This document shows, piece after piece, positions 1-64,000 of a stretch of DNA of 64,000 bases (within the stretch, counting starts at the first letter, position 1; the number at the start of each line of letters is the position of its first letter). Under the pieces are notes generated by a model. That model saw only the letters and a program-made list of their open reading frames with translations. It did no database searches and was not told the origin of the DNA. Where the stretch lies: NCBI RefSeq assembly GCF_001650875.1, contig NZ_LXYI01000021.1, forward strand, positions 17,558-81,557, read 5' to 3'. The position numbers and the translations under genes are program-made. Origin of the DNA: Sulfitobacter sp. EhC04 (GTDB taxonomy: Bacteria; Pseudomonadota; Alphaproteobacteria; Rhodobacterales; Rhodobacteraceae).

Positions 1-76
1 CGCGGTATCCCGTGCGGCCGAAATCCTGAATGCTCAGCGCCGGGCCGGCCTGCACAACGGTCAATGTCGCGCTCAT
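1..76 (-). CDS. pxpC: 5-oxoprolinase subunit C (PxpC/KipA family), N-terminal fragment
   Basis: Only the first 25 codons lie in the window; the gene continues past the left edge. The translated start, MSATLTVVQAGPALSIQDFG, matches the usual opening of the biotin-dependent carboxyltransferase/PxpC family, in which a V-x-x-x-G-x-x-T/S-x-x-QD-x-GR segment is conserved. In the family PxpC works with PxpA and PxpB to hydrolyse 5-oxoproline to glutamate at the expense of ATP. The start codon overlaps the pxpB stop by four bases (ATGA), so the two are translationally coupled. pxpA is not visible and could lie further left. The assignment rests on a short fragment plus the pxpB neighbour. Confidence 0.75.
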   Translation of the reverse strand, partial: MSATLTVVQAGPALSIQDFGRTGYR

Positions 77-810
77 GCCAGCACCTCCCTGCTCGCGCCG
101 CCGTCGCCGGATTGATCATTGCTGCGGATTTTCTCCAGTTCGGCGGTGTTGATCGCAGGAAAGCACAGCTCATCTCCCGGCGAGAGGGCAAAGGCTTCCT
201 CGCTTTCGGGGCGGAAGGTGCGGAACGCGGTCTGGCCGATGTGACGCCAGCCGGTGGGGGAGGCATTGGTGAACAGCACCAGTTGCCGGATCGCGATGAT
301 CAGCGCACCGGCGGGAACGGATTTCGACAGAGTCTGTTGGCGGGGAATGTTCCAGGTCTCGCTCAGCTCGCCCAGATAGGGCTGGCCGGGGGCGAAACCG
401 ATGGTCAGCACACGCACCCGTGCTTCGGAGATTTGCCGGATCGCCTCGTCCGGGTCGACACCGGCCACTTCGGCGGCTTCCTCAAGCTGCGGCGCAAGAT
501 CGGTGCCGTAGACTGTGGGGATGTGCCAAAGGGTCCGACCGGGGGGCAGATCGGCCTTGTACCAATCGCGGCTGGACAGCAGGTCATTCAGCCTTTCGGT
601 CATCTCCTCGGCCGGTGTCAGGGCAAGGTTCACTTGCAGGAAGGTGGAAACAAGCGATGTGCTTGTCTCGGTGACCTCTGGCCAATCCGCGCCCTCGACC
701 GCCGCGCGCAGGGCCAGTGCGGCGCGGTTGGCGGGTTCTGTCATCGCCTCGGCAAAGGTGATCAGAATGCCGGACAGCCCGACACGGCGGATTTGCGGCC
801 AGTCAGTCAT
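73..810 (-). CDS. pxpB: 5-oxoprolinase subunit B (PxpB/KipI family)
   Basis: This 245-residue cytoplasmic protein has the normal length for PxpB. The family signature GFAPGQPYLGEL lies in the middle, and a conserved segment beginning NIPRQQTLSKSVPAGAL follows. In the family PxpB and PxpC form the 5-oxoprolinase with PxpA. KipI in Bacillus is a relative that also binds a sensor kinase. The gene is the sixth of a minus-strand operon. It overlaps the preceding carrier gene by 8 bp and pxpC by 4 bp. Placed with an amino-acid-type oxidoreductase and two transport systems, it may process a cyclic amino or imino acid; that substrate is an inference. Confidence 0.88.
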   Translation of the reverse strand: MTDWPQIRRVGLSGILITFAEAMTEPANRAALALRAAVEGADWPEVTETSTSLVSTFLQVNLALTPAEEMTERLNDLLSSRDWYKADLPPGRTLWHIPTVYGTDLAPQLEEAAEVAGVDPDEAIRQISEARVRVLTIGFAPGQPYLGELSETWNIPRQQTLSKSVPAGALIIAIRQLVLFTNASPTGWRHIGQTAFRTFRPESEEAFALSPGDELCFPAINTAELEKIRSNDQSGDGGASREVLA

Positions 811-1741
811 TGCGCAATGTCCATTGGTAAAGTTTCGGCAGGAGCATGGGCGTCAGGTACATCGGCAGTTGCCAGCAGCCAATAAAGATCATCAAGGGGC
901 CAAGCACTTCGGGCGACAAGGCAACCAGGAATATCGCGATATTTCGGTTGCCAGCCCCAAGGGCGAGCGGCCCGGCCAGCGCCCGAAGACGGGTGAGCCT
1001 CAGGCCCAGCAGGGTGCAGATTTGCAAGAGGTAGCTGATGGCAAAGGCGAGCAGGGCCCAGGTCAGAACTTGCCAAGGATCGCTGCGCAAAGCGGGGTTC
1101 AGCGCGGCCATCAGACCGACGACGATCATCGAAAAGGCCAGCACCGACGCGCCATCCAGCGCCTTGATCTGGCGTATGGTCGGGCGTGGAAACAACCAGG
1201 CGCGCAGCGCAAACCCCGCGCCGGTCGCCAGCACGATCACGACCAGCAGCCTGAGCGCGGCCAATACGACCTGTTGCGGGTCGCCCGCCTGGGGCAGAAC
1301 CGCCAGAACCGGCAGCATGGTCAACGGAAAGGCGGCAGTCCCCAGCACGAGGATCTGCATCATGCGCCCGGCATCCAGCCCCAGCATCAGTGCCAGGTTG
1401 ACGCTGCCGGTGATCGCCGGTGCCGCACAGGTCAGCACGATGGCCAGCGCGGCGGGCGTGTCTTGCAGCCCAAGCAGTGTCAGGAGCCCTAACACTGCCA
1501 GCGGAAGCAGCGTCTGCAGTATCACAACGGAAGCCAGCCCCCAGCGCAGATCGCCCCCGGCACCCCAGGCGGCGCGATGGCCGATCCGCAGCGCGGTGAT
1601 CGTGAGCAGGGCAGCGACCATCAACGGCAGCCAAGGCACCAGCGTGGCGGCGAGACCGGGCAGCAGCAGGCCCCCGGCCAGCCCTGCAATCAGGCACAGG
1701 CGCGCGTGGGTCGAAGCCAATGAGAGAAGGCGGGTCAGCAT
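803..1741 (-). CDS. BASS-family (bile acid:sodium symporter-like) membrane carrier
   Basis: A 312-residue, very hydrophobic protein with about nine or ten membrane segments. The conserved GNRNIAIFL stretch near residue 265 and the PAITGSVNLALMLGLD segment near residue 110 match the two sodium-site regions of SBF-like/BASS carriers. Such carriers are secondary transporters of organic anions. The start is 9 bp after the dctM stop, and the end overlaps pxpB by 8 bp, so it belongs to the same transcript. It is unusual for one operon to hold both a complete TRAP system and a BASS carrier; one may import substrate and the other export a product. Substrate is unknown. Confidence 0.75.
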   Translation of the reverse strand: MLTRLLSLASTHARLCLIAGLAGGLLLPGLAATLVPWLPLMVAALLTITALRIGHRAAWGAGGDLRWGLASVVILQTLLPLAVLGLLTLLGLQDTPAALAIVLTCAAPAITGSVNLALMLGLDAGRMMQILVLGTAAFPLTMLPVLAVLPQAGDPQQVVLAALRLLVVIVLATGAGFALRAWLFPRPTIRQIKALDGASVLAFSMIVVGLMAALNPALRSDPWQVLTWALLAFAISYLLQICTLLGLRLTRLRALAGPLALGAGNRNIAIFLVALSPEVLGPLMIFIGCWQLPMYLTPMLLPKLYQWTLRND

Positions 1742-1750
1742 ACATGGGCT

Positions 1751-3061
1751 TTAGTTCGGTCCATTGCGCAGATTTTCCGGCAACCAGGTTGCGATTTCGG
1801 GAAACCAGATCAGGAAAAAGACCATCACGACCATAATCGCGAACATTGGCAGGGCTGCCTTGGTGATATAGCCCATTTCGTGATCCGTCATGCCTTGCAA
1901 CACGAACAGGTTGAATCCGATGGGCGGCGTGATCTGTGCCATCTCCACCACGACCACGACAAAGATGCCGAACCAGATCAGGTCGATCCCAGCGCCGCGC
2001 ACCATCGGTTCAACAACCGCCATGGTCAGCACGACTGACGAAATGCCATCAAGGAACATGCCAAGCACGATGTAGAACACCAGCAGCGCCATCAGCAGCT
2101 GAAACCGCGTCAGCTCCATCGCCGCGATGCCGTCGGCCAGCGCGCGGGGCAGGCCGGTAAAGCCCATGGACAGTTTCAGAAATGCCGCTCCGGCGAGGAT
2201 CAGCGCGATCATGGCGGAGGTGCGCATCGCCCCCATGAGGCTTTCGCGGAAGCTGCCCCAGTTGAGCGAGCCCTGGAACAGCGCCAGCACAAGCGCCCCG
2301 ATCACGCCGATTGCCGCCGCCTCGGTCGCGGTGGCAAATCCCAGGTACATCGACCCGATCACAACCGTGATCAGCGCAAAGACAGGCAGCAGAAAGCGCG
2401 AATTGCGCAGCTTGTCGGCAAAGCTCATGTCCACTTCCTGCGTTGGGTTCCAGTCCTTCGAGGTCAGCGAGATCACGGCGACATAGCCCATGAACATGAC
2501 AGCAAGGATCAGCCCCGGAAGGACGCCGGCAAAGAACAGCTTGGTGATGCTTTCGTTCACGGTTACGCCATAGACGATCAATGCCAGTGACGGCGGGATC
2601 ATCAGGCCCAGCGTCGCCGCCCCGGCCAGCGTGCCGATGATCATCTTTTCGGGGTAGTTGCGGCTGCGCAATTCGGGGATCGACATCTTGCCCACGGTTG
2701 TCAGCGTCGCGGCCGAAGACCCGGACACAGCGGCAAAGACGGTACAGCCGACGATATTGGTATGCACCAACCCGCCCGGCAGGCGCGCCAGCCAGGGGGC
2801 GAGACCCTTGAACATGTCCTCGGACAATCGGGTGCGGTACAGAATTTCACCCATCCAGATGAAAAGGGGCAGGGCAGTCAGGGTCCAGGAACTCGACGAG
2901 GCCCAGATTGTCGTGATCATCGTGTCGCCGACGGGGCGGGTGGTGAACAGCTCCATCCCGACCCAGGCCACCCCCATCAGGGCCAGACCGACCCAGACGC
3001 CGGTGCCCAGCAGGAAGAAAAGGACAAAGAGGAAAAGCGTGATGGCGTAAACTTCGGTCAT
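1751..3061 (-). CDS. TRAP transporter large permease (DctM family)
   Basis: At 436 residues with about twelve predicted membrane helices, this has the standard DctM length. Recognisable family segments are GSSAATLTTVGKMSIPEL near residue 115, TLGLMIPPSLALIVYG near 150, and ITPPIGFNLFVLQG near 385. It forms the sodium-coupled channel of a TRAP importer with the small permease encoded 4 bp upstream and the binding protein encoded two genes upstream. The gene sits in the middle of the seven-gene minus-strand operon. The start ATG at 3061 follows the DctQ stop directly. Substrate cannot be read from the permease. Confidence 0.93.
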   Translation of the reverse strand: MTEVYAITLFLFVLFFLLGTGVWVGLALMGVAWVGMELFTTRPVGDTMITTIWASSSSWTLTALPLFIWMGEILYRTRLSEDMFKGLAPWLARLPGGLVHTNIVGCTVFAAVSGSSAATLTTVGKMSIPELRSRNYPEKMIIGTLAGAATLGLMIPPSLALIVYGVTVNESITKLFFAGVLPGLILAVMFMGYVAVISLTSKDWNPTQEVDMSFADKLRNSRFLLPVFALITVVIGSMYLGFATATEAAAIGVIGALVLALFQGSLNWGSFRESLMGAMRTSAMIALILAGAAFLKLSMGFTGLPRALADGIAAMELTRFQLLMALLVFYIVLGMFLDGISSVVLTMAVVEPMVRGAGIDLIWFGIFVVVVVEMAQITPPIGFNLFVLQGMTDHEMGYITKAALPMFAIMVVMVFFLIWFPEIATWLPENLRNGPN

Positions 3062-3065
3062 GGCA

Positions 3066-3590
3066 TCATTCTCCGAAGCTTTGATCGACGAGGTCGCGGG
3101 TGAGGCGGTGATTGCCCCTGATAATGATGTGCAGCAGGTTGTCGGTCAGCGCGATGGCAAGGATTGCACCGCCCGCCACCATCACCGATTGCGGAATCCA
3201 CAGCAGGGTGGCGTCCTGATCCTGGCTGATTTCCTTGAACTTCCACGACCAATAGACAAACCAATAGGCGTAATAGGTGAAGTACCAGGCAATCACCGCC
3301 GCCAGACCAAAGCACCAGATCTCAAGCAGGCGTCTTGGTCCCTTCGACAGGACATTGAGAAGCATCGACACGCGAATGTGCGTGCCGCGATTCAGCGCAT
3401 TGGCAAAGGCAAGGAAACTGGCCCCGGCCATGGCGTATCCGGCATAGCTCGCGGCACCGGGAAAGACGGCCCCGGTCCATCGCGCGACCATCTGCGCCAC
3501 AATCAGCAGCAAGATCGCCACCAGGCAGACAGCCGCCAAGGCGCCCGCCGCAACGTAGAGCGTATCGAGAGTTTTGCGCAGTGCTGTCAC
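3066..3590 (-). CDS. TRAP transporter small permease (DctQ family)
   Basis: A 174-residue protein with four predicted membrane helices, normal for DctQ. The segment ALNRGTHIRVSMLLNVL in the middle matches the conserved loop of the family (normally G-x-H-I-x-V). It pairs with the large permease that starts 4 bp downstream. A 67-bp gap with a strong hairpin separates it from the binding-protein gene upstream. Together these form one tripartite TRAP importer. Confidence 0.9.
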   Translation of the reverse strand: MTALRKTLDTLYVAAGALAAVCLVAILLLIVAQMVARWTGAVFPGAASYAGYAMAGASFLAFANALNRGTHIRVSMLLNVLSKGPRRLLEIWCFGLAAVIAWYFTYYAYWFVYWSWKFKEISQDQDATLLWIPQSVMVAGGAILAIALTDNLLHIIIRGNHRLTRDLVDQSFGE

Positions 3591-3619
3591 GCCAAGCGCC
3601 TCCTTGTCCGAAAAGGAAG

Positions 3620-3643
3620 GGCGGCCCGTTGAACCGGGCCGCC
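3620..3643 (-). other. Intercistronic hairpin between TRAP dctP and dctQ
   Basis: GGCGGCCC and GGGCCGCC form an 8-bp perfect GC stem with an 8-base loop, 15 bp downstream of the dctP stop on the minus strand. There is no U-run after it, so it is not a classical terminator. Hairpins here commonly protect the upstream message and raise binding-protein levels over permease levels; that role is inferred. Confidence 0.6.
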
Positions 3644-3657
3644 AAAGCTGTCGATGA

Positions 3658-4647
3658 TCAGTTCATCGACTTGTAGCTGTCGACCAGCTTCCGGCCATTC
3701 TCGCCTGCGGCTTCGAGCCATTCGGCGGTCATCGTCTCACCAATTTCGCGCAGGCCCGACATCAGTTCCTCACTGGCAGGCTGCACGCTCATGCCGCCTT
3801 CTTTCAGACCGTCATAGGTGAACTGGGTATAGTCCTTGGATTTCTGCAAGCCGCGCGCCTCCGCTTCGGAGGCGCAGGTGTTGATCACTTCCTTATTGGC
3901 GTCTGAAACGCCCGACCAGACATCCGCGTTCACCATCACATAGTTGCGCGGCAGCCAGGCATCGACTTCGTAGAAGTGCGTCAGGCTTTCCCAGACCTTC
4001 TGATCATAACCGGTCGCACCCGAGGAAACCATGGATTCCGCTACGCCGGTGGCAAAGGCCTGACTGACTTCGGCGGCTTCGATTGTGACAGGGGCCATGC
4101 CCGTCAATTCAGCCAGACGCGCAGTGGTGTTGTTGTAAGAGCGGAATTTGACGCCCGCCATGTCTTCAACGCTGTTCACTTCTTTCTTGAAGTACAGGCC
4201 CTGCGGTGGCCACGGCACGTTGTAGAGCAGGTGCAGCCCCTGCTCCTCCAGCAGCGCTTCGATTTCGGGCTTGGCGGCCTCCCAGAGTTTGCCGCTGTCA
4301 TCAAAGGAGGGGGCAAGGAACGGGACGCTGTCAAAGCCGAACAGCGCGTTTTCGTTCTGGTGACCGGACAGCAGGCGTTCACCGATCTGAACCTGACCAG
4401 TCTGGATCGCACGCTTGATGTCTGCGCCCGCAAACAGCGCGCCGCCGGGGTGAACCGTAATTTCAATTTCGCCGCTTGTGCCGTCGGTCACGCATTTCGC
4501 GAATTCCACGCCATTCTCGGAGTGGAAATTTGACGCCGAATAGGCCATCGGCATGTCCCATTTTTCTGCGGCAAAGGCAGGCAGGGCGGTGCCAAGCGTC
4601 AAGGCGGCTGTTGCCGCAGTTGCCATCAGTTTCTGTGTGCGTTTCAT
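3658..4647 (-). CDS. TRAP transporter periplasmic substrate-binding protein (DctP family)
   Basis: A 329-residue secreted protein. The start at 4647 gives an N-terminus MKRTQKLMATAATAALTLG, followed by a signal cleavage near AFAAEKW and preceded by GGGAG about 7 bases upstream. Upstream in-frame codons lack a signal peptide and were not used. The mature protein has the DctP fold segments, including KFRSYNNTTARLAELTG near residue 170, whose arginine usually binds the substrate carboxylate. It delivers an organic acid or amino-acid-like ligand to the DctQ/DctM pair downstream. It lies 32 bp after the oxidoreductase gene, so ligand and oxidoreductase substrate may be the same. Confidence 0.92.
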   Translation of the reverse strand: MKRTQKLMATAATAALTLGTALPAFAAEKWDMPMAYSASNFHSENGVEFAKCVTDGTSGEIEITVHPGGALFAGADIKRAIQTGQVQIGERLLSGHQNENALFGFDSVPFLAPSFDDSGKLWEAAKPEIEALLEEQGLHLLYNVPWPPQGLYFKKEVNSVEDMAGVKFRSYNNTTARLAELTGMAPVTIEAAEVSQAFATGVAESMVSSGATGYDQKVWESLTHFYEVDAWLPRNYVMVNADVWSGVSDANKEVINTCASEAEARGLQKSKDYTQFTYDGLKEGGMSVQPASEELMSGLREIGETMTAEWLEAAGENGRKLVDSYKSMN

Positions 4648-4679
4648 TTTTTCGTCTCCCGGTTGGTTTTGTGAACGCG

Positions 4680-5918
4680 CTATTGGAAGCGCTGAGGGTG
4701 ATAGGGGGCAAGGTCGGTGTTGACCGGTTGCCCGGTGATCAATCCGGCGACCAGTCGGCCCGTTTTCGGACCGCCCGTCAACCCGATGTGATGATGCCCG
4801 AAGGCGGTAAAGACCCGGCTTTGTCCAACCTCGCCGATCAATGGCAGGCTGTCGCTGGGGGCGGGTCTGTGCCCCAGCCATTCGATTTCATCGGTGGCGC
4901 TGAGGCCGGGAAAGGCGCCCATGACGTGGCGGCGCAGCAGGTCGAGGGGCGCGCGCGACGGTCCGGCCTCCAGCCCGCCAAATTCCACGATACCGGCGCA
5001 GCGCAGGCCCTGTTCCATGGGTGTTGCCACGAATTTGCCGCTGGCAATCATCGTTGGTTGTCGCGGTCCGCCTGTCGCACCCTCAAAAACCACGTGATAG
5101 CCGCGTTCGCTTTCCAAAGGCACGTTCAGCCCCAGCTTGGCCATCATCGGTTTCGACCAGACGCCTGTTGCCAGCACGGCGGCGTTGCAGGGAATGGCAC
5201 CTGTGCTGGTTTGCACGCCAGTGATCTTGCCATCCGTCAGGTCAAAATCCGTGACCTCGGCCTGAAGGATCTTGCCGCCACGATCCGTCAGCGCCTTGGC
5301 CAGCGCCTGGACATAGCCGCCGGGGCTGCGGATGAATCCATGGTCTTTCATCACCGCAAGAAAGGTGATGTCAGGGCCAAGGGCAGGGTCATAGTCCTGC
5401 ACCGCCGACCCTTCGATCAATTCGGGTACGAAACCGGCCTCCCTGCGCAGTTCCCAGGCGTATTTGTCCGCCTCGAACGCGGCGCGGTCGGCGTAGGCAA
5501 AGCAATAGTCGCTGTCCGTCACCCAGTCTCCAAGGCCCAGTTCGCCACACAAGCTCTTGTGCTGTTCGACACTGTCGCCGACGATCGGGGTCAACCCCCG
5601 CGCAATGCGCCGGGTGTCTGCATCATTGGCGTGGGACATGTAGCGGCGCAGCCATGGCAGCAGACGGGGCACGTATGACCACCGCAGGAACAGCGGGAAG
5701 TTGCTGTTCAGCATCATCATCGGCGCCTTGCGCAGCAGGCCCGGCGCGGTGACCGGCACCATGGAGCATGCCGCCAGCACCCCCGCGTTGCCATGAGACG
5801 TGCCAGTGCCGGGCAGGCCGCGGTCGATCACCGTCACTTCCAGACCCGCCCGGCGCAGCCAGATCGCGGTTGATATGCCGACAATGCCTGCGCCGATCAC
5901 GACGACTTGGCGGCTCAT
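4680..5918 (-). CDS. FAD-dependent oxidoreductase, DadA-like (D-amino acid dehydrogenase family)
   Basis: The 412-residue product begins MSRQVVVIGAGIVGISTAIW, a dinucleotide-binding Rossmann motif (GxGxxG) at the N-terminus. Its C-terminus carries a second family segment, VFTAFGHHHIGLTGGPKTG, typical of DadA/DAO enzymes. The family oxidises D-amino acids, sarcosine or hydroxyproline with FAD and passes electrons to quinones. An in-frame upstream ATG pair at about 5970 exists, but the start at 5918 begins exactly at the Rossmann strand. First gene of the operon with TRAP, BASS and PxpBC genes; divergent from an IclR regulator. The true substrate is not determined. Confidence 0.85.
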   Translation of the reverse strand: MSRQVVVIGAGIVGISTAIWLRRAGLEVTVIDRGLPGTGTSHGNAGVLAACSMVPVTAPGLLRKAPMMMLNSNFPLFLRWSYVPRLLPWLRRYMSHANDADTRRIARGLTPIVGDSVEQHKSLCGELGLGDWVTDSDYCFAYADRAAFEADKYAWELRREAGFVPELIEGSAVQDYDPALGPDITFLAVMKDHGFIRSPGGYVQALAKALTDRGGKILQAEVTDFDLTDGKITGVQTSTGAIPCNAAVLATGVWSKPMMAKLGLNVPLESERGYHVVFEGATGGPRQPTMIASGKFVATPMEQGLRCAGIVEFGGLEAGPSRAPLDLLRRHVMGAFPGLSATDEIEWLGHRPAPSDSLPLIGEVGQSRVFTAFGHHHIGLTGGPKTGRLVAGLITGQPVNTDLAPYHPQRFQ

Positions 5919-6268
5919 TTGGCGGGCTTTCGGGTCATGAATGTCTTGCCTTTGATTCTCTCGGAGCATCATTGCACGAATTCACAAAACATCAACAAAA
6001 TGTTTGTAAAATGTCATTGTTAGGGTGATCGGGGCGGCAGGACGCAGATTTCCGGCGTGACATGTGTGCCTAATTTCCGATTGCTGCGTTACGCGACGGT
6101 CTATCCTGGATCAATTGTTGCAGTGTGGGTCGCGGTCGCGTATTTCCCGTCTCTATCGAAAACGCTGCTGCCCGGAGGTTACCTGTACGAGCATATGCCG
6201 ATCTGGATCGGGGCTCTTACCTTCTGGACCTGATTGGGGCGCGGCATAACCCGGACGGATGAAGCGCA
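5919..6268. promoter_or_regulatory. Divergent promoter region between DadA-like operon and iclR-type gene
   Basis: A 350-bp gap between two divergent transcription units. It must hold both promoters and probably the IclR operator. AT-rich sequence is concentrated at 5960-6020, nearest the operon. No open reading frame with coding features is visible here. Confidence 0.6.
5984..6007. promoter_or_regulatory. Inverted repeat, candidate IclR-family operator
   Basis: ACAAAACAT and ATGTTTGT form an imperfect inverted repeat with a 7-base AT spacer, 66 bp upstream of the DadA-like start codon. Its place in the divergent region beside an IclR gene suggests autoregulated control of the operon; this is inferred from position only. 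Confidence 0.4.
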
Positions 6269-7042
6269 ATGGACGATATCGGCGGACGCGAAAAGGCGAT
6301 ACCGACGAATTTGCGTCTGCTGCTCTTGCTGGAAGAGATCGCGCGCGTCGGGGCCCCGATGACCCCTACCGCCGCGAACGAGGTTCTGGGCTTGCCGAAA
6401 CCCACAGTGCATCGCCTGTTCCACAGGCTTGAGCAAGAGGGCTTCCTTCAGCGCGACATTGACGGGCGGTCCTATTCAGCGGGGCAGCGGCTGCGCAAGC
6501 TGTCGGTCAACGTGCTGTCCTCCAGCCGGGTGCGGACCGTGCGCCTCGCCGTTCTGAACGCGCTGACCGAAGACATCGGCGAAACCTGCAATGTCGCGAT
6601 GCCGGACCGGGACGGGATGGTCTATCTTGACCGGGTCGAAACGAAATGGCCCCTGCGCATCCAACTGCCTGTTGGCACCACGGTTCCCTTTCACTGTACC
6701 GCCAGCGGCAAGATGTACCTGTCTACCTTGCCGTCGCGGATGTTGGGCAAATATCTGTCGTCGGCAGCGCTGGAGCCGCAGACAGCAAGAACATTGACTG
6801 ATCCTGATGCCCTGCGTCATGCGATCGAAGATGTTCGGACGCTAGAATATTCTACCGATGACGAGGAGTTCATGGAGGGTATGGTCGCAATCGCTGTTCC
6901 GATCTGGGACGATCAACAGCGGCTGATGTCCACTCTTTCCATCCACGCACCGACCCAGCGCGTCACTATCGGTGACCTGGAGGCGCATCTGGACCGGCTC
7001 AGAACCGCGGCTGGCGATTTGTCAGAGATAGTTCTGCGCTGA
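6269..7042 (+). CDS. IclR-family transcriptional regulator
   Basis: The 257-residue protein has an N-terminal winged helix (residues about 12-75, with LGLPKPTVHRLFHRLEQEG as the recognition helix region). A C-terminal IclR effector domain follows (about 90-250), with GMVYLDRVETKWPLRI, FHCTASGKMYLS and a later AIAVPIWD segment. IclR proteins bind small organic acids and control adjacent catabolic operons. It is transcribed away from the DadA-TRAP-BASS-PxpBC operon, the obvious target. Its 3' end overlaps the 3' end of the convergent ycaQ-like gene by 21 bp. No strong ribosome site precedes the ATG. Confidence 0.92.
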   Translation: MDDIGGREKAIPTNLRLLLLLEEIARVGAPMTPTAANEVLGLPKPTVHRLFHRLEQEGFLQRDIDGRSYSAGQRLRKLSVNVLSSSRVRTVRLAVLNALTEDIGETCNVAMPDRDGMVYLDRVETKWPLRIQLPVGTTVPFHCTASGKMYLSTLPSRMLGKYLSSAALEPQTARTLTDPDALRHAIEDVRTLEYSTDDEEFMEGMVAIAVPIWDDQQRLMSTLSIHAPTQRVTIGDLEAHLDRLRTAAGDLSEIVLR

Positions 7043-8242
7043 GGCGCACAGCCAGCCGTCCTCGAATGCGACCTTGCTGACACCGGCAAGCTTGCACAGT
7101 CTTTCCAGTTCAGCCTCGAAGGCGCGTTGCCGCCCGCTGCCCCAGCGTATCCTGCCCTCCGGCCACAGCGCACTGACGCGCAACACATCCTCATTGCGAA
7201 AGGCCTTCATGTCGACGCGACCAACGATGCGGTCGCCTTCCAGAATGGGAAAAACGTAGTAGCCAAAGGTGCGTTTCGCTTGCGGTACAAAGACCTCGAT
7301 CCGGTAGTTGAACCCGAACAGCCGTTCGGCGCGGTTCCGGTCCCGCAGGGCCGGGTCGAAAGGGCTGAGCACCCGCAGGCGACCGGTGGGCGCCTTGTCG
7401 CGGGCAGGGTCCTGATCAAGACCCGGTCGCGCGAAAGCGAGTTTGACCGACCCGTCTGCCCCGGTAATCTGCACCTGTTCCAGCGCTCCTGCCGCCAGCG
7501 CCTCGGCGCACCAGTCGCGCGCCTCGGCCGGGGTGACATGATCCCAGAAGGCGGCAATCTCGGTGTGGGTGGCAAACCCCAGCCGTGAAAGCGCCTGATC
7601 GCAGCACCAGTCAATCGTGGCGGCGGTATCGGGGCAGTTTGCCGGATCGTGCAGATGTTGTTCGATCACCCGTTCCGTCAGGTCGTAACGCTTCTTGAAG
7701 CCGTCACGCCCGACAACGCAGAGCGCACCGGAACGCCACAGGTATTCCAGCGCGGTCTTGGAAGGGTGCCAGTCCCACCAGCCGCCGGAACCGCGTGTTT
7801 CACCCTTTCCGACATCGGAAGAACTCAGCGGTCCTTCGGCTGCGATCTGGTCCAGTACATTCTGAAACCGTTTCTCAAACCCATCCCGCCGCCAGTTGCG
7901 CCACCGCGCGCGCAGCTTTTCGGCGTCGCGCTGCCGTCTGAGATGCCACTGCGGATAGAACTCCATCGGAATGACCGCCGCATCATGTGTCCAGTGCTCG
8001 AACAGCGCCTTGTCTCGCTCGTAGAGGTGTTTCAGCGCTTTTGGCCTGTACCGTTGCCTGCGTGAAAACAGGATCAGGTCATGCGCGCGGGCCACGGTGT
8101 TGATGCTGTCAAGCTGCACAAAGCCAAGATCATGGATCAATCCGTGCAGCGCCGCGCCCTTTGCTTCGCCCACAGGGGCGTCGGACAGGCCGTGCCGGTC
8201 AAGGAAAATCCGCCGCGCCTGGCCGTTGTCCAGGGTCAGCAT
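7022..8242 (-). CDS. YcaQ/AlkX-type winged-helix DNA glycosylase
   Basis: A 406-residue cytoplasmic protein matching the HTH_42 (YcaQ) family along its whole length. The catalytic Q-hydrophobic-D motif of the YcaQ/AlkX branch is visible as Q43-L44-D45 in GFVQLDSINTVARAHDLI. Other family marks are the GGWWDWHPSKTALEYLWRSG segment near residue 155 and a C-terminal VDMKAFRNEDVLRV block. Characterised relatives unhook interstrand crosslinks and remove alkylated purines. The gene starts 2 bp after the LacI-type gene and may share its transcript, although the functions look unrelated. Confidence 0.85.
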   Translation of the reverse strand: MLTLDNGQARRIFLDRHGLSDAPVGEAKGAALHGLIHDLGFVQLDSINTVARAHDLILFSRRQRYRPKALKHLYERDKALFEHWTHDAAVIPMEFYPQWHLRRQRDAEKLRARWRNWRRDGFEKRFQNVLDQIAAEGPLSSSDVGKGETRGSGGWWDWHPSKTALEYLWRSGALCVVGRDGFKKRYDLTERVIEQHLHDPANCPDTAATIDWCCDQALSRLGFATHTEIAAFWDHVTPAEARDWCAEALAAGALEQVQITGADGSVKLAFARPGLDQDPARDKAPTGRLRVLSPFDPALRDRNRAERLFGFNYRIEVFVPQAKRTFGYYVFPILEGDRIVGRVDMKAFRNEDVLRVSALWPEGRIRWGSGRQRAFEAELERLCKLAGVSKVAFEDGWLCASAQNYL

Positions 8243-8244
8243 GA

Positions 8245-9279
8245 TTAGCGGCGATGGCGGCGCAGGGTGTCTCCGAACGACAGGGTCGGGGTCATTGTAA
8301 CCTGCGTCGGAACATCCGGGTCCGGTGTCTCGGACGTGTAGTTCAGAACGATTTTCGCCGCCGCCTGGCCAATCTCGCTCCGGCAGGCATCCATCGTCGC
8401 CAATTGCCGTGGCAGACCCTGCAACAGTTCGACACCGTTGAATCCGGCCAGACCGATCTGACCCGGTATGTCGATTTTCTGGTCAATCAGATACAAAAGG
8501 CCGCCTGCACCGATCATGTCATTGGAATAATAAAGGAAATCCAAGTCCGGTGAGCGTTCCAGCATCTCCTGCGTCATTTCCCGACCCTTGGCCAGCGCGG
8601 ACCCCCCGGAATAGAACGCGCGATCCTCAATCTCGACGCCCGCCTTGGCCAGCGCTTCGGTGAATCCTTCAAATCGTTTGCGCGCGCGGTGGTCCAGCGG
8701 CATCTTGGTGCCCATGAACCCGATATGTTCATACCCTTCCTTGAGGATCGCATTGGCCATTTCACGCCCGGCCCGGCGATGCGAGATACCCACCATCGCG
8801 TCAACGGGCCGACCGTCGGTGTCCATGATCTCGACCACGGGAATGCCCGCGTTCTTGAGCATCGCGCGGGTCGCGTCTGAATGTTCCAGCCCTGCGATGA
8901 TCACACCCGATGGCCGCCAGGACAGCATTTCGTAAAGCACCCGTTCCTCTTTTTCGGGCAGGTAGTCCGTTACGCCGACCACGGGTTGCAGCGGCGTGTC
9001 CTCAAGGACCTGATTGATGCCATTCAGGACTTCAGGGAAAACCATGTTGGACAGCGAAGGGATGATGACCGCCACCAGGTTCACCCGTTGAGAAGCCAGC
9101 GACCCGGCAATCTGATTTGGCACGTATCCCAGCTCCTTTGCCGCAGCCAACACCTTGTTGCGTGTGGCTTCCGATACATCCCCTCTCTTTCGCAGAACCC
9201 TGCTCACGGTCATTTCCGAGACACCGCAGGCCTCGGATACATCGCGGAGGGTGAGCGGCCGTTTGGAAGATGTGGTCAA
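8245..9279 (-). CDS. LacI-family transcriptional regulator (GntR/IdnR-like)
   Basis: This 344-residue protein has an N-terminal LacI helix-turn-helix (TLRDVSEACGVSEMTVSRVL, residues about 10-29) and the hinge helix region ending YVPNQIAGSLAS. A periplasmic-binding-protein-like effector domain follows, with VNLVAVIIPSLSNMVF and later YSNDMIGAGGLLYL. The pattern resembles gluconate-type LacI repressors. It lies 334 bp beyond the end of the sugar-acid kinase/RuBisCO-like operon and points the same way. It is therefore a reasonable regulator for that module, binding a sugar acid, but no operator was found to prove it. Confidence 0.92.
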   Translation of the reverse strand: MTTSSKRPLTLRDVSEACGVSEMTVSRVLRKRGDVSEATRNKVLAAAKELGYVPNQIAGSLASQRVNLVAVIIPSLSNMVFPEVLNGINQVLEDTPLQPVVGVTDYLPEKEERVLYEMLSWRPSGVIIAGLEHSDATRAMLKNAGIPVVEIMDTDGRPVDAMVGISHRRAGREMANAILKEGYEHIGFMGTKMPLDHRARKRFEGFTEALAKAGVEIEDRAFYSGGSALAKGREMTQEMLERSPDLDFLYYSNDMIGAGGLLYLIDQKIDIPGQIGLAGFNGVELLQGLPRQLATMDACRSEIGQAAAKIVLNYTSETPDPDVPTQVTMTPTLSFGDTLRRHRR

Positions 9280-9613
9280 ATTTTCATTCCTGATTACTCA
9301 GCAACCAGTTAGCGCGAAGCATGGGCAACGATCAAGCGCAGGCTTAGTCGTTCGGGACATTGATGCCACCGTGTTCGGGTCGCGGGTGCGGCGAACCAGC
9401 AAGAGCTATGCGGCAGGTTACAGCGCATACCTTTTTGAAATATGCTTCAAACCGCGCCCAGAACGCAGCCGGTAGTGCTGCTGACATGAAACATCCTCCT
9501 GCAAAGGATGAATCACAGATCAAACCAAAAGGGGAACCAGCGGCTGAAGTCTTAGGTGCGCCGCTTTGATGTAATATCCCCCAAGCCCGAGCCGCGATGC
9601 GGCATTTGCACAG
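9280..9613. other. Non-coding gap upstream of the LacI-type gene
   Basis: No convincing gene is visible. The stretch should contain the promoter of the LacI-type gene and the 3' untranslated part of the sugar-acid operon. Short open frames here show no family resemblance. Confidence 0.5.
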
Positions 9614-10015
9614 TCACAGGCCAGTCTCGACAAGTTTTTGAAGTTGGTCCCGCAGGCTCCCACCGACCGTTAGCCCAAGCGCCTTGGCCGCATCGTTGAG
9701 ATGCGAAATTTCCCCGTGATCCCACATATCCTGTGCCTCGCCAATCCGGCCGGAGGTATGAGAGGTGGCACCCGCTGCAACACCTCTTTCCTGCAGCATC
9801 GACAGCGCCGCGATACCCGCGTCGTCTTTCCCCACACCGGCGTCGTTGAAAAACACGATCTTGAGCGGCACTTCGCAGGCGAATTCACCAGAACTTGCCC
9901 CGCCATGCGAGGCGGAAACCACAATAGTGCCAGCATCATCCGCTGTCACCTTCGTGATCGAGTCCATGAGAATGATGCGGCCATTCGGCCCTTTTTCGAC
10001 TTCCACTTTCAGCAT
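9614..10015 (-). CDS. Conserved protein of unknown function (133 residues) in sugar-acid operon
   Basis: A soluble 133-residue protein without signal or membrane segment. Residues about 38-43 (HGGASSG) and 54-68, with NDAGVGKDDAGIAAL, form compact Gly/Asp-rich motifs that look like a ligand- or catalysis-related core. The C-terminal third, SHLNDAAKALGLTVGGSL, is likely helical. I have the impression of similar unnamed proteins beside sugar-acid kinases, but no function is known to me. It is the last gene of the minus-strand run TRAP binding protein, RuBisCO-like protein, kinase, 133-residue protein. The 152-bp gap before it is larger than in the rest of the operon. It may be an accessory enzyme of the pathway. 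Confidence 0.7.
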   Translation of the reverse strand: MLKVEVEKGPNGRIILMDSITKVTADDAGTIVVSASHGGASSGEFACEVPLKIVFFNDAGVGKDDAGIAALSMLQERGVAAGATSHTSGRIGEAQDMWDHGEISHLNDAAKALGLTVGGSLRDQLQKLVETGL

Positions 10016-10167
10016 GATAAGCTCCTATTGAATAAAAGGGGTTATGAACCGCGCCCGGCGTGTTGGATTTGCCTGTGCCGGCAAAGTGACCGGCAGCCTA
10101 TCCAATCCTTTTCCGGAACGGCGATCGCGGAGTACCGTCCGATACCTTCCATCTGCGCAGTCACAAG

Positions 10168-11511
10168 TCAGTTCGACCTGCGAATCTCCTCGAAAAAATT
10201 ATCCGTCCCCATCTGACCACCCTTGAGAACGATCTCCATCCCGTCGAACGTGCCCTCCTCCGCATGGACCCGGCACAACGGTGCTCCGGGCGCCGCCGGG
10301 GCAATCATTGAAAGGGCATAGATGCCCATTTCAGCGACGACGCCGCTGGAGGTATCGCCCCCCGAGACGATGGCCCGACCAATCTTTGAACGCTTCAGGA
10401 CCTCGCGGAATATCCGCGCCAGAATCGACGAAAGTTGGTCGGAAAATTTGTGCGGATCGCGCGCCTGCAACTCTTGCTCCTCCTGTGTGGGGGCCCCGAG
10501 TGCCGTATAGGCGACGACGCTCTTTCCGGCTTCAAGCTCGGCCACCACATCCGCAATAACGGTTTCGACTTCGCTTTCCTGCCGGTCGGGGTCCAGCAGG
10601 GTGATCGGGCTGATCTGTCGCCCCACAAAACCCGCATCCAAAGCCGAGAGAATTTGGCGCTCTGTCAGGGGCGAGCAGCTACCGGACATGACAAAAAGCT
10701 TATCGACCTCGCTCCGCAGATGCGCCGGTTCGTCGTCCGGCGCGATGTGCCCGGACCTTCGCCAATATTCCACCAGACCATACTCGACGCCGGACGAACC
10801 GGCGCAAAAGACCGGAGCCTCTTGAGCGCTGCGCCACAGGAGTTCTCCTGCGCGAGCGCTGCTCTCCTTGTCCGCCACGTCGTAAAACAGCACCTGGGCA
10901 CCGTTGGCGCGCAATCTGCTGTCGCAGTCGCAATAGTCCTCCCCAAGGATCTCCGCGATGTCGAGCAGATCAATTGACCGGTCTGTCTGCTGGCCAAGAT
11001 GCAGGCGGAGGTCACCTTCGTGCATGGGGGTAATGGGATGGGCGCTCATCACCGGATGACGGTCGATCCGATAGATAGCGCTCCCAAAGCCAGCGAATAG
11101 GTTTCCAAATGTTTGATAGCGACGCAGGCTGGGGGCGCCAACAATCACTGGCACGCAGGCGGATGAAAAAATATCCGCCCCAATGTCGATCGCACGCCCA
11201 ATGCTGCCTGTATGGGGCGCACTGTCGAAGGTCGAGCAGACCTTATAATGGCAAACTGGTGCGCCCAGTTCCTTGAGCGCCTCGAAGATCGGCGGTAGAT
11301 TTTCGCTCATCCAGTCCGGTGACTTGCTGCGGCTGTTACCGGCAACTCCAATGGCGCGCAGACCATCGAATTGGGCAAGGCGTTGGGCAGAGGGAACCTC
11401 CAGAAACAAGACAGCAGGCACACCGTTTCGGCAGAGCGACTCCATAGCGTCGGTCGAGCCTGTGAAATCGTCGCCATAAAAGGTCAGCAGTAGATTTGAT
11501 TTTTCACTCAC
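10168..11511 (-). CDS. Four-carbon acid sugar kinase family protein (DUF1537; OiaK/DtnK/OtnK-like)
   Basis: At 447 residues this fits the two-domain DUF1537 kinases. The N-terminal sugar-binding motif FYGDDFTGSTDAME is at residues 11-24, and the C-terminal nucleotide-binding motif IVSGGDTSSGVV near 395. Family members phosphorylate four-carbon sugar acids such as threonate and erythronate, or 3-oxo-isoapionate (OiaK). The start overlaps the stop of the RuBisCO-like gene by 4 bp. Pairing of such a kinase with a RuBisCO-like protein is the arrangement known from D-apionate degradation (OiaK with OiaX or OiaT), so 3-oxo-isoapionate or a close relative is the leading substrate. This is an inference; other C4/C5 acids remain possible. 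Confidence 0.9.
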   Translation of the reverse strand: MSEKSNLLLTFYGDDFTGSTDAMESLCRNGVPAVLFLEVPSAQRLAQFDGLRAIGVAGNSRSKSPDWMSENLPPIFEALKELGAPVCHYKVCSTFDSAPHTGSIGRAIDIGADIFSSACVPVIVGAPSLRRYQTFGNLFAGFGSAIYRIDRHPVMSAHPITPMHEGDLRLHLGQQTDRSIDLLDIAEILGEDYCDCDSRLRANGAQVLFYDVADKESSARAGELLWRSAQEAPVFCAGSSGVEYGLVEYWRRSGHIAPDDEPAHLRSEVDKLFVMSGSCSPLTERQILSALDAGFVGRQISPITLLDPDRQESEVETVIADVVAELEAGKSVVAYTALGAPTQEEQELQARDPHKFSDQLSSILARIFREVLKRSKIGRAIVSGGDTSSGVVAEMGIYALSMIAPAAPGAPLCRVHAEEGTFDGMEIVLKGGQMGTDNFFEEIRRSN

Positions 11512-12770
11512 TTTTCAAAGTACTCCAACGCTTGTGCAAGATGGGGGCGGTTCTGTGCATAGTCTGACGGGGCCACACCTTCGACGGCGGCCTGCCATGC
11601 ATCGCGAACACTTTCGACACCAGCCGCAATTCCCGAAGGATGGCCGATAATACCGCCTCCGCAGCAGTAGATTAGGTCAGTGCTGCCCACCGATTTGAAG
11701 GTCTCCCCTGCCTGAACGGCTGTCTGTCCAGAGGAAAACACCGGCATTGCCTGGTAGGGGGCATCTTCGAACAGAGGTGTCAGGCAAGCGCGCGCCGAGG
11801 CGACAACGCTTTGATCAGGCTCGGAAAATTTGTTGGAAATCCCGTTAACATGCATGTGATCCGCGCCCGCCAGCCGCCAAAGCTTTTGCCAGGCGCGGTA
11901 CTCGATTCCGATATGGGGCGAGCGATAGAAAAGGCCCCATCCATTTCTATGGCCATGGATGGGCAGTTGGCTGTGGCGGCGCAATGCCCCGAACCCGGCC
12001 AGTCCCACGCTGTTGAGGCTCGCCATGACACAAGTGCCGCCCTCTTCGCGGACCCGGTCATGTCGCCGCAGCATCTCGTCGGTTTCACCGGTGACATTGA
12101 ACGCGTACATCGGTTTGCGCCCGGTGCGCTCTGCGTGATCACGAATGACTGCCATTACCTTGGTTACGCGTTCGTCGAATGGACAGTGCGGCCCATCAGC
12201 CTGCAGCTCGTCATCCTTGATGAAATCGATTCCGGCTTCAACGAGATCCTTGACGATCTCTGCGGTCTGATCCGGCGACAGGCCAACTGATGGTTTTATG
12301 ATCGTGCCGACCAGTGGGCCAGAGGACACTCCGGCAAGCTCTCGTGTGCCAGTAATGCCAAATGCGGGGCCCTGGTAGGTCTCGGCAAAAGCCCGTGGCG
12401 GGGCGACGTCGATCAGGCGCAGTCCGGAAAATTGCTGCAATTCGAAGAGGTTGCCCGCTATCGTGGCCAGCAGGTTGGGCAATGACGTTCCCATATTGGC
12501 GAGAGGCCAGGAAATCGTCACTTGCGCGCGTTGCCATTTCGGTGAGGAAACACCTTTCGGCGTCATGGCACCGGGCAGAGAGGGTGTCGACACGGTCTCC
12601 AGTGGCGTGATCGTCTCGACCACGGCTGCGGAACGCGCTTTCAGTTCTGCGTCTTCATTGGGGATTTTGAGAAACGTGCCCGAGGATTGCTCACCAGCCA
12701 TTGCCGCGGCTGCTACCTCTAGCGGGTATGCGGTTTCGATCCAGTAGGTCGCGACGATACGTTCAGTCAA
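11508..12770 (-). CDS. RuBisCO-like protein (form IV), sugar-acid type (OiaX/OiaT-like)
   Basis: This 420-residue protein follows the RuBisCO large-subunit fold. Many active-site equivalents are kept: N107, K159 in IIKPSVGLS, the carbamylated lysine K185 with D187 and E188 in FIKDDE, H274 and R275 in HGHRNG, H307, and the loop-6 lysine K314. The second lysine of the KPK motif is replaced by Ser161, and the SGG phosphate loop reads SSGQT. This suggests a working enolase- or decarboxylase-type enzyme rather than a CO2-fixing one. Coupling to a DUF1537 kinase points to a 3-oxo-isoapionate-4-phosphate decarboxylase or transcarboxylase/hydrolase. Which of the two cannot be told by eye. Confidence 0.9.
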   Translation of the reverse strand: MTERIVATYWIETAYPLEVAAAAMAGEQSSGTFLKIPNEDAELKARSAAVVETITPLETVSTPSLPGAMTPKGVSSPKWQRAQVTISWPLANMGTSLPNLLATIAGNLFELQQFSGLRLIDVAPPRAFAETYQGPAFGITGTRELAGVSSGPLVGTIIKPSVGLSPDQTAEIVKDLVEAGIDFIKDDELQADGPHCPFDERVTKVMAVIRDHAERTGRKPMYAFNVTGETDEMLRRHDRVREEGGTCVMASLNSVGLAGFGALRRHSQLPIHGHRNGWGLFYRSPHIGIEYRAWQKLWRLAGADHMHVNGISNKFSEPDQSVVASARACLTPLFEDAPYQAMPVFSSGQTAVQAGETFKSVGSTDLIYCCGGGIIGHPSGIAAGVESVRDAWQAAVEGVAPSDYAQNRPHLAQALEYFEK

Positions 12771-12883
12771 AGGGGATCTCTCACAAAAAATAGAAGTGGT
12801 CTTTTTGAAACAAGACCGGCGGAAACGCGGATCATTTCGAGCAAGACATGCTGATGATTATTGGCAGATTGATCCGGTCAAGC

Positions 12884-12908
12884 CGCGGCGCCCCCTGAGG
12901 GCGCCGCG
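12884..12908 (-). other. Intercistronic hairpin after second TRAP binding-protein gene
   Basis: CGCGGCGCCC and GGGCGCCGCG make a perfect 10-bp stem with a 5-base loop, 15 bp downstream of the dctP stop on the minus strand. No U-run follows. Its position mirrors the hairpin at 3620-3643 and probably stabilises the binding-protein message within a longer transcript. Confidence 0.6.
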
Positions 12909-12923
12909 TCCGGGATCAACCTA

Positions 12924-13967
12924 TTACTTTTTCGCTTCTTCGATGAGCGCCGCACGATATGCCTCAAGCAGCTCTTCGGGCTTCTCATAGCCCTTTTCCT
13001 TGGCGCGCTTGAGCCAATCCTCCTCGATCGGTGCGAACAGAGTGCGCATGTGCTCCACATCTTCGGAGGAGGCCGTTACAACACTATAATTGTAGTCGGC
13101 TTTCAGCACTTTGATCGCATCAAGGTCCTGAGCCTCCCATTCCGCGCCAAACTTTGCCGCAACTTTGTCGGCCGAGATTGCCATGATCGCTGCACGGTCA
13201 GCCTCGGAGATCTTGGCCCATGTATTGCTGTTGACGATGATCATGGAGACAGGGCCCGTTAGGCCGCCAGGCACCATGTAGGCACTGTCGGTCAGGTCAG
13301 CCTGGTTGAAACCCACCAAGGTGCTGGGGAGCGTGACCTGGCCGTCGATTACGCCGGTCGACAACATCTCATAGGCTTCTGCCGGCGTTTTGGTGATTGG
13401 AACACCGTCAAGAAGCTTTACGATCTCGATGACGTTGGAGCTCGGCGCCCTGAGCTTCAAACCTGCGATATCTTCAGCCTTGTTGATGACTTTGCCCTTA
13501 ACAAAGAAATGCGATGCCGAGAGCGGGAAGGTCGTCAGAACGTGGACACCATCATAAACATTGAAGTCTTCCAGGTATTCCCGATAGATGCGATCATATA
13601 CCGGCGCGTGGATCGAAGCGCGATCGGACGTCAGCGGGAGATCGGCAAACTCGGCCACAGGAAAACGCCCAGGCGTGAAGCCGGTGGTGAACCAGCCTGC
13701 GTCAGCCAAACCGTCGCGCACCACGTCGAACTGGCTTGCGGGAGTGCCAACGACCTTTGGAAGAATGTCAACCTTTACGCGACCTTCGGTAACCTTTTCG
13801 ATTTCAGCGAACCAAGGTTCAATCACATCTGTAAGCGCGAAGTAGTTCCCAGGAAACCAGTTCGAATATTTTATCGTCACGGTTTCTTGCGCAGCGGCGC
13901 CCATGGGCAGCATCGTCAGACAGAGGCTGGTTACGACCCCCACGAAATTTAATCGTTTATACAACAT
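12924..13967 (-). CDS. TRAP transporter periplasmic substrate-binding protein (DctP family), sugar-acid module
   Basis: A 347-residue secreted protein with a signal peptide ending near AAAQETV (cleavage about residue 27). The binding-site arginine region is GLKLRAPSSNVIEIVK near residue 170, and the TRAP segment AYEMLSTGVIDGQVTLPS follows near 210. The start at 13967 is preceded by GGAGG. It is the first gene of the minus-strand module that continues to the RuBisCO-like protein and kinase. It most likely captures the sugar acid, or its precursor, fed into that pathway. Its permease genes are on the other strand, 0.8 kb away. Confidence 0.9.
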   Translation of the reverse strand: MLYKRLNFVGVVTSLCLTMLPMGAAAQETVTIKYSNWFPGNYFALTDVIEPWFAEIEKVTEGRVKVDILPKVVGTPASQFDVVRDGLADAGWFTTGFTPGRFPVAEFADLPLTSDRASIHAPVYDRIYREYLEDFNVYDGVHVLTTFPLSASHFFVKGKVINKAEDIAGLKLRAPSSNVIEIVKLLDGVPITKTPAEAYEMLSTGVIDGQVTLPSTLVGFNQADLTDSAYMVPGGLTGPVSMIIVNSNTWAKISEADRAAIMAISADKVAAKFGAEWEAQDLDAIKVLKADYNYSVVTASSEDVEHMRTLFAPIEEDWLKRAKEKGYEKPEELLEAYRAALIEEAKK

Positions 13968-14768
13968 TAAGTTCTCCTCCCTTGATTATTATAGGTGCCG
14001 GCGCAGCTACCGGCGCGGTCCAGCATGGGCATGTCACACCAAATCAAGAATTGAGTATGTCCCTGCGGTGTGTGACATCTGACAAAGTTTGTTCATGGTT
14101 AGGTGCGGGGCACAGCAAGTTGCGCCGTTGGGGTGACCCAGCTGCCTGAAGAGTAAATCGCCAGCCGTCGTAGATCGCATGTCCTTGAGGATCATCGCTA
14201 AAGCGAGGTGAGTAATGTGAGAACGACCGGAAAACGACAATGCGGACTGCTAAAAGTCTCAAATTCATACTGGGGGGAGTCCATATGAACACTGTCAATG
14301 GCATCGGAGCGGCGATGGCTGCTTCTGCTATAGTCAGAATTTGCGCGAGGCGTGGCACAATGCCATTCATCGTAGTTTGCGACGAGATGTCAGTCCACTT
14401 AAGGGCGACATGTCTGCAGTTCGGGGCGATCGTGCGGTCTACCAAAAATCGGGTGATGATCGACCTTCTGTCCGGAATCTCGGGAGGCGCGGCAAGCTAG
14501 CTCTGCGTCGTGAGGATGTTTTTGCCTTAAGACCTTTGTTTTGGCCGGGTGTCGGCCAGAAAGGTTTTTACGCATTTTGACGAACAAGCATGCAGCGTCG
14601 AGTTCAGTACCATCCACTCAAATCCCCTAGGCGACAGGTGACCATGCAACGTGCCATATCAAGCATGTGCGATCTGCATAAGGTCATATGTCATTCAACT
14701 TATCACTGCGGCGGCTGCCGCGAAGACAACAGCGACGTCGTGACCCCCTTTCATTCTGGAGTTCAAAG
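13968..14768. promoter_or_regulatory. Divergent 0.8-kb region between TRAP binding-protein and permease genes
   Basis: No gene could be supported in this unusually long divergent gap. Several open frames exist on both strands but none resembles a known family. It must hold two promoters. The most obvious structure is the inverted repeat at 14031-14078. Some of the gap may be remains of an inserted or decayed gene. Confidence 0.4.
14031..14078. promoter_or_regulatory. Inverted repeat in divergent TRAP promoter region
   Basis: ATGTCACACC (14031-14040) and GGTGTGTGACAT (14067-14078) are complementary apart from one extra GT, with 26 bases between. It lies 64 bp upstream of the binding-protein start. 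It could be an operator pair or an RNA hairpin in the 5' leader. Confidence 0.35.
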
Positions 14769-15335
14769 ATGACAAGAAAACTTGCAACAATCGCCAGCGT
14801 ACTCGCTGCGACTGCGCTTTTTGCGCTGATGATGGTGACATTTGTCGATGTGATTGGCCGGAGTGTCTTCAATCGGCCACTCACGGGTGGCAGCGAATTA
14901 TCCGAAATCCTGCTCGCCGCCTCAATTTTTCTGATGCTGCCACTGGTTGCAGCAAGCGAAGAGCATATCGCGGTCGACTTGATAGATCCTTTTCGAGGTA
15001 TTTTCTTGGTGCGGGTCGAAAAGATTCTCGTGACCGTTCTCGGGTCGGGGCTCTTTGCAATTATCGGCTGGAGGTTGTGGATTATTGGGGATCAGGCCGT
15101 CGGTTACCAAGATACCACGCCTTCGCTGCAAATTCCACTTGCGCCCATCATGTATAGCATTTCGATCTTGTCGTTTGTTGCAGCGCTCATGTTTTTTGCG
15201 GCTTTGCGAAATTGGAACCTGAAAGAAACGAAGAACCCCGAACTTGAACGGATCCTGAAGGCCGAAGGGCTCGATAGCCCGACTTCCGATGAACCTACCA
15301 GCGAAAAGCCCTCGAAGACGACGGTGGAGAACTAA
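14769..15335 (+). CDS. TRAP transporter small permease (DctQ family), sugar-acid module
   Basis: A 188-residue protein with four predicted membrane helices. The start at 14769 is chosen because CTGGAG lies 8 bases upstream and the N-terminus MTRKLATIASVLAATALFAL enters the first helix directly. An upstream in-frame start would add a basic 27-residue tail. The middle holds AASEEHIAVDLIDPFRG, matching the conserved DctQ loop. The C-terminus is longer and more charged than usual. It ends 1 bp before the large permease gene and faces the binding-protein gene across the 0.8-kb divergent region. Confidence 0.88.
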   Translation: MTRKLATIASVLAATALFALMMVTFVDVIGRSVFNRPLTGGSELSEILLAASIFLMLPLVAASEEHIAVDLIDPFRGIFLVRVEKILVTVLGSGLFAIIGWRLWIIGDQAVGYQDTTPSLQIPLAPIMYSISILSFVAALMFFAALRNWNLKETKNPELERILKAEGLDSPTSDEPTSEKPSKTTVEN

Positions 15336-15336
15336 T

Positions 15337-16632
15337 ATGACAATTGCTCTGATCGGTTTTGCTTTTGCATTCCTCCTCATCTTCCTGCGCGTTCCAATCG
15401 CCCTTGCAATGGGCGTCACGGGGTTTCTCGGCTTCGGCCATCTCGTGGGCTGGCCCCAATCTGCCATCATGGCTGCTATCGTCACGCGTGAGAGTACGAT
15501 GTCCTATGCCATGGTGGTGATCCCGCTCTTTATCCTGATGGGCAACTTCATTGCCGGCACCGGCGTGTCGCGTGAGATTTACCATGCGGCGCAGGCGTTT
15601 GTCGGCCATCGCCGGGGCGGCCTGGCTATGGCCACAGTGCTGGCAAGTGGCGGATTTGCCTCGATTTGCGGATCAAGCGTCGCCACAGTGGTGACCATCG
15701 GCAAGGTCGCCATGCCCTCGATGCGCCACTACAAATACGATGACGGCCTGAGTACCGCCTCCATTGCGGCTGGTGCAACTCTGGGCATTCTCATTCCGCC
15801 GAGCGTGTTGATGGTGGTCTACGGAATCCTCACTGAAACCCATATCGGCAAACTCTATGCGGCGGGGCTCATCCCCGGTCTGCTAGGCGTGCTGCTTTAT
15901 CTGGCTGCCGTGCGCTACACGGTCAAGCGCAGCCCGACCGCTGCCCCAACGGCCCCCCTTGTAAGTTGGGGTGATAGGTTCAGATCGCTCGCCGGAGTCT
16001 GGGCTGCACTTTTGCTGTTTGTCACTGTGATCGGCGGAATCTATTTGGGAGTTTTCACCGCGACAGAGGCGGCAGGTTTTGGGGCCTTCGGCGCCTTCAT
16101 CATCGCGCTTGCACGCAGGAAGCTCACACTTCGGAAGCTCTACGACATCCTGATCGACAGTGCCCGAACAACAGCAATCCTGTTTGCGCTGGTGATCGGT
16201 GCGGCACTGTTTAGCGAGTTCTTGAACTATTCCGGCGTGCACCGCGCATTGTTGGAGTTCATGACCCAATCGGGGTTCTCGCCTGCGATGATCATCGTTG
16301 TGATCTGCTTGATCTACGTGTTGTTGGGAATGGTGATGGAAACGATGTCCATGATCTTTCTGACAGTCCCACTGTTTTTCCCCATCGTGGTCGGACTGGG
16401 ATTTGATCCGGTATGGTTTGGCATCATTCTCGTGATGCTCTGCGAGCTGGGGCTCATCACGCCACCGATTGGAATTAATCTGTTCGTCATGCGCTCCGTT
16501 GCGCCGGACGTGCCGATCAGCAAGATCATTCGCGGTGTGATACCCTTCATCAGCGTGGATATCGTTAGAATTGCCCTTGTAGCGTTGTTTCCAGTCATCG
16601 CTTTGTTTCTTCCTGAGCTGCTATTCAACTAG
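15337..16632 (+). CDS. TRAP transporter large permease (DctM family), sugar-acid module
   Basis: A 431-residue membrane protein with about twelve helices. Standard DctM blocks are CGSSVATVVTIGKVAMPSM near residue 125, TLGILIPPSVLMVVYG near 150, and LITPPIGINLFVMRS near 380. The start at 15337 is 1 bp after the DctQ stop; an earlier in-frame ATG inside dctQ would add 16 basic residues and is unlikely. With the divergent binding protein it completes a second TRAP importer, presumably for the substrate of the RuBisCO-like/kinase pathway. A strong hairpin follows at 16724. Confidence 0.92.
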   Translation: MTIALIGFAFAFLLIFLRVPIALAMGVTGFLGFGHLVGWPQSAIMAAIVTRESTMSYAMVVIPLFILMGNFIAGTGVSREIYHAAQAFVGHRRGGLAMATVLASGGFASICGSSVATVVTIGKVAMPSMRHYKYDDGLSTASIAAGATLGILIPPSVLMVVYGILTETHIGKLYAAGLIPGLLGVLLYLAAVRYTVKRSPTAAPTAPLVSWGDRFRSLAGVWAALLLFVTVIGGIYLGVFTATEAAGFGAFGAFIIALARRKLTLRKLYDILIDSARTTAILFALVIGAALFSEFLNYSGVHRALLEFMTQSGFSPAMIIVVICLIYVLLGMVMETMSMIFLTVPLFFPIVVGLGFDPVWFGIILVMLCELGLITPPIGINLFVMRSVAPDVPISKIIRGVIPFISVDIVRIALVALFPVIALFLPELLFN

Positions 16633-17285
16633 CCTCCCGGAAGCGACAGGCAGCCATCGGTGATGTCACGTTCAGTGCGCTGTTGTTGTCCGCGTCACGA
16701 GTCGTGCATACCTGACTGACCCAGGTGCCGCTGATTACGATCAGCGGCACCGCGTCTTTGTTCTTCGCGAACCAAAGGGCCTGAGGTTCAGGGTTCTCGA
16801 TGACCGCCATTCCGTATTTGCCATCGGGCGGATGTGCCGTGTTATGAACGTCAGCTCACACGGTTTGCGGGCATTCCACAATCATACTGCCAGCCGCAGT
16901 CAGCGATCTGATTTGGCCACTTTGGCGCGGATCAAAGAAAAGTCCCGCCTCAGCCTGGGCAGCTAACTTGAGCGGGAAAATGTGCAAGGTTTAGGGCGTG
17001 GATCACCGGGCGGCTTGCAGAACTTCGTGACGGTTCCGTCAGCAATTCCAAACGGATTCTTTGCCCCAATATGCCACCCGTCAGCCAGAACCATCATTGC
17101 AGGCACTCGATTTCTGGAGGATCGCGGCGAACATCGCCTGACCCCACGAAGGCGGGTCTTCGCGGATTGCCGACAGGCTGCCATGCCAACACCCCGGCAG
17201 CACCTTCAATCAGACGCAGTCAGGCCCGCGATGTCGCCTTGATGACACCGCGGGCCGCTCAATTTTCTACTGAATTCGTGCTGTG
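16633..17285. other. Non-coding 0.65-kb gap between TRAP permease and MBL hydrolase gene
   Basis: Besides a terminator-like hairpin at 16724-16751, no gene is supported. A minus-strand open frame ending at 16625 (about 60-75 residues) has protein-like composition, but it overlaps the hairpin and has no recognised relative. Remaining frames look like decayed sequence. Confidence 0.4.
16724..16751 (+). terminator. Terminator-like hairpin downstream of TRAP dctQM
   Basis: GGTGCCGCTGAT and ATCAGCGGCACC form a perfect 12-bp stem with a 4-base loop, about 90 bp after the dctM stop. A weak T-rich tract (TCTTTGTTCTT) follows a few bases later. It probably ends the dctQM transcript. Confidence 0.55.
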
Positions 17286-18284
17286 CTACCGATTGGCCGA
17301 GTATTCAGCGGGAACATAGGTAAAGCCATCCCCTTTTGCCAAAAGGTGGCCAATGCCGGGAAAGGAAAAATGCGCGCCAGCTATCCATTGGCGCTTCCCG
17401 GATGCACCATCAAGGACGGTCTTGCGGACAGCCGCGGCCTCATCTTGGTCAAGGTCGAAGACCATCGAATATTCAGGATGCGCAAACTGAACTTGCGGAA
17501 CATGGAGAAGGTCACCCAGCAGCACCAGACTCTCACCTTCGCTTTCGATTGCATAAACGGTATGCCCAGTCGAATGGCCTATTGCAGGCAGGGCGCGCAC
17601 GCCAGGAACGATCTCGCGCTCACCGGAAAAGGCGACGAGCTGGCCTGCTTCCTGATAGGCTGACAGCAAGGATTGCGCAGCGGAGAAGTTCAATTCGTCA
17701 AGGCCAGCAGCGGCCTCTTTCTTGTCCGGGTCGGTGAAGAAGTCTATATCGCCCTGGCCCACCCAGACCTTGGCGTTCGGATATGCAGGTTTGCCCTCGA
17801 TGGACAATCCCCCTGAATGGTCGCCGTGGATGTGGGTCAAAAGGACCAAATCTACCTGATCTGGCTGGTAGCCGGCTGCGATCAGGTTCTGCTGCGTCTG
17901 ACCCAGCGTCGGACCATACAGGCTTCCACCTCCTGCATCGACGAGGATCAGCTGCGCACCTGTGTCGATCAGAAAGGCATTGACCGACATTTCCATCGGC
18001 AGCTTGGCAAATGCCAACTCGAACGCGGCGGCAACCTCGCCAGGTTCGGGACCAATAAGAAGCTGATCGACCGGCAGATCGAACGTGCCGTCGCTCAATG
18101 ACGTGATCGCGAAGTTACCAAGGGTCCATTTGTAAAAGCCCGGCGCCTGCCTTGGCATGGTAGTCACTTCATCAGCGGCGTATCCCTTGACCGGGAGCGC
18201 AACGGTTCCGACACCGATGGTCAGCGCCAGGGCAATTGAAGGAATTATCCTCATCAAGTCTGTCTTTATCGTGGCCCTACCCAT
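17286..18284 (-). CDS. Secreted MBL-fold hydrolase, methyl parathion hydrolase-like
   Basis: A 332-residue metallo-beta-lactamase-fold enzyme with a signal peptide (cleavage near GYAADEV, residue about 37). The start at 18284 follows GGAAGGGAAG. The zinc motif is H151-x-H153-x-D155-H156 in LLTHIHGDHSGGL. Later metal-ligand regions are GHSTGHT and LLGDLLHVPQVQF. Several stretches, such as LGNFAITSLSDGTFDLPVD and SFPGIGHLLAKGDGF, closely follow the methyl parathion hydrolase/organophosphorus hydrolase type as I remember it. The natural substrate of such enzymes in marine bacteria is unknown; lactones or esters are likely. It sits alone between two non-coding gaps, convergent to the TRAP permeases. 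Confidence 0.85.
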   Translation of the reverse strand: MGRATIKTDLMRIIPSIALALTIGVGTVALPVKGYAADEVTTMPRQAPGFYKWTLGNFAITSLSDGTFDLPVDQLLIGPEPGEVAAAFELAFAKLPMEMSVNAFLIDTGAQLILVDAGGGSLYGPTLGQTQQNLIAAGYQPDQVDLVLLTHIHGDHSGGLSIEGKPAYPNAKVWVGQGDIDFFTDPDKKEAAAGLDELNFSAAQSLLSAYQEAGQLVAFSGEREIVPGVRALPAIGHSTGHTVYAIESEGESLVLLGDLLHVPQVQFAHPEYSMVFDLDQDEAAAVRKTVLDGASGKRQWIAGAHFSFPGIGHLLAKGDGFTYVPAEYSANR

Positions 18285-18407
18285 TTTTCTTCCCTTCCAA
18301 ATTTTTCTTGGTGGGGCACCCACCCCGAAGCCAAGAGTTATGATCGCTCACGCTAGAGGGAAAGTTCGGCAGTCAATGTAACCGCTGGTGGGGACAACCT
18401 ATGGCAC

Positions 18408-18506
18408 TTCGCGTTAAACTTGAATCACCAAACGCTGCCTGAATGCATACTTTTCAACGCGTTAAGTGATGAGAAATGCGTCATGGTAAATGCGGAACGC
18501 TGTAAT
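18408..18506 (+). repeat. Structured 99-bp repeat, copy 1
   Basis: This 99-bp stretch aligns without a gap to 24318-24416 (my hand count is about 74 of 99 identical). A hairpin at 18424-18470 pairs ATCAC with GTGAT, AACGC with GCGTT, and TGAA with TTCA. In the other copy the inner stem bases differ but still pair, so the fold appears to be conserved. Both copies have the same orientation and sit in gaps at either side of the LuxR-PPC-VOC-MarR segment. It could be a mobile-element end, a small RNA, or an intergenic repeat family. Confidence 0.65.
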
Positions 18507-18609
18507 CGGAGTATTTGAATGGCAATGCCGTTCCGACGCTTGCGTTTGTCTCCGCTGATGACGCTCTCCCACGGCGCGACCTGCGCGGGTATCTGGGGAA
18601 GGCAGGCAG

Positions 18610-19422
18610 TCAGTTCAGTGTGGGCTGCGTGTTCGACGGCTGCCCGCCGCTCCATAGCGCCAGATACCACATGAGCAGCTCACGCCGGCAGCCAATTCCA
18701 AGGCGCTGATACGCCCGTTTGCGATAGGTCATGACGCTCTCTTTGCCAATGCCCAGATCAAGCGCGATCCCTATGGACGAGAGGCCGTAAAGAATGCGCG
18801 CGCAAACCTCACCCTCACGGCGCGAAAGGTGCTTGGAGGACAAAATGCATGTTTCGATATTCTCCAGCAAGGAGAGCGCCGGTGTGAGGTTGGGGCGCCG
18901 AAGCGTGAGATCAAGATGCTTGACGATGGCTGAAATCACGATGCCGGCAGCCTGTCGGAGGCTCTTTACGTCCTCGTCGGTGAGTTCTGCCTGATGTGCT
19001 GAACGCATGATTTGCAGGCAGTAGGACGCCTCGGGCCGACGGGCGCAAATCATGACGCGCTGGTGCCGCCGCAGCGTGCGGACCGGGCTCTGGGCGATCT
19101 CATCGTCGCTGATGTTGGCGACGTCGATCCGCAGTCCCGTTCCTGACATGGAAAGCTGTCGCCTCACCTCATAGACGGTCAGGTCGGACCGCGCTACTGC
19201 GCGTGCCCCTTCAACACTGGCGGACGCAACTTCGGACAGTTCAAAACCTTCCAACCGGTAGACGGAGCAATGGTCGGCACCCAGCAACTTGTCGAAGCAG
19301 GATAGCAGACTATCGGCAAAACTGTCGCTCCCGATCGCTTCCACGATCTCAGGCAATTCTACCAAATCGAAGGGTGCTCCTTGGTCGCCGTTGGCAACGG
19401 AAAAAATAAGTGAAGCCGTCAT
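18610..19422 (-). CDS. LuxR-type (GerE) transcriptional regulator
   Basis: The 270-residue protein has a C-terminal LuxR helix-turn-helix, running from HLSRREGEVCARILYGLSSI through GIGKESVMTYRKRAYQRLGI (about residues 195-245). The N-terminal 170 residues have a GAF-like character (LLGADHCSVYRLEGFELSEV) rather than a clear acyl-homoserine-lactone domain. The start at 19422 follows GGGAGGAC at good spacing; an upstream in-frame ATG is possible. It is divergent from the PPC/VOC genes, which are the likely targets. Bases around it are more AT-rich than in the core genome, in keeping with an acquired segment. Confidence 0.85.
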   Translation of the reverse strand: MTASLIFSVANGDQGAPFDLVELPEIVEAIGSDSFADSLLSCFDKLLGADHCSVYRLEGFELSEVASASVEGARAVARSDLTVYEVRRQLSMSGTGLRIDVANISDDEIAQSPVRTLRRHQRVMICARRPEASYCLQIMRSAHQAELTDEDVKSLRQAAGIVISAIVKHLDLTLRRPNLTPALSLLENIETCILSSKHLSRREGEVCARILYGLSSIGIALDLGIGKESVMTYRKRAYQRLGIGCRRELLMWYLALWSGGQPSNTQPTLN

Positions 19423-19941
19423 CGAAAAGTCCTCCCATACCTTCCTGCACTGGAATATTATTGCATTTTTAAAAATATGCAATGTGAAACTAATATTCAG
19501 AACCCCCGGCTTTATCCAAATTTAAAATACTGATTTTACTTATTTAAATTTCACCTGGGGAATCCCGAAATTTTCACGCCAGAGTCGCAATCTGTATTCT
19601 GGTGAAAAAAACTTGTCCCTGCGGCGCCAAACGGACCTCGCGCGGCGGGGAGACCGGCCTTGGGATCAGTGTGCCGGGCAAGACCGGCCGACACCGCGGT
19701 CAGGTCCTGCGCGCATAAAGCCTTCTCTTTGTCGCCTGATGCGTAACCGGGCATGGGGACAGACCAATTGGGCGGAGACGGTTTGATTGTAGCGGTCGTC
19801 TGACCGAAGTGAGGGCTGAAGTGTTTATGGAATTACGTCGATACCCGGCCGACCGTGACGGCATGGACGTGGCCCACGGCCTTCTCAACTGATTCAGACC
19901 TGCCCGAACCCTTTAATTACTCAAGACAATCGGAGATCTCA
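19423..19941. promoter_or_regulatory. Divergent gap between LuxR-type gene and PPC genes
   Basis: About 0.5 kb. The part near the LuxR gene (19440-19560) is very AT-rich, unlike the rest of the window. The part near 19640-19700 is GC-rich and degenerate-looking. No gene is supported. Two promoters must lie here. Confidence 0.45.
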
Positions 19942-20496
19942 TTGAGACAAACTCCCAAACTTCAGCCGCTGCGTTCCCGAAGTCTGATCCATCCCGGACA
20001 AATGAACCCGGTTCGGGTTCACTGTGAAGGATCGCCATTTGGACGTCATGTGCGCCTGCAGCTTCAACCCGGCGCCAACCTGTACGAGAGCATCGCAGTG
20101 CCCCTTGCGGCATGCGGCATCAAGAGTGCGTCCATGACGCTTCTCGGCGGCTATTACCGGGAGTTCAACTTTGTTGTTGCCCCTCCCGATCCTGAGGGAG
20201 GGGCCGTCATCGCCTTTGGTCCGCCCATCCCGACCGGCCATAGCTACATGGTTTTCGGAAACGCGACGCTGGGCACCAGTACCGAGGGCGCGCCGCTGGT
20301 GCATTGTCACGCGACAATCCGTACCGAGCGCGGCGAATTGCGGGGCGGGCACGTCTTGCCCGATCTTTGTACCGTGGGTGACGCCCCGATCTTTGCGCAT
20401 GTCACTTCTCACGAAACTTTTGCCGTGCATCAGGTCTTTGACAAAGAAACCAACTTTCCGGCGCTACAACCCTACGAGGAAAAAAATCATGAGTGA
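19942..20496 (+). CDS. PPC-domain (DUF296) protein, first of a pair
   Basis: A 184-residue soluble protein with a PPC (DUF296) domain. The conserved histidine motif HCHATI and the later RGGHVLPDL and AHVTSHETF segments are in the second half. I chose the TTG start at 19942 because CGGAG lies 6 bases upstream; a GTG at 19855 would add 29 less conserved residues. In plants the PPC domain accompanies AT-hooks, while in bacteria these stand-alone proteins have no established role. It overlaps the second PPC gene by 8 bp, so the two are probably subunits or partners. Confidence 0.75.
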   Translation: MRQTPKLQPLRSRSLIHPGQMNPVRVHCEGSPFGRHVRLQLQPGANLYESIAVPLAACGIKSASMTLLGGYYREFNFVVAPPDPEGGAVIAFGPPIPTGHSYMVFGNATLGTSTEGAPLVHCHATIRTERGELRGGHVLPDLCTVGDAPIFAHVTSHETFAVHQVFDKETNFPALQPYEEKNHE

Positions 20497-20881
20497 GCCA
20501 ATCTTGATCGAAACCGGATCGACCGGACGGGTGGCCTATGCGCGGATCGGACCGAACGAAGATTTGGTGCTGGGCATCGAAAAGATATGCCTGGCACGGG
20601 GTTTCAAGAATGCCTTTGTTCGTGGTGCAGTCGGCAGTCTTACCGACGCATGCCTCGGGACACCGGACGGCAAATACCTGCACGTTACAGGACCAGCAGT
20701 CGAGCTTACAAACCTGACCGGCGAAGTGCGCGCGACGGACGATGGCGCGGTCAGGGCGGTTTTGTCCGGGGTGGTCGCTGACACCGATGGCGAGGTCTAT
20801 GGCGGCCCCTTCATAGCGGGTGCAAATCCGGTTTGCGTTACCCTCGAAGTGACTTTGGAAGAATGGTTGCCCACCGGCTGA
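20489..20881 (+). CDS. PPC-domain (DUF296) protein, second of a pair
   Basis: This 130-residue protein is a compact PPC (DUF296) domain without extra regions. The typical ARGFKNAFVRGAVGSLTDAC and LSGVVADTDGEVYGGPF segments are present, and the C-terminus VTLEVTLEEWLPTG is characteristic of the family. The HxHA motif seen in its neighbour is not preserved, so the pair may have one metal-binding and one modified member. The ATG at 20489 lies inside the end of the first gene, which indicates coupled translation. Degraded IS256 fragments follow directly downstream. Confidence 0.8.
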   Translation: MSEPILIETGSTGRVAYARIGPNEDLVLGIEKICLARGFKNAFVRGAVGSLTDACLGTPDGKYLHVTGPAVELTNLTGEVRATDDGAVRAVLSGVVADTDGEVYGGPFIAGANPVCVTLEVTLEEWLPTG

Positions 20882-20935
20882 GGCCGCTCGGGTCACGCGC
20901 GCTTCCCTGACGGGGGGCGTTGAAATGACCGGGCT

Positions 20936-21058
20936 TCAGCCCTCCTTCTCCAAGCTACGGATCGCCAGATTGAAACCAAAGAACGGGATCACCTCCCGCC
21001 AAAACTGATGCCAGGCCGGGACGATCGCAGCATATTTCCCGGCCCATTTTTTCCCGAA
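20936..21058 (-). pseudogene. IS256-family transposase fragment, C-terminal region
   Basis: The minus-strand translation contains AGKYAAIVPAWHQFWREVIP followed by FFGF and AIR. This lines up with the KYP-x-I-x-x-xW-R-x-x-W-x-x-x-I-P-FFAF region of IS256 (mutator-type) transposases. The similarity stops after AIR, where the family continues to YTTNAIE. It is a short relic without start or flanking inverted repeats. Confidence 0.65.
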
Positions 21059-21140
21059 ACACGGCGAGGTGTCAGTGGCGCGGCCCCGATGACGTCCTGA
21101 ATGCGGTCGGGGACCGGCAGAGCCGCGCGTTGAACCGGAC

Positions 21141-21240
21141 CTATCCGACGTGATTTTCGTAAACCTGCGGGTGAAGATCCGCGATTCTCCCAGATGAACG
21201 ATGAAGAACAAGGCCGTCTATGTCGCTCTTGGCTGCGCCG
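21141..21240 (+). pseudogene. IS256-family transposase fragment, central region
   Basis: On the plus strand LSDVIFVNLRVKIRDSPR, an in-frame stop, then KNKAVYVALGCA, follows the IS256 catalytic core (YPVIFFDALRVKIRD, then RNKAVYVALG). The stop codon at about 21195 and the loss of downstream similarity show that it is dead. It lies on the opposite strand to the neighbouring C-terminal relic. Confidence 0.7.
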
Positions 21241-21482
21241 GGGTGGGTCCCGTTTGGCGTATTTTTGCTTACTGATGAGATGGTTAGCACGCCGGTCCCC
21301 AGCCACAGGGACTGACGTTGCCGTACTTTTTGCCGATATTCCAGACATGCTGATTGCGGTTCAATTCCATTCCAACGGCGGGCGCCATGACGTCTGCGCC
21401 CATTGGTCAGGACTTGGCGCGGGACGCAACCGACCGCGCGCGCGGTGCAATTTTATAACACTAACCAATAGGCGGATTTGAT

Positions 21483-22151
21483 ATGTCCAACATCACAGGC
21501 GCACTTCCCAAAAACCCCGGCTCACTGAGCATGTCGAAACGTCCCAATCCCGGACTGACGCCGATGATGCTCAATCATGCTGCTTGGGTAACACCGGACG
21601 CCGAGGCAACAGCCGAGTTCTATACACGCATCATGGGTATGGATTTGGTAAGCACCGTAATCGAGGACACCAGTCCCTCGACCGGTTTGAAGATTCCCTA
21701 CTTCCATCTCTTTTTCCGGATGGGTGACGGCTCGACCCTGGCATTCTTCGAGGCACCTGGCGTACCAGCGCCGGCCAAGTCGTCGCATGTTGCCTATGAT
21801 GTTTTCACCCACATCGCGCTACAGGCTGCCGACCCCGATGAAGTCATGAAGTGGTACGAATGGCTGCAGTCCAACGGTCTGGAAGTTCAGGGCCCCACAG
21901 ACCACAAGGGCATGATCCTCAGCATCTATTTCACCGACCCGGCGGGCATTCGGATGGAAATTACCACGCCGCTGGAAGAGAACTGGAATCGGCATGACGA
22001 AAAGGCAAAGGCCGATCTTGCCCTTTGGGTCGGAACCAAGAAAAAAGCCATCGAGGAAGGCAGAGACGTCGTAGAAGCGATGACTGACCTTTGCGTGGAA
22101 GTGCGCCAGCGCTATGACGACGAGGCGCAAGCCGCAGGTCCTGACGCTTAA
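21483..22151 (+). CDS. VOC-superfamily (glyoxalase/extradiol dioxygenase-like) protein
   Basis: This 222-residue soluble protein has a vicinal-oxygen-chelate fold: paired beta-alpha-beta-beta-beta units with candidate metal ligands in MLNHAAWVTPD (His about 32), the HIALQAADPDE segment (His about 115) and a Glu in GIRMEITTPLEE. The C-terminal 50 residues form a charged helix (EKAKADLALWVGTKKKAIEE) not present in minimal glyoxalases. Members act as dioxygenases, lyases or resistance proteins. The start at 21483 follows AGGCGGA. It sits between IS256 relics and next to the PPC pair, so it may be cargo of a mobile segment. Confidence 0.8.
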   Translation: MSNITGALPKNPGSLSMSKRPNPGLTPMMLNHAAWVTPDAEATAEFYTRIMGMDLVSTVIEDTSPSTGLKIPYFHLFFRMGDGSTLAFFEAPGVPAPAKSSHVAYDVFTHIALQAADPDEVMKWYEWLQSNGLEVQGPTDHKGMILSIYFTDPAGIRMEITTPLEENWNRHDEKAKADLALWVGTKKKAIEEGRDVVEAMTDLCVEVRQRYDDEAQAAGPDA

Positions 22152-22245
22152 GAACAACGGCTTACCTCCCAGGTGCGGCGGTCGAAAATGCAAAGCCTCT
22201 GACCGCCGCAGCTGCCTCCTTAGCAGACAGTCGGATTGATCCCCT

Positions 22246-22292
22246 TCTTCAAGGTTACCGCCCAGATTGTTGATGCGGCGCGACCTTGAAGA
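22246..22292. repeat. Inverted repeat downstream of VOC gene
   Basis: TCTTCAAGGT (22246-22255) and ACCTTGAAGA (22283-22292) are perfectly complementary over 10 bases with 27 bases between. It is about 95 bp after the VOC stop. It could be a transcript-end hairpin or an element terminus. Confidence 0.4.
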
Positions 22293-22293
22293 C

Positions 22294-22313
22294 GCCAATT
22301 GAAATCAATTGGC
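22294..22313. repeat. Perfect 20-bp palindrome
   Basis: GCCAATTGAAATCAATTGGC has 9-bp perfect arms around a two-base centre, directly after the longer inverted repeat. It may be a protein-binding site or a recombination site. It lies just before an IS256 relic. Confidence 0.5.
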
Positions 22314-22340
22314 TGCATGTCGCGTTAGAGACAGGCGTTT

Positions 22341-22460
22341 CTTCGGGCCGCCAACAACGACGGTGCAAATTTCCGGCTCAGCGTCATGAGTAATCTGCGC
22401 AACCGGGGCGTGGCGGACGTTCTGATCGCGGTTGCAGATGGGCTAAAAGGCTTCCCTGAC
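22341..22460 (+). pseudogene. IS256-family transposase fragment, region before the DGLKGFP motif
   Basis: Translation gives NDGANFRLSVMSNLRNRGVA and, in the same frame, DVLIAVADGLKGFPDA. This matches the conserved EGAKFWL...NRGV-x-D-x-LIAV-x-DGLKGFPDAI block of IS256 transposases. Similarity ends abruptly after GFPDA. In the intact family this block follows the KNKAVYVALG block by about 25 residues; here the two are 1.1 kb apart with the VOC gene between them. Confidence 0.75.
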
Positions 22461-22931
22461 GCCCCGATCCCGCAGAGCTTCAGCTTTCCCATCGTGTTAG
22501 ATGCCAAGCAAAACCGACTTTCGCGTCACATCGCTGACCCAGAGCGCGGCGCTACGTCCGAAGGACGGGGCAGCGGCCAAGCGGTCATTCCTGAAAAATG
22601 CAGCGAACGGCAGGATCGAGCCGCTTTTGCGCGGCATTCGACACAGCGCCTCGAACGCTTCCGAGCGCTCCATCTGCTTTTCTCCTCAAGCAGTCATTAT
22701 GGCCGCGATTGGCCGCAGGTTCGCAGCTCGGCTGCAATGCATGCCGGGTTGTGATTGTCATGGGCGGCGGCGGTTCGCGACGACCAGCCAGAATGTTCAG
22801 AACAATGCCTGCACAATGGCGAGGGTTCTACGGTGCCTCAACCCATTGGGTGCACAAATGGCCAAAGCGGCGTTGTGATCCCATGAGAACCTGCGGTGCT
22901 CCAGGCTAAGTTGCGGCCCCGGGGACGTGGT
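22461..22931. other. Non-coding stretch, no gene supported
   Basis: Nothing recognisable. A 58-codon minus-strand frame (22497-22673) has a fair ribosome site (GAGGAG, 8 bases before ATG), but its product resembles nothing I know and may be the broken start of a lost gene. Confidence 0.35.
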
Positions 22932-23168
22932 TCATTCACCCGTATTGAGCTTAACGGACTCCAACCGGCCTGGCAGCTCCGCCAAAGTTTCCCGGCGCTT
23001 GCTGTCTGGCATGTCGTACCAGCGAAATACCTCTTGAACCGTGCGTCCGCAGCCAATGCAAAAGCCGGCCTGTCGGTCCTGCTTGCAGATACGCACGCAA
23101 GGGGATTCCACCTTCCGTTCCTTTCCGGGTCCTGTGACTAGATCATCGTGCTGATCGCTGGTGCTCAT
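22932..23168 (-). CDS. DUF1289 small Cys-rich protein
   Basis: A 78-residue protein with the DUF1289 core from about residue 21: SPCVRICKQDRQAGFCIGCG has four cysteines spaced C-x3-C-x8-C-x2-C, probably a metal site. An RTVQEVFRWYDM helix typical of the family follows. I used the ATG at 23168 (MSTSDQHDDL) because the upstream extension is unlike the family. Function is not established. Such small proteins are often encoded beside unrelated housekeeping genes; here it is isolated among decayed DNA. Confidence 0.8.
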   Translation of the reverse strand: MSTSDQHDDLVTGPGKERKVESPCVRICKQDRQAGFCIGCGRTVQEVFRWYDMPDSKRRETLAELPGRLESVKLNTGE

Positions 23169-23403
23169 CCCGCCAGTGTCTCCATTTGCTATCCCGCCAA
23201 GGTACAACATCCTATGATCCCGCGTTGTCCCCTTTTCTGGGACGCGCGGCCAGGGGCTATTCAAAGTCAAGGCTTTATGGTCCAAATTGGTGGTTCAAAT
23301 TCAGCTGTCCCCCCCCAAGAGAGTAGACCTTGGAACGTCAAGCTGATAGGGCGACGGTGGCTATAAAGACGCAGCGCGGAAACGTTGGGTGAAGTGAGGT
23401 GAT

Positions 23404-24036
23404 GTGGTAAAGTGGAAGAGCTCAGAAACTGAAGACCACGTCGGAGAAGAACTGCGTCGCCACCATCTTCCCGAGAATTTCTTCACGCCCGAAGACTCGA
23501 TTGCGCACGTATTTACTGTCATCAGCAACCGCGTCAGTCACGTGCTCGAAAAGATGTACAGGGAACGCTTCCAACTGACCGTGGTTGGCTGGCGTCTGCT
23601 CGCGATAATTCGCAACCATGCCCCGTTGTCTGCCAAGAGCCTGGCCGAGATCAGCGCAATGGATCAGGTCAGCATCACCCGCGCATTGGACCAGCTCGTC
23701 GGAAAGAAATTCGTTTCCCGGCGCACGGATCGAAGGGACCGACGTCGCGTCGTGCTGCGGCTGACCAAGCGGGGAGAGGCAGTATACAACGATATTGTGC
23801 CGCTATCATACGCAGCGGACAAAGCGATAATGTCCGATCTGTCCGACGATGAGCGACATTTGATCCGGGAAATGGTGCAAAAAGTTGCTGCAAGAACAGC
23901 CGAAACCATGTCGGATGAAGTCGACTGGTTGGCGATTTTGTCACAATTCGGCTACCAGGCTTCCGGCACGAAGTCAGAGTGCAGTGAGGCCATCGAGCAG
24001 AAGTCCCAAGGTGCCAACATAGTGAGCGATAACTGA
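23404..24036 (+). CDS. MarR-family transcriptional regulator
   Basis: The 210-residue protein has the MarR winged helix: RVSHVLEKMYRERFQLTVVG (dimer helix), SLAEISAMDQVSITRALDQL (recognition helix, residues about 81-100) and the basic wing RRTDRRDRRRVVLRLTKRGE. The GTG at 23404 is preceded by GAGG. It extends about 55 residues beyond the usual MarR core at the C-terminus. It is the last intact gene of the accessory segment and could sense an aromatic ligand; targets are not evident, since a long gap follows. Confidence 0.88.
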   Translation: MVKWKSSETEDHVGEELRRHHLPENFFTPEDSIAHVFTVISNRVSHVLEKMYRERFQLTVVGWRLLAIIRNHAPLSAKSLAEISAMDQVSITRALDQLVGKKFVSRRTDRRDRRRVVLRLTKRGEAVYNDIVPLSYAADKAIMSDLSDDERHLIREMVQKVAARTAETMSDEVDWLAILSQFGYQASGTKSECSEAIEQKSQGANIVSDN

Positions 24037-24317
24037 ACCGCGAAGCCTATTTCCTTTGAGGGAAGGGGCGCTCAGCAGGGGTCGCTTGGCGTTTCCCATG
24101 CGCGGCATTTACGCGGTATGTTGTCCGCGTCAGATTGCAATCCTTGTCGCGCCACCCCGTTGCCCGCAATCTACACCGCAGAAACGCTGGAACTCCTGCT
24201 GCGAAGCAGGATTTGGATCAAGTCGGCACGCCTCGTCGAAAAATTGAACGGCCAATTCCCTGCCGCGCGACGCGCTCGTGGGACATTGGCGATGTGTTCT
24301 GCCTTAGGGGAGAGCGG

Positions 24318-24416
24318 TTCGCGTTGGACCTGAATCACCTAAAGCTGCCTGAAATCATATATTTCAAAGCTCTAGGTGATAATTGGTGTCTCAAGGCAAA
24401 GGCGAAATGCTGTAAT
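24318..24416 (+). repeat. Structured 99-bp repeat, copy 2
   Basis: It aligns end to end with 18408-18506. The hairpin at 24334-24380 is longer than in copy 1: ATCACCTA pairs with TAGGTGAT, AGCT with AGCT, and TGAAAT with ATTTCA. Differences between the copies fall partly in matched stem positions, as expected for selection on structure. It ends with GCTGTAAT in both copies. Confidence 0.65.
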
Positions 24417-24500
24417 GGCCGGCCGCTGTAAGGGTTCGTTTCTTTGAACCAGCACCCGGGGTGGCATGAAAGCGCGACAGCTCCAGTCCTTGGCCAAAGA

Positions 24501-24523
24501 TGACATGTCAAAAATGACATGTC
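24501..24523. promoter_or_regulatory. Paired GACATGTC palindromes
   Basis: TGACATGTCA and TGACATGTC occur 4 bases apart; each core GACATGTC is itself a perfect 8-bp palindrome. Such side-by-side sites suit cooperative binding of a dimeric regulator. The nearest start codons are far away, so the target is uncertain. Confidence 0.4.
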
Positions 24524-24609
24524 TTCATCTGCGTATCATCATCCGTGCAAAGCCACGGGCAGCGCGTGACCGGGAAACACAGATCCCGGCGGTGGTAACG
24601 CAGGGCGCG

Positions 24610-25362
24610 TCAAATGTCCGCAGAGGGCGGGTTGGGAACATCCAGGTAGTCGCTGGCAGAGATCGCAACCATCCCTTGCAGCCCAAGCGCCGCGCGGTCC
24701 GGTGCCGACAGCGCCGCCATCGCCTCGGCCACCGCCTCGAATACGGCAGCGCCGTCCATCCCGCGCGCGGTGATATAGGGCAGGCCGGGCGTCGGTTCTG
24801 TCCACTCCAGCACCCGCAATTGATCCGCGCAGGGCTCAAATTGCCGGATCAGCCGCCAGGTCACGGCATCAAGCGCGGCGATATCTGCGCGGCCTTCGGC
24901 CACGGCCCTGGCGGAATGCACATGCCCATGGCTCTGGCTGCGATCCCCGAACCAGAACCCCGCCGCGCGGGCAGCGGCATGTATCGCTGCAAAGCCGGAT
25001 TGCGACAGGGTCTCGTTGTAGGTGAACCTTGCGGCTGCAAAATCGGCCAGCGTGGCGCGGTCGTCCTCCGCCCGCACCACAATGGCGCTGCGGTAATATC
25101 CCGGCGGGCAGCCCTCGACGCCGAAATCCGGCGTGCCGACCAGGGTCACCTTGTCATGCAGCCGCGTTCGAAAGGGCATGCCGCAGGTCTGGCTCAGCAC
25201 CAGCGCGGGGTCGGTCCAGACCGCAAATGACTCGGTTGTGTTGGACAGGGTGACCGGTGACGCGATCCCACGCGCGGCCAGGGCCTTGCGGATCAGCGCC
25301 CAGTACCGCCCCAGCGCGGCATCGGTTTCGGGTCTGGCATACATCATCAGGCTGGCGATCAT
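24610..25362 (-). CDS. PhnD-type phosphate/phosphonate-binding-like protein, no signal peptide
   Basis: A 250-residue protein of the periplasmic-binding-protein class PF12974 (PhnD-like). Family marks are LVLSQTCGMPFRTRL near residue 60, LVGTPDFGVEGCPPGYYRS near 80, and GRADIAALDAVTWRL near 165. I used the start at 25362 (MIASLMMYARPETDAALGRY), which matches how such proteins usually begin; an ATG at 25413 is possible. There is no export signal and no ABC transporter beside it, so it may act in the cytoplasm or be a sensor-like relative. It is divergent from the heparinase-like gene. Confidence 0.7.
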   Translation of the reverse strand: MIASLMMYARPETDAALGRYWALIRKALAARGIASPVTLSNTTESFAVWTDPALVLSQTCGMPFRTRLHDKVTLVGTPDFGVEGCPPGYYRSAIVVRAEDDRATLADFAAARFTYNETLSQSGFAAIHAAARAAGFWFGDRSQSHGHVHSARAVAEGRADIAALDAVTWRLIRQFEPCADQLRVLEWTEPTPGLPYITARGMDGAAVFEAVAEAMAALSAPDRAALGLQGMVAISASDYLDVPNPPSADI

Positions 25363-25514
25363 GGCCGCAGGATAGAGCCGTCGCTGCCCCGGCAACAGCC
25401 CAATTCTGACCATTCACGCCGATCCCGCGACCCCCTGGCAAAAAGCGGTGACACCCGCCGGGTCAGCCGCTATGCTGACCGCAAACGCCAGCAGAGCGTC
25501 AAGGGCAGCAAAAC

Positions 25515-27278
25515 ATGTTCAACATCCCCGGCCTGACCGCACAGAAGGCGCGGTTTCTCAACCGGTGGCACGCCCGTGCCGCAACCCGCACGCCTGCGCA
25601 GGTCAAGGGTTTCGTCTCGTCGCCCGAACCGCGCACCATCGGCTCTTACGCCCGGGGCCGGCAGTTGATCGGCGGCAACTATCTTTTTGCGGGCACATTG
25701 ATCAATGCGCCGGACCTTACCCTTTGGCAACTTGACGTGCCGAATGCGGCCTATGCCGCTGAACTGCACGGCTTTGCCTGGCTCGACGATCTGGCGGCTG
25801 TGGGCGACGGCACCGCGCGGCAGGCCGCACAACGCTGGCTGTGGGAGTGGATCGCGCTTTATGGCAAGGGGCGCGGCCCCGGCTGGACACCGGACCTGAC
25901 CGGCAGGCGGCTGATCCGCTGGATCAACCACGCGCTGTTCTGCCTGCGCGGGCAAGAATCCGATCAAAGCAAGGCGTTCTACCGGTCGCTTGAACAACAG
26001 ACACAATTCCTGTCCCGCCGCTGGCACGGGGCCGCCCCCGGCCTGCCAAGGTTCGAGGCGCTGACCGGCCTGATCTACGCAGGCCTTGCCCTTGAAGGTC
26101 AGGAATCGCTGGCCGACCCCGCCATCAAGGCGCTGGCGCGCGAATGCCGCACCCAGATCGACGCCGAAGGCGGCCTGCCCACCCGCAACCCCGAAGAACT
26201 GCTTGCCGTCTTCACCCTGCTGACTTGGGCCGCCGCAGCACTCAGCGATGCCGGGCGCGGCACCCCAAAGGATCATCTGGCGGCAATTTCCAGAATCGCC
26301 CCCACCCTGCGGTCCCTGCGCCACGCTGACGGTGGTCTGGCGCGGTTCCACGGTGGCGGGCGCGGGGCAGAGGGCTGGCTCGACCACGCCCTTGCCGCGG
26401 CCAAGGTGCGAATGTCCGCGTCAGATGGGTTGTCGATGGGCTATGCCCGCCTATCGGGCGGGCGCACCTCTGTGGTGGTCGATGCCGCTGTGCCGCCCAG
26501 CGGTGCGGCCTCCGGCAATGCCCATGCCTCGACCCTCGCGTTCGAACTGACCTCGGGCCGCCGCCCGCTGGTGGTCAATTGCGGATCGGGTGCGTCCTTT
26601 GGGCTGGAATGGCGCCGCGCCGGGCGGGCGACCCCGTCGCATTCCGCACTCTGCCTTGGCGGGTACTCCAGCGCCCGGCTGTCCGAGCCTGACCGCCACA
26701 CCGGGCGCGAGGCCCTGATCGACGGGCCGACCCATGTGCCTGTGGAAATGAGCTCTGCGGGCGACGGCATCCGCTTTCAGGGCGGCCACAACGGCTATGT
26801 GCGCTCGCACGGTCTGACCCATGCCCGCACCCTGGAACTGACGCTGGATGGCCGGGGCCTTGCAGGCGAAGACATGCTGCTGGCACTGGAGGACATCGAG
26901 AAACGGCGCTTTGACAAGGCGCTGGATACTGCCGGGCTCAAGGGGTTGCGCTTTGACATCCGGTTTCATCTGCATCCGGATGTGGACGCAACGCTCGACC
27001 TTGGCGGCGCGGCGGTCTCGATGGCGCTGAAAAGCGGTGAAATCTGGGTGTTCCGCCATGACGGCACTCATAATCTCTCGCTGGAACCGGGTGCCTATCT
27101 TGAGACCACACGTCTCAAACCCCGCGCCGCACAACAGATCGTGCTGTCCGGCATGGCCTTTACATATGCCACAAGGGTCAGGTGGTCCTTGTCCAAGGCG
27201 CAGGAAACTGCGATTGGCGTCCGTGATCTTTCAATGGATGACCCATTGGCTGACAACACCGAACCGGACGAACAATAG
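25515..27278 (+). CDS. Heparinase II/III family protein
   Basis: This 587-residue protein has an alpha-helical N-terminal half (residues 1-320, with [19 protein letters not shown]) and a C-terminal heparinase II/III beta domain (from about residue 330, with [20 protein letters not shown]). No signal peptide is seen. Despite the name, relatives in Rhodobacteraceae are encoded constantly in front of purH and are unlikely to be dedicated heparin lyases. A cell-envelope polysaccharide role is a guess. It ends 11 bp before purH. This gene marks the start of conserved core order. Confidence 0.85.
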
Positions 27279-27289
27279 GACCCTGCCAG

Positions 27290-28876
27290 ATGCCTGATCT
27301 CTACCCCGTGAAACGCGCCCTTCTTTCCGTATCCGACAAGACCGGCCTGGTCGACCTTGGCCAGGCACTGGCCGCGCAGGGGGTTGAACTGTTGTCCACC
27401 GGCGGCACCGCGAAGGCCCTGCGCGACGCGGGCCTCACCGTCAAGGACGTGGCAGAGGTGACAGGCTTTCCCGAAATGATGGATGGCCGCGTCAAGACGC
27501 TGCACCCGGTTGTGCACGGCGGCCTGCTGGCCCTGCGCGACAATGACGATCACGTCGCGGCGATGAACGAACACAACATCGGCGGCATCGACCTGGTGGT
27601 GGTCAACCTCTACCCGTTCGAGGCGACAGTCGCGAAAGGTGCCGAATACGCCGAAGTGATCGAGAACATCGACATCGGCGGCCCCGCCATGATCCGCTCG
27701 GCGGCCAAGAACCACGGCTTCGTCAATGTCGTCGTGGATACCGAGGATTACGCCGCCGTCATCGCAGAGCTTGAGGCCAATGACGGCCAGACCACCTATG
27801 CCCTGCGGCAACGTCTGGCCCAGACCGCCTATGCCCGCACAGCGGCCTATGACACCGCAGTCAGCACATGGATGGCCGCACAGGTGCCGGGCACCCCGCG
27901 CCGCCGGACATTCGGCGGCACGCTGGCACAGACCCTGCGCTATGGCGAAAATCCGCATCAGAACGCGGCCTTCTACACCGACGGTTCCGACCGTCCGGGC
28001 GTGGCGACGGCACAGCAGCATCAGGGCAAGGAACTGAGCTACAACAACATCAACGACACCGACGCAGCCTTTGAACTGGTCAGCGAATTCGACCCGGCCC
28101 AGGGCCCCGCCTGCGCCATCATCAAACATGCCAATCCCTGCGGCGTGGCGACGGGCAAGACCATGGTCGATGCCTATACCCGCGCCTTCGACTGCGACCG
28201 CACCTCTGCCTTTGGCGGCATCATCGCGCTGAACCAGATGCTGGACGGCGAAACCGCCGAAGCCATCAGCGGGATATTCACCGAAGTGGTGATCGCCCCC
28301 GGTGCTGACGCCGATGCCAAGCGTATTTTTGGCAAAAAGAAAAACCTGCGCCTGCTCACCACTGCCGGTCTTGCCCTGCGCGACGCGGCGGCGCTGGCGG
28401 TGCGGCAGGTCTCGGGTGGCTATCTGGTGCAGGACAAGGACGTGGGCCGCATCACCCGCGACGATCTGAAGGTCATGACCAAACGCCAACCCTCCGAACA
28501 GGAGTTGAACGACCTGCTGTTCGCCTGGACCGTGGCCAAACACGTCAAATCCAATGCCATCATCTACGTCAAGGACGGCGCGACCGTGGGCGTCGGCGCG
28601 GGCCAGATGAGCCGCGTGGACAGCACCCGCATCGCCGCGCGCAAGGCGCAGGACATGGCAGAGGCGATGGGCCTCTCCGCCCCGCTGACCCAAGGGTCAG
28701 TCGTGGCCTCGGACGCGTTCTTTCCCTTCGCGGACGGGCTGATCACGGCGGCGGAAGCCGGGGCAACCGCCCTGATCCAGCCCGGCGGGTCGATGCGCGA
28801 CGACGAAGTGATCGCGGCGGCAGACGCGGCGGGGCTGGCCATGGTCTTTACCGGCATGCGCCATTTCAGGCACTGA
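27290..28876 (+). CDS. purH: Bifunctional AICAR transformylase/IMP cyclohydrolase PurH
   Basis: At 528 residues this matches full-length PurH. The N-terminal cyclohydrolase (MGS-like) domain covers residues 1-150, with [14 protein letters not shown] at 67-80. The C-terminal transformylase holds the catalytic Lys279-His280 in [13 protein letters not shown] and TSAFGG further on. It carries out the last two steps of IMP synthesis in the cytoplasm: formylation of AICAR by 10-formyl-THF, then ring closure. lspA follows 13 bp downstream. Confidence 0.98.
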
Positions 28877-28889
28877 GGCGGGCAAACCA

Positions 28890-29387
28890 ATGCGCAGTTT
28901 CATTCTCTTCAGTGTGCTGGCTTTTCTGATCGACCAGATCAGCAAATACCTGGTCATTCATACCATGGAACTGGCACGCATCCGGTCGATTGACGTGCTG
29001 CCGCCCTTGCTGAACTTCCGCTATGGCGAAAACCGGGGCATCAATTTCGGGCTGTTCGGCGGCGGGTCAGAGGCCAGCCGCTGGATTCTGATCGCACTGG
29101 CACTGCTGATCTGTGCGGCGGTGACAATCTGGCTGATGCGCTCGGCCCAGCCCCGGCTGGCGCAGATCAGCGGCGGTCTGCTGGTCGGCGGCGCCCTGGC
29201 GAATGTGCTGGACCGGCTGGTCTATGGCTATGTGCTGGATTTCCTCAACATGTCCTGCTGCGGCATCGAAAACCCCTTTGTTTTCAACGTCGCGGACATT
29301 TTCATTTTCGGTGGTGCCCTGGGCCTGATCCTGTTCAGCCGGGACGGTAAATCCGCCCCGCGCCGCCCGCGCAAAAAACCTAAGTGA
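28890..29387 (+). CDS. lspA: Lipoprotein signal peptidase LspA
   Basis: A 165-residue inner-membrane protein with four helices. The two catalytic aspartates of signal peptidase II are in place: D108 in ANVLDRL and D136 in NVADIFIF. The N-terminal DQISKY motif is at residues 15-20. It cleaves the signal peptide of diacylglyceryl-prolipoproteins in front of the lipidated cysteine. The next gene encodes a likely lipoprotein, and the placement after purH is typical of Rhodobacterales. Confidence 0.97.
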
Positions 29388-29438
29388 CATTGCCTGCCTG
29401 CCTGCGATATTGAAGGGCAGACCCAAAGGAGACGCACC

Positions 29439-29960
29439 ATGCGCCGTATCGCTCTGATGATCCTGATCCCGCTGGCACTCTCGGCCTGTGCCAACAAGGG
29501 ATTGCGTGACCTTCGGACAGAATCCAAGGGTCCGGACGAATTCATGCTGTCCCCCTCTGCGCCGTTGCAGGAACCCGCCAATTACAGCGACCTGCCGCCG
29601 CCGACACCGGGGCAGGCGAACCTCACGGACCGGTCCGCCACCAGCGAGGGCGTGGCGGCGTTTGGCGGCAACCCGCAGGCGCTGTCAGGCGGCGTGGACG
29701 GGCGCGATGGCGCTTTGGTCAACCACGCCAGCCGCCTGGGCGTGACACCGGGCATCCGGGGCATTCTGGCTGAGACAGATGCCCAGTTCCGCAAGCGCAA
29801 GGCACGGTTCACCCAGATCAGGATCGTGCCGGTGGACCGGTACGAACAAGCCTACAAACGGCAGGCGCTGGATGCCGCGACCGAGGCGGCGCGTTGGCGC
29901 CGGGCCGGGGCGCGCACGCCCTCCGCACCCCCCGTCAACCGGCGTTTCAACCCCAGCTAA
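29439..29960 (+). CDS. DUF3035 lipoprotein
   Basis: This 173-residue protein begins with a lipoprotein signal, LIPLALSACANK, with the lipobox cysteine at residue 17. A low-complexity proline-rich part follows, typical of DUF3035 (RTESKGPDEFMLSPSAPLQE near residues 27-46). It is presumably anchored in the outer membrane or periplasm. Function is unknown. The constant position between lspA and the paired M16 peptidases hints at an envelope-maintenance role. Confidence 0.88.
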   Translation: MRRIALMILIPLALSACANKGLRDLRTESKGPDEFMLSPSAPLQEPANYSDLPPPTPGQANLTDRSATSEGVAAFGGNPQALSGGVDGRDGALVNHASRLGVTPGIRGILAETDAQFRKRKARFTQIRIVPVDRYEQAYKRQALDAATEAARWRRAGARTPSAPPVNRRFNPS

Positions 29961-30049
29961 GCGCCGCCCAAAACTCATTTATCCGTGAGTTGCCTTGAAT
30001 ACGGTGCGCCCGCGCGTACCTCACTCATGTTGTTTTCAAAGGAGCGATC

Positions 30050-31390
30050 ATGAAACGGTTGCAACTTCTTGGCGCTGTTGCAGCGCTTCTTCTGCCGGGC
30101 CTGGCGCAGGCCAGGGACAACGAGGCGGTGACCACCTTTACACTGGATAACGGCATGGACGTGGTGGTGGTCGAAGACCACCGCGCACCGGTTGTGCAGC
30201 AGATGGTCTGGTATCGGGCCGGATCGGCGGATGAACCCAAAGGGTCGTCAGGCGTGGCGCATTTTCTGGAACACCTGTTGTTCAAGGCGACGGACAAGCT
30301 TGAATCAGGTGAATTCTCGGCCACGGTTGCGGCAAACGGCGGGCGTGACAACGCCTTTACCAGCTACGATTACACCGCCTATCACCAGCGTGTCGCGGCG
30401 GACCGTCTGGAACTGATGATGGAAATGGAAAGCGACCGGATGCGCAACATCCGCCTGACGCCTGAAAACATCGCGACGGAACGGGACGTGATCATCGAGG
30501 AACGCAACCAGCGCACGGAAAACAATCCCGGCGCGCTGATGGGCGAGCAGATGAACGCGGCGCAATACCTCAACCACCGCTACGGCACCCCGATCATCGG
30601 CTGGATGCACGAGATGGAGGAACTGGACCTGGAGGATGCGCTGTCCTTCTACCAGATCTACTATTCGCCGAACAATGCCATCCTGGTGGTCTCGGGCGAT
30701 GTGCAGCCCGACGAGGTGCGCGCATTGGCCGAGAAATATTATGGCGTGATTCCGGCCAACCCGGACCTGCCCGAGCGGCTGCGGACCCAGGAACCGCCCC
30801 AGACGGCAGAGCGGCGGCTGACCTTCCGCGACGCACGGGTGGCGCAACCCTATGTCAGCCGATCCTACCTTGCACCCGAACGGGACCCCGGCGCACAGGA
30901 ACAGGCCGCCGCCCTGACGATGCTGGCCGAGATTCTGGGCGGCGGGACCACATCCTTCCTTGCCGAGAAACTGCAATTCGACCAGCAGATCGTGACCTAT
31001 TCCGGTGCCTTCTACCGGGGCACCTCGCTGGACGACACGACGTTTGACCTTGCGGTTGTGCCCGCCGCCGGTGTCAGCCTGCAAGAAGCCGAAGACGCGA
31101 TGGATGCCGCCCTGGCCCAATTCATGGAGACCGGCGTGGACGCAGAGCAGCTGGAGCGGATCAAACTGCAAATCCGTGCCAACCAGATCTATGCCCGTGA
31201 CGACGCCGATTCCGTCGCCAACCGCTACGGCCAGGCGCTGGCCATCGGGCTGAGCGTGGAAGACGTGCAGAACTGGCCCGATGTGCTGGAGGCGGTCACC
31301 GCCGATGACATCATGGCCGCCGCGCGCAGTGTTTTTGATAAAAGGCAGTCGGTCACCGGATGGCTGATGAAACCGGAGGTCACCCAATGA
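30050..31390 (+). CDS. M16-family zinc metallopeptidase, catalytic subunit
   Basis: A 446-residue protein with a signal peptide (cleavage near QARDNE, residue about 21). The inverted zinc motif HxxEH is H71-F-L-E74-H75, and the third ligand region VIIEERNQR is near residue 150. This makes it the active chain of a two-chain pitrilysin-type peptidase acting in the periplasm on peptides. Its stop overlaps the start of the next M16 gene by 4 bp; together they resemble the active/inactive pairs of bacterial M16B enzymes. Confidence 0.95.
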   Translation: MKRLQLLGAVAALLLPGLAQARDNEAVTTFTLDNGMDVVVVEDHRAPVVQQMVWYRAGSADEPKGSSGVAHFLEHLLFKATDKLESGEFSATVAANGGRDNAFTSYDYTAYHQRVAADRLELMMEMESDRMRNIRLTPENIATERDVIIEERNQRTENNPGALMGEQMNAAQYLNHRYGTPIIGWMHEMEELDLEDALSFYQIYYSPNNAILVVSGDVQPDEVRALAEKYYGVIPANPDLPERLRTQEPPQTAERRLTFRDARVAQPYVSRSYLAPERDPGAQEQAAALTMLAEILGGGTTSFLAEKLQFDQQIVTYSGAFYRGTSLDDTTFDLAVVPAAGVSLQEAEDAMDAALAQFMETGVDAEQLERIKLQIRANQIYARDDADSVANRYGQALAIGLSVEDVQNWPDVLEAVTADDIMAAARSVFDKRQSVTGWLMKPEVTQ

Positions 31391-32703
31391 AACTGATTTA
31401 TGGTCTGATCCTCGCGGTCGTCATGGCACTGCCCGCGCGGGCAGAAGTGAACATCCAGTCGGTCGAAAGCCCCGGCGGCCTGACCGCCTGGCTGGTCGAG
31501 GACCATTCGATCCCCTTCGTGGCGCTGGAACTGCGCTTTCGCGGCGGCGCATCGCTGGACCGGCCGGGCAAGCGGGGGGCCATCAACCTGATGACCGCGC
31601 TGCTCGAAGAGGGCGCCGGCGACATGGACGCGCGCGCCTTCTCCAAGGCGTCCGAAGCATTGGCCACCTCCTTTGGCTTTGACGCATCCCGCGATGATGT
31701 ATCGGTGTCGGCCCGTTTCCTGACCGAAAACCGCGCGCCCTCCGTCGACCTGCTGCGCGCCGCGCTTCAGGACCCGCTGTTCGACGACGCGTCGATTGAA
31801 CGGGTCCGGGGGCAGGTGCTGTCTATCATCCAGTCGGATGCAAAGGACCCCGATGACATCGCGTCAGAGACCTTTGACAGGATCGCGTTCGGCGATCATC
31901 CCTATGCCTCCTCGCTCAACGGGACGCTGGACAGCGTGGCGGCCCTGACCCGCGACGATCTGGTTGCCGCACACAAGGATGTCATGGCGCGGGACCGGGT
32001 CTATATCGGCGCGGTCGGTGACATCACACCCGAAGAACTGGGCGCGCTGGTCGATGACCTGCTGGGCGATCTGCCCGAGACCGGGGCCCCGATGCCGCCA
32101 CGGGCAGATGTGACCATTCCCGGCGACGTGACCGTGGTGGAGTTTCCGACCCCGCAATCCGTGGCCCTTTTCGGACAAAAAGGCATCGCGCAGGACGATC
32201 CGGACTTCTTTGCCGCACTGATCCTCAACCATGTGCTGGGCGGCGGGTCTTTTGAAAGCCGCCTGATGAACGAGGTGCGCGAAAAGCGCGGCCTGACCTA
32301 TGGGGTCTATTCCTATCTCGTGGCCCGCGACCTGGCCGAGGTTTACATGGGCTCTGTCAGTTCCGCCAACAACCGCATCGCCGAGGCGATAGAGGTGATC
32401 CGCGCCGAATGGGCCAAGGCGGCAGAAAACGGCATCACCGAGAAAGAACTGCAGGATGCCAAAACCTATATCACCGGGGCCTATCCGCTGCGCTTTGACG
32501 GCAATGCGCCGATTGCGAATATCCTGGTGGGGATGCAATTGCTGGGCCTGCCCATCGACTATATCGCCACCCGCAACGACAAGGTCGAGGCGGTGACGCT
32601 GGCCGATGTGAAACGCGTGGCAGGCGCGTTGCTGGACCCGGAAGGTTTGCAATTCGTGGTGGTCGGCCAGCCCGAAGGGCTGCAATCCACCACCAGCAAC
32701 TGA
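31387..32703 (+). CDS. M16-family peptidase partner subunit without zinc motif
   Basis: The 438-residue product has a signal peptide (ALPARAEV, residue about 19) and the M16 fold, but no HxxEH where it should be near residue 70. It keeps the C-terminal EKRGLTYGVYSYL segment with the R/Y pair that positions substrate in non-catalytic chains. It is therefore the structural half of a heterodimer with the upstream chain. The start at 31387 is the ATG in the ATGA overlap. The last codons (TTSN) are part of a tandem repeat that continues past the stop. Confidence 0.93.
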   Translation: MKLIYGLILAVVMALPARAEVNIQSVESPGGLTAWLVEDHSIPFVALELRFRGGASLDRPGKRGAINLMTALLEEGAGDMDARAFSKASEALATSFGFDASRDDVSVSARFLTENRAPSVDLLRAALQDPLFDDASIERVRGQVLSIIQSDAKDPDDIASETFDRIAFGDHPYASSLNGTLDSVAALTRDDLVAAHKDVMARDRVYIGAVGDITPEELGALVDDLLGDLPETGAPMPPRADVTIPGDVTVVEFPTPQSVALFGQKGIAQDDPDFFAALILNHVLGGGSFESRLMNEVREKRGLTYGVYSYLVARDLAEVYMGSVSSANNRIAEAIEVIRAEWAKAAENGITEKELQDAKTYITGAYPLRFDGNAPIANILVGMQLLGLPIDYIATRNDKVEAVTLADVKRVAGALLDPEGLQFVVVGQPEGLQSTTSN

Positions 32704-32716
32704 GCGGACAGCGCAG

Positions 32717-33057
32717 CCAAACTTTTTGAAAAGTTTGGCCCGGAGTTTTTGAAAACTCCGGTGCGGGGCTGCGGTGCTACGTGCCGTCGCCTATCTTGGC
32801 GGGCCTGAAATCGCTGGGCCTGAAAGCCTTGCAACCCACCACCAGCAACCGCGCCGCCCGCGTGCGCAAACTTTTTGAAAAGTTTGGCCCGGAGTTTTTG
32901 AAAACTCCGTTTCGGGCTGCGGTGCTACGCGCTGTCGCCTATCTTGGCGGGCATGAAAACGCTGGGCCTGAAAGCCTTGCAACCCACCACCAGCAACCGC
33001 GCCGCCCGCGTGCGCAAACTTTTTGAAAAGTTTGGTCCGGAGTTTTTGAAAACTCCG
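32717..33057. repeat. 148-bp tandem repeat with double hairpins between convergent genes
   Basis: Units start at 32719, 32868 and 33016 (149- and 148-bp spacing), about 95% alike, the third being truncated. Each begins with two neighbouring hairpins: AAACTTTTTGAAAAGTTT, then CCGGAGTTTTTGAAAACTCC. The unit end encodes LQPTTSN, matching the LQSTTSN at the end of the M16 gene, so the duplication included the gene's tail. The hairpins sit between convergent genes and can serve as bidirectional terminators. Similar hairpin pairs are, in my memory, common between genes in Rhodobacteraceae. Confidence 0.85.
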
Positions 33058-33067
33058 GCACCGTGCC

Positions 33068-35410
33068 TCACTCGCCGTAGGGAATCCAGATGTTCTTGAC
33101 CTCGGTCGCGGCCTGAAGAAACGCTTTGCCTTCGCCGTCGCCCCCCATCCAGTCGCGGGCAAAGCCGTTGTTCACCCATGTCCGCTTGATGTTCGACGCG
33201 GCCCCTTTCTCCACGACCTTGCTGAATTCTCCCGCCCCGAAGGACCAGACCGCATCCACATCCATATGCCGCGCCATCGTGTCGGCGACATCCGCATGTG
33301 GCCCGGTCAGGATGTTCACCACACCCGCAGGCACATCGGAGGTTTCCAGCACCTGCACGAAATCCGTGGCCGACAGCGGATAGGGTTCCGACGCGGCAAG
33401 GATCACGCGGTTGCCCATCGCCATCGCCGGCCCCATGACCGAGATCAGACCCAGCAGCGGTGCCTCTGCTGGGCAAAGCGCCGCGATCACACCCACCGGT
33501 TCCTTCATCGCCATCGCCACGCCCCGGATCGGCACACCATGCACCTGGCCATCATATTTGTCGGCCCAGGCGGCATAGGTGAACAGCCGCCTGATGCTTG
33601 CCTCCACCTCTTTCGCGCCGGACTTGCCGCCCTGCATCGCATCCAGACGGGCCGCGAATTCATCCGCCCGCGCGGCCAGGTTCTCTGCCATGTAATAGAT
33701 GATCTGCGCCCGCAGGTGGCCGGTGGTCTTGCCCCAGCCCTTTGCGGCCTGCGCCGCCTCCACCGCGTTGCGCACATCCTTGCGGTTGGCAAGGCTCGCA
33801 TGCCCCAGCAGCGCACCGTTCCTGCCCCAGACCGGGGCCGAATAGCCCCCATCGGGCCGCGCCTGCTTGCCCCCGATATAAAGCTTCGCCGTCCGGTCGA
33901 TCGGGTCCTGCGGCGCGCCTTCGCCGCTGTGGGGCTCGATCTCTTTCAGCGGCTTGGGCGCTGATCTGGGCCGTGTATAGGCCGCCAGCCCTTCCCAGCC
34001 CCCCTCGCGGCCAAAGCCGCTTTCGCGCACCCCGCCGAAACCGGCGGCGGCATCCATCAGGTTGGTGCCATTGATCCAGACGATCCCCGCCGCAAGCTGC
34101 GGGGCCACGTCCAGCGCGAGGTTGATGTTCTCCGACCACAGCGTCGCTGCCAGCCCGTAGCGCGTGTTGTTTGCAAGCTGCACCGCCTCCGCAGGCGTGC
34201 GGAAGGTGGTCGAGACCAGCACAGGGCCAAAGATTTCCTCCTGCATCAGCACATCCGCCGGGTTCAGCCCGGTGATCAGCGTCGGCGGGTAATAGCAGCC
34301 GTTTTCCGGCAGCGCGGCATCCGCGACAAAGCGTTCGCCCGCGGTATTCGCCGCCACCATCTCGGTCACCGATTTCAACTGCACCGGATCAACCAGCGTG
34401 CCCACGTCGATGCTCTTGTCCAGCGGGTCACCGACCCGCAGCTTGGCCATGCGCGCCCGCAGCTTGGCATAAAATGCCTCCGCCACCGGTTCATGCACCA
34501 GCAGGCGCGAGCCCGCACAGCAGACCTGCCCCTGGTTGAACCAGATCGCATCCACCAGCCCCTCGACCGCCGAATCCAGATCGGCGTCATCAAAGACGAT
34601 GTAGGGCGACTTGCCGCCCAGCTCCAGCGTCAGCGCCTTGCCACTGCCTGCTGTCGCCTCGCGGATGCGCCGACCCACGGGCGTCGAGCCGGTAAAGGCG
34701 ATCTTGTCCACGTCAGCATTCACGATCATCTCGCCCACGGCGCCATCGCCGGTGACGATGTTCACCACGCCGCGTGGCAGCCCCGCCTGACGGCAGATAT
34801 CCGCGAACAGCAATGCGGTCAGCGAGGTATATTCCGCAGGCTTCAGCACCACGGTATTGCCCATCGCCAATGCGGGCGCGACCTTCCAGGCCAGCATCAG
34901 CAGCGGAAAGTTCCAGGGGATGATCTGGCCGCAGACACCCAGCGCCTGCGCGTCGGGCAATTCGCTTTCCATCAGCTGCGCCATGCCCGCATGGTAATAG
35001 AAATGCCGCTGCGCCAGCGGCACGTCGATATCGCGCGCTTCGCGGATCGGCTTGCCGTTGTCCAGCACCTCCAGCACCGCGAACAGGCGGCTGTGCTTCT
35101 GCATCAGCCGCGCCAGCGCATAAAGATACCGCGCCCGACCATGCCCGCCCAGCTTTTCCCACTTCGGCTGCGCCCTGCGCGCGGCCTTCACCGCTGTCTC
35201 CACATCCGCCTGCGTCGCCTGCGTGAGCGTTGCCAGCACTTCGCCCGTGGCCGGGTTGGTGCTGTCGAACCCCTTGCCGGGGTCGGTAAAGGCACCGTCG
35301 ATGAAATGGCCGAACCGGCTGCCTTGGTCGACCAGCCACGCGAGCGCATCGGCCGCGGATTCAGGGGCCGGTCCGTAGTCCATGGTTTCGAAGATTTCAG
35401 AGACGGTCAT
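33068..35410 (-). CDS. Two-domain aldehyde dehydrogenase family protein
   Basis: The 780-residue protein has a complete N-terminal aldehyde dehydrogenase domain (residues about 40-490) with N167 in PWNFP, E263 in ELGGKSP and catalytic C297 in NQGQVCCAGSR. A second, shorter ALDH-like domain (about 500-780) lacks a catalytic cysteine and is probably structural. It sits behind deoC in one minus-strand operon, 61 bp downstream. It would then oxidise the acetaldehyde released by deoxyribose-phosphate aldolase, or a related aldehyde, with NAD(P). A LacI-type operator-like palindrome lies in the 61-bp gap. Confidence 0.9.
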   Translation of the reverse strand: MTVSEIFETMDYGPAPESAADALAWLVDQGSRFGHFIDGAFTDPGKGFDSTNPATGEVLATLTQATQADVETAVKAARRAQPKWEKLGGHGRARYLYALARLMQKHSRLFAVLEVLDNGKPIREARDIDVPLAQRHFYYHAGMAQLMESELPDAQALGVCGQIIPWNFPLLMLAWKVAPALAMGNTVVLKPAEYTSLTALLFADICRQAGLPRGVVNIVTGDGAVGEMIVNADVDKIAFTGSTPVGRRIREATAGSGKALTLELGGKSPYIVFDDADLDSAVEGLVDAIWFNQGQVCCAGSRLLVHEPVAEAFYAKLRARMAKLRVGDPLDKSIDVGTLVDPVQLKSVTEMVAANTAGERFVADAALPENGCYYPPTLITGLNPADVLMQEEIFGPVLVSTTFRTPAEAVQLANNTRYGLAATLWSENINLALDVAPQLAAGIVWINGTNLMDAAAGFGGVRESGFGREGGWEGLAAYTRPRSAPKPLKEIEPHSGEGAPQDPIDRTAKLYIGGKQARPDGGYSAPVWGRNGALLGHASLANRKDVRNAVEAAQAAKGWGKTTGHLRAQIIYYMAENLAARADEFAARLDAMQGGKSGAKEVEASIRRLFTYAAWADKYDGQVHGVPIRGVAMAMKEPVGVIAALCPAEAPLLGLISVMGPAMAMGNRVILAASEPYPLSATDFVQVLETSDVPAGVVNILTGPHADVADTMARHMDVDAVWSFGAGEFSKVVEKGAASNIKRTWVNNGFARDWMGGDGEGKAFLQAATEVKNIWIPYGE

Positions 35411-35434
35411 ATGCGCCCCTTTCCCGTTAATATT

Positions 35435-35450
35435 TTGTAAACGATTTCAA
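35435..35450. promoter_or_regulatory. LacI-type operator-like palindrome upstream of ALDH gene
   Basis: TTGTAAACGATTTCAA is a 16-bp near-palindrome around a central CG, the usual form of LacI-family operators. It lies about 25 bp upstream of the ALDH start codon. The regulator is not encoded nearby. Confidence 0.4.
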
Positions 35451-35453
35451 CAA

Positions 35454-35471
35454 GGTAACCCATGGGTTACC
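35454..35471. repeat. Perfect 18-bp palindrome after deoC
   Basis: GGTAACCCATGGGTTACC is perfectly self-complementary and starts right at the deoC stop codon. It could form a cruciform or RNA hairpin, or bind a regulator, between deoC and the ALDH gene. Confidence 0.5.
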
Positions 35472-36485
35472 CTAGCTTGTCGCGTGGCGATAGCCCGCCG
35501 AATAATTGCCGGTGACGTGATGGTCCAACTGCCGCTCGATGTCATTGAGCAGCGATGACGCGCCAAAGCGGAACAGATCGGGCTGCAACCAGCGGTCGCC
35601 CAATTCTTCCTTCATCAGCGCCAGATAGGTGATCGCATCCTTGGCCTTGGAGATCCCGCCCGCCGGTTTGTAGCCGATGCGGACGCCGGTGCGCTCGAAA
35701 TAATCGCGGATCGCACGGATCATCACCAGGCTGACCGGCAGGGTGGCGTTGACGCCTTCCTTGCCGGTCGAGGTCTTGATGAAATCGGCCCCCGCCATCA
35801 TGCAGACCAGGCTGGCCCGCGCGACGTTGCGCAGGGTGCCCAGTTCGCCGGTGGCCAGGATCGCCTTGACATGGGCATCGCCGCAGGCCTCCCGCATCGC
35901 GCGCATCTCGTCATAGAGCGCCTGCCAGTCGCCCGACAGCACATGGCGGCGCGAAATCACGATGTCGATCTCGCTGGCCCCTGCCGCGACGCTCATCTCG
36001 ATCTCCTTCAGGCGCAGCTCGAAGGGCGATAGCCCGGCAGGAAACCCGGTGGAAACAGCGGCGACCGGAATGCCGGTGCCTGCCAGCGCCGCGACGGCGG
36101 GCGCGATCATCTCGTGATAGACGCAGACCGCCCCGGTGGTGATCGGCCCCATGCCCAGCGCCTTCAGCAGGGCAGGGGCCACAGGCTGGCGCGCCTTGGC
36201 GCAAAGCCGCTCAACCCGGCGCGCGGTGTCGTCGCCCGACAGGGTGGTAAGGTCGATACAGGTGATGGCACGCAGCAGCCAGGCCGCCTGATGCGCCTTT
36301 TTCAGTGACCGGCGCGCAGGCAGGCTGGCGGCCCGGCGTTCGATCGCAGAGGTGTTCGCGCGCGCAGACAGCACCCAGTTCAGGTCCAGCGGCATCCCCG
36401 GATTGCGCGGCAGGGTAACCTGCGGCAGATGCGTCTGGCCGGTGCTCACGAGGGGGGTCTGGGACGGGGCTAGCGGCTGTGCCAT
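35472..36485 (-). CDS. deoC: Deoxyribose-phosphate aldolase DeoC
   Basis: A 337-residue class I aldolase. The Schiff-base lysine is in ADFIKTSTGKEG, the second active lysine in GYKPAGGIS, and the conserved Asp in EIDIVISR. It cleaves 2-deoxyribose 5-phosphate to acetaldehyde and glyceraldehyde 3-phosphate. The start at 36485 follows GGAGAG. An N-terminal extension of about 80 residues, compared with E. coli DeoC, is common in alphaproteobacteria. It is the first gene of an operon with the two-domain aldehyde dehydrogenase, which could remove the acetaldehyde. Confidence 0.95.
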   Translation of the reverse strand: MAQPLAPSQTPLVSTGQTHLPQVTLPRNPGMPLDLNWVLSARANTSAIERRAASLPARRSLKKAHQAAWLLRAITCIDLTTLSGDDTARRVERLCAKARQPVAPALLKALGMGPITTGAVCVYHEMIAPAVAALAGTGIPVAAVSTGFPAGLSPFELRLKEIEMSVAAGASEIDIVISRRHVLSGDWQALYDEMRAMREACGDAHVKAILATGELGTLRNVARASLVCMMAGADFIKTSTGKEGVNATLPVSLVMIRAIRDYFERTGVRIGYKPAGGISKAKDAITYLALMKEELGDRWLQPDLFRFGASSLLNDIERQLDHHVTGNYSAGYRHATS

Positions 36486-36652
36486 CGGGGCTCTCCGGTT
36501 CGGGTCAGATCGTGAAGGTGCCACGCCTGCGCCCCCTTTGGCAAGCGCTGCTGCCGCCACGTCCTCTGCGGGAAAACTGCACGAACCGACCCTTTCATCT
36601 GCACATCACACAGGCATCAAAGCCCGGAATAAACAGAACGAGGGCAAGAGAC

Positions 36653-38134
36653 ATGAAGACCTTTTTGATCCGGGGCGTGCCGATGGCAATGCAGCAGGAT
36701 GGTTGGTGGCTGAACGCACCACCGGCAGAACCGGCGCAGGGGCAGGGCCGGACAGCGCAGGGAACGCTCTGGCGCGCAGGGTTTCTGGTGATACTGCTGG
36801 CGCTGGGCGATCTACTGGTCTGGCAGGCCACGCCGGGGCTGTCGCTGGCGGTTTTCGCCATGGCAATGGTTGTCGCGGCAGTGACAGCAGCGGGCGGGAT
36901 GACGGCACGGCGGGGCATGGTGGTGGGGGCGGGCAGCCTGCTGGCCTTCCTGCCGCTGGCCGAACTGGTGCAGCCCTTGTCCTTTGCCATCGCGGTTGCG
37001 GGTGGATCGGCGGTCTTTGCGGCCATCGCGGGGCTGAGGCCGGAGCAGATCCTGCGGGCGATGCTGCGGCTCTGGCCCTTGGGGATGCAGCAGACGGTGC
37101 AGGACGGGGCAGAGGCGCTGGGCCGACCTGACTCCGTGCAGGTTTCAAACTGGGTGCAGCGCGCCTTGATGCGCTGGCTGGTGCCGGTCGCGCTGGGTCT
37201 TGTCTTTGTCGGCCTGCTGCTGATGGCAAACCCGGTTGCCGACCGCTGGCTGGCAGAGGTCACGTCGCGGGACCTGACCCTGCCCGCCGCCGACCGGATC
37301 GGTTTCTGGCTCTGCCTGTTGCCGCTGGTCTGGACCGGGCTGCGCCTGCCCGCGATGCGCGAAAGGCTGGGTGCGGCCCCGGCAGCCGCCCGCATGGGGC
37401 CGGGGCGTGAAGGGCTGATCAACCCCGGCTCGACCGTGCGCGCGCTGATCCTGTTCAATGCGGTCTTTGCGGTGCAGACGGTTCTGGATGTGGTTTATCT
37501 CTATGGCGGTGTCGGCCTGCCGGAGGGGATTTCCCATGCCGAATATGCGCACCGGGGGGCCTATCCGCTGGTGGTGACCGGGCTGCTCGCCGGGGGCTTT
37601 GCTCTGATGACGCGGCGCTGGGTTCTGGGCGACCGGGCATTGCGCGTGCTTTTGCTGCTCTGGGTGGCACAAAATGTGGCGCTCGTGGTGTCGTCGCTGG
37701 TGCGGCTGGACCTTTATGTCAGCGTCTACGGGTTGACCCACCTGCGGCTGGCGGCCGGTATCTGGATGGGGCTGACCGCTGCCGGGCTGGCGCTGATCTT
37801 CTGGCAGGTCTGCGCGGGGCGGAACAACCGCTGGCTGGTGCTGCGCGGCGGCGGGCTGTCGGTGGCGGTGCTTTATGCCTGCGCCTTTGTCAGCTTTGAC
37901 GCCATGATCGCGCGCTATAACCTGAGCCATCCGGTGCGCCAGGACCCCAGCTATCTGTGCGCGCTGGGCGATGCCGCGCGTCCGGTGATTGCCGGTTTCG
38001 AGATCACGCAGCGGCGCAGCATCTGCCCCGGCACCCACCGCATCGCGAGCCCGCGTGACTGGCGCGAATGGGGCTTTCGCAACGCGCGCGCCCGCAATAG
38101 CCTTGCCACCATCCTAGCAAAGGCCCCGCGATGA
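36653..38134 (+). CDS. DUF4173/DUF4153-type polytopic membrane protein
   Basis: The 493-residue product has about eleven to twelve predicted membrane helices, with a DUF4173-like block near GSTVRALILFNAVFAVQTVL (residues about 258-277). The last 100 residues are soluble-looking and hold a few cysteines (SYLCALGD, SICPGTH). I chose the ATG at 36653, preceded by GAGGGCAAGAG. Function is unknown. Its stop overlaps the response-regulator start by 4 bp, so it is translated with a two-component system and may be its sensor partner or target. Confidence 0.8.
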   Translation: MKTFLIRGVPMAMQQDGWWLNAPPAEPAQGQGRTAQGTLWRAGFLVILLALGDLLVWQATPGLSLAVFAMAMVVAAVTAAGGMTARRGMVVGAGSLLAFLPLAELVQPLSFAIAVAGGSAVFAAIAGLRPEQILRAMLRLWPLGMQQTVQDGAEALGRPDSVQVSNWVQRALMRWLVPVALGLVFVGLLLMANPVADRWLAEVTSRDLTLPAADRIGFWLCLLPLVWTGLRLPAMRERLGAAPAAARMGPGREGLINPGSTVRALILFNAVFAVQTVLDVVYLYGGVGLPEGISHAEYAHRGAYPLVVTGLLAGGFALMTRRWVLGDRALRVLLLLWVAQNVALVVSSLVRLDLYVSVYGLTHLRLAAGIWMGLTAAGLALIFWQVCAGRNNRWLVLRGGGLSVAVLYACAFVSFDAMIARYNLSHPVRQDPSYLCALGDAARPVIAGFEITQRRSICPGTHRIASPRDWREWGFRNARARNSLATILAKAPR

Positions 38135-38838
38135 CTGCGCCCCAAATCCTGCCCCATATCCTGATCGTCGACGACGACCCCCAGATCCGCACCGTGCTGC
38201 GCATGGCGCTGGACAAGGCCGGGATGACCAGTGACGCGGCGGGCGACGGCGACGAAGGGCTGAGCAAGGCAAGGTCCGGGCGCTATGACCTGATCATTCT
38301 CGACATCGGATTGCCGCAGATGGACGGTCTGGCCCTGTGCCGGACCCTGCGCCAGACCGACCAGACCCCGGTGCTGTTCCTGACCGCGCGGGATGATGAG
38401 ATCGACCGGGTGCTGGGGTTCGAGCTGGGCGGGGACGATTACGTCAGCAAGCCGTTTTCCCCCCGCGAGTTGACCGCGCGGATCACGGCGATTCTCAAAC
38501 GCAGCGGCGGCAGGCCAGTGGAAAAGGACCAGAGCCTCACGCGGGGTGTGTTGACACTTGATAGGGGGCGTCACACCTGCGCGGTTGCGGGGCAGGTCGT
38601 GTCCCTGACCGCGCGGGAGATGGGGATACTGAGCCATCTGATGGTCCGCCCCGATCAGGTCCTGCCGCGCCCGGCGCTGACCGATGCGGTCTATGGCGCG
38701 CATGTCCATGTGTCGGACCGCACGCTGGACAGCCACCTGCGCAACCTGCGCGCCAAACTGGCCGATGCAGGCTGCGCGGATGCCATCGAGACGGTGCATG
38801 GCGTCGGGATCAGGTTGGGCCCATGTCAAGGCAGGTAA
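38131..38838 (+). CDS. OmpR-family response regulator
   Basis: This 235-residue protein has a receiver domain (residues 8-122) with phospho-acceptor D58 in LIILDIGLPQMDG, the acidic pair D15/D16 and Lys in SKPFSPREL. A C-terminal OmpR/PhoB winged helix follows (about 140-232) with HVSDRTLDSHLRNLRAKL. It overlaps the membrane-protein gene upstream by 4 bp and the histidine kinase gene by 16 bp. All three are therefore one translational unit. The target genes are not visible. Confidence 0.95.
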   Translation: MTAPQILPHILIVDDDPQIRTVLRMALDKAGMTSDAAGDGDEGLSKARSGRYDLIILDIGLPQMDGLALCRTLRQTDQTPVLFLTARDDEIDRVLGFELGGDDYVSKPFSPRELTARITAILKRSGGRPVEKDQSLTRGVLTLDRGRHTCAVAGQVVSLTAREMGILSHLMVRPDQVLPRPALTDAVYGAHVHVSDRTLDSHLRNLRAKLADAGCADAIETVHGVGIRLGPCQGR

Positions 38839-39761
38839 GGCGCAAATGGCGGCCACCCCTTGCGCTGATCGTGATCGGGGCGATGGCGGGGATTGTCGCG
38901 GTGCCGGTCCTGGGCCTGACCTATTTCAGGGTTGCAGGGAACGTGCTGGGCTGGGCGGAAACCGCCTGGCTGATCCTTTGGGTGGCATTGGCGTCGGCGG
39001 GGATACTGGGGTTCCTGCTGTGGCGGCTGGTGTTGCGCCCGGTGACGGCGCTGACTGCCCATGCCCGCGACATGAAGGCGGGCCGCGCCGGAACGCCGCC
39101 CGCGCATTTCGGCACGCCGGAATTTTCGGAACTGGGGCAAAGCGTGATCGACATGGGGGCCACCCTGCACAACCGCGCGGCGACGATGCGCGCCTATGCG
39201 GATCACGTCACCCATGAGATGAAATCGCCGCTGACCGCCATCACCGGCGCCGCCGAATTGCTGGAGGATGCCACCGGGGAGGAGCGCAGGGCGCTGATCG
39301 CCACAATTGCGGGGTCTGCCGCCCGGATGGATCACCTGCTGCGTGACCTGCGCCGCCATGCGGCGGCGGGACTGGCGCGCGAGGGCGGCGAGGTGCTGCT
39401 GTCGGTGGCCGCAACACAGGTGAGCGGGGTCGCGGTTGTTCTGCGCCGCGACGGCAAGGTGCCGATGCCGCCGGACGATCTGGGGGCGGTGCTGGAACAA
39501 TTGACGCAGAACGCGGTCAGCCATGGGGCGGATCGGGTCAGCCTGGACTGGGAGGCCGGGAAACTGTCGATCGCGGACAATGGTTCTGGCGTGGCACCGG
39601 GCGACCGGGACCGGATGTTCGATCCCTTCTTTACCACCACCCGCGCGCAGGGCGGGACCGGCATGGGCCTTGCCATCGTGCGGGCGCTGATCGGGGCGCA
39701 TGGCGGCACCATCGCCCATGTGCCGACGCAAAAAGGGGCAGTTTTCGAGATATCCTTCTGA
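38823..39761 (+). CDS. Sensor histidine kinase, two membrane segments
   Basis: A 312-residue inner-membrane kinase with helices at about 12-34 and 47-69 and only a 12-residue periplasmic loop, so it can hardly bind a ligand outside. A HAMP-like linker follows. The H-box is HVTHEMKSPLTAI with phosphorylatable H131. The ATP-binding domain shows the N-box LTQNAVSHGAD, IADNGSGVAPGD and GGTGMGLAIV. The tiny external loop suggests sensing through another membrane protein; the co-translated DUF4173-like protein is the obvious candidate. Confidence 0.95.
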   Translation: MSRQVRRKWRPPLALIVIGAMAGIVAVPVLGLTYFRVAGNVLGWAETAWLILWVALASAGILGFLLWRLVLRPVTALTAHARDMKAGRAGTPPAHFGTPEFSELGQSVIDMGATLHNRAATMRAYADHVTHEMKSPLTAITGAAELLEDATGEERRALIATIAGSAARMDHLLRDLRRHAAAGLAREGGEVLLSVAATQVSGVAVVLRRDGKVPMPPDDLGAVLEQLTQNAVSHGADRVSLDWEAGKLSIADNGSGVAPGDRDRMFDPFFTTTRAQGGTGMGLAIVRALIGAHGGTIAHVPTQKGAVFEISF

Positions 39762-40286
39762 GGGGAGGCTTGCGTTGGCGGAAAGACATGAGACTGGCTG
39801 AGTGTCAGATGTCAGGCAAAACCGACTTTGTGTCACATTGCTGACTCAGCTCTCCGGAACGGCGTGCAAGGCGGGCGTTCGGAAAGAGCGCAATGTGACG
39901 TGAGGTGCAAGTCGGGGGTCGCCCGACCGGGAGGGCGTTCCAAACCTATGTGTGGCGGGAAGCGTCTCAACCCGCTGTCCGGGTCATGTGATGGCCGTGG
40001 TCGCAAAATCGCCCTCCGGGGGGAGGTCGGGCGATGCCCGGCTTGCGCCGGGCGGGGCGTTTGAGGGGGTAGGCAATGCTATGACAGGACAGCAGGCGCG
40101 AACCCTTCCCCCCGCGCGGAGTCGAGGCCGCAGGCCGCCGCGCATCGCCGCACCATAGCCCTGCGATGGCCCGGCGCCTTCGGCTTGTTCCGGGCTTTGC
40201 CGGGCACGGTCGGTTGACGAGATTCAGAAAATCCGTGGGCACGAGCCGCTTTCGCAGGACATTCGGTAAACAGAGTCCGCTTAAGA

Positions 40287-40303
40287 TTGCGAATAATTCG
40301 CAA
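40287..40303. promoter_or_regulatory. Mur/Fur-type operator upstream of sitABCD
   Basis: TTGCGAATAATTCGCAA is a 17-bp perfect palindrome around one base, the pattern of manganese-uptake-regulator (Mur, Fur-family) boxes in alphaproteobacteria. A second half-site, TTGCGAATCGC, lies at 40318-40328 inside the promoter. It is 41 bp before the sitA start. Confidence 0.65.
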
Positions 40304-40308
40304 CTGTA

Positions 40309-40337
40309 TTGACTTAGTTGCGAATCGCTCTCATATA
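40309..40337 (+). promoter_or_regulatory. Candidate sigma-70 promoter of sitABCD
   Basis: TTGACT (40309-40314) and CATATA (40332-40337) are spaced by 17 bases. The promoter overlaps the second half-site of the Mur-type operator, so repressor binding would block polymerase when manganese is plentiful. Confidence 0.5.
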
Positions 40338-40343
40338 GAAATC

Positions 40344-41324
40344 ATGAAAAACATGATGAACAGTTTCGCCCTGACCCGCCGCGCCACCCTGATGGGGGGG
40401 CTTGCCCTGATGGCCACTGCACCCGCCCTGCGCGCGGCAGGCGTGCTGGACGTTGTTGCCACAACAGGCATGATCGCCGATGGCGTGCGCCGTGTCGGGG
40501 GGGATGCGGTGACCGTCCGGGCCCTGATGGGGCCGGGCGTCGACCCGCATGGATACCGTCAGACCCGCAGTGACATTGTTGCGATGACCCGCGCCGACCT
40601 GACCCTGTGGCACGGTCTGTTCCTTGAGGCGCAGATGGAACGGTTCTTTGAAGAACTGGGCGGCAAGCGCCGCGTCGTTGCGGTGGCCGAGGCGCTGGAC
40701 AAGGGCCGGTTGCTGGAACATGCGGACTACGCAGGGCGCTATGACCCGCACGTCTGGATGGCACCTGATATCTGGACCGACGTGGTGACGGAGATTGCCC
40801 GCGCCCTGACCGAGGCGCGCCCCGACATGGCGGAAGAGTTCGCCGCGAACGCCGCCGGCTACCGCGAGGAGCTTGCGGCACTGTCGACCTATGCTGGTGA
40901 GGCGGTGGCCATGGTGCCGAAAGAGACCCGCGTGCTGGTCACGGCGCATGATGCCTTCAGCTATTTCGGGCGGGCCTATGATTTCGAGGTGATCGGGATT
41001 CAGGGTATCTCTACCAACTCGGAGGCGGGGCTGAACCGGATATCAGAGCTTGTCGATGTGCTGGTCGAGCGAAAGATCGGCGCTGTCTTTGTCGAGACTT
41101 CCGTGTCCGACCGCAACATGCGTGCGCTGATCGAAGGTGCTGCGGCACGGGGCCACGAGGTTGTCATCGGCGGATCGCTTTATTCCGACGCGATGGGGCA
41201 GGAAGGCACCTATGAGGGCACCTATATCGGCATGATCGACCATAACGTGACCACCATCGCCCGTGCATTGGGTGCCGATCTGTCACCCGGTGGCATGACC
41301 GGCAGACTGAGCAGCGGTAGCTGA
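40344..41324 (+). CDS. sitA: Manganese/zinc ABC transporter binding protein (SitA/ZnuA family)
   Basis: A 326-residue secreted binding protein, with signal peptide ending near ALRAAGVLD. Metal-ligand regions are GVDPHGYRQTRSD (His), DPHVWMAPD (His), VFVETSVSDRN (Glu) and GGSLYSDAMG (Asp), the His-His-Glu-Asp set typical of manganese-type SitA proteins. There is no long His-rich loop as in ZnuA, which favours manganese. The ATG at 40344 is the first with a signal peptide. It is followed 3 bp later by sitB. The Mur-type box upstream supports manganese control. Confidence 0.93.
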   Translation: MKNMMNSFALTRRATLMGGLALMATAPALRAAGVLDVVATTGMIADGVRRVGGDAVTVRALMGPGVDPHGYRQTRSDIVAMTRADLTLWHGLFLEAQMERFFEELGGKRRVVAVAEALDKGRLLEHADYAGRYDPHVWMAPDIWTDVVTEIARALTEARPDMAEEFAANAAGYREELAALSTYAGEAVAMVPKETRVLVTAHDAFSYFGRAYDFEVIGIQGISTNSEAGLNRISELVDVLVERKIGAVFVETSVSDRNMRALIEGAAARGHEVVIGGSLYSDAMGQEGTYEGTYIGMIDHNVTTIARALGADLSPGGMTGRLSSGS

Positions 41325-41327
41325 GCC

Positions 41328-42128
41328 ATGAGTGTCACCCTGGCAAGTGAACGTCACCCGGAAACAGGGCAGACCAGCCGCGAGGACAGCCCGCTGGCCG
41401 TGCGGGGCATGACCGTGTCCTATGGCCAGAAGCCTGCGGTCTTCTCCGTCGACATGACGGTGGAGCCGGGCAAGATGACGGCCATCATCGGCCCCAACGG
41501 CGCGGGGAAGTCCACGCTGCTCAAGGCCGCGCTGGGCATTCACAAGCCTCTGGCGGGCACCACCACGGTGTTCGGCAAGCCCGTGGGGCAACAGCGGCAC
41601 CGGATCGCCTATGTGCCGCAGCGGGCCAGCGTGGACTGGGATTTTCCGACCCGCGTGATCGACGTGGTGCTGATGGGGCTGTATCCGCAGCTGGGTCTGC
41701 TGGGACGGGTCCGGCCCGCGCATCGGGCGCGGGCAGAGGATTGCCTGACCCGTGTCGGCATGGAGGATTTCGCCGGTCGGCAGATCGGGCAATTGTCCGG
41801 CGGTCAGCAGCAGCGTGTGTTTCTGGCGCGCGCCCTGGCGCAGGATGCGGACCTTTACCTGCTGGATGAACCCTTTGCCGGGGTCGATGCGGCCACCGAA
41901 AAGGCGATCATCGGCGTGCTGAAATCCTTGCGGGATGCGGGCAAGACGGTTGTGGCGGTGCATCATGATCTGTCGACCGTCACGGATTATTTCGACAACG
42001 TCTTTCTGATCAACACCCGCCGCATTGCGGAAGGGCCAGTGAAGACCACCTTTGTCACCGCGAACCTTCAGGATGCCTATGGCGGGCGGCTGGCGGGCGC
42101 GCAGATGGAAGCGCTGGCGTTGTCATGA
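41328..42128 (+). CDS. sitB: Manganese ABC transporter ATP-binding protein SitB
   Basis: This 266-residue ATPase has Walker A GPNGAGKST, signature LSGGQQQR, Walker B LYLLDEPF and the switch HHDLS. It powers uptake through SitC and SitD. The stop overlaps the sitC start by 4 bp. The line-up A-B-C-D with tight spacing indicates a single transcript. Confidence 0.95.
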   Translation: MSVTLASERHPETGQTSREDSPLAVRGMTVSYGQKPAVFSVDMTVEPGKMTAIIGPNGAGKSTLLKAALGIHKPLAGTTTVFGKPVGQQRHRIAYVPQRASVDWDFPTRVIDVVLMGLYPQLGLLGRVRPAHRARAEDCLTRVGMEDFAGRQIGQLSGGQQQRVFLARALAQDADLYLLDEPFAGVDAATEKAIIGVLKSLRDAGKTVVAVHHDLSTVTDYFDNVFLINTRRIAEGPVKTTFVTANLQDAYGGRLAGAQMEALALS

Positions 42129-43327
42129 TCGGGGACGCGCTACTGCTGCAACTGGGCTATAACGCGACCCTTGTGACAATTGGCGCGACCCTGTTGGGGA
42201 TGGCGGCGGGGGTTGGCGGGACATTTCTGTTTCTGCGCAAGCGCGCGCTGGTCAGCGATGCGATCAGCCACGCGACGCTGCCGGGGGTTGCGCTGGCCTT
42301 CATGGTGATGGTGACGCTGGGCGGAACGGGCCGGAACCTTGTCGGGTTGCTGTCGGGTGCGGCGCTGTCGGCGGCGGTGGGGCTGTTGCTGGTGTCATGG
42401 CTGGGCACGCGGACCCGCCTGGCGGAGGATGCGGCGATCGGGTCGGTCCTGTCGGTTTTCTTTGGTTTCGGGATCGTGCTGCTGACGGTGATCCAGACGA
42501 TGTCGGCGGGTCAGCAGGCAGGGCTTGAAGGGTTCCTTCTGGGTTCGACCGCCGGGATGTTGCGCAGCGATGCGATGGTGATCGCGGTGTCGGCCGCTTT
42601 GACGCTGGCACTGGTGCTGCTGATGCGGCGGCCGCTGACGCTGGCCTCTTTCGATCCCGAATATGCGGTATCCATCGGCCAGAACGTGCGCCGCACGGAC
42701 CTTGCCATGATGGGGCTGGTCCTTGCGGTGACGGTTGTCGGGCTGAAGATTGTCGGGTTGATCCTGATCGTGGCATTGCTGATCATTCCGCCGGTGACTG
42801 CACGTTTCTGGACCGAGCGGACGGACAGGGTTGTGATGATTTCGGGCGCTGTCGGGGGGCTGTCGGCCTATGTCGGCGCGGCGCTGTCGGCGGCGATCCC
42901 GGCTGTGCCGACCGGGCCGATCATCGTGCTGGTGGGCTTTGTGCTGTTTGCGCTGTCGCTGCTGGTGGCACCGGGGCGCGGGGTGGTGTCGGCGCTGGCC
43001 CGGCACCGGCGGCATCAGCGGCGGGTCCACCTGCGGCAGGGGCTGCTGGCGATGGCGCAGGGGCAACCGATCTATGAAAACATGACACTGCGACTGTTGC
43101 ACCGGCAGGGCTGGGCGCGGCCCGATGGCGTGCCCACCGAATTGGGCCGGGGGCGCGCATCACGGGCGCTGCGCGACGAGAGCCGCTGGCAGGTGATCCG
43201 CAGCGATCCCGCCTTCGAGGCGGCCACCGCGCAGGATGACGGGCTGACCGATATTGAAACCGTGCTGACCGCCGACCAGCTGGCCGAGGTGGACGCGCGC
43301 ATTCCCCGTGCGGAGGCTCTGGCATGA
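42125..43327 (+). CDS. sitC: Manganese ABC transporter permease SitC with C-terminal extension
   Basis: A 400-residue membrane protein. The first 285 residues form the ABC-3 permease with about eight helices, including the conserved SDAISHATLPGVALAF. Residues from about 290 to 400 are a soluble, charged tail (PIYENMTLRLLHRQGW and following) that looks like a winged-helix of DtxR/MntR type. Such tails occur in some SitC/MntB relatives and could link flux to metal level in the cell; that is speculative. The gene overlaps both neighbours by 4 bp. Confidence 0.93.
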   Translation: MIGDALLLQLGYNATLVTIGATLLGMAAGVGGTFLFLRKRALVSDAISHATLPGVALAFMVMVTLGGTGRNLVGLLSGAALSAAVGLLLVSWLGTRTRLAEDAAIGSVLSVFFGFGIVLLTVIQTMSAGQQAGLEGFLLGSTAGMLRSDAMVIAVSAALTLALVLLMRRPLTLASFDPEYAVSIGQNVRRTDLAMMGLVLAVTVVGLKIVGLILIVALLIIPPVTARFWTERTDRVVMISGAVGGLSAYVGAALSAAIPAVPTGPIIVLVGFVLFALSLLVAPGRGVVSALARHRRHQRRVHLRQGLLAMAQGQPIYENMTLRLLHRQGWARPDGVPTELGRGRASRALRDESRWQVIRSDPAFEAATAQDDGLTDIETVLTADQLAEVDARIPRAEALA

Positions 43328-44253
43328 ACGGCGCTGAATTTGTCCCGCTCAGCCTGGTGCCGCTGTTGACCGGCATCTGCGTGGCCGTCGCCTGCGCGCT
43401 GCCCGGCAACTTTCTGGTGCTGCGGCGGCAGGCCTTGATCGGGGACGCGATCAGCCATGTGGTGCTGCCGGGTATCGTCGTTGCCTTTTTGATCGGCGGT
43501 ACGATCAGCACGCTGCCGATGTTGCTGGGCGCTGCCGGAGCGGCGGTCATCGCCGTTGGCGCAATCGAGGCGGTGCGACGTCTGGGGCGGATCGAGACTG
43601 GTGCCGCGATGGGCGTGGTCTTTACCACAATGTTCGCGGGCGGGGTGCTGTTGCTGGAGCAATCGGACACCTCTTCGGTGCATCTGGACGTGGAACATGC
43701 GCTTTATGGCAATCTGGAAAGCCTGATCTGGCTGGATGCGACCGGCTGGTCCTCGCTGCTGGACCCGCAGGCGCTGGCCAGTCTGCCAGTGGAACTGCCG
43801 CGCATGGCGGCGACCTTGCTGGTGGTTACGGGGTTCATCGTGCTGTTCTGGCGACCGCTCAAGATCAGTACCTTTGACGAGGGGTTTGCCCGCACCATCG
43901 GATTGCGGACCAGCCCGCTGGGGCTGGCGCTGGTGATCATGGCGGCGATTGCCGCTGTGGCGGCCTTTGACGCGGTGGGCAGTATCATCGTGATTGCCAT
44001 GTTCATCTGCCCGCCTGCGGCGGCGCGGCTGATGACCAACCGGCTGGAGCATCAGCTGGCCTGGTCGGTGGGGTTCGCCACGCTTGCCGCTGTGCTGGGC
44101 TATGTGCTGGCGGGCTATGGGCCGCTGTGGATCGGAATGCAGGACAGCGTGTCGGCTGCAGGCATGATCGCGACGGTATCGGGCCTGATCCTGGGCGTGA
44201 CAGCGCTGGTCGGTCCGCACCGGTTGCGCGGGTCAGCTGCCCCGGTAGGTTGA
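43324..44253 (+). CDS. sitD: Manganese ABC transporter permease SitD
   Basis: A 309-residue ABC-3 permease with about eight helices. The family segment IGDAISHVVLPGIVVAF near residue 40 matches the same place in SitC. This is the normal length, without the soluble tail of SitC. It is the last gene of the sit operon. Its 3' end overlaps the 3' end of the convergent uraH-type gene by 21 bp. Confidence 0.94.
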   Translation: MNGAEFVPLSLVPLLTGICVAVACALPGNFLVLRRQALIGDAISHVVLPGIVVAFLIGGTISTLPMLLGAAGAAVIAVGAIEAVRRLGRIETGAAMGVVFTTMFAGGVLLLEQSDTSSVHLDVEHALYGNLESLIWLDATGWSSLLDPQALASLPVELPRMAATLLVVTGFIVLFWRPLKISTFDEGFARTIGLRTSPLGLALVIMAAIAAVAAFDAVGSIIVIAMFICPPAAARLMTNRLEHQLAWSVGFATLAAVLGYVLAGYGPLWIGMQDSVSAAGMIATVSGLILGVTALVGPHRLRGSAAPVG

Positions 44254-44592
44254 ATATCCGAAAGGCGAGAGCAGCAGCGGCACGTGGTAATGCGCCGTCG
44301 GGTCGGAAATGCCGAACCGGATCGGGATGTCATCCAGAAAGCGCGGGCTTTCGGGCGGTGTCCCGATGCGGTCCAGATAGGCCCCGGCGGCAAAGACCAG
44401 TTCGTAGATGCCGGGGGCAAAGCCGTTTGATGGCAGAATGGGCGTATCGGTGCGCCCGTCCGCATTGGTCTGCATCCCGGCCAGTTTGATCCGCAGATCG
44501 CCGTCGAGGCGGTAGAGCGTGACATCCATGGCGCGGGCGGGTGCGCCCAGAGCCGTGTCCAGGACATGCGTGGTCAGATATCCATCGGGCAT
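44233..44592 (-). CDS. uraH: 5-hydroxyisourate hydrolase (transthyretin-like)
   Basis: A 119-residue protein with the transthyretin-related fold. The family hallmark C-terminus YRGS is present, as are His9 in TTHVLDTALG and the histidines in HYHVPLLLSP. It hydrolyses 5-hydroxyisourate to OHCU, the second step of urate breakdown. The start at 44592 follows AAGGAG; there is no periplasmic signal. It is divergent from puuE-uraD with a 0.5-kb regulatory region between, so it belongs to the same purine-degradation cluster. Confidence 0.95.
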   Translation of the reverse strand: MPDGYLTTHVLDTALGAPARAMDVTLYRLDGDLRIKLAGMQTNADGRTDTPILPSNGFAPGIYELVFAAGAYLDRIGTPPESPRFLDDIPIRFGISDPTAHYHVPLLLSPFGYSTYRGS

Positions 44593-44692
44593 CGGGGGCT
44601 CCTTGGCTGGAATGGGGGTTCCACAGCAGGATAGGGCCGGGAAACGGCGCGTCAATGCGGGGTTGAACGGGCCGTCGCGGTTGGAAAGTACA

Positions 44693-44756
44693 GCGAATCC
44701 GGGGTGATTCGCACTTTCTGACCGGAGTGATTCGTTTTTCTTTGACCTGCGAATCA
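44693..44756. promoter_or_regulatory. Cluster of four GATTCG half-sites
   Basis: GCGAATC-N6-GATTCGC (44693-44712) is a perfect inverted repeat. TGATTCG (44728-44734) and CGAATCA (44750-44756) make a second pair with a 15-base gap. The second pair overlaps the -35 element at 44742. Such clustering suggests an operator for a repressor of the divergent purine genes. Confidence 0.5.
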
Positions 44757-44771
44757 TCCTTTGCCTATATA
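44742..44771 (+). promoter_or_regulatory. Candidate sigma-70 promoter in the urate-cluster gap
   Basis: TTGACC (44742-44747) and TATATA (44766-44771) with 18 bases between. It reads towards puuE and would start a transcript near 44778, giving a leader of about 310 bases. Confidence 0.45.
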
Positions 44772-44777
44772 GGGCGT

Positions 44778-45013
44778 AAGAGGCGAAAACTGCACGTAAA
44801 CCGTGTATGACCTAAGTTTTCGGAACGCCGTCTGGGGGGGCGCCACAGTGTTTATTGTGATTTCTGCGTTTTTGGGTTCGACCCGCAAGAGCCAATACGC
44901 CCCAGCAGTCATTCAGGTTGGCCCGCGCCTAATAATCCCAGACTAACGCATAAACACAGGCAGCAGCAGTCAATCTGGCGTCGGGCTGCATCCCAAGCGG
45001 ATGCAGCCCGATT
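44778..45013 (+). ncRNA. Possible structured leader or small RNA ahead of puuE
   Basis: From the promoter to the terminator-like hairpin the DNA holds several short stems, for instance TGCACG/CGTGTA (44791-44806), GAAAACT/AGTTTTC, and TTGGGTTCGACCC (44872-44884), but no gene. It could be a small RNA or an attenuated leader of the puuE operon. I recognise no known RNA family. Confidence 0.25.
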
Positions 45014-45020
45014 GCTTTTT
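44981..45020 (+). terminator. Rho-independent terminator-like hairpin before puuE
   Basis: TCGGGCTGCATCC and GGATGCAGCCCGA form a perfect 13-bp stem with a 5-base loop followed by TTGCTTTTT. It lies 70 bp upstream of the puuE start, so it must end a short upstream transcript or act as an attenuator. Confidence 0.65.
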
Positions 45021-45090
45021 CCCGGCACAACAGAAATTGCGCGCCTGTCGGTATTTGTGCAGGGTGGGGGCGCAAGATCAGGACTTTATC

Positions 45091-46506
45091 ATGAACCGCT
45101 ACCCTCGTGACTTTCAGGGCCATGGCCCCAGGCCGCCCGACGCCAAGTGGCCCCAGGGCGCACGCATTGCCGTGCAATTCGTCGTCAACTACGAGGAGGG
45201 CGGCGAGAATTGCCTGTTGCATGGCGATGCGTCGTCAGAGGCCTTTCTGTCCGAGATCGTGGGCGCGCAGCCCTGGACCGGGCAGCGCCACTGGAACATG
45301 GAAAGCATCTATGACTACGGCGCGCGGGCCGGGTTCTGGCGGCTGCACCGGCTGTTCACCGGCGCGGGCATCCCGGTGACCGTCTATGGTGTGGCCAGCG
45401 CGCTGGCCCGCGCGCCGGGGCAGGTCGAGGCGATGCAGGAGGCGGGCTGGGAAATTGCCAGCCACGGGCTGAAATGGATCGACTACAAGGACCATACCAT
45501 CAAGGCGGAACAGGCCGACATGGACGAGGCGATCCGCCTGCACAGCGAAGTTGTCGGCAGCGCGCCGCGCGGCTGGTACTGTGGGCGCACCTCGGTCAAT
45601 ACCGTGGCGCTGGCGGCGCAGACCGGCGCTTTCGATTACATCTCGGACACCTATGACGATGATCTGCCCTATTGGATGCAGATCGGGGACCGCGAGCAGT
45701 TGATCATTCCCTATACGCTGGATTGCAACGACATGCGCTTTGCCACGCCGCAGGGGTTCAATTCGGGGGACCAGTTCTATGCCTACCTGCGCGACACCTT
45801 TGACGCGCTTTATGCCGAAGGGGCGGCGGGCGCTGCCAAGATGATGTCGGTGGGGCTGCATTGCCGACTTGTGGGGCGGCCGGGGCGCGTTCAGGCGTTG
45901 AAACGCTTTGTCGAATATATCAAGGGGTTCGAAGGCGTCTGGACCCCGCGCCGCATCGACATCGCAGATCATTGGCACGGGGTGCATCCGCCGCAGCCGC
46001 GCGGGCCGCGGCCCAGCCAGATGGACCGGGACAGCTTTGTCGCGGCCTATGGCGGGGTGTTCGAACATTCGCCCTGGATCGCGGAACGCGCCTTTGCGCT
46101 GGAGCTGGGCCCGGCCCATGACACGGCGGCGGGCCTGCACAACGCGCTGGCGCGCATGTTCCGGTCGGCCAGCGCCGACGAGCGTCTGGGCGTTCTGACC
46201 GCACATCCCGATCTGGCGGGCAAACTGGCTGCGGCCAAGCGGTTGACGGCGGAAAGCACGGCAGAGCAGGCAAGCGTGGGTCTGGATGCCCTGACGGATG
46301 CGGAGCGCGCGCGCTTCGAGGCGCTGAATGCGGATTACGTGACCAAACACGGCTTTCCCTTCATCATCGCGGTCAAGGATCATGACAAGGCGGGCATCCT
46401 GCGTGCCTTTGAGGCGCGGATCGCCAATGACACGGCCGCCGAGTTCACAACCGCCTGCGTGCAGGTCGAACGCATCGCGCGGCTTCGTCTGGAGGACATG
46501 TTTTGA
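45091..46506 (+). CDS. puuE-uraD: Fused allantoinase PuuE and OHCU decarboxylase UraD
   Basis: A 471-residue fusion. Residues 1-310 are PuuE, the polysaccharide-deacetylase-type, cofactor-poor allantoinase (NYEEGGENCLLHGDASSEAF near residue 34, IASHGLKWIDY near 125). Residues 310-471 are the OHCU decarboxylase (FEHSPWIAERAF, LTAHPDLAGK, KHGFPFIIAVK). The UraD half makes S-allantoin from OHCU and the PuuE half opens the ring to allantoate, so the product of one domain feeds the other. The start at 45091 follows AGGAC. It overlaps the next gene by 4 bp. Confidence 0.95.
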   Translation: MNRYPRDFQGHGPRPPDAKWPQGARIAVQFVVNYEEGGENCLLHGDASSEAFLSEIVGAQPWTGQRHWNMESIYDYGARAGFWRLHRLFTGAGIPVTVYGVASALARAPGQVEAMQEAGWEIASHGLKWIDYKDHTIKAEQADMDEAIRLHSEVVGSAPRGWYCGRTSVNTVALAAQTGAFDYISDTYDDDLPYWMQIGDREQLIIPYTLDCNDMRFATPQGFNSGDQFYAYLRDTFDALYAEGAAGAAKMMSVGLHCRLVGRPGRVQALKRFVEYIKGFEGVWTPRRIDIADHWHGVHPPQPRGPRPSQMDRDSFVAAYGGVFEHSPWIAERAFALELGPAHDTAAGLHNALARMFRSASADERLGVLTAHPDLAGKLAAAKRLTAESTAEQASVGLDALTDAERARFEALNADYVTKHGFPFIIAVKDHDKAGILRAFEARIANDTAAEFTTACVQVERIARLRLEDMF

Positions 46507-47312
46507 GTTACGCTTTCCCGCCCGGCGGGCTGCCGGATCAGTCTGGCAACCCTGAGGGCACCGCCGTATTCACGCCGGCCTACGCGGTGCTGCCTGCGAT
46601 CACCCAGCGCGACATCGTTACCAGCTATCTGCCGGGCTGGCGCGACATGCGGATGTGGGTGCTGGCGCGGCCCCTGTCCGGATTTGCAGAGACGTTTTCG
46701 CAATATGCCGTGGAACTGCTGCCCGGCGGCGGGTCTGACGCGCCGGAGGAGGACGCGGAGGCGCAATCGGTGATCTTTGTCGCGCGCGGCGGGCTGACGC
46801 TGAACATCGACGGACAGCGGCATGACATGGGCGAAGGCGGCTATGCCTATATTCCGCCCGATACGGTCTGGACGGTGTGGAACGATACCGAAGCGGTGGC
46901 CCAGTTTCACTGGATCAGGAAGCGCTATCAGCGGGCCGAGGGCATCGAGATGCCCCAGGCCTTTGTCACCTCGGACAAGGAGGTGGCCCCCGTTGTCATG
47001 CCCGATTGTGATGGGGTCTGGGCCACGACGCGCTTTGCCGATCCGGCGGACCTGCGCCATGACATGCATGTCAACATTGTCACCTTCCAGCCCGGCGGGC
47101 GCATCCCCTTTGCCGAGACCCATGTGATGGAGCATGGGTTGTATGTATTGGAAGGCACGGCGGAGTACCTGCTGAACCGGGACTGGGTCGGCGTCGGACC
47201 GGGGGATTTCATGTGGCTGCGTGCCTTTTGTCCGCAGGCCTGCATCGCCACCGGCGACGTGCCGTTCCGCTATCTGCTGTACAAGGATGTGAACCGGCAC
47301 ATGCCGCTATGA
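46503..47312 (+). CDS. (S)-ureidoglycine aminohydrolase
   Basis: A 269-residue bicupin protein. The metal-ligand-bearing C-terminal cupin shows PFAETHVMEHGLYVLEGTAE near residue 200. The TTG start at 46503 is supported by GGAGG seven bases upstream and by the TTGA overlap with the fusion gene's stop. The family (UGHase, AllE/YlbA) converts (S)-ureidoglycine to (S)-ureidoglycolate with release of ammonia. It implies that allantoate is degraded by the amidohydrolase route. It is followed by allA with a 4-bp overlap. Confidence 0.92.
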   Translation: MSYAFPPGGLPDQSGNPEGTAVFTPAYAVLPAITQRDIVTSYLPGWRDMRMWVLARPLSGFAETFSQYAVELLPGGGSDAPEEDAEAQSVIFVARGGLTLNIDGQRHDMGEGGYAYIPPDTVWTVWNDTEAVAQFHWIRKRYQRAEGIEMPQAFVTSDKEVAPVVMPDCDGVWATTRFADPADLRHDMHVNIVTFQPGGRIPFAETHVMEHGLYVLEGTAEYLLNRDWVGVGPGDFMWLRAFCPQACIATGDVPFRYLLYKDVNRHMPL

Positions 47313-47812
47313 CCGCCCCGCCCGAGATTATCGCGCAGGCGCTGACGGCGGCGGCCTTTGCCCCGTTTGGGGATGTGCTGGAGTGTGCGGGCACACCGGA
47401 CAAGATGATCAACGCGGGTCTGTGCGGGCGCTACCACGACCGTGCGACGCTTGATTTCGGCCCGGAAGGGCGCGCGGGGCTGAGCATTTTCAACGCCGTG
47501 CCGCGCGAACTGCCCTATGTGCTGGACCTGCTTGAGCGGCATCCGGAGGGCTCGCAGGCCTTTCTGCCGATGACCTCGAACCCTTTCCTTGTGATCGTCG
47601 CACCGGATCTGGGCGACCGGCCCGGCGTGCCGCAAGCCTTTGTCACGGCACCGCATCAGGGGGTCAACCTGCACCGGGGAACATGGCATGGAGTGCTCAC
47701 GCCATTGGCAGGGCCGGGCATTTTCGCCATTGTGGACCGGATCGGGGGCACGCCGAACCTTGACGAATACCCGTTGGACCGGCCCTATGTTGTCAGGGCA
47801 CAGCCCGCGTAA
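47309..47812 (+). CDS. allA: Ureidoglycolate lyase AllA
   Basis: This 167-residue protein matches AllA by its length and motifs. FAPFGDVLECAG is at the N-terminus, and the C-terminal half has TAPHQGVNLHRGTWHG and FAIVDRIGG, typical of the ureidoglycolate lyase active site. It splits (S)-ureidoglycolate to glyoxylate and urea, the last step of the route. The start is in the ATGA overlap with the aminohydrolase stop. The NCS2 permease gene follows 46 bp later. Confidence 0.94.
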   Translation: MTAPPEIIAQALTAAAFAPFGDVLECAGTPDKMINAGLCGRYHDRATLDFGPEGRAGLSIFNAVPRELPYVLDLLERHPEGSQAFLPMTSNPFLVIVAPDLGDRPGVPQAFVTAPHQGVNLHRGTWHGVLTPLAGPGIFAIVDRIGGTPNLDEYPLDRPYVVRAQPA

Positions 47813-47858
47813 CGGATCGTCTCGTCAGAGGACGACCTCTCCAACAAGGGACAACAGC

Positions 47859-49292
47859 ATGACATCCACCTCCATCGGGACGCCGGAGCAACTGCGCGAT
47901 CCCAATTACACTCCTGCCCTGACACGGGCGATCCCGCTGGGCATCCAGCATGTGTTGGCGATGTTCGTCAGCAACGTGACGCCCGCCATCATCATCGCCG
48001 GTGCGGCGGGTTTCGGGTTTGGCTCCAACTCGCCGGATTTCCCGGAACTCTTGTACCTGATCCAGATGTCGATGCTGTTTGCCGGGGTGGCGACACTGCT
48101 ACAGACGATCACGCTGGGGCCGGTCGGTGCGGGGCTGCCGATCGTGCAGGGCACGTCCTTTGCCTTTATCCCGATCATGATCCCGCTGGTTGCGGGCAAG
48201 GGGGTCGATGGGTTGGCCGCGCTGTTTGGCGGCATCGTCGTGGGTGGGCTGTTTCATGCCTGTCTGGGGCTTTTCATCGGCAAGATACGTTTTGCCCTGC
48301 CGCCGCTGGTGACGGGGCTGGTGGTCACCATGATCGGCCTCGCGCTCGTCAAGGTCGGCATCCAGTATGCCGCCGGTGGGGTGCCCGCCATCGGCACGCC
48401 GGAATACGGCAGCCTGCTGAACTGGTCGGCGGCGCTGGTGGTGATCGTGGTCACGCTGGGGCTCAAGTTCTTTACCCGTGGGATGCTGTCGATCTCTGCC
48501 GTTCTGGTCGGGCTGATCGTGGGATACTTCTATGCCGTGGCGGTTGGCATGTTGTCGTTTGGCGGCGACCGGGGTGTGATCGCAAGCTGGAACAACGCCG
48601 CATGGGTCGCGCTGCCGGACCCGTTCCGCTACGGTTTTGAATTCTCGGCGGCGGCGGTCATCGGTTTCTGTCTGATGGCGTTCATCTCGGCCATTGAAAC
48701 CGTGGGCGATGTGTCGGGGATCACCAAGGGCGGCGCGGGCCGCGAGGCGACCGATACCGAGATCGCGGGTGCGACCTATGCCGATGGTCTGGGTACGGCC
48801 ATCGCCGGTGTCTTTGGCGGGTTGCCCAATACGTCGTTCAGCCAGAATGTCGGCCTGATCGCCATGACCGGCGTGATGAGCCGCCATGTGGTCACCTGCG
48901 GCGCGATATTCCTGATCATCTGCGGGCTGGTGCCCAAGGTGGGCGGATTGATCCGCACCGTGCCGATCGAAGTGCTGGGCGGCGGTGTGATCGTGATGTT
49001 CGGCATGGTGGTGGCGGCGGGCATGTCGATGCTCTCCGATGTGGACTGGAACCGCCGCAACATGGTCATCTTTGCCATCTCGATCTCTGTCGGTCTGGGC
49101 CTGCAACTGGAGCCGGGTGCGGTGCAGCACCTGCCCGATACCCTGAGCATCCTGATGACCAGCGGGCTTCTGCCTGCCGCGCTGATCGCGATTGTCCTCA
49201 ACCTTGCCCTGCCCGAAGAACTGGCCGAGGAATCAACCGAAGAAGTGTCAGGCGGCCTCAAGGGCCATTCAAAAGGCAGCCTGCCACACTAG
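47859..49292 (+). CDS. NCS2-family purine (urate/xanthine) permease
   Basis: A 477-residue membrane protein with about fourteen helices. NCS2 signatures are QHVLAMFVSNVTPAIIIAGA (residues about 30-49), GAGLPIVQGTSFAFI (near 90), the substrate-site helix FMAFISAIETVGDVSGIT and GGLPNTSFSQNVG (near 325). The last holds the Q-x-N signature (QNV). The start at 47859 lies 46 bp after allA. Within a urate-degradation operon, uptake of urate, xanthine or uracil-like bases is expected, urate or xanthine being most likely. A strong terminator follows at once. Confidence 0.93.
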   Translation: MTSTSIGTPEQLRDPNYTPALTRAIPLGIQHVLAMFVSNVTPAIIIAGAAGFGFGSNSPDFPELLYLIQMSMLFAGVATLLQTITLGPVGAGLPIVQGTSFAFIPIMIPLVAGKGVDGLAALFGGIVVGGLFHACLGLFIGKIRFALPPLVTGLVVTMIGLALVKVGIQYAAGGVPAIGTPEYGSLLNWSAALVVIVVTLGLKFFTRGMLSISAVLVGLIVGYFYAVAVGMLSFGGDRGVIASWNNAAWVALPDPFRYGFEFSAAAVIGFCLMAFISAIETVGDVSGITKGGAGREATDTEIAGATYADGLGTAIAGVFGGLPNTSFSQNVGLIAMTGVMSRHVVTCGAIFLIICGLVPKVGGLIRTVPIEVLGGGVIVMFGMVVAAGMSMLSDVDWNRRNMVIFAISISVGLGLQLEPGAVQHLPDTLSILMTSGLLPAALIAIVLNLALPEELAEESTEEVSGGLKGHSKGSLPH

Positions 49293-49298
49293 CAGGGG

Positions 49299-49336
49299 GA
49301 GGAGGGGCATGGAGCGCATCAACCCCTCCTCTTTTT
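49299..49336 (+). terminator. Rho-independent terminator after the NCS2 permease gene
   Basis: GAGGAGGGG and CCCCTCCTC form a perfect 9-bp stem around a 15-base loop, followed by TTTTT. It starts 7 bp after the permease stop and should end the puuE-to-permease transcript, leaving puuD with its own promoter. Confidence 0.75.
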
Positions 49337-49395
49337 GGCTCTAAATATCCAGGCGCAACAGCAGCGCAGTAACCCAGAATTCCGAAAGAGCGCCC

Positions 49396-50622
49396 ATGTA
49401 CGACCTTGCCACCATGTCCTCCTGGATCGAATTCGCGGTCCGATGGACCCATGTGATTGTCGGCATTGCCTGGATCGGGTCGTCTTTCTATTTCATTGCG
49501 CTTGACCTTGGTCTGCACCGGGACCGCGACCTGGCCTCGGGTGCCGATGGCGAAGAGTGGCAGGTGCATGGCGGGGGGTTTTACCACATCCAGAAATACC
49601 TGATCGCCCCCGACAACATGCCGGACCATCTGGTCTGGTTCAAATGGGAAAGCTATTCGACATGGCTCAGCGGTTTTGCCCTGCTGGTGCTGGTCTATTA
49701 CCTTGGCGCGGAATTCTATCTGATCGACCCGGCGGTGATGGAGCTGTCGACGTTTCAGGCTGTTGCCATATCCTTGGCCTCGCTGGCCTTTGGCTGGGTC
49801 GCCTATGACCGGATCTGCAAGAGCCGCTTTGGCGATGACAACACGCGGCTGATGATCCTGCTTTATGTGATCCTTGTCGCGATGGCCTGGTTCTATACAT
49901 CCGTCTTCTCGGGCCGTGCGGCGCTGCTGCATCTGGGGGCCTTTACCGCCACGATCATGTCGGCCAACGTGTTCTTCATCATCATGCCCAACCAGCGCAT
50001 CGTGGTTGCCGATTTGCAGGCGGGCCGCACGCCGGATGCCAAATACGGCAAGATCGCCAAGCAGCGCAGCACCCACAACAACTACCTGACGCTGCCGGTC
50101 ATCTTCCTGATGCTGTCGAACCATTATCCGCTCGCCTTCGCATCCGAGATGAACTGGCTGATCGCGTCATTGGTGTTCCTCATGGGCGTGACGATCCGGC
50201 ATTATTTCAACAGCGTTCATGCCCGCACAGGTGACCCGACCTGGACCTGGCTGGCCACCGCGCTGCTGTTCATCCTGATCATGTGGTTGTCCACCGAACC
50301 GATGTTCCGCGCCGAGGAACCGGCAGAGGCGACAGGCCCCGCTGCCCTGCGCTTTGCCCAGGCCGATGGCTTCGACCGGGTGCAGGACATCGTCACGGGC
50401 CGCTGTTCCATGTGCCATGCGGCAGAGCCGACGTGGGAGGGGCTGCACTGGCCGCCCAAGGGGGTGCGGCTGGAGACGGAACACCAGATCGCCATGGCGG
50501 CGAAACAGATCTATTTGCAGGCAGGTCTGACCCATGCCATGCCGCCTGCGAACCTGAGCTATATGCAGGTGGCGGAGCGGGCAGAGATCGTGGCCTGGTA
50601 CAAGGCCGCAACGACCCGCTGA
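49396..50622 (+). CDS. puuD: Membrane urate hydroxylase PuuD
   Basis: The 408-residue protein has about eight or nine membrane helices (from [20 protein letters not shown]) with a C-terminal cytochrome c domain carrying the haem motif C337-S-M-C340-H341. This is the layout of PuuD, the urate oxidase of many proteobacteria that passes electrons to the respiratory chain instead of making peroxide. It performs the first step: urate to 5-hydroxyisourate. It follows the terminator of the upstream operon and precedes mutL by 52 bp. With the other genes it makes urate degradation nearly complete. Confidence 0.95.
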
Positions 50623-50674
50623 CAGCCGGTTTCCCACTGGCAGAATCGCGGTCCCTCATGCTAGGTCTAGCGTT

Positions 50675-52519
50675 ATGTCCCTGGCTCACCCCAATATAGC
50701 CGATAATCCCCCGGTCATTCGTCAGCTTGACGATGCCGCGATCAACCGGATCGCTGCGGGCGAAGTTGTCGAACGGCCCGCATCGGCGGTCAAGGAACTG
50801 GTGGAAAACGCCATTGACGCAGGCGCGCGGCGGATCACGGTGGAATATGCCGATGGCGGCAAGACCCTGATCCGGGTGACGGACGACGGCTGCGGCATCG
50901 CGCCAGGTGATCTGGCGCTGGCACTGTCGCGCCATGCGACCTCCAAAATCGACGGCTCGGACCTGCTGAACATCCATACTTTTGGCTTTCGTGGCGAGGC
51001 GCTGCCGTCGCTGGGTGCGGTGGGCAGGCTGTGCATCACCAGCCGCGCCGCGGGTCATGACGGGGCAGAGATTACTGTGGCGGGCGGCAAGCAGGGCGAG
51101 GTTCGGCCTGCCGCGCTGAATGGCGGTACGGTTGTCACCCTGCGCGATCTGTTTCACGCCACGCCCGCGCGGCTCAAGTTCCTGCGCACCGACCGGGCAG
51201 AGGCGCAGGCGATTGGCGACGTGATCAAGCGGTTGGCCATGGCTGAACCCTTTGTCCGTTTCACACTGCGCGATGTCTCGGGCGATGGGCCGGGCCGCGA
51301 GGTGTTCCGCGCCGATGCCGAACAGGGAGAGATGTTCGAGGCCCTGCATGGCCGGCTGGCGCAGGTCCTGGGCCGGGAATTCGCCGACAACTCCCTGCCC
51401 ATCGACGCGCAGCGCGAGGGTCTGCACCTGACAGGTTTTGCCGCGCTGCCGACCTATTCGCGCGGCTCTGCCGTGGCGCAATATCTTTTCGTCAATGGCC
51501 GCCCGGTGCGGGACAAGCTGTTGGTTGGTGCGCTGCGCGGGGCCTATTTCGACTTTCTCAGCCGTGACCGCCATCCGGCGGCGGCGCTGTTCATCGACTG
51601 CGAACCGACACTGGTGGACGTCAATGTGCATCCGGCGAAGTCCGAGGTGCGGTTTCGCGATCCGGGGCTGGCGCGCGGGCTGATCGTGTCGGCCCTGCGC
51701 CATGCGCTGGCAGAGGCGGGGCACCGCGCATCTACCACCGTTGCGGGGGCGACACTGGGCGCGATGCGGCCAGAACCCACGGGCGCGCGGGTTTATCAGA
51801 TGGACCGGCCCAGCCTTGGCGCGCGGGGCGCGGCCTATCAGGCGCAGGCCCCTGCCGGATTTGCCGAGACGGCGGGCATGTGGGGACGGGTAGAGACACC
51901 CGCGGACCCGGTGACCGAATCCGCCGAACCTGCGCCCGACTATCCGTTGGGCACCGCACGGGGGCAGGTGCATGAGAATTACATCATTGCCCAGACTGCA
52001 ACGGGCATGGTCATCGTGGACCAGCATGCCGCGCATGAGCGGCTGGTCTATGAAAAGCTCAAGCGGCAGATGGCCGAGAATGGCGTGGCGGCTCAGGCGC
52101 TGCTGATCCCGGAGATTGTGGAGCTGTCCGCAGGTGATTGCGCGCGTCTGCTGGATCTGTCGGATGATCTGGCGCGGCTGGGTCTGGGGATCGAGGCCTT
52201 TGGCGGCAATGCCGTCGCGGTGCGCGAGACGCCTGCGATTCTTGGCACCGTCAATGCCCGCGCGATGCTGCTGGATATTCTGGATGAACTGGCCGACCAG
52301 AGCGACAGCAACCTCCTGCAGGCCCGGATCGAGGCGATCCTGAGCCGTATCGCATGTCATGGGTCGATCCGCTCGGGCCGCTGGATGCGGGCGGAAGAGA
52401 TGAACGCGCTGCTGCGCGAGATGGAGGCGACGCCCCATTCCGGCCAGTGTAACCACGGGCGGCCCACCTATGTGGAACTCAAGCTGGCCGATATTGAACG
52501 GCTGTTCGGACGCACATGA
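50675..52519 (+). CDS. mutL: DNA mismatch repair protein MutL (endonuclease type)
   Basis: At 614 residues this is a full-length MutL. The N-terminal GHKL ATPase motifs are [21 protein letters not shown] and GFRGEALPS. The C-terminal metal-binding endonuclease motif [12 protein letters not shown] starts at D449, and the ends ACHGSIRSG and [10 protein letters not shown] are also present. The endonuclease motif means it nicks DNA itself, in keeping with alphaproteobacteria lacking MutH. The stop overlaps rmuC by 4 bp. Confidence 0.98.
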
Positions 52520-53751
52520 TCGAGGTTGGCGGAACAATCTATCAGTGGAATGACCCGCTTGCGCTGGCTGTCCTTGGGGCGGCGGCGCTGGTGGCGCTGA
52601 TCGTGATCCTGCTGATCGTGGCGGTGCGCGCGGCGGGGCGGACAGCGCGGCTGGCGGCCCCCCTGTCGCAGCAGATGCAGGTTCTGGGCGGCCATGTGCA
52701 GCAGCTTGGCGCGGGGCAGGAGCAATTGCGCGGCGGGTTGCAGATGGTGTCCGACACCCAGGCCAATGCGCAAAGCCAGCTGATCCAGTCGGTGGAGGCG
52801 CGGCTGAACACCGTGCAGTTGCAGATGCAGGAGCGGCTGGCCGACAATGCCGCACGGTCGCAGCGGTCGCTGACGGAAATGCAGGAACGCATGAACCAGA
52901 CCCTGCATGGCTCGGCCAAGCAGACCACCACCAGCCTGACCCAGTTGCAGGAACGTCTGGCCGCCATCGACAAGGCGCAGGACAACATCACCAAGCTGTC
53001 GGGCGATGTGCTGTCCTTGCAGGACATCCTGAGCAACAAGCAGACACGCGGCGCTTTTGGTGAAATCCAGCTGCGCGATATCGTGTCGAAACAACTGCCA
53101 TCCGACAGCTACAGCCTTCAGCACACGCTGGCCAATGGCAAGCGCGCGGATTGTCTGATCCACCTGCCCAACCCGCCGGGCCCGATCGTGATCGACAGCA
53201 AGTTCCCGTTGGAGGCCTATGAGGCGCTGCGCAATGCCAAGACGGATTGGGACCTGAAGAACGCCGTCGCGGCGATGAAGGTCGCGGTCAAGAAACACAT
53301 CCGCGATATTTCCGAGAAATACATCGTGGAAGGAGAGACTGCGGACGGCGCGTTGATGTTCCTGCCGTCAGAGGCGGTCTATGCCGAGTTGCATGCCAAT
53401 TTCCCCGAACTGATCCGCGAAGGCTTTGCCGCGCGGGTCTGGATCGTGTCGCCCACGACCTGCATGGCCACGCTGAACACCATGCGCGCCATCCTCAAGG
53501 ACGCCAGGATGCGTGAACAGGCCGGGGCCATCCGCAAGGAGTTGGGCGCGCTGCATGGCGATGTCGAGCGGCTGGTGACACGGGTCGGCAACCTTGACCG
53601 GCATTTCGGACAGGCCCGCAAGGACGTGGACGAGATCATGATCAGCTCGGAAAAGGCGTCCAAACGTGCGGGCCGCCTGCACAACTTCGATTTTGAGGAA
53701 CTGGCCAAGGACGACACCCCCGGCGTTGTGGTCCCGCTCGACAAGACCTAG
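52516..53751 (+). CDS. rmuC: DNA recombination protein RmuC
   Basis: A 411-residue protein with one N-terminal membrane helix (residues about 14-34), a long coiled coil (about 45-175, rich in Q and A) and the RmuC nuclease-like domain (about 180-390; [50 protein letters not shown]). RmuC limits inversions at short repeats in E. coli. It is translationally coupled to mutL, so the pair forms a genome-stability operon. Confidence 0.95.
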
Positions 53752-53888
53752 CGCACGGGCTTTCACAAATCCGTCAGAAGCTTGAAGCCACGAAAACCGG
53801 TCTAGTTCTCATACCGTGGCGTTTTCAAAGTGATTTCAAAAATCGCCGTGACCTCCGGGCGGGCTTGGCGCGCGCACAGAAGTTTTTT

Positions 53889-53916
53889 GCAACTCCTGGG
53901 CATTGGGCCTCGTAAT
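53889..53916 (+). promoter_or_regulatory. Candidate extracytoplasmic-function sigma promoter
   Basis: GCAACT (53889-53894), 16 bases, then CGTAAT (53911-53916), has the AAC...CGT form of many ECF sigma promoters. It lies about 50 bp before the first gene of the stress-type operon. It does not follow the TGATCC motif of Rhodobacter RpoE, so the controlling factor is open. Confidence 0.3.
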
Positions 53917-53967
53917 TACTGCACAAACCAACCACTAGCGTAACAACTGACAGGAAATCATCACTTT

Positions 53968-55287
53968 ATGCCCTTTGAAGCTGTAGCAATGGAGCCGGTG
54001 CAAGGCGGAACGCCCCGGCGCAGGATTGCCGTCATCGGCGCTGGTATCTCGGGCATGGGGGCGGCACACAGGCTGGCTGACAGCCACCATGTGACCCTGT
54101 TCGAAAGCGGTGCGCGGCTGGGTGGGCACGCCCGCACGGTGATTGCGGGAAAGAACGGGGATCAGCCGGTCGATACCGGGTTCATCGTGTTCAACTATGC
54201 CAATTACCCCAATCTGGCGGCGCTCTTCGCTGAACTGGACGTGCCGGTCGTGAAATCGAACATGAGCTTTGGCGCCTCCATCGACGGCGGGCGGATCGAA
54301 TATGCGCTGACCAGCCTGAACGCGGTCTTTGCGCAGCGGCGCAACGCCCTGAACCCGCGTTTCATCGCCATGCTGCGCGATATCTTCAGGTTCAACAAAC
54401 ACGCGACCCGCGTGGCCAGGGACCAGTCCCTGACCATCGGTGAATTCCTGTCGGTGCTGGGAACAGGGCGCTATTTCAAGGACTACTACCTGTCGCCGTT
54501 GTCGGGGGCGATCTGGTCGACACCAACGGAAAAGATCATGGACTTTCCGGCCTATGCGATGGTGGATTTCTTTCGCAACCATGCGCTGTTGGGTTATTCC
54601 GGTCAGCATCAATGGTACACGGTCAAGGGCGGCTCGCAGGCCTATGTGACGCGTCTGGAGGCGGCGATGCGCGCCAAGCGCGTGGACATCCGGCTGAACG
54701 CGCCGGTGCAGGCGGTGCGCCGGTCGGAGCCGGGGGTGCAGATCAAGGCATCGGGCGGCGGTTGGGAAGCATTTGACGAGGTGATATTTGCCACCCATTC
54801 GGACGATACACTGGCGATGCTGGCGGACGCGGACCACTCCGAGCAGGCCAGCCTCGGCGCGATCAGGTATCAGCCCAATGACATCACCCTGCATGCCGAT
54901 GCCCGCATGATGCCCAGCCGACGGTCAACCTGGGCCTCCTGGGTCTATACCGAGGACAGCGACGCCACGTCGGACAGGATCGACCTGACCTATTGGATGA
55001 ACTCGTTGCAGCCGATCCCGATGGATGATCCGCATTTTGTCACCCTGAACACCAAACGCAGCATCCGTGAGGAACTGATCTATGATCAGGTGACGCTGCG
55101 CCATCCGGTCTATGACCTGGCGGCCCTTGCCGCGCAGAAAAAGATCGCCACCACGAATGGCAACCGCAACACATGGTTCTGCGGGGCGTGGATGCGCAAT
55201 GGTTTTCACGAGGACGGATTGGCAAGCGCGCTGGACGTGGCCGACCGGATCGAACGGGGTGCCGCCCTGCCCATCGCTGCCGAATGA
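53968..55287 (+). CDS. FAD-dependent amine-oxidase-like protein (lipid-modification operon)
   Basis: The 439-residue protein opens with the FAD-binding motif RRIAVIGAGISGMGAAHRLA and the typical DTGFIVFNYANYPNLAALF segment near residue 70. It ends WFCGAWMRNGFHEDGLASAL. These are marks of the NAD(P)-binding amine oxidase group found beside cyclopropane-fatty-acid synthase genes. It corresponds in my recollection to RSP_1091 of Rhodobacter sphaeroides, which lies next to rpoE-chrR. It probably acts on membrane lipid acyl chains. Here it heads a five-gene overlapping operon. Confidence 0.85.
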   Translation: MPFEAVAMEPVQGGTPRRRIAVIGAGISGMGAAHRLADSHHVTLFESGARLGGHARTVIAGKNGDQPVDTGFIVFNYANYPNLAALFAELDVPVVKSNMSFGASIDGGRIEYALTSLNAVFAQRRNALNPRFIAMLRDIFRFNKHATRVARDQSLTIGEFLSVLGTGRYFKDYYLSPLSGAIWSTPTEKIMDFPAYAMVDFFRNHALLGYSGQHQWYTVKGGSQAYVTRLEAAMRAKRVDIRLNAPVQAVRRSEPGVQIKASGGGWEAFDEVIFATHSDDTLAMLADADHSEQASLGAIRYQPNDITLHADARMMPSRRSTWASWVYTEDSDATSDRIDLTYWMNSLQPIPMDDPHFVTLNTKRSIREELIYDQVTLRHPVYDLAALAAQKKIATTNGNRNTWFCGAWMRNGFHEDGLASALDVADRIERGAALPIAAE

Positions 55288-56042
55288 CGGGGGCGGTCGA
55301 TCATATCGCCGGGCATACCTTTCACGGGCGCAAGGGCGCGATAGAGAACGCCTTTCGCTATTCCATCGACTATGTGCTGTGCGACGCGGAAACCCTGCCG
55401 AAGACGCCGGGGCTGTTCCGCCGCAACCGGGCGGGGCTGACCTCGCTGCTTGACCGCGACCATGGCGGTGCGCCGCATCGGGGGCGCGGCGCGCGATGGG
55501 TCCGCGACGTGCTGGTGGCGCAAGGGATCGACGGCGTTCAGACCATCGAGATTCTGGCACAGCCACGGGTCCTTGGCTTTGTCTTCAACCCGGTCAGCTT
55601 CTGGCTGTGTCGGGATAGCGCAGGCGCGCTGATCACGGTGATTGCAGAGGTGACGAACACCTACGGTGACCGGCATTGCTATCTGTGTCGGAATGAGGAC
55701 CTGCGCCCGATCACGGCAGAGGATCACCTGCCATCGACCAAGATACTCCATGTCTCGCCGTTCCAGCCGATTGAGGGGTCCTATACCTTTCGCTTTGACA
55801 TCCGGGAGGACCGGATCGGCATCTGGATCGACTACAGTGCCGGGAACGGCGGGCTGATCGCGACACTGACCGGCAGGCGCAAAACGCTGACCAACGCGGG
55901 CATCCTGCGCGCGATGCTGCGGCGGCCCTTTGGTGCGCGGCGGGTGCAGGCGCTGATCCACTGGCAGGCGGTCAAGCTGTGGTGGAAAGGGGCCGGGTTT
56001 CGGCCCCGGCCGCTGCCACCGAAGAACGAAGTCAGCCGCTGA
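55284..56042 (+). CDS. DUF1365 protein (lipid-modification operon)
   Basis: A 252-residue protein of the DUF1365 family: HTFHGRKGAIENAFRYSIDY at the start, then VFNPVSFWLCRDSAG (residues about 100-115) and the HVSPFQPIEGSYTFRFDI segment. DUF1365 genes commonly stand between the flavin oxidoreductase and a cyclopropane-type methyltransferase. Here that methyltransferase is absent and the next gene is a permease. The ATG at 55284 lies in the 4-bp overlap with the upstream gene. Function is unknown but tied to fatty acid modification. Confidence 0.88.
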   Translation: MTGAVDHIAGHTFHGRKGAIENAFRYSIDYVLCDAETLPKTPGLFRRNRAGLTSLLDRDHGGAPHRGRGARWVRDVLVAQGIDGVQTIEILAQPRVLGFVFNPVSFWLCRDSAGALITVIAEVTNTYGDRHCYLCRNEDLRPITAEDHLPSTKILHVSPFQPIEGSYTFRFDIREDRIGIWIDYSAGNGGLIATLTGRRKTLTNAGILRAMLRRPFGARRVQALIHWQAVKLWWKGAGFRPRPLPPKNEVSR

Positions 56043-57289
56043 TGACGGCCCTGGCGCGAAGGCTTCCGGCCTATGCGCTGTTTGCGGCGCTGCTGTCGGC
56101 GGCAGGCCTGCCCATCTATATCCACGCGCCGAAGTTCTACGTTGATGAATACGGTGTCTCGCTTGCCGCGCTGGGGGCTGTGCTGTTCGGGCTGCGCCTG
56201 CTGGATGTGGTGCAGGACCCGCTGCTGGGGCGCTTGTCGGAAAGAATGCGCAGGCATCGCGGCGCGGCGGTGGCAACCGGGGCTTTTGTCATGGCTGCCG
56301 CCATGCTGGGGCTGTTTGCCGTGCCGCCGCCGATCCTGCCCATTGCCTGGTTCGGGATCATGCTGACGCTGGTGTTCTCCGGGTTCAGCTTTCTGACAAT
56401 CTGCTTTTACGCCCAGGGCGTTTCCAAGGCGGGCAGCCTGCCGGGACGTGGCCATCTGGCCCTTGCGCGCTGGCGCGAGACCGGGGCGCTGCTGGGGGTT
56501 TGCGCCGCCTCTGTCGCGCCGGTGGGGCTGGGGGTGTTCATCGGCGCGCCCTTTGCGGGTTTTGCGGCAGGATTTGCGGTGCTGGCGCTGGCCAGTGTGC
56601 TGGCCATGAGGCAGGAATGGCGCGATGCGGGGCTGCCACCCTCGACCGGGTTTGCCACTGTCCTGCGGGACCCGGTGGCACGGCAACTGCTGGTCATCGC
56701 GCTGTTCAACGCGGCCCCTGTCGCGGTGACCTCAACCCTGTTCCTGTTCTATGTCGAGATCGCGCTGGACGCGCCGGGATGGGAAGGGCCGCTGCTGCTG
56801 CTGTTCTTCCTGTCGGCTGCCGGCGCGGCCCCGCTCTGGGGGCTGCTGGCCGAAAGGTTCGGCGGCAAACGGGTTCTGCTGGCGGCGATGGTGCTGGGAA
56901 TCGTGTCCTTCGGCGGCGCGCTGTTTCTGGGGCCGGGTGATGCGGTGATCTTTGCAGTGGTCTGTGTGGCGTCGGGCGCGGTGCTGGGCGCGGACCTGAC
57001 CCTGCTGCCGGCGATGTTCGCGACGCGGATGGCCAGGATATCGCCTTCTGCTGCCGAAGGGTTCGGGCTGTGGTCATTTGTTTCAAAATTCACATTGGCA
57101 TTCGCCGCCGTTGCCCTACTTCCAATGCTTGAGGGGGCCGGACTGCGCACTGGTGCAGAACCAAGCCCCCCGCAGGCCGTGCGACTGCTGATCATTCTTT
57201 ACGCCGGTGTGCCCTGCGCGCTGAAATTGATTTCGATCGGCTTGTTGAGCCGGGTGAGGGCAGTTGAGGACAATTTATGGATGCATTGA
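56042..57289 (+). CDS. MFS/GPH-type permease (lipid-modification operon)
   Basis: This 415-residue membrane protein has about twelve helices. The segment LRLLDVVQDPLLGRLSERMR (residues about 50-70) matches the D-x-x-x-DP-x-x-G motif of GPH (melibiose-carrier-like) MFS proteins. The start overlaps the DUF1365 stop by one base (TGATG). In the comparable Rhodobacter operon a GPH-type protein is at the same place. Its cargo is unknown; a lipid-related compound is possible given the neighbours. Confidence 0.85.
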   Translation: MTALARRLPAYALFAALLSAAGLPIYIHAPKFYVDEYGVSLAALGAVLFGLRLLDVVQDPLLGRLSERMRRHRGAAVATGAFVMAAAMLGLFAVPPPILPIAWFGIMLTLVFSGFSFLTICFYAQGVSKAGSLPGRGHLALARWRETGALLGVCAASVAPVGLGVFIGAPFAGFAAGFAVLALASVLAMRQEWRDAGLPPSTGFATVLRDPVARQLLVIALFNAAPVAVTSTLFLFYVEIALDAPGWEGPLLLLFFLSAAGAAPLWGLLAERFGGKRVLLAAMVLGIVSFGGALFLGPGDAVIFAVVCVASGAVLGADLTLLPAMFATRMARISPSAAEGFGLWSFVSKFTLAFAAVALLPMLEGAGLRTGAEPSPPQAVRLLIILYAGVPCALKLISIGLLSRVRAVEDNLWMH

Positions 57290-57840
57290 TTTTCCTGTTG
57301 ATTGGTGTGGCCCTGGCGACCGTGGCGGTGCTGCTGCGAAGGCGATTTGCGGAGTTCCCCGGTCAGCACCCCGAAGATTACAGCGAAGGGTTCCCCGCAT
57401 TTGACATGCAGCAGCATCTGAACGGCGAGATGGTCTGCGAAGGCGTGATCTTTGGCCCGCTGGGACGGGTGACCAGCTCCTTCGTGGCGGATTTCGACAT
57501 CCGGTGGGACGGTGACACCGCCGTGATGGCAGAGCGGTTCCGTTACAACGACGGGAGCGTTCAGGATCGGGAATGGCGTATTTCCCTGCAGGACAACGAT
57601 GAATTCATCGCCACGGCTGACGACGTGCCGGGCGGCGGCAGGGGCAGCGTGGCCGGGTCGGCGGCGCAGATCAGATACGACATCACACTGCCCCCGGAAA
57701 GCGGCGGACACCGGCTGCGGACGGTCGATTGGATGTACCTGACACCCGACGGAACCATCGTGAACCGCAGTCAGTTCCGCAAGTACGGGATCAAGGTGGC
57801 AGAGCTGATCGCCACCATCCGACCGAAGGAGGGACAATGA
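57277..57840 (+). CDS. DUF3833 protein (lipid-modification operon)
   Basis: A 187-residue protein with one N-terminal membrane helix (residues 2-22) and a DUF3833 beta-rich domain: HLNGEMVCEGVIFGPLGRVT (about 47-66), SSFVADFDIRWDGD and LRTVDWMYLTPDGTIVNRSQ. The domain looks like a lipocalin-type barrel on the periplasmic side. It overlaps the permease gene by 13 bp and the SDR gene by 4 bp. Role unknown. Confidence 0.88.
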   Translation: MDALIFLLIGVALATVAVLLRRRFAEFPGQHPEDYSEGFPAFDMQQHLNGEMVCEGVIFGPLGRVTSSFVADFDIRWDGDTAVMAERFRYNDGSVQDREWRISLQDNDEFIATADDVPGGGRGSVAGSAAQIRYDITLPPESGGHRLRTVDWMYLTPDGTIVNRSQFRKYGIKVAELIATIRPKEGQ

Positions 57841-58568
57841 AGAGCTTTCAGTCGAAACGATACTGGCTTGTGGGTGCCAGCGACGGATTGGGCGCCGCTT
57901 TGGCACGCAGGCTGAGCCGGTCTGGTGCCGAGGTGATCGTTTCCGCCCGGTCCGAGGGAAAGCTTGCAGCGCTGGTTGATGAACTGCCGGGCAAGGCCAG
58001 TTTCCAGACTGTCGATGTGACCGACGCCGACAGTGTGAAGGCGGCGGCAGAGGCTGTGGGCCAGATCGACGGCGTGGTCTATCTGGCCGGTGTCTATTGG
58101 CCATTCGGTGCGCGCGAATGGAACGCGGAACAGGCGACCGCCATGGCGGATGTGAATTTCACCGGCCTGATGCGGGTCATGGGGCAGGTGGTGCCGGGGA
58201 TGGTGGCACGCGATGCCGGGCATATCGTCATCACCTCAAGCCTGACGGGGTTTCGCGGATTGCCCGGTTCCATCGGTTACACCGCGTCCAAGGCCGCCAC
58301 CATGTCGTTGGCCGAATGCATGTATGCCGACCTGCGCAAGACCGGCGTGCAGGTGCAGGTCGTCAACCCCGGTTTCATCAAGACTCAACTGACCGAGAAG
58401 AACGATTTTCGCATGCCCTTCATCATGGACCCCGACGAGGCCGCCCGGCAGGTGATCGAGCATATGGGCACCGACAGCTTCAAAAAGAGCTTTCCATGGC
58501 TCTTTTCGCTGGTGTTCCGTGCCAGCCAGTTCCTGCCCGACTGGCTGTATTTCCGCATCTTTTCCTAG
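57837..58568 (+). CDS. Short-chain dehydrogenase/reductase (lipid-modification operon)
   Basis: A 243-residue SDR with the Rossmann motif VGASDGLGAALA (residues 12-23), the serine in VITSSLTG and the catalytic YTASK. The last 35 residues, with WLFSLVFRASQFLPDWLYFR, form an amphipathic or membrane-touching tail, suggesting a lipid substrate. It is the last gene of the five-gene operon. In the Rhodobacter counterpart an SDR is likewise at the end. The start is in the ATGA overlap with the DUF3833 gene. Confidence 0.9.
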   Translation: MKSFQSKRYWLVGASDGLGAALARRLSRSGAEVIVSARSEGKLAALVDELPGKASFQTVDVTDADSVKAAAEAVGQIDGVVYLAGVYWPFGAREWNAEQATAMADVNFTGLMRVMGQVVPGMVARDAGHIVITSSLTGFRGLPGSIGYTASKAATMSLAECMYADLRKTGVQVQVVNPGFIKTQLTEKNDFRMPFIMDPDEAARQVIEHMGTDSFKKSFPWLFSLVFRASQFLPDWLYFRIFS

Positions 58569-58598
58569 ACCCGGCAGCGTTGGTGGGCTGAAATGCTG

Positions 58599-59219
58599 TT
58601 ACAGCATCCCCTTGGCGCGGATGGTCCTGACGCTGTCGCGGCGCTCCATCCGGGCCAGAAAGGCTGTGATGCGGGGGAAGTCGGTGAGGGTGACGCCATC
58701 GCCCGCCAGCCAGTTGCAAACGATGAACAGATAGGGATCGGCGATGGTCAGGGCATCGCCGCACACATAATCGCCGCGCAGGCATTCTGCTTCGACATAG
58801 GCGGCGCAGGCGGCCATGGTCTGCGGCACCTTTGCCTTCATGTCGTCAAAGCTGGATTGGGCATCGGCCCAGCGGCTGCCCCGCATTCTGTGGGCATGGG
58901 CGACATGCATGGTCGAGGCGAGGTAGTACATGACAGCCCGCATATGGACCGCAGCTTGCGCATCCGCAGGCACAAGCCCCGCCTCTGGTGCGATGGCGGC
59001 AATATAGTCCAGCAAGGCGCCGGTTTCGGTCATGGCCGTGCCGTCATCGCCGACGAGCGCAGGCACCCGGCCTTTTGGGTTGATCGCCAGGTAGGGCGGC
59101 ATGGTCTGTTCTGCATTGGCGAAATCGACTTTGACAGCTTCATAGGCCAGCCCGGCCTCCTCCAGTCCGATGGCCACCGCAATGGAGATCGTGCCGGGCG
59201 CGTAATAAAGCTTCAGCAT
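58599..59219 (-). CDS. Glutathione S-transferase family protein
   Basis: This 206-residue protein has an N-terminal thioredoxin-like domain (MLKLYYAPGTISIAVAIGLE, NPKGRVPAL at about 48-56, MTETGALLDYI) and an all-helical C-terminal domain with the N-capping segment LTIADPYLFIV. Ser or Thr near residue 10 would be the catalytic hydroxyl. The start at 59219 was chosen over upstream in-frame codons because it begins the first strand. It lies 13 bp after the histidine phosphatase gene in the same direction and is convergent to the SDR operon. Confidence 0.92.
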   Translation of the reverse strand: MLKLYYAPGTISIAVAIGLEEAGLAYEAVKVDFANAEQTMPPYLAINPKGRVPALVGDDGTAMTETGALLDYIAAIAPEAGLVPADAQAAVHMRAVMYYLASTMHVAHAHRMRGSRWADAQSSFDDMKAKVPQTMAACAAYVEAECLRGDYVCGDALTIADPYLFIVCNWLAGDGVTLTDFPRITAFLARMERRDSVRTIRAKGML

Positions 59220-59232
59220 GATCTGTGTCCTT

Positions 59233-59886
59233 TCAGATGTGGGTTTGCGCGCTGCGACGGTCTGGTCGGTCCAGATGCGGCACCGCGTTGAACAACACCG
59301 GCGACCAATGGCCGCCGATGGGAAACAGCCGGTGCATGGAGGTATGCATGATGGCCAGGGCGATGCGGGACATGGCCGGGATACCAAGGCCCATCGCCTG
59401 CGCCATGACCATGGAAATAAGCCCCCCTGATGTCACCACCAGCGCAGGCCCCTGACCTGCGGCGATCTCTTGCAGGGCATCCTCGATCCGGGTGTGGAAG
59501 TTTTCCCAGGATTCCGGGGCCTGTTCGATCATGCCGTCCTGCCAGTGCTGGAAAACAGTGGGCAGATGGTCGGTGAAGGCACCCTGTTCCAGGGGAAAGG
59601 GAATCCCGTGCTGATGCTCCATCAGGGAGGCGAGCGTGAAATACTCCAGCTCGTTCAGGCGTGGATCGCGGATCGGTTCCAGCCCCGTGGCCATGCCTTC
59701 GGCGGTCTCGATGTGCCGGGTCAGCGTGCCGGTGTAAAGTCGCGTGTGATGGGTTTCGCTATCGCGCAGGTGATCGCCCAGCCAGGCGGCCTGTTCATGA
59801 CCCAGCGGGCTGAGCTTGTCATAGCTCACCTCGTCCTTGGCACCGGAGTTTGCCTGACCGTGACGGATAAGGGTGATGTGGGACAT
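59233..59886 (-). CDS. Histidine phosphatase (phosphoglycerate-mutase-like) family protein
   Basis: The 217-residue protein begins MSHITLIRHGQANSGAKDEV, with the catalytic RHG (His9) at the N-terminus. The second basic motif is LYTGTLTRHIETAEGMA near residue 50, with the acid ELEYFTL near 80 and VVTSGGLISMVM (replacing the usual VxHGG) near 150. The second conserved catalytic His is thus not obvious, so activity may be altered. Substrate unknown. Upstream of the GST gene in a two-gene operon. Confidence 0.88.
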   Translation of the reverse strand: MSHITLIRHGQANSGAKDEVSYDKLSPLGHEQAAWLGDHLRDSETHHTRLYTGTLTRHIETAEGMATGLEPIRDPRLNELEYFTLASLMEHQHGIPFPLEQGAFTDHLPTVFQHWQDGMIEQAPESWENFHTRIEDALQEIAAGQGPALVVTSGGLISMVMAQAMGLGIPAMSRIALAIMHTSMHRLFPIGGHWSPVLFNAVPHLDRPDRRSAQTHI

Positions 59887-60091
59887 GGGACACCTGCCTG
59901 TTTCTGCCTTGATAGGCGAGCAGCGCGCGGGTTGAAAGCGCGAGATCGGTGATTGCACCGGCCGATAGGGGAAACTGTGACGCCTGTCGGAAACGCCTCG
60001 TGGCGCAAAACCGGGGGGGTGTGTCGGGAATGGGACTCCTGACCTGCGCCGGATTTCGCTATAGGTTGGGGGCGCATGCGAGGAGACGGCA

Positions 60092-62860
60092 ATGGCTGAG
60101 AAGATCACATTCACACTCGACGGCAATACCGTGGAGGCCGAGGCGGGCCTGACGATCTGGGAAGTCGCCAATGGGCGCGGCCTGAAGATCCCGCATCTGT
60201 GTCACAAGCCTGCGCCCGGCTATCGCCCCGATGGCAACTGCCGCGCCTGTATGGTCGAGATCGAGGGCGAGCGCGTGCTGGCGGCAAGCTGTATCCGCGA
60301 ACCAGCGGAGGGCATGGTTGTGACCACCAACAACGCGCGCGCCGAAAACGCGCGCAAGATGGTGGTGGAACTGCTGATGGCCGATCAACCGGGGCATGAC
60401 GTCAGCCATGACAAATCCAGCCATATGTGGGACATGGCCGCGATGAACGGGGTCGAGGCCAGCCGCTTTCCCAAGCTGGAAGAGGGCCGTATCCCGCTGC
60501 TGGACGACAGCCATGTGGCGATGAGCGTGAACCTGGACGCCTGTATCCAATGCGGATTGTGCGTGCGCGCCTGCCGTGAAGTGCAGGTCAACGATGTGAT
60601 CGGCATGTCGGGCCGGGGCCACGATGCCTATCCAACCTTTGACATGGCCGACCCGATGGGCGCCTCCACCTGCGTGGCCTGCGGCGAATGTGTCCAGGCC
60701 TGTCCCACCGGCGCGCTGATGCCCGCCACGGTGGTGGATGAGGATCAGGTGGGTGATTCCGCGGACTTCGATTCCGAGGTGGAGAGCATCTGCCCGTTCT
60801 GCGGTGTGGGCTGCCAGATCTCGCTGAAGGTGAAGGATGGCAAGGTAAAATACGTTGACGGCATCAACGGCCCCGCGAACGAGGGGCGGCTTTGCGTCAA
60901 GGGGCGTTTCGGATTTGACTATATCCACCACGAACACCGCCTGACCAAACCGCTGATCCGCCGCGACGACGCGCCGCCCAAGGGGCTGAACGTCGATCCG
61001 GGCAACTGGTCCCAGTTCTTTCGCGAGGCATCCTGGGACGAGGCGCTGGATTTCGCCGCCAAGGGGCTGAAGGACATCGGCGGCAAAGGGGTCGCGGGCT
61101 TTGGCTCTGCCAAGTGTACCAATGAAGAGGCATACCTGTTCCAGAAAATGATCCGCCAGGGCTTTGGCCATAACAACGTCGATCACTGCACCCGGCTTTG
61201 CCATGCTTCCAGTGTGGCGGCCCTGATGGAGAACGTCGGTTCCGGCGCGGTGACCGCGACCTTCAACGAGATCGAGAACGCGGATGTGGCGATTGCCATC
61301 GGCTGCAACCCGATCGAGAACCACCCCGTCGCGGCGACCTATTTCAAGCAGTTCACCAAACGCGGCGGCAAGCTGATCGTGATGGACCCGCGCGGCCAGG
61401 CGCTGAAACGGTTCTCCAGCCATATGTTGCAATTCCGGCCCGGCACGGATGTGTCGATGCTGAACGCGATCATGCATGTGATTGTCGAGGAAGGGCTGTA
61501 CGACCAGCAGTATATCGAAGCCTACACCGAGAACTGGGAGGCGGAGAAAGAGCACCTGAAGGATTTCACCCCCGAGAAGATGGCGAAAATCTGCGGCATT
61601 GACGCCGAGACCCTGCGCGATGTGGCGCGGACCTTTGCCGGGGCGAATGCGGCGATGATTTTCTGGGGCATGGGGATCAGCCAGCACATTCACGGCACCG
61701 ACAACTCGCGCTGCCTGATTTCGCTGGCGCTGATGACCGGGCAGGTGGGGCGGCCGGGTGCCGGTCTGCACCCGCTCAGGGGGCAGAACAACGTGCAGGG
61801 CGCGTCGGACGCGGGATTGATCCCGATGTTCCTGCCGGACTACCAGTCGGTGATGGATGACGGTGTGCGGTCTGCCTTTACCGATGTCTGGAAGTCGGGG
61901 GATTTCTCGGCCGAAAAGGGGCTGACCGTGACCGAGATCATGGACGCGGTTCATGACGGCGATATCCGGGGCATGTATGTGCTGGGCGAAAACCCCGCGA
62001 TGTCCGATCCGGATGTGGAACATGCGCGCGACGCGCTGGCCAAGCTGGATCATCTGGTGGTGCAGGACATCTTTATCACCGAGACAGCGAATTATGCCGA
62101 TGTGATCCTGCCTGCCAGTGCCTTTGCCGAGAAATCGGGGACCGTGACCAATACCAACCGGCAGGTGCAGATGGGCCGGGCGGCGGTGGCACCGCCGGGC
62201 GAGGCGCGCGAGGACTGGTGGATCGAGGTGGAACTGGCCAATCGGCTGGGGTTGGGCTGGTCCTATGACAGCCCGGCGGATGTCTTTGCCGAGATGAAGC
62301 TGAACATGCGGTCGCTGAACAACATCACCTGGGACCGGTTGAGCCGCGAGAATGCGGTGACCTATCCGTCACTGAGCGAGACCGATCCGGGGCAGGCCAT
62401 CGTCTTTGCCGACGGCTTCCCGCGCCCCGATGGCCGCGCGCGGTTCACGCCTGCGTCGATCATTGCGCCGGATGACGAACCGGATGCGGATTATCCGATG
62501 ATCCTGACCACGGGGCGGCAATTGGAGCATTGGCACACCGGGTCGATGACCCGCCGCGCGACGGTGCTGGACGGGCTGGAGCCCGAGGCGAATTGTTCGC
62601 TGCACCCCAGCACGCTGCGCAAACTGGGGGTCGCGCCGGGTGAACATGTGCGCCTGAGCACCAAACGTGGCAGTATCGAGATCATGGCCCGAGAGGACCG
62701 TGCGGTGTCTCCCGACATGGTGTTCCTGCCCTTTGCCTATGTCGAGGCGGCGGCGAATATTCTGACCAACCCGGCGGTGGACCCCTATGGCAAGATCCCG
62801 GAGTTCAAGTTCTCTGCTGTGAAGGTAGAGGCCGTGACGGGTGCTGTCGCGGCGGAGTGA
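60092..62860 (+). CDS. fdhA: Formate dehydrogenase alpha subunit (molybdenum, iron-sulfur)
   Basis: A 922-residue cytoplasmic protein. Domains in order: 2Fe-2S ferredoxin (residues 1-80), a His-rich section (HDVSHDKSSHM, near 108) where related subunits have a His-Cys iron-sulfur ligand set, two 4Fe-4S motifs (CIQCGLCVRAC, CVACGECVQACP), the molybdopterin domain cluster CPFCGVGC, and the catalytic Cys370-His371 in CTRLCHASS. It oxidises formate to CO2. No FdsB/FdsG partner or accessory gene is next to it, so electron acceptor subunits must be elsewhere. The start follows GGAG. Confidence 0.93.
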   Translation: MAEKITFTLDGNTVEAEAGLTIWEVANGRGLKIPHLCHKPAPGYRPDGNCRACMVEIEGERVLAASCIREPAEGMVVTTNNARAENARKMVVELLMADQPGHDVSHDKSSHMWDMAAMNGVEASRFPKLEEGRIPLLDDSHVAMSVNLDACIQCGLCVRACREVQVNDVIGMSGRGHDAYPTFDMADPMGASTCVACGECVQACPTGALMPATVVDEDQVGDSADFDSEVESICPFCGVGCQISLKVKDGKVKYVDGINGPANEGRLCVKGRFGFDYIHHEHRLTKPLIRRDDAPPKGLNVDPGNWSQFFREASWDEALDFAAKGLKDIGGKGVAGFGSAKCTNEEAYLFQKMIRQGFGHNNVDHCTRLCHASSVAALMENVGSGAVTATFNEIENADVAIAIGCNPIENHPVAATYFKQFTKRGGKLIVMDPRGQALKRFSSHMLQFRPGTDVSMLNAIMHVIVEEGLYDQQYIEAYTENWEAEKEHLKDFTPEKMAKICGIDAETLRDVARTFAGANAAMIFWGMGISQHIHGTDNSRCLISLALMTGQVGRPGAGLHPLRGQNNVQGASDAGLIPMFLPDYQSVMDDGVRSAFTDVWKSGDFSAEKGLTVTEIMDAVHDGDIRGMYVLGENPAMSDPDVEHARDALAKLDHLVVQDIFITETANYADVILPASAFAEKSGTVTNTNRQVQMGRAAVAPPGEAREDWWIEVELANRLGLGWSYDSPADVFAEMKLNMRSLNNITWDRLSRENAVTYPSLSETDPGQAIVFADGFPRPDGRARFTPASIIAPDDEPDADYPMILTTGRQLEHWHTGSMTRRATVLDGLEPEANCSLHPSTLRKLGVAPGEHVRLSTKRGSIEIMAREDRAVSPDMVFLPFAYVEAAANILTNPAVDPYGKIPEFKFSAVKVEAVTGAVAAE

Positions 62861-62885
62861 TCTTGCCGCGGAGTTGATCGGCTGG

Positions 62886-62907
62886 TGCGCGCCCTTGCGG
62901 GCGCGCA
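62886..62907 (+). terminator. Terminator-like hairpin after fdhA
   Basis: TGCGCGCCC, a TTGC loop and GGGCGCGCA form a 9-bp stem 25 bp after the fdhA stop, followed by TGCGATTTTATT. It probably ends the fdhA transcript. Confidence 0.6.
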
Positions 62908-62928
62908 TGCGATTTTATTCTTGCTGAT

Positions 62929-62978
62929 GAGGGGCGCTGCCCCTCAAACTCCCCGGGAATATTTTCGGCCAAAAAGAG
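62929..62978. repeat. Probable dispersed intergenic element with hairpin
   Basis: GAGGGGCGCTGCCCCTC (62929-62945) is a 7-bp-arm hairpin. It is followed by AAACTCCCCGGGAATATTTT and GGCCAAAAAGAG. I recall this combination recurring between genes in Roseobacter-group genomes. Only one copy is seen in this window, so the repeat status rests on memory. Confidence 0.4.
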
Positions 62979-62988
62979 GGAAAACGGT

Positions 62989-64000
62989 ATGAAGATCAAT
63001 GCGGAGAGATTTCTGGCGGACCTTCATGCGTTGCGGGAATTCGGGGCTTCGGGTGTGGGCAAAGGGGTGGTCCGGCCCGCCTATACGCAGGCCGATGTGG
63101 CCGCGCGGGACTGGCTGGCGGGGCGTTTCGAGGACGCCGGGTTGCAGGTGGCCATGGACGGGATGGGGAACCTCTTTGGCCTTGCCGAGGGGCCGTCGCT
63201 TTTGATGGGGTCGCATTCGGACAGCCAGCCGGAGGGCGGTTGGCTGGATGGCGCGCTGGGGGTTGTGGCGGCGCTGGAGGTGGCGCGGGCGAGCCGGGAG
63301 TCGGGCGGACCGGCGATATCGGTGGTCTCATTCCAGGATGAGGAAGGACGCTTTGGCGTTACCACCGGATCTGCGGTCTGGTCGGGGCATTTGTCGCAGG
63401 TGGATGCGGATGTGCTGACGGATCATGGCGGGGTGACGCTGGCGGATGCGCGTGCGGCGATGGGCGGGATGGTCACCGGCCCGGTAGACCCGGCCCGCTT
63501 TACCGGGTTCATCGAGATGCACATTGAGCAGGGGCCGACGCTGGATACCTCCGGCGAGCGGATTGGCGTGGTCTCGGACATTGTGGGCATTCGCGACATG
63601 AAGGTGACGTTCGAAGGCCAGCAGAACCATGCGGGCACCACGCCGATGCACCTGCGCAAGGATGCTTTTCAGGCGGTCACGGCGTTCAATGCCCTGCTGG
63701 AGGAGCGGTTTCGCAATGTGGTGACCCCGGCGACGGTCTGGACCATCGGGCATCTGTCATTGCATCCGAATGCCTCCTCCATCGTGCCGGGAAAGGCCGT
63801 CTTTTCAATGCAGTGGCGGGACGGGGACGGAGAGAGGCTGGCCCGGATGGAGGCGATTATCCGCGACACGGCACAGGAGGTGGCAGAGGCGCGGGGCATG
63901 GCATTGTCCTATGGTCCGCTGTTGGGATTGGAGCCGGTGAGGATGGATGCGGGGTTGCGGGGGGCGCTGGAGGCGGGGGCGGAGGCCGTGGCACCGGGAC
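62989..64000 (+). CDS. M20-type Zn-dependent amidohydrolase (allantoate/N-carbamoyl-amino acid hydrolase), partial
   Basis: The first 337 residues are in the window; the gene runs off the right edge. Metal and catalytic regions of the M20 hydantoinase/carbamoylase family are visible: [19 protein letters not shown] near residue 66, FQDEEGRFG near 115, and IEMHIEQGP near 173. The [17 protein letters not shown] block near 208 belongs to the dimerisation domain. The family includes allantoate amidohydrolase (AllC). The urate cluster 12 kb to the left lacks this enzyme and its aminohydrolase needs AllC's product, so AllC is the leading guess. The start follows GAGGG. Confidence 0.85.

Follow-up and report, generated by a model that had tools for sequence, protein, structure and literature searches.

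A RuBisCO-like protein, DUF1537 kinase and TRAP importer cluster in Sulfitobacter sp. EhC04 that may serve the breakdown of a branched sugar-derived acid

The gene cluster at positions 9614–16632 of the window, by which we mean the whole 64,000-nt stretch of contig NZ_LXYI01000021.1 of Sulfitobacter sp. EhC04 analysed here, is likely to be a catabolic module that would convert an imported branched acid to 3-phosphoglycerate in an OiaT-like manner, by a route differing from the known breakdown of D-apiose; we put the probability of this reading at about one half. In this reading, a branched sugar-derived acid would enter through the TRAP system and be phosphorylated, in its 3-oxo form, by the DUF1537 kinase. 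The RuBisCO-like protein (RLP) would then decarboxylate the phosphorylated 3-oxo acid, recarboxylate the enediolate at the adjacent carbon and hydrolyse the result, thereby splitting the acid into 3-phosphoglycerate and glycolate. OiaT itself works through decarboxylation, recarboxylation and hydrolysis, with these same two products. What we infer here is the reaction, the nature of the acid taken up and what a 133-residue protein (SM133) does.

Six intact open reading frames make up the cluster. Four are on the reverse strand: SM133 (9614–10015; 133 residues), the kinase (10168–11511; 447 residues, GTG start), the RLP (11508–12770; 420 residues, TTG start) and the solute-binding protein DctP (12924–13967; 347 residues; PF03480). 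Across a divergent intergenic region of 720 nt (13968–14687) follow, on the forward strand, the small permease DctQ (14688–15335; 215 residues; PF04290) and the large permease DctM (15289–16632; 447 residues; PF06808, with TIGR00786 also above its cut-off). The kinase and RLP frames share 4 nt, the GTG start of the former lying over the stop codon of the latter. Both domains of the DUF1537, or four-carbon acid sugar kinase, family exceed their cut-offs (PF07005, SBD_N, 162.3 bits; PF17042, NBD_C, 120.7 bits), as do all three TRAP components; together with the Pfam matches of the RLP, these results uphold the gene set given in a first-pass annotation, namely, an RLP, a DUF1537 kinase, a 133-residue protein and a TRAP importer. 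The kinase scores 485.3 bits against the OiaK model NF042436 (cut-off 700); described here as OiaK-like, it is predicted to phosphorylate the 3-oxo acid. The intergenic region probably holds both promoters; a promoter scan of the region gave no excess over shuffled sequences. A terminator-like hairpin follows DctM (16724–16751), such matches occurring at chance level in the region.

The left boundary of the cluster (9259–9613) is marked by a synteny break, as DNA similarity to another genome of the genus (G055), in which a search at E ≤ 1e-20 finds no RLP, ends at 9258. The GC content of 1-kb windows is 0.58–0.63 for starts at 4000–8500, and 0.52–0.60 for starts at 9000–23000. The module was probably gained horizontally. 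The adjacent LacI gene (8245–9279) was considered as the cluster's regulator and rejected as specific evidence: it has a match at E ≤ 1e-60 in 38 of the 41 chosen genomes, with at least 71% identity in 37 of those (EhC04 included), and is present in the same-genus genome without an RLP match; it is therefore a core gene rather than part of the cluster.

The RLP scores above the Pfam gathering thresholds for RuBisCO_large (PF00016; 232 bits) and RuBisCO_large_N (PF02788; 38.4 bits), and stays well below the cut-off of the type III RuBisCO model (248.6 bits; cut-off 497), so that it is not form III by the curated score; judged by these profiles, it is a form IV member of the RuBisCO superfamily. 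The first-pass annotation had listed a set of retained catalytic residues, and residue mapping bears out every one (spinach RuBisCO numbering in brackets): N107 (N123), K159 (K175), K185 (K201), D187 (D203), E188 (E204), H274 (H294), H307 (H327) and K314 (K334), with KPK changed to KPS and SGG to SGQ. The window RLP is 71% identical to that of Roseovarius azorensis. Among solved structures, PDB 3nwr ('A rubisco-like protein') matches at 415 bits, and the RLP fold is common to both; in the tree, it groups with the clade of a second RLP encoded by the EhC04 genome, and not with that of the window RLP. Other members of the second-RLP clade have a VOC gene just upstream.

The best-scoring curated model for the window RLP is that of OiaX, the 3-oxo-isoapionate-4-phosphate decarboxylase (NF042437), and the protein shares 45% identity with the one that PGAP names OiaX in Rhizobium etli (L163); superfamily and partner kinase are common to the two. 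An OiaX-type decarboxylase would yield L-erythrulose 1-phosphate and CO2, and RLPs of Rhodobacteraceae apiose clusters are named decarboxylases in PMC11747546. We nonetheless consider this assignment quite improbable: the score is 461.3 bits against a cut-off of 700, in a distribution that is bimodal (749.9 for the positive control, the RLP of locus L050, versus 399–516 in seven other distinct RLPs, 423–453 in three further ones and 461 in that of the window); the OiaX clade is split from the window RLP at an SH-aLRT of 100; and the H327 position is Gln in the OiaX clade and His in the window RLP. By these sequence measures, the window RLP is outside the OiaX clade, so that, as far as OiaX is concerned, it does not join a characterised clade with identical surroundings, the outcome that would have counted against the first-pass annotation; with regard to OiaT, the neighbouring genes are different. 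The same annotation had likened the pair to OiaK with OiaX or OiaT; the picture of an OiaK-like kinase next to an OiaX-like RLP, along with a TRAP importer, holds, RLP–DUF1537 kinase pairs recurring widely across loci, and is refined in that the RLP is not OiaX itself.

The neighbouring genes point the same way. TPI or RpiB relatives are found at two of four OiaX-clade loci (at L050, both, ~9 kb from the RLP) and at none of 60 other RLP loci; such genes belong to the R. etli OiaX operon and are absent near the window RLP. Enolase and/or pyruvate kinase genes show the reverse pattern (0/4 and 3/60, respectively). Moreover, the non-OiaX RLPs of four apiose-type records are accompanied by a sugar dehydrogenase, a lactonase-position gene and an ABC importer, and three of these records also show an oxidoisomerase in the stretch. 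Since RLPs like that of the window are found in D-apiose-type clusters devoid of TPI and RpiB, with enolase or pyruvate kinase at 3/60 loci, an OiaT-like reaction appears likeliest, and is better supported than that of OiaX, the link running through neighbour genes only. Against it count the small number of enolase or pyruvate kinase loci (just 3 of 60) and the name of decarboxylase given to the RLP of Rhodobacteraceae strain LCG007. The enolase and pyruvate kinase neighbours would equally fit an oxygenase such as the D-hamamelose-pathway RLP of Ochrobactrum anthropi, whose step is tied to 3-phosphoglycerate and glycolate in PMC8914248, and which the title of the original hamamelose paper, as it stands in the reference list of PMC10176493, calls an oxygenase; we regard an oxygenase role for the window RLP as very improbable.

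What the imported acid might be is constrained by the genes that EhC04 does without. No oxidoisomerase (ApnO; PF16896) is found in the whole genome, which is 99.9% complete; this domain is present in 13 of 16 RLP-bearing genomes, EhC04 being among the three without. Nor is there, at E ≤ 1e-10, a relative of the lactonase-position gene, presumably ApnL, which has one in four of eight genomes searched. The sugar dehydrogenase, presumably ApsD, has no match within the 64-kb window, the sole SDR match being 30% identical (at 57867), and the surroundings of the cluster hold no dehydrogenase that could form the 3-oxo acid. The absences reported in the first-pass annotation thus extend genome-wide for the oxidoisomerase and lactonase, and hold within the window for the dehydrogenase; its suggestion of a different or a late-entering acid is still the reading that we favour. 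The absence of both PF16896 and a lactonase relative from a near-complete genome makes it likely that the acid enters after or around that step, and, as the oxidoisomerase is missing, the acid would probably either be C2-branched already and undergo oxidation by a dehydrogenase whose gene lies elsewhere, or be rearranged by another protein. The importer may also point to a different acid: DctP, whose best solved chain is 4p56_A (175 bits), aligns only partially with four of five DctPs from related clusters (19–27% identity) and not with the fifth, and by this comparison is not orthologous to them.

The substrate could instead be D-apionate, with an unrecognised enzyme, possibly SM133 plus a dehydrogenase encoded elsewhere, in place of the oxidoisomerase, and with kinase and RLP acting as in the known pathway. 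The sister cluster of R. azorensis is consistent with this, as it carries RLP, kinase and ApnO with IlvD, GntR and TRAP genes, and SM133 farther upstream, in a genome with no lactonase relative, as if the acid were taken up; furthermore, ApnO lies within the stretch at 21 of the 26 loci with both SM133 and an RLP (the window counted among the 26), and is most often what SM133 sits beside. However, that very co-occurrence in most such clusters argues that SM133 does not simply replace ApnO, no enzyme with oxidoisomerase chemistry was identified in the EhC04 genome, and DctP has the non-orthologous character described above; overall, we find D-apionate rather unlikely. Alternatively, the module may be a remnant, no longer functional as a pathway after the loss of the oxidoisomerase (and dehydratase). 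Of the five SM133–RLP loci without ApnO in the stretch (the window, L078, L081, L096 and L150), the genomes of L078 and L081 have ApnO elsewhere, that of L096 has no match (completeness not given) and L150 is a plasmid record, which leaves EhC04 as the only one given as near complete and still lacking the gene; the cluster also adjoins a synteny break. Decay on this scale is nevertheless improbable, given that all six genes are intact, that the 4-nt RLP/kinase overlap and full catalytic residues are retained, and that other RLP–kinase clusters with no ApnO match in the stretch are likewise annotated with full-length genes.

The first-pass annotation described SM133 as an unknown protein, and Pfam indeed returns nothing at E ≤ 0.001; it is, however, neither an orphan nor a chance reading frame, as it belongs to a large family that is widespread and is found together with RLP, kinase and oxidoisomerase genes. 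Against DUF1805 (PF08827; TA1206, PDB 1qw2), SM133 scores 16.2 bits, below the cut-off of 29.5, and matches at E ≤ 0.01 are given by 10 of 70 family members (best 4e-4). The predicted structure has a pLDDT of 96.6 (78.9 in an earlier model); a Foldseek search with it found nothing at E ≤ 0.001, and a profile search of solved structures gave chance-level matches only. Judging from the predicted fold, the family appears remotely DUF1805-like. Among the literature matches listed, there is no paper on DUF1805/YunC function, on the 133-residue family or on an RLP–kinase cluster without oxidoisomerase.

Seventy-nine SM133 loci were divided at a tblastn E-value of ~1e-33 into 51 closer and 28 weaker ones, a split that is loose with regard to identity, since six of the weaker set are still 50–56% identical over shorter stretches. 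An RLP, kinase or ApnO gene lies within 10 kb, the stretch examined, at 31 of the 51 closer loci and at none of the 28 weaker. The commonest direct neighbour is the oxidoisomerase (within 400 bp, ApnO at 16 and RLP at 7 of 54 loci), which is also present at 20 of the 23 closer loci that have both RLP and kinase, several with IlvD. The remaining 20 closer loci have none of the three genes in the stretch; an RLP or PF16896 occurs elsewhere in five of these genomes and neither in 15. Because so many loci, all 28 weaker ones included, stand apart from RLP, kinase and oxidoisomerase, SM133 was rejected as a strict RLP subunit. Other contexts of the family include amidase/MlrC and epoxide hydrolase genes, an AMP-binding enzyme and acyl-CoA-type genes. 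Apiose-type genes are unevenly spread, with 1 of the 26 SM133 loci holding them and 14 of the other 37, in a sample biased towards SM133, and a phylogenetic pair test of this relation, with only five pairs, was not significant. Indeed, 23 of the 26 SM133–RLP loci were reached via SM133, L149 and L150 were chosen after both RLP and SM133 had matched, and only the window is free of this bias; plasmid records were hand-picked from match lists. The neighbour conclusions rest on tblastn, naive ORF calling having given many spurious antisense frames in GC-rich loci.

On haloarchaeal plasmids, a homologue of SM133 adjoins the RLP, and in haloarchaea a tandem fusion lies near acetolactate-synthase-like enzymes; the family also stands beside the KARI-like oxidoisomerase and IlvD dehydratase. 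SM133 is probably a pathway enzyme, and we take it to act on a branched 3-oxo (acetolactate-like) acid near the oxidoisomerase step. It is a much longer step, and one we would bet against, to propose that the DUF1805-like SM133 is a new enzyme family for acetolactate-type acids (2-hydroxy-2-branched 3-oxo) that in EhC04 shifts or epimerises the branch without NAD, replacing the redox oxidoisomerase, so that the starting point for kinase and RLP would be an acid that is C2-branched or of a branched 2-oxo type. Were this true, it would be a RuBisCO-like route unlike the pathways known to us.

At least 7932 relatives of the window RLP are found at E ≤ 1e-100, with generic source names among the best 120 of them, and, according to PMC10176493, only a handful of RLPs have been characterised. 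RLPs are numerous, seldom characterised and generically labelled as RuBisCO. The window cluster offers a minimal case, with kinase, RLP, small protein and importer, for a direct test of the reaction. It also ties the unnamed SM133 family to RLP and kinase metabolism in both bacteria and haloarchaea, and provides a starting point for work on what appears to be a fold known so far from DUF1805 alone, a domain of unknown function.

The closest known system is the catabolism of D-apiose through OiaK and an OiaT-type RLP, reportedly described by Carter et al. in 2018; the gene names used here are those of NCBIfam or of common usage. The RLP and DUF1537 kinase are common to that pathway and the window, whereas the EhC04 genome lacks relatives of the oxidoisomerase and lactonase, and the cluster has a TRAP-type importer where that pathway has an ABC one, with SM133 in addition. 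Two RLP reactions of D-apiose catabolism are described in PMC6302742. Rhodobacteraceae strain LCG007, which, according to PMC11747546, grows on D-apiose and has a five-gene cluster with an RLP named as a decarboxylase, resembles the window in its alphaproteobacterial kinase and RLP; compared by description only, its cluster has the lactonase, apiose dehydrogenase and oxidoisomerase that the window cluster lacks. Finally, clusters in Comamonadaceae and other betaproteobacteria, Acetobacteraceae, Rubrobacter and haloarchaea (L052, L102, L092, L094 and L149, and L150 without ApnO in the stretch) bring together RLP, kinase and the 133-residue family as in the window, most of them adding the oxidoisomerase and several IlvD.

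The module is encoded on both strands. On the minus strand there are intact open reading frames for SM133, the 133-residue protein (9614–10015), the DUF1537 kinase (10168–11511), the RuBisCO-like protein (RLP; 11508–12770) and DctP (12924–13967); on the plus strand there are those for DctQ (14688–15335) and DctM (15289–16632). The kinase and RLP frames overlap by 4 nt. The first-pass annotation had placed the module at 9614–16632, where these genes lie, and the expected Pfam domains are found in the kinase, the RLP and the three TRAP proteins. That annotation was likewise correct as to the active site: the RLP keeps N107, K159, K185, D187, E188, H274, H307 and K314, presumably the equivalents of catalytic residues in spinach RuBisCO, and has KPS where KPK is expected and SGQ where SGG is expected.

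DNA similarity to a genome of the same genus (G055) runs through the genes for an IclR regulator, an AlkZ-like protein and a LacI regulator, and ends at position 9258, just before the cluster; the 10 kb of G055 beyond the break match nothing in the window's first 40 kb, and that genome has no RLP match at E ≤ 1e-20. Because synteny stops at 9258, GC content drops past this point and counterparts of the LacI gene occur in 38 of the 41 genomes searched for it, the cluster is treated as an accessory segment of the genome, with the LacI gene left out of it; it was presumably gained horizontally. Elsewhere in the window, a second TRAP-like gene set (73–5972; weak DctM and DctP matches) adjoins genes for a carboxyltransferase (CT_C_D) and an FAD oxidoreductase (DAO). 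A metallo-beta-lactamase-fold protein adjoins a LuxR-type regulator (17286–18323 and 18610–19482); its nearest model is the AidB lactonase, with a score under the cut-off, and by eye it has a signal-peptide-like start. At 19855–20881, a PCC/DUF296-domain protein is followed by a frame that resembles such a protein by eye only; a DUF296 gene also lies near a tandem SM133 gene at another locus (L178). A tRNA-Asp (anticodon atc) called by ARAGORN at 26414–26513, within a heparinase-like frame, is probably spurious.

The first-pass annotation had reported oxidoisomerase and lactonase genes as missing, and this extends to the whole genome. The oxidoisomerase family, PF16896, of which one member (from L102, an SM133–oxidoisomerase–RLP–kinase locus) scores 353 bits against PDB 5t57, which we take to be apionate oxidoisomerase, is absent from this 99.9%-complete assembly. 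Of the 16 genomes in the family sample that have an RLP, 13 contain it, the exceptions being the present genome, G088 and G092; the RLPs of the latter two belong to the clade of a second RLP of the present genome and have a VOC gene just upstream. Relatives of the lactonase-position protein were found in four of eight searched genomes, and in none of these three or the Roseovarius genome. The second RLP (L035; G000:C23:66030-67280) is 49% identical, has kinase, VOC, TRAP and LacI genes as neighbours with no oxidoisomerase alongside, and shares its clade with PDB 3nwr and Azospirillum and Neorhizobium relatives. RLP–kinase clusters with SDR and LysR genes and no oxidoisomerase match in the fetched stretch also occur in Caballeronia, Chimaeribacter and Bradyrhizobium, where direct oxidation at C3 of a C2-branched acid would make an oxidoisomerase needless; the same may apply here, with the dehydrogenase encoded elsewhere. 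The earlier caution that the imported acid may be a different one, or one that enters late, is in our judgement right.

The first-pass annotation had also envisaged that the RLP might fall in a clade of characterised function; for OiaX, the decarboxylase, this is not so. OiaX is the top curated model, at 461 bits versus a cut-off of 700, and scores against it fall into two groups, with one RLP (L050) at 750, and seven other distinct RLPs at 399–516 and three more at 423–453. In a quick IQ-TREE analysis of 73 rows (63 RLP loci with context, 3nwr and nine outgroup rows; SH-aLRT support only, one long outgroup branch landing inside and one cut RLP omitted), the OiaX clade is separate with support of 100. 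The position of H327 is Gln in that clade and His in both RuBisCO and the window RLP. The latter groups (support 98) with those of Roseovarius azorensis (71% identity) and Lichenicoccus roseus, whose loci both carry SM133 and were sampled via that family. Relatives at 58–64% identity lie in clusters with a Gfo/Idh/MocA dehydrogenase and a lactonase-position protein, presumably ApsD and ApnL, and a sugar ABC importer, the same layout as in the D-apiose pathway.

Passages in PMC6302742 describe the RLPs of that pathway as either decarboxylating, or transcarboxylating and hydrolysing, 3-oxo-isoapionate-4-phosphate. The R. etli OiaX operon also holds triose-phosphate isomerase and RpiB genes, as an erythrulose phosphate route would need. 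Within the fetched stretches, relatives of these two genes occur at two of four OiaX-clade loci versus none of the 60 other RLP loci; among the same 60, three have enolase and/or pyruvate kinase genes (both in Haloterrigena and Cupriavidus pinatubonensis, pyruvate kinase in Bradyrhizobium elkanii), pointing to a phosphoglycerate product. OiaT reportedly yields 3-phosphoglycerate and glycolate. Because of these neighbour counts, an OiaT-like reaction would be the likeliest for the window RLP, which is set apart from OiaX by sequence and linked to OiaT indirectly, via neighbouring genes. Counting against this, PMC11747546 names as a decarboxylase the RLP encoded in the five-gene apiose cluster of LCG007, a Rhodobacteraceae strain able to grow on D-apiose. 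We also retain as a rival that the RLP acts as an oxygenase, like the RLP of the D-hamamelose pathway, for which similar neighbouring genes would be expected, going by part of PMC8914248.

SM133 has 1956 relatives at E ≤ 0.01, the window protein included. A scan of the genome collection with two exact peptide patterns gave 79 loci, of which 51 are classed as closer and 28 as weaker by a division at a tblastn E-value of ~1e-33; an RLP, kinase or oxidoisomerase gene lies in the fetched stretch, on contigs many of which are short, at 31 of the former and none of the latter. The closer loci include 24 with an RLP, 27 with a kinase, 25 with an oxidoisomerase and 20 with all three; of the 20 that lack a partner, five come from genomes with an RLP or PF16896 match at another place, and for 15 neither was found. 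When two haloarchaeal loci and the window are added, a partner lies within 400 bp of SM133 at 24 of 54 loci (oxidoisomerase 16, RLP 7, IlvD 4, kinase 3). Since SM133 presence changes at least eight times on the RLP tree, in which nearly all rows carrying it were sampled through it, the link does not come from descent alone. A Halomonas alkalisoli pair (proteins P0074 and P0131), each listed with a 31,375-base contig, suggests that it extends to Gammaproteobacteria. One further locus (L062, 8515–11809) combines a kinase gene, SM133 and a 446-residue frame that is MFS-transporter-like by eye; there is no RLP in its 20-kb stretch, and PF16896 is matched elsewhere in the genome.

On haloarchaeal plasmids, SM133 is a tandem fusion directly upstream of the RLP and kinase genes. 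In Haloterrigena (L149, 12435–21130) these three are accompanied by aldo/keto reductase, pyruvate kinase, enolase and oxidoisomerase genes and then IclR, with TRAP and aldolase/citrate lyase genes nearby; this single archaeal plasmid may encode a complete route from an acid to pyruvate. The tandem form was also found in six of 99 other genomes from the family to which the window belongs. Near it in three of the six, and in one genome of the Geminicoccaceae, are genes for acetolactate-synthase-like thiamine diphosphate enzymes and for proteins like pyruvate dehydrogenase E1; tandem forms of ~270 residues have such neighbours at L155 (3289–8626), L156, L158 and L121. In a second context, which lacks an RLP, SM133 adjoins amidase genes, and genes for MlrC or an amidohydrolase are nearby (L061 and L065, and L067 by gene clustering).

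Overall, the RLP and DUF1537 kinase form a module of an already known kind; new in the window are the lack of an oxidoisomerase, TRAP import via a binding protein that is not orthologous to those of the related clusters compared, and SM133, a partner that is conserved but unnamed. It is this partner family that is the larger find.
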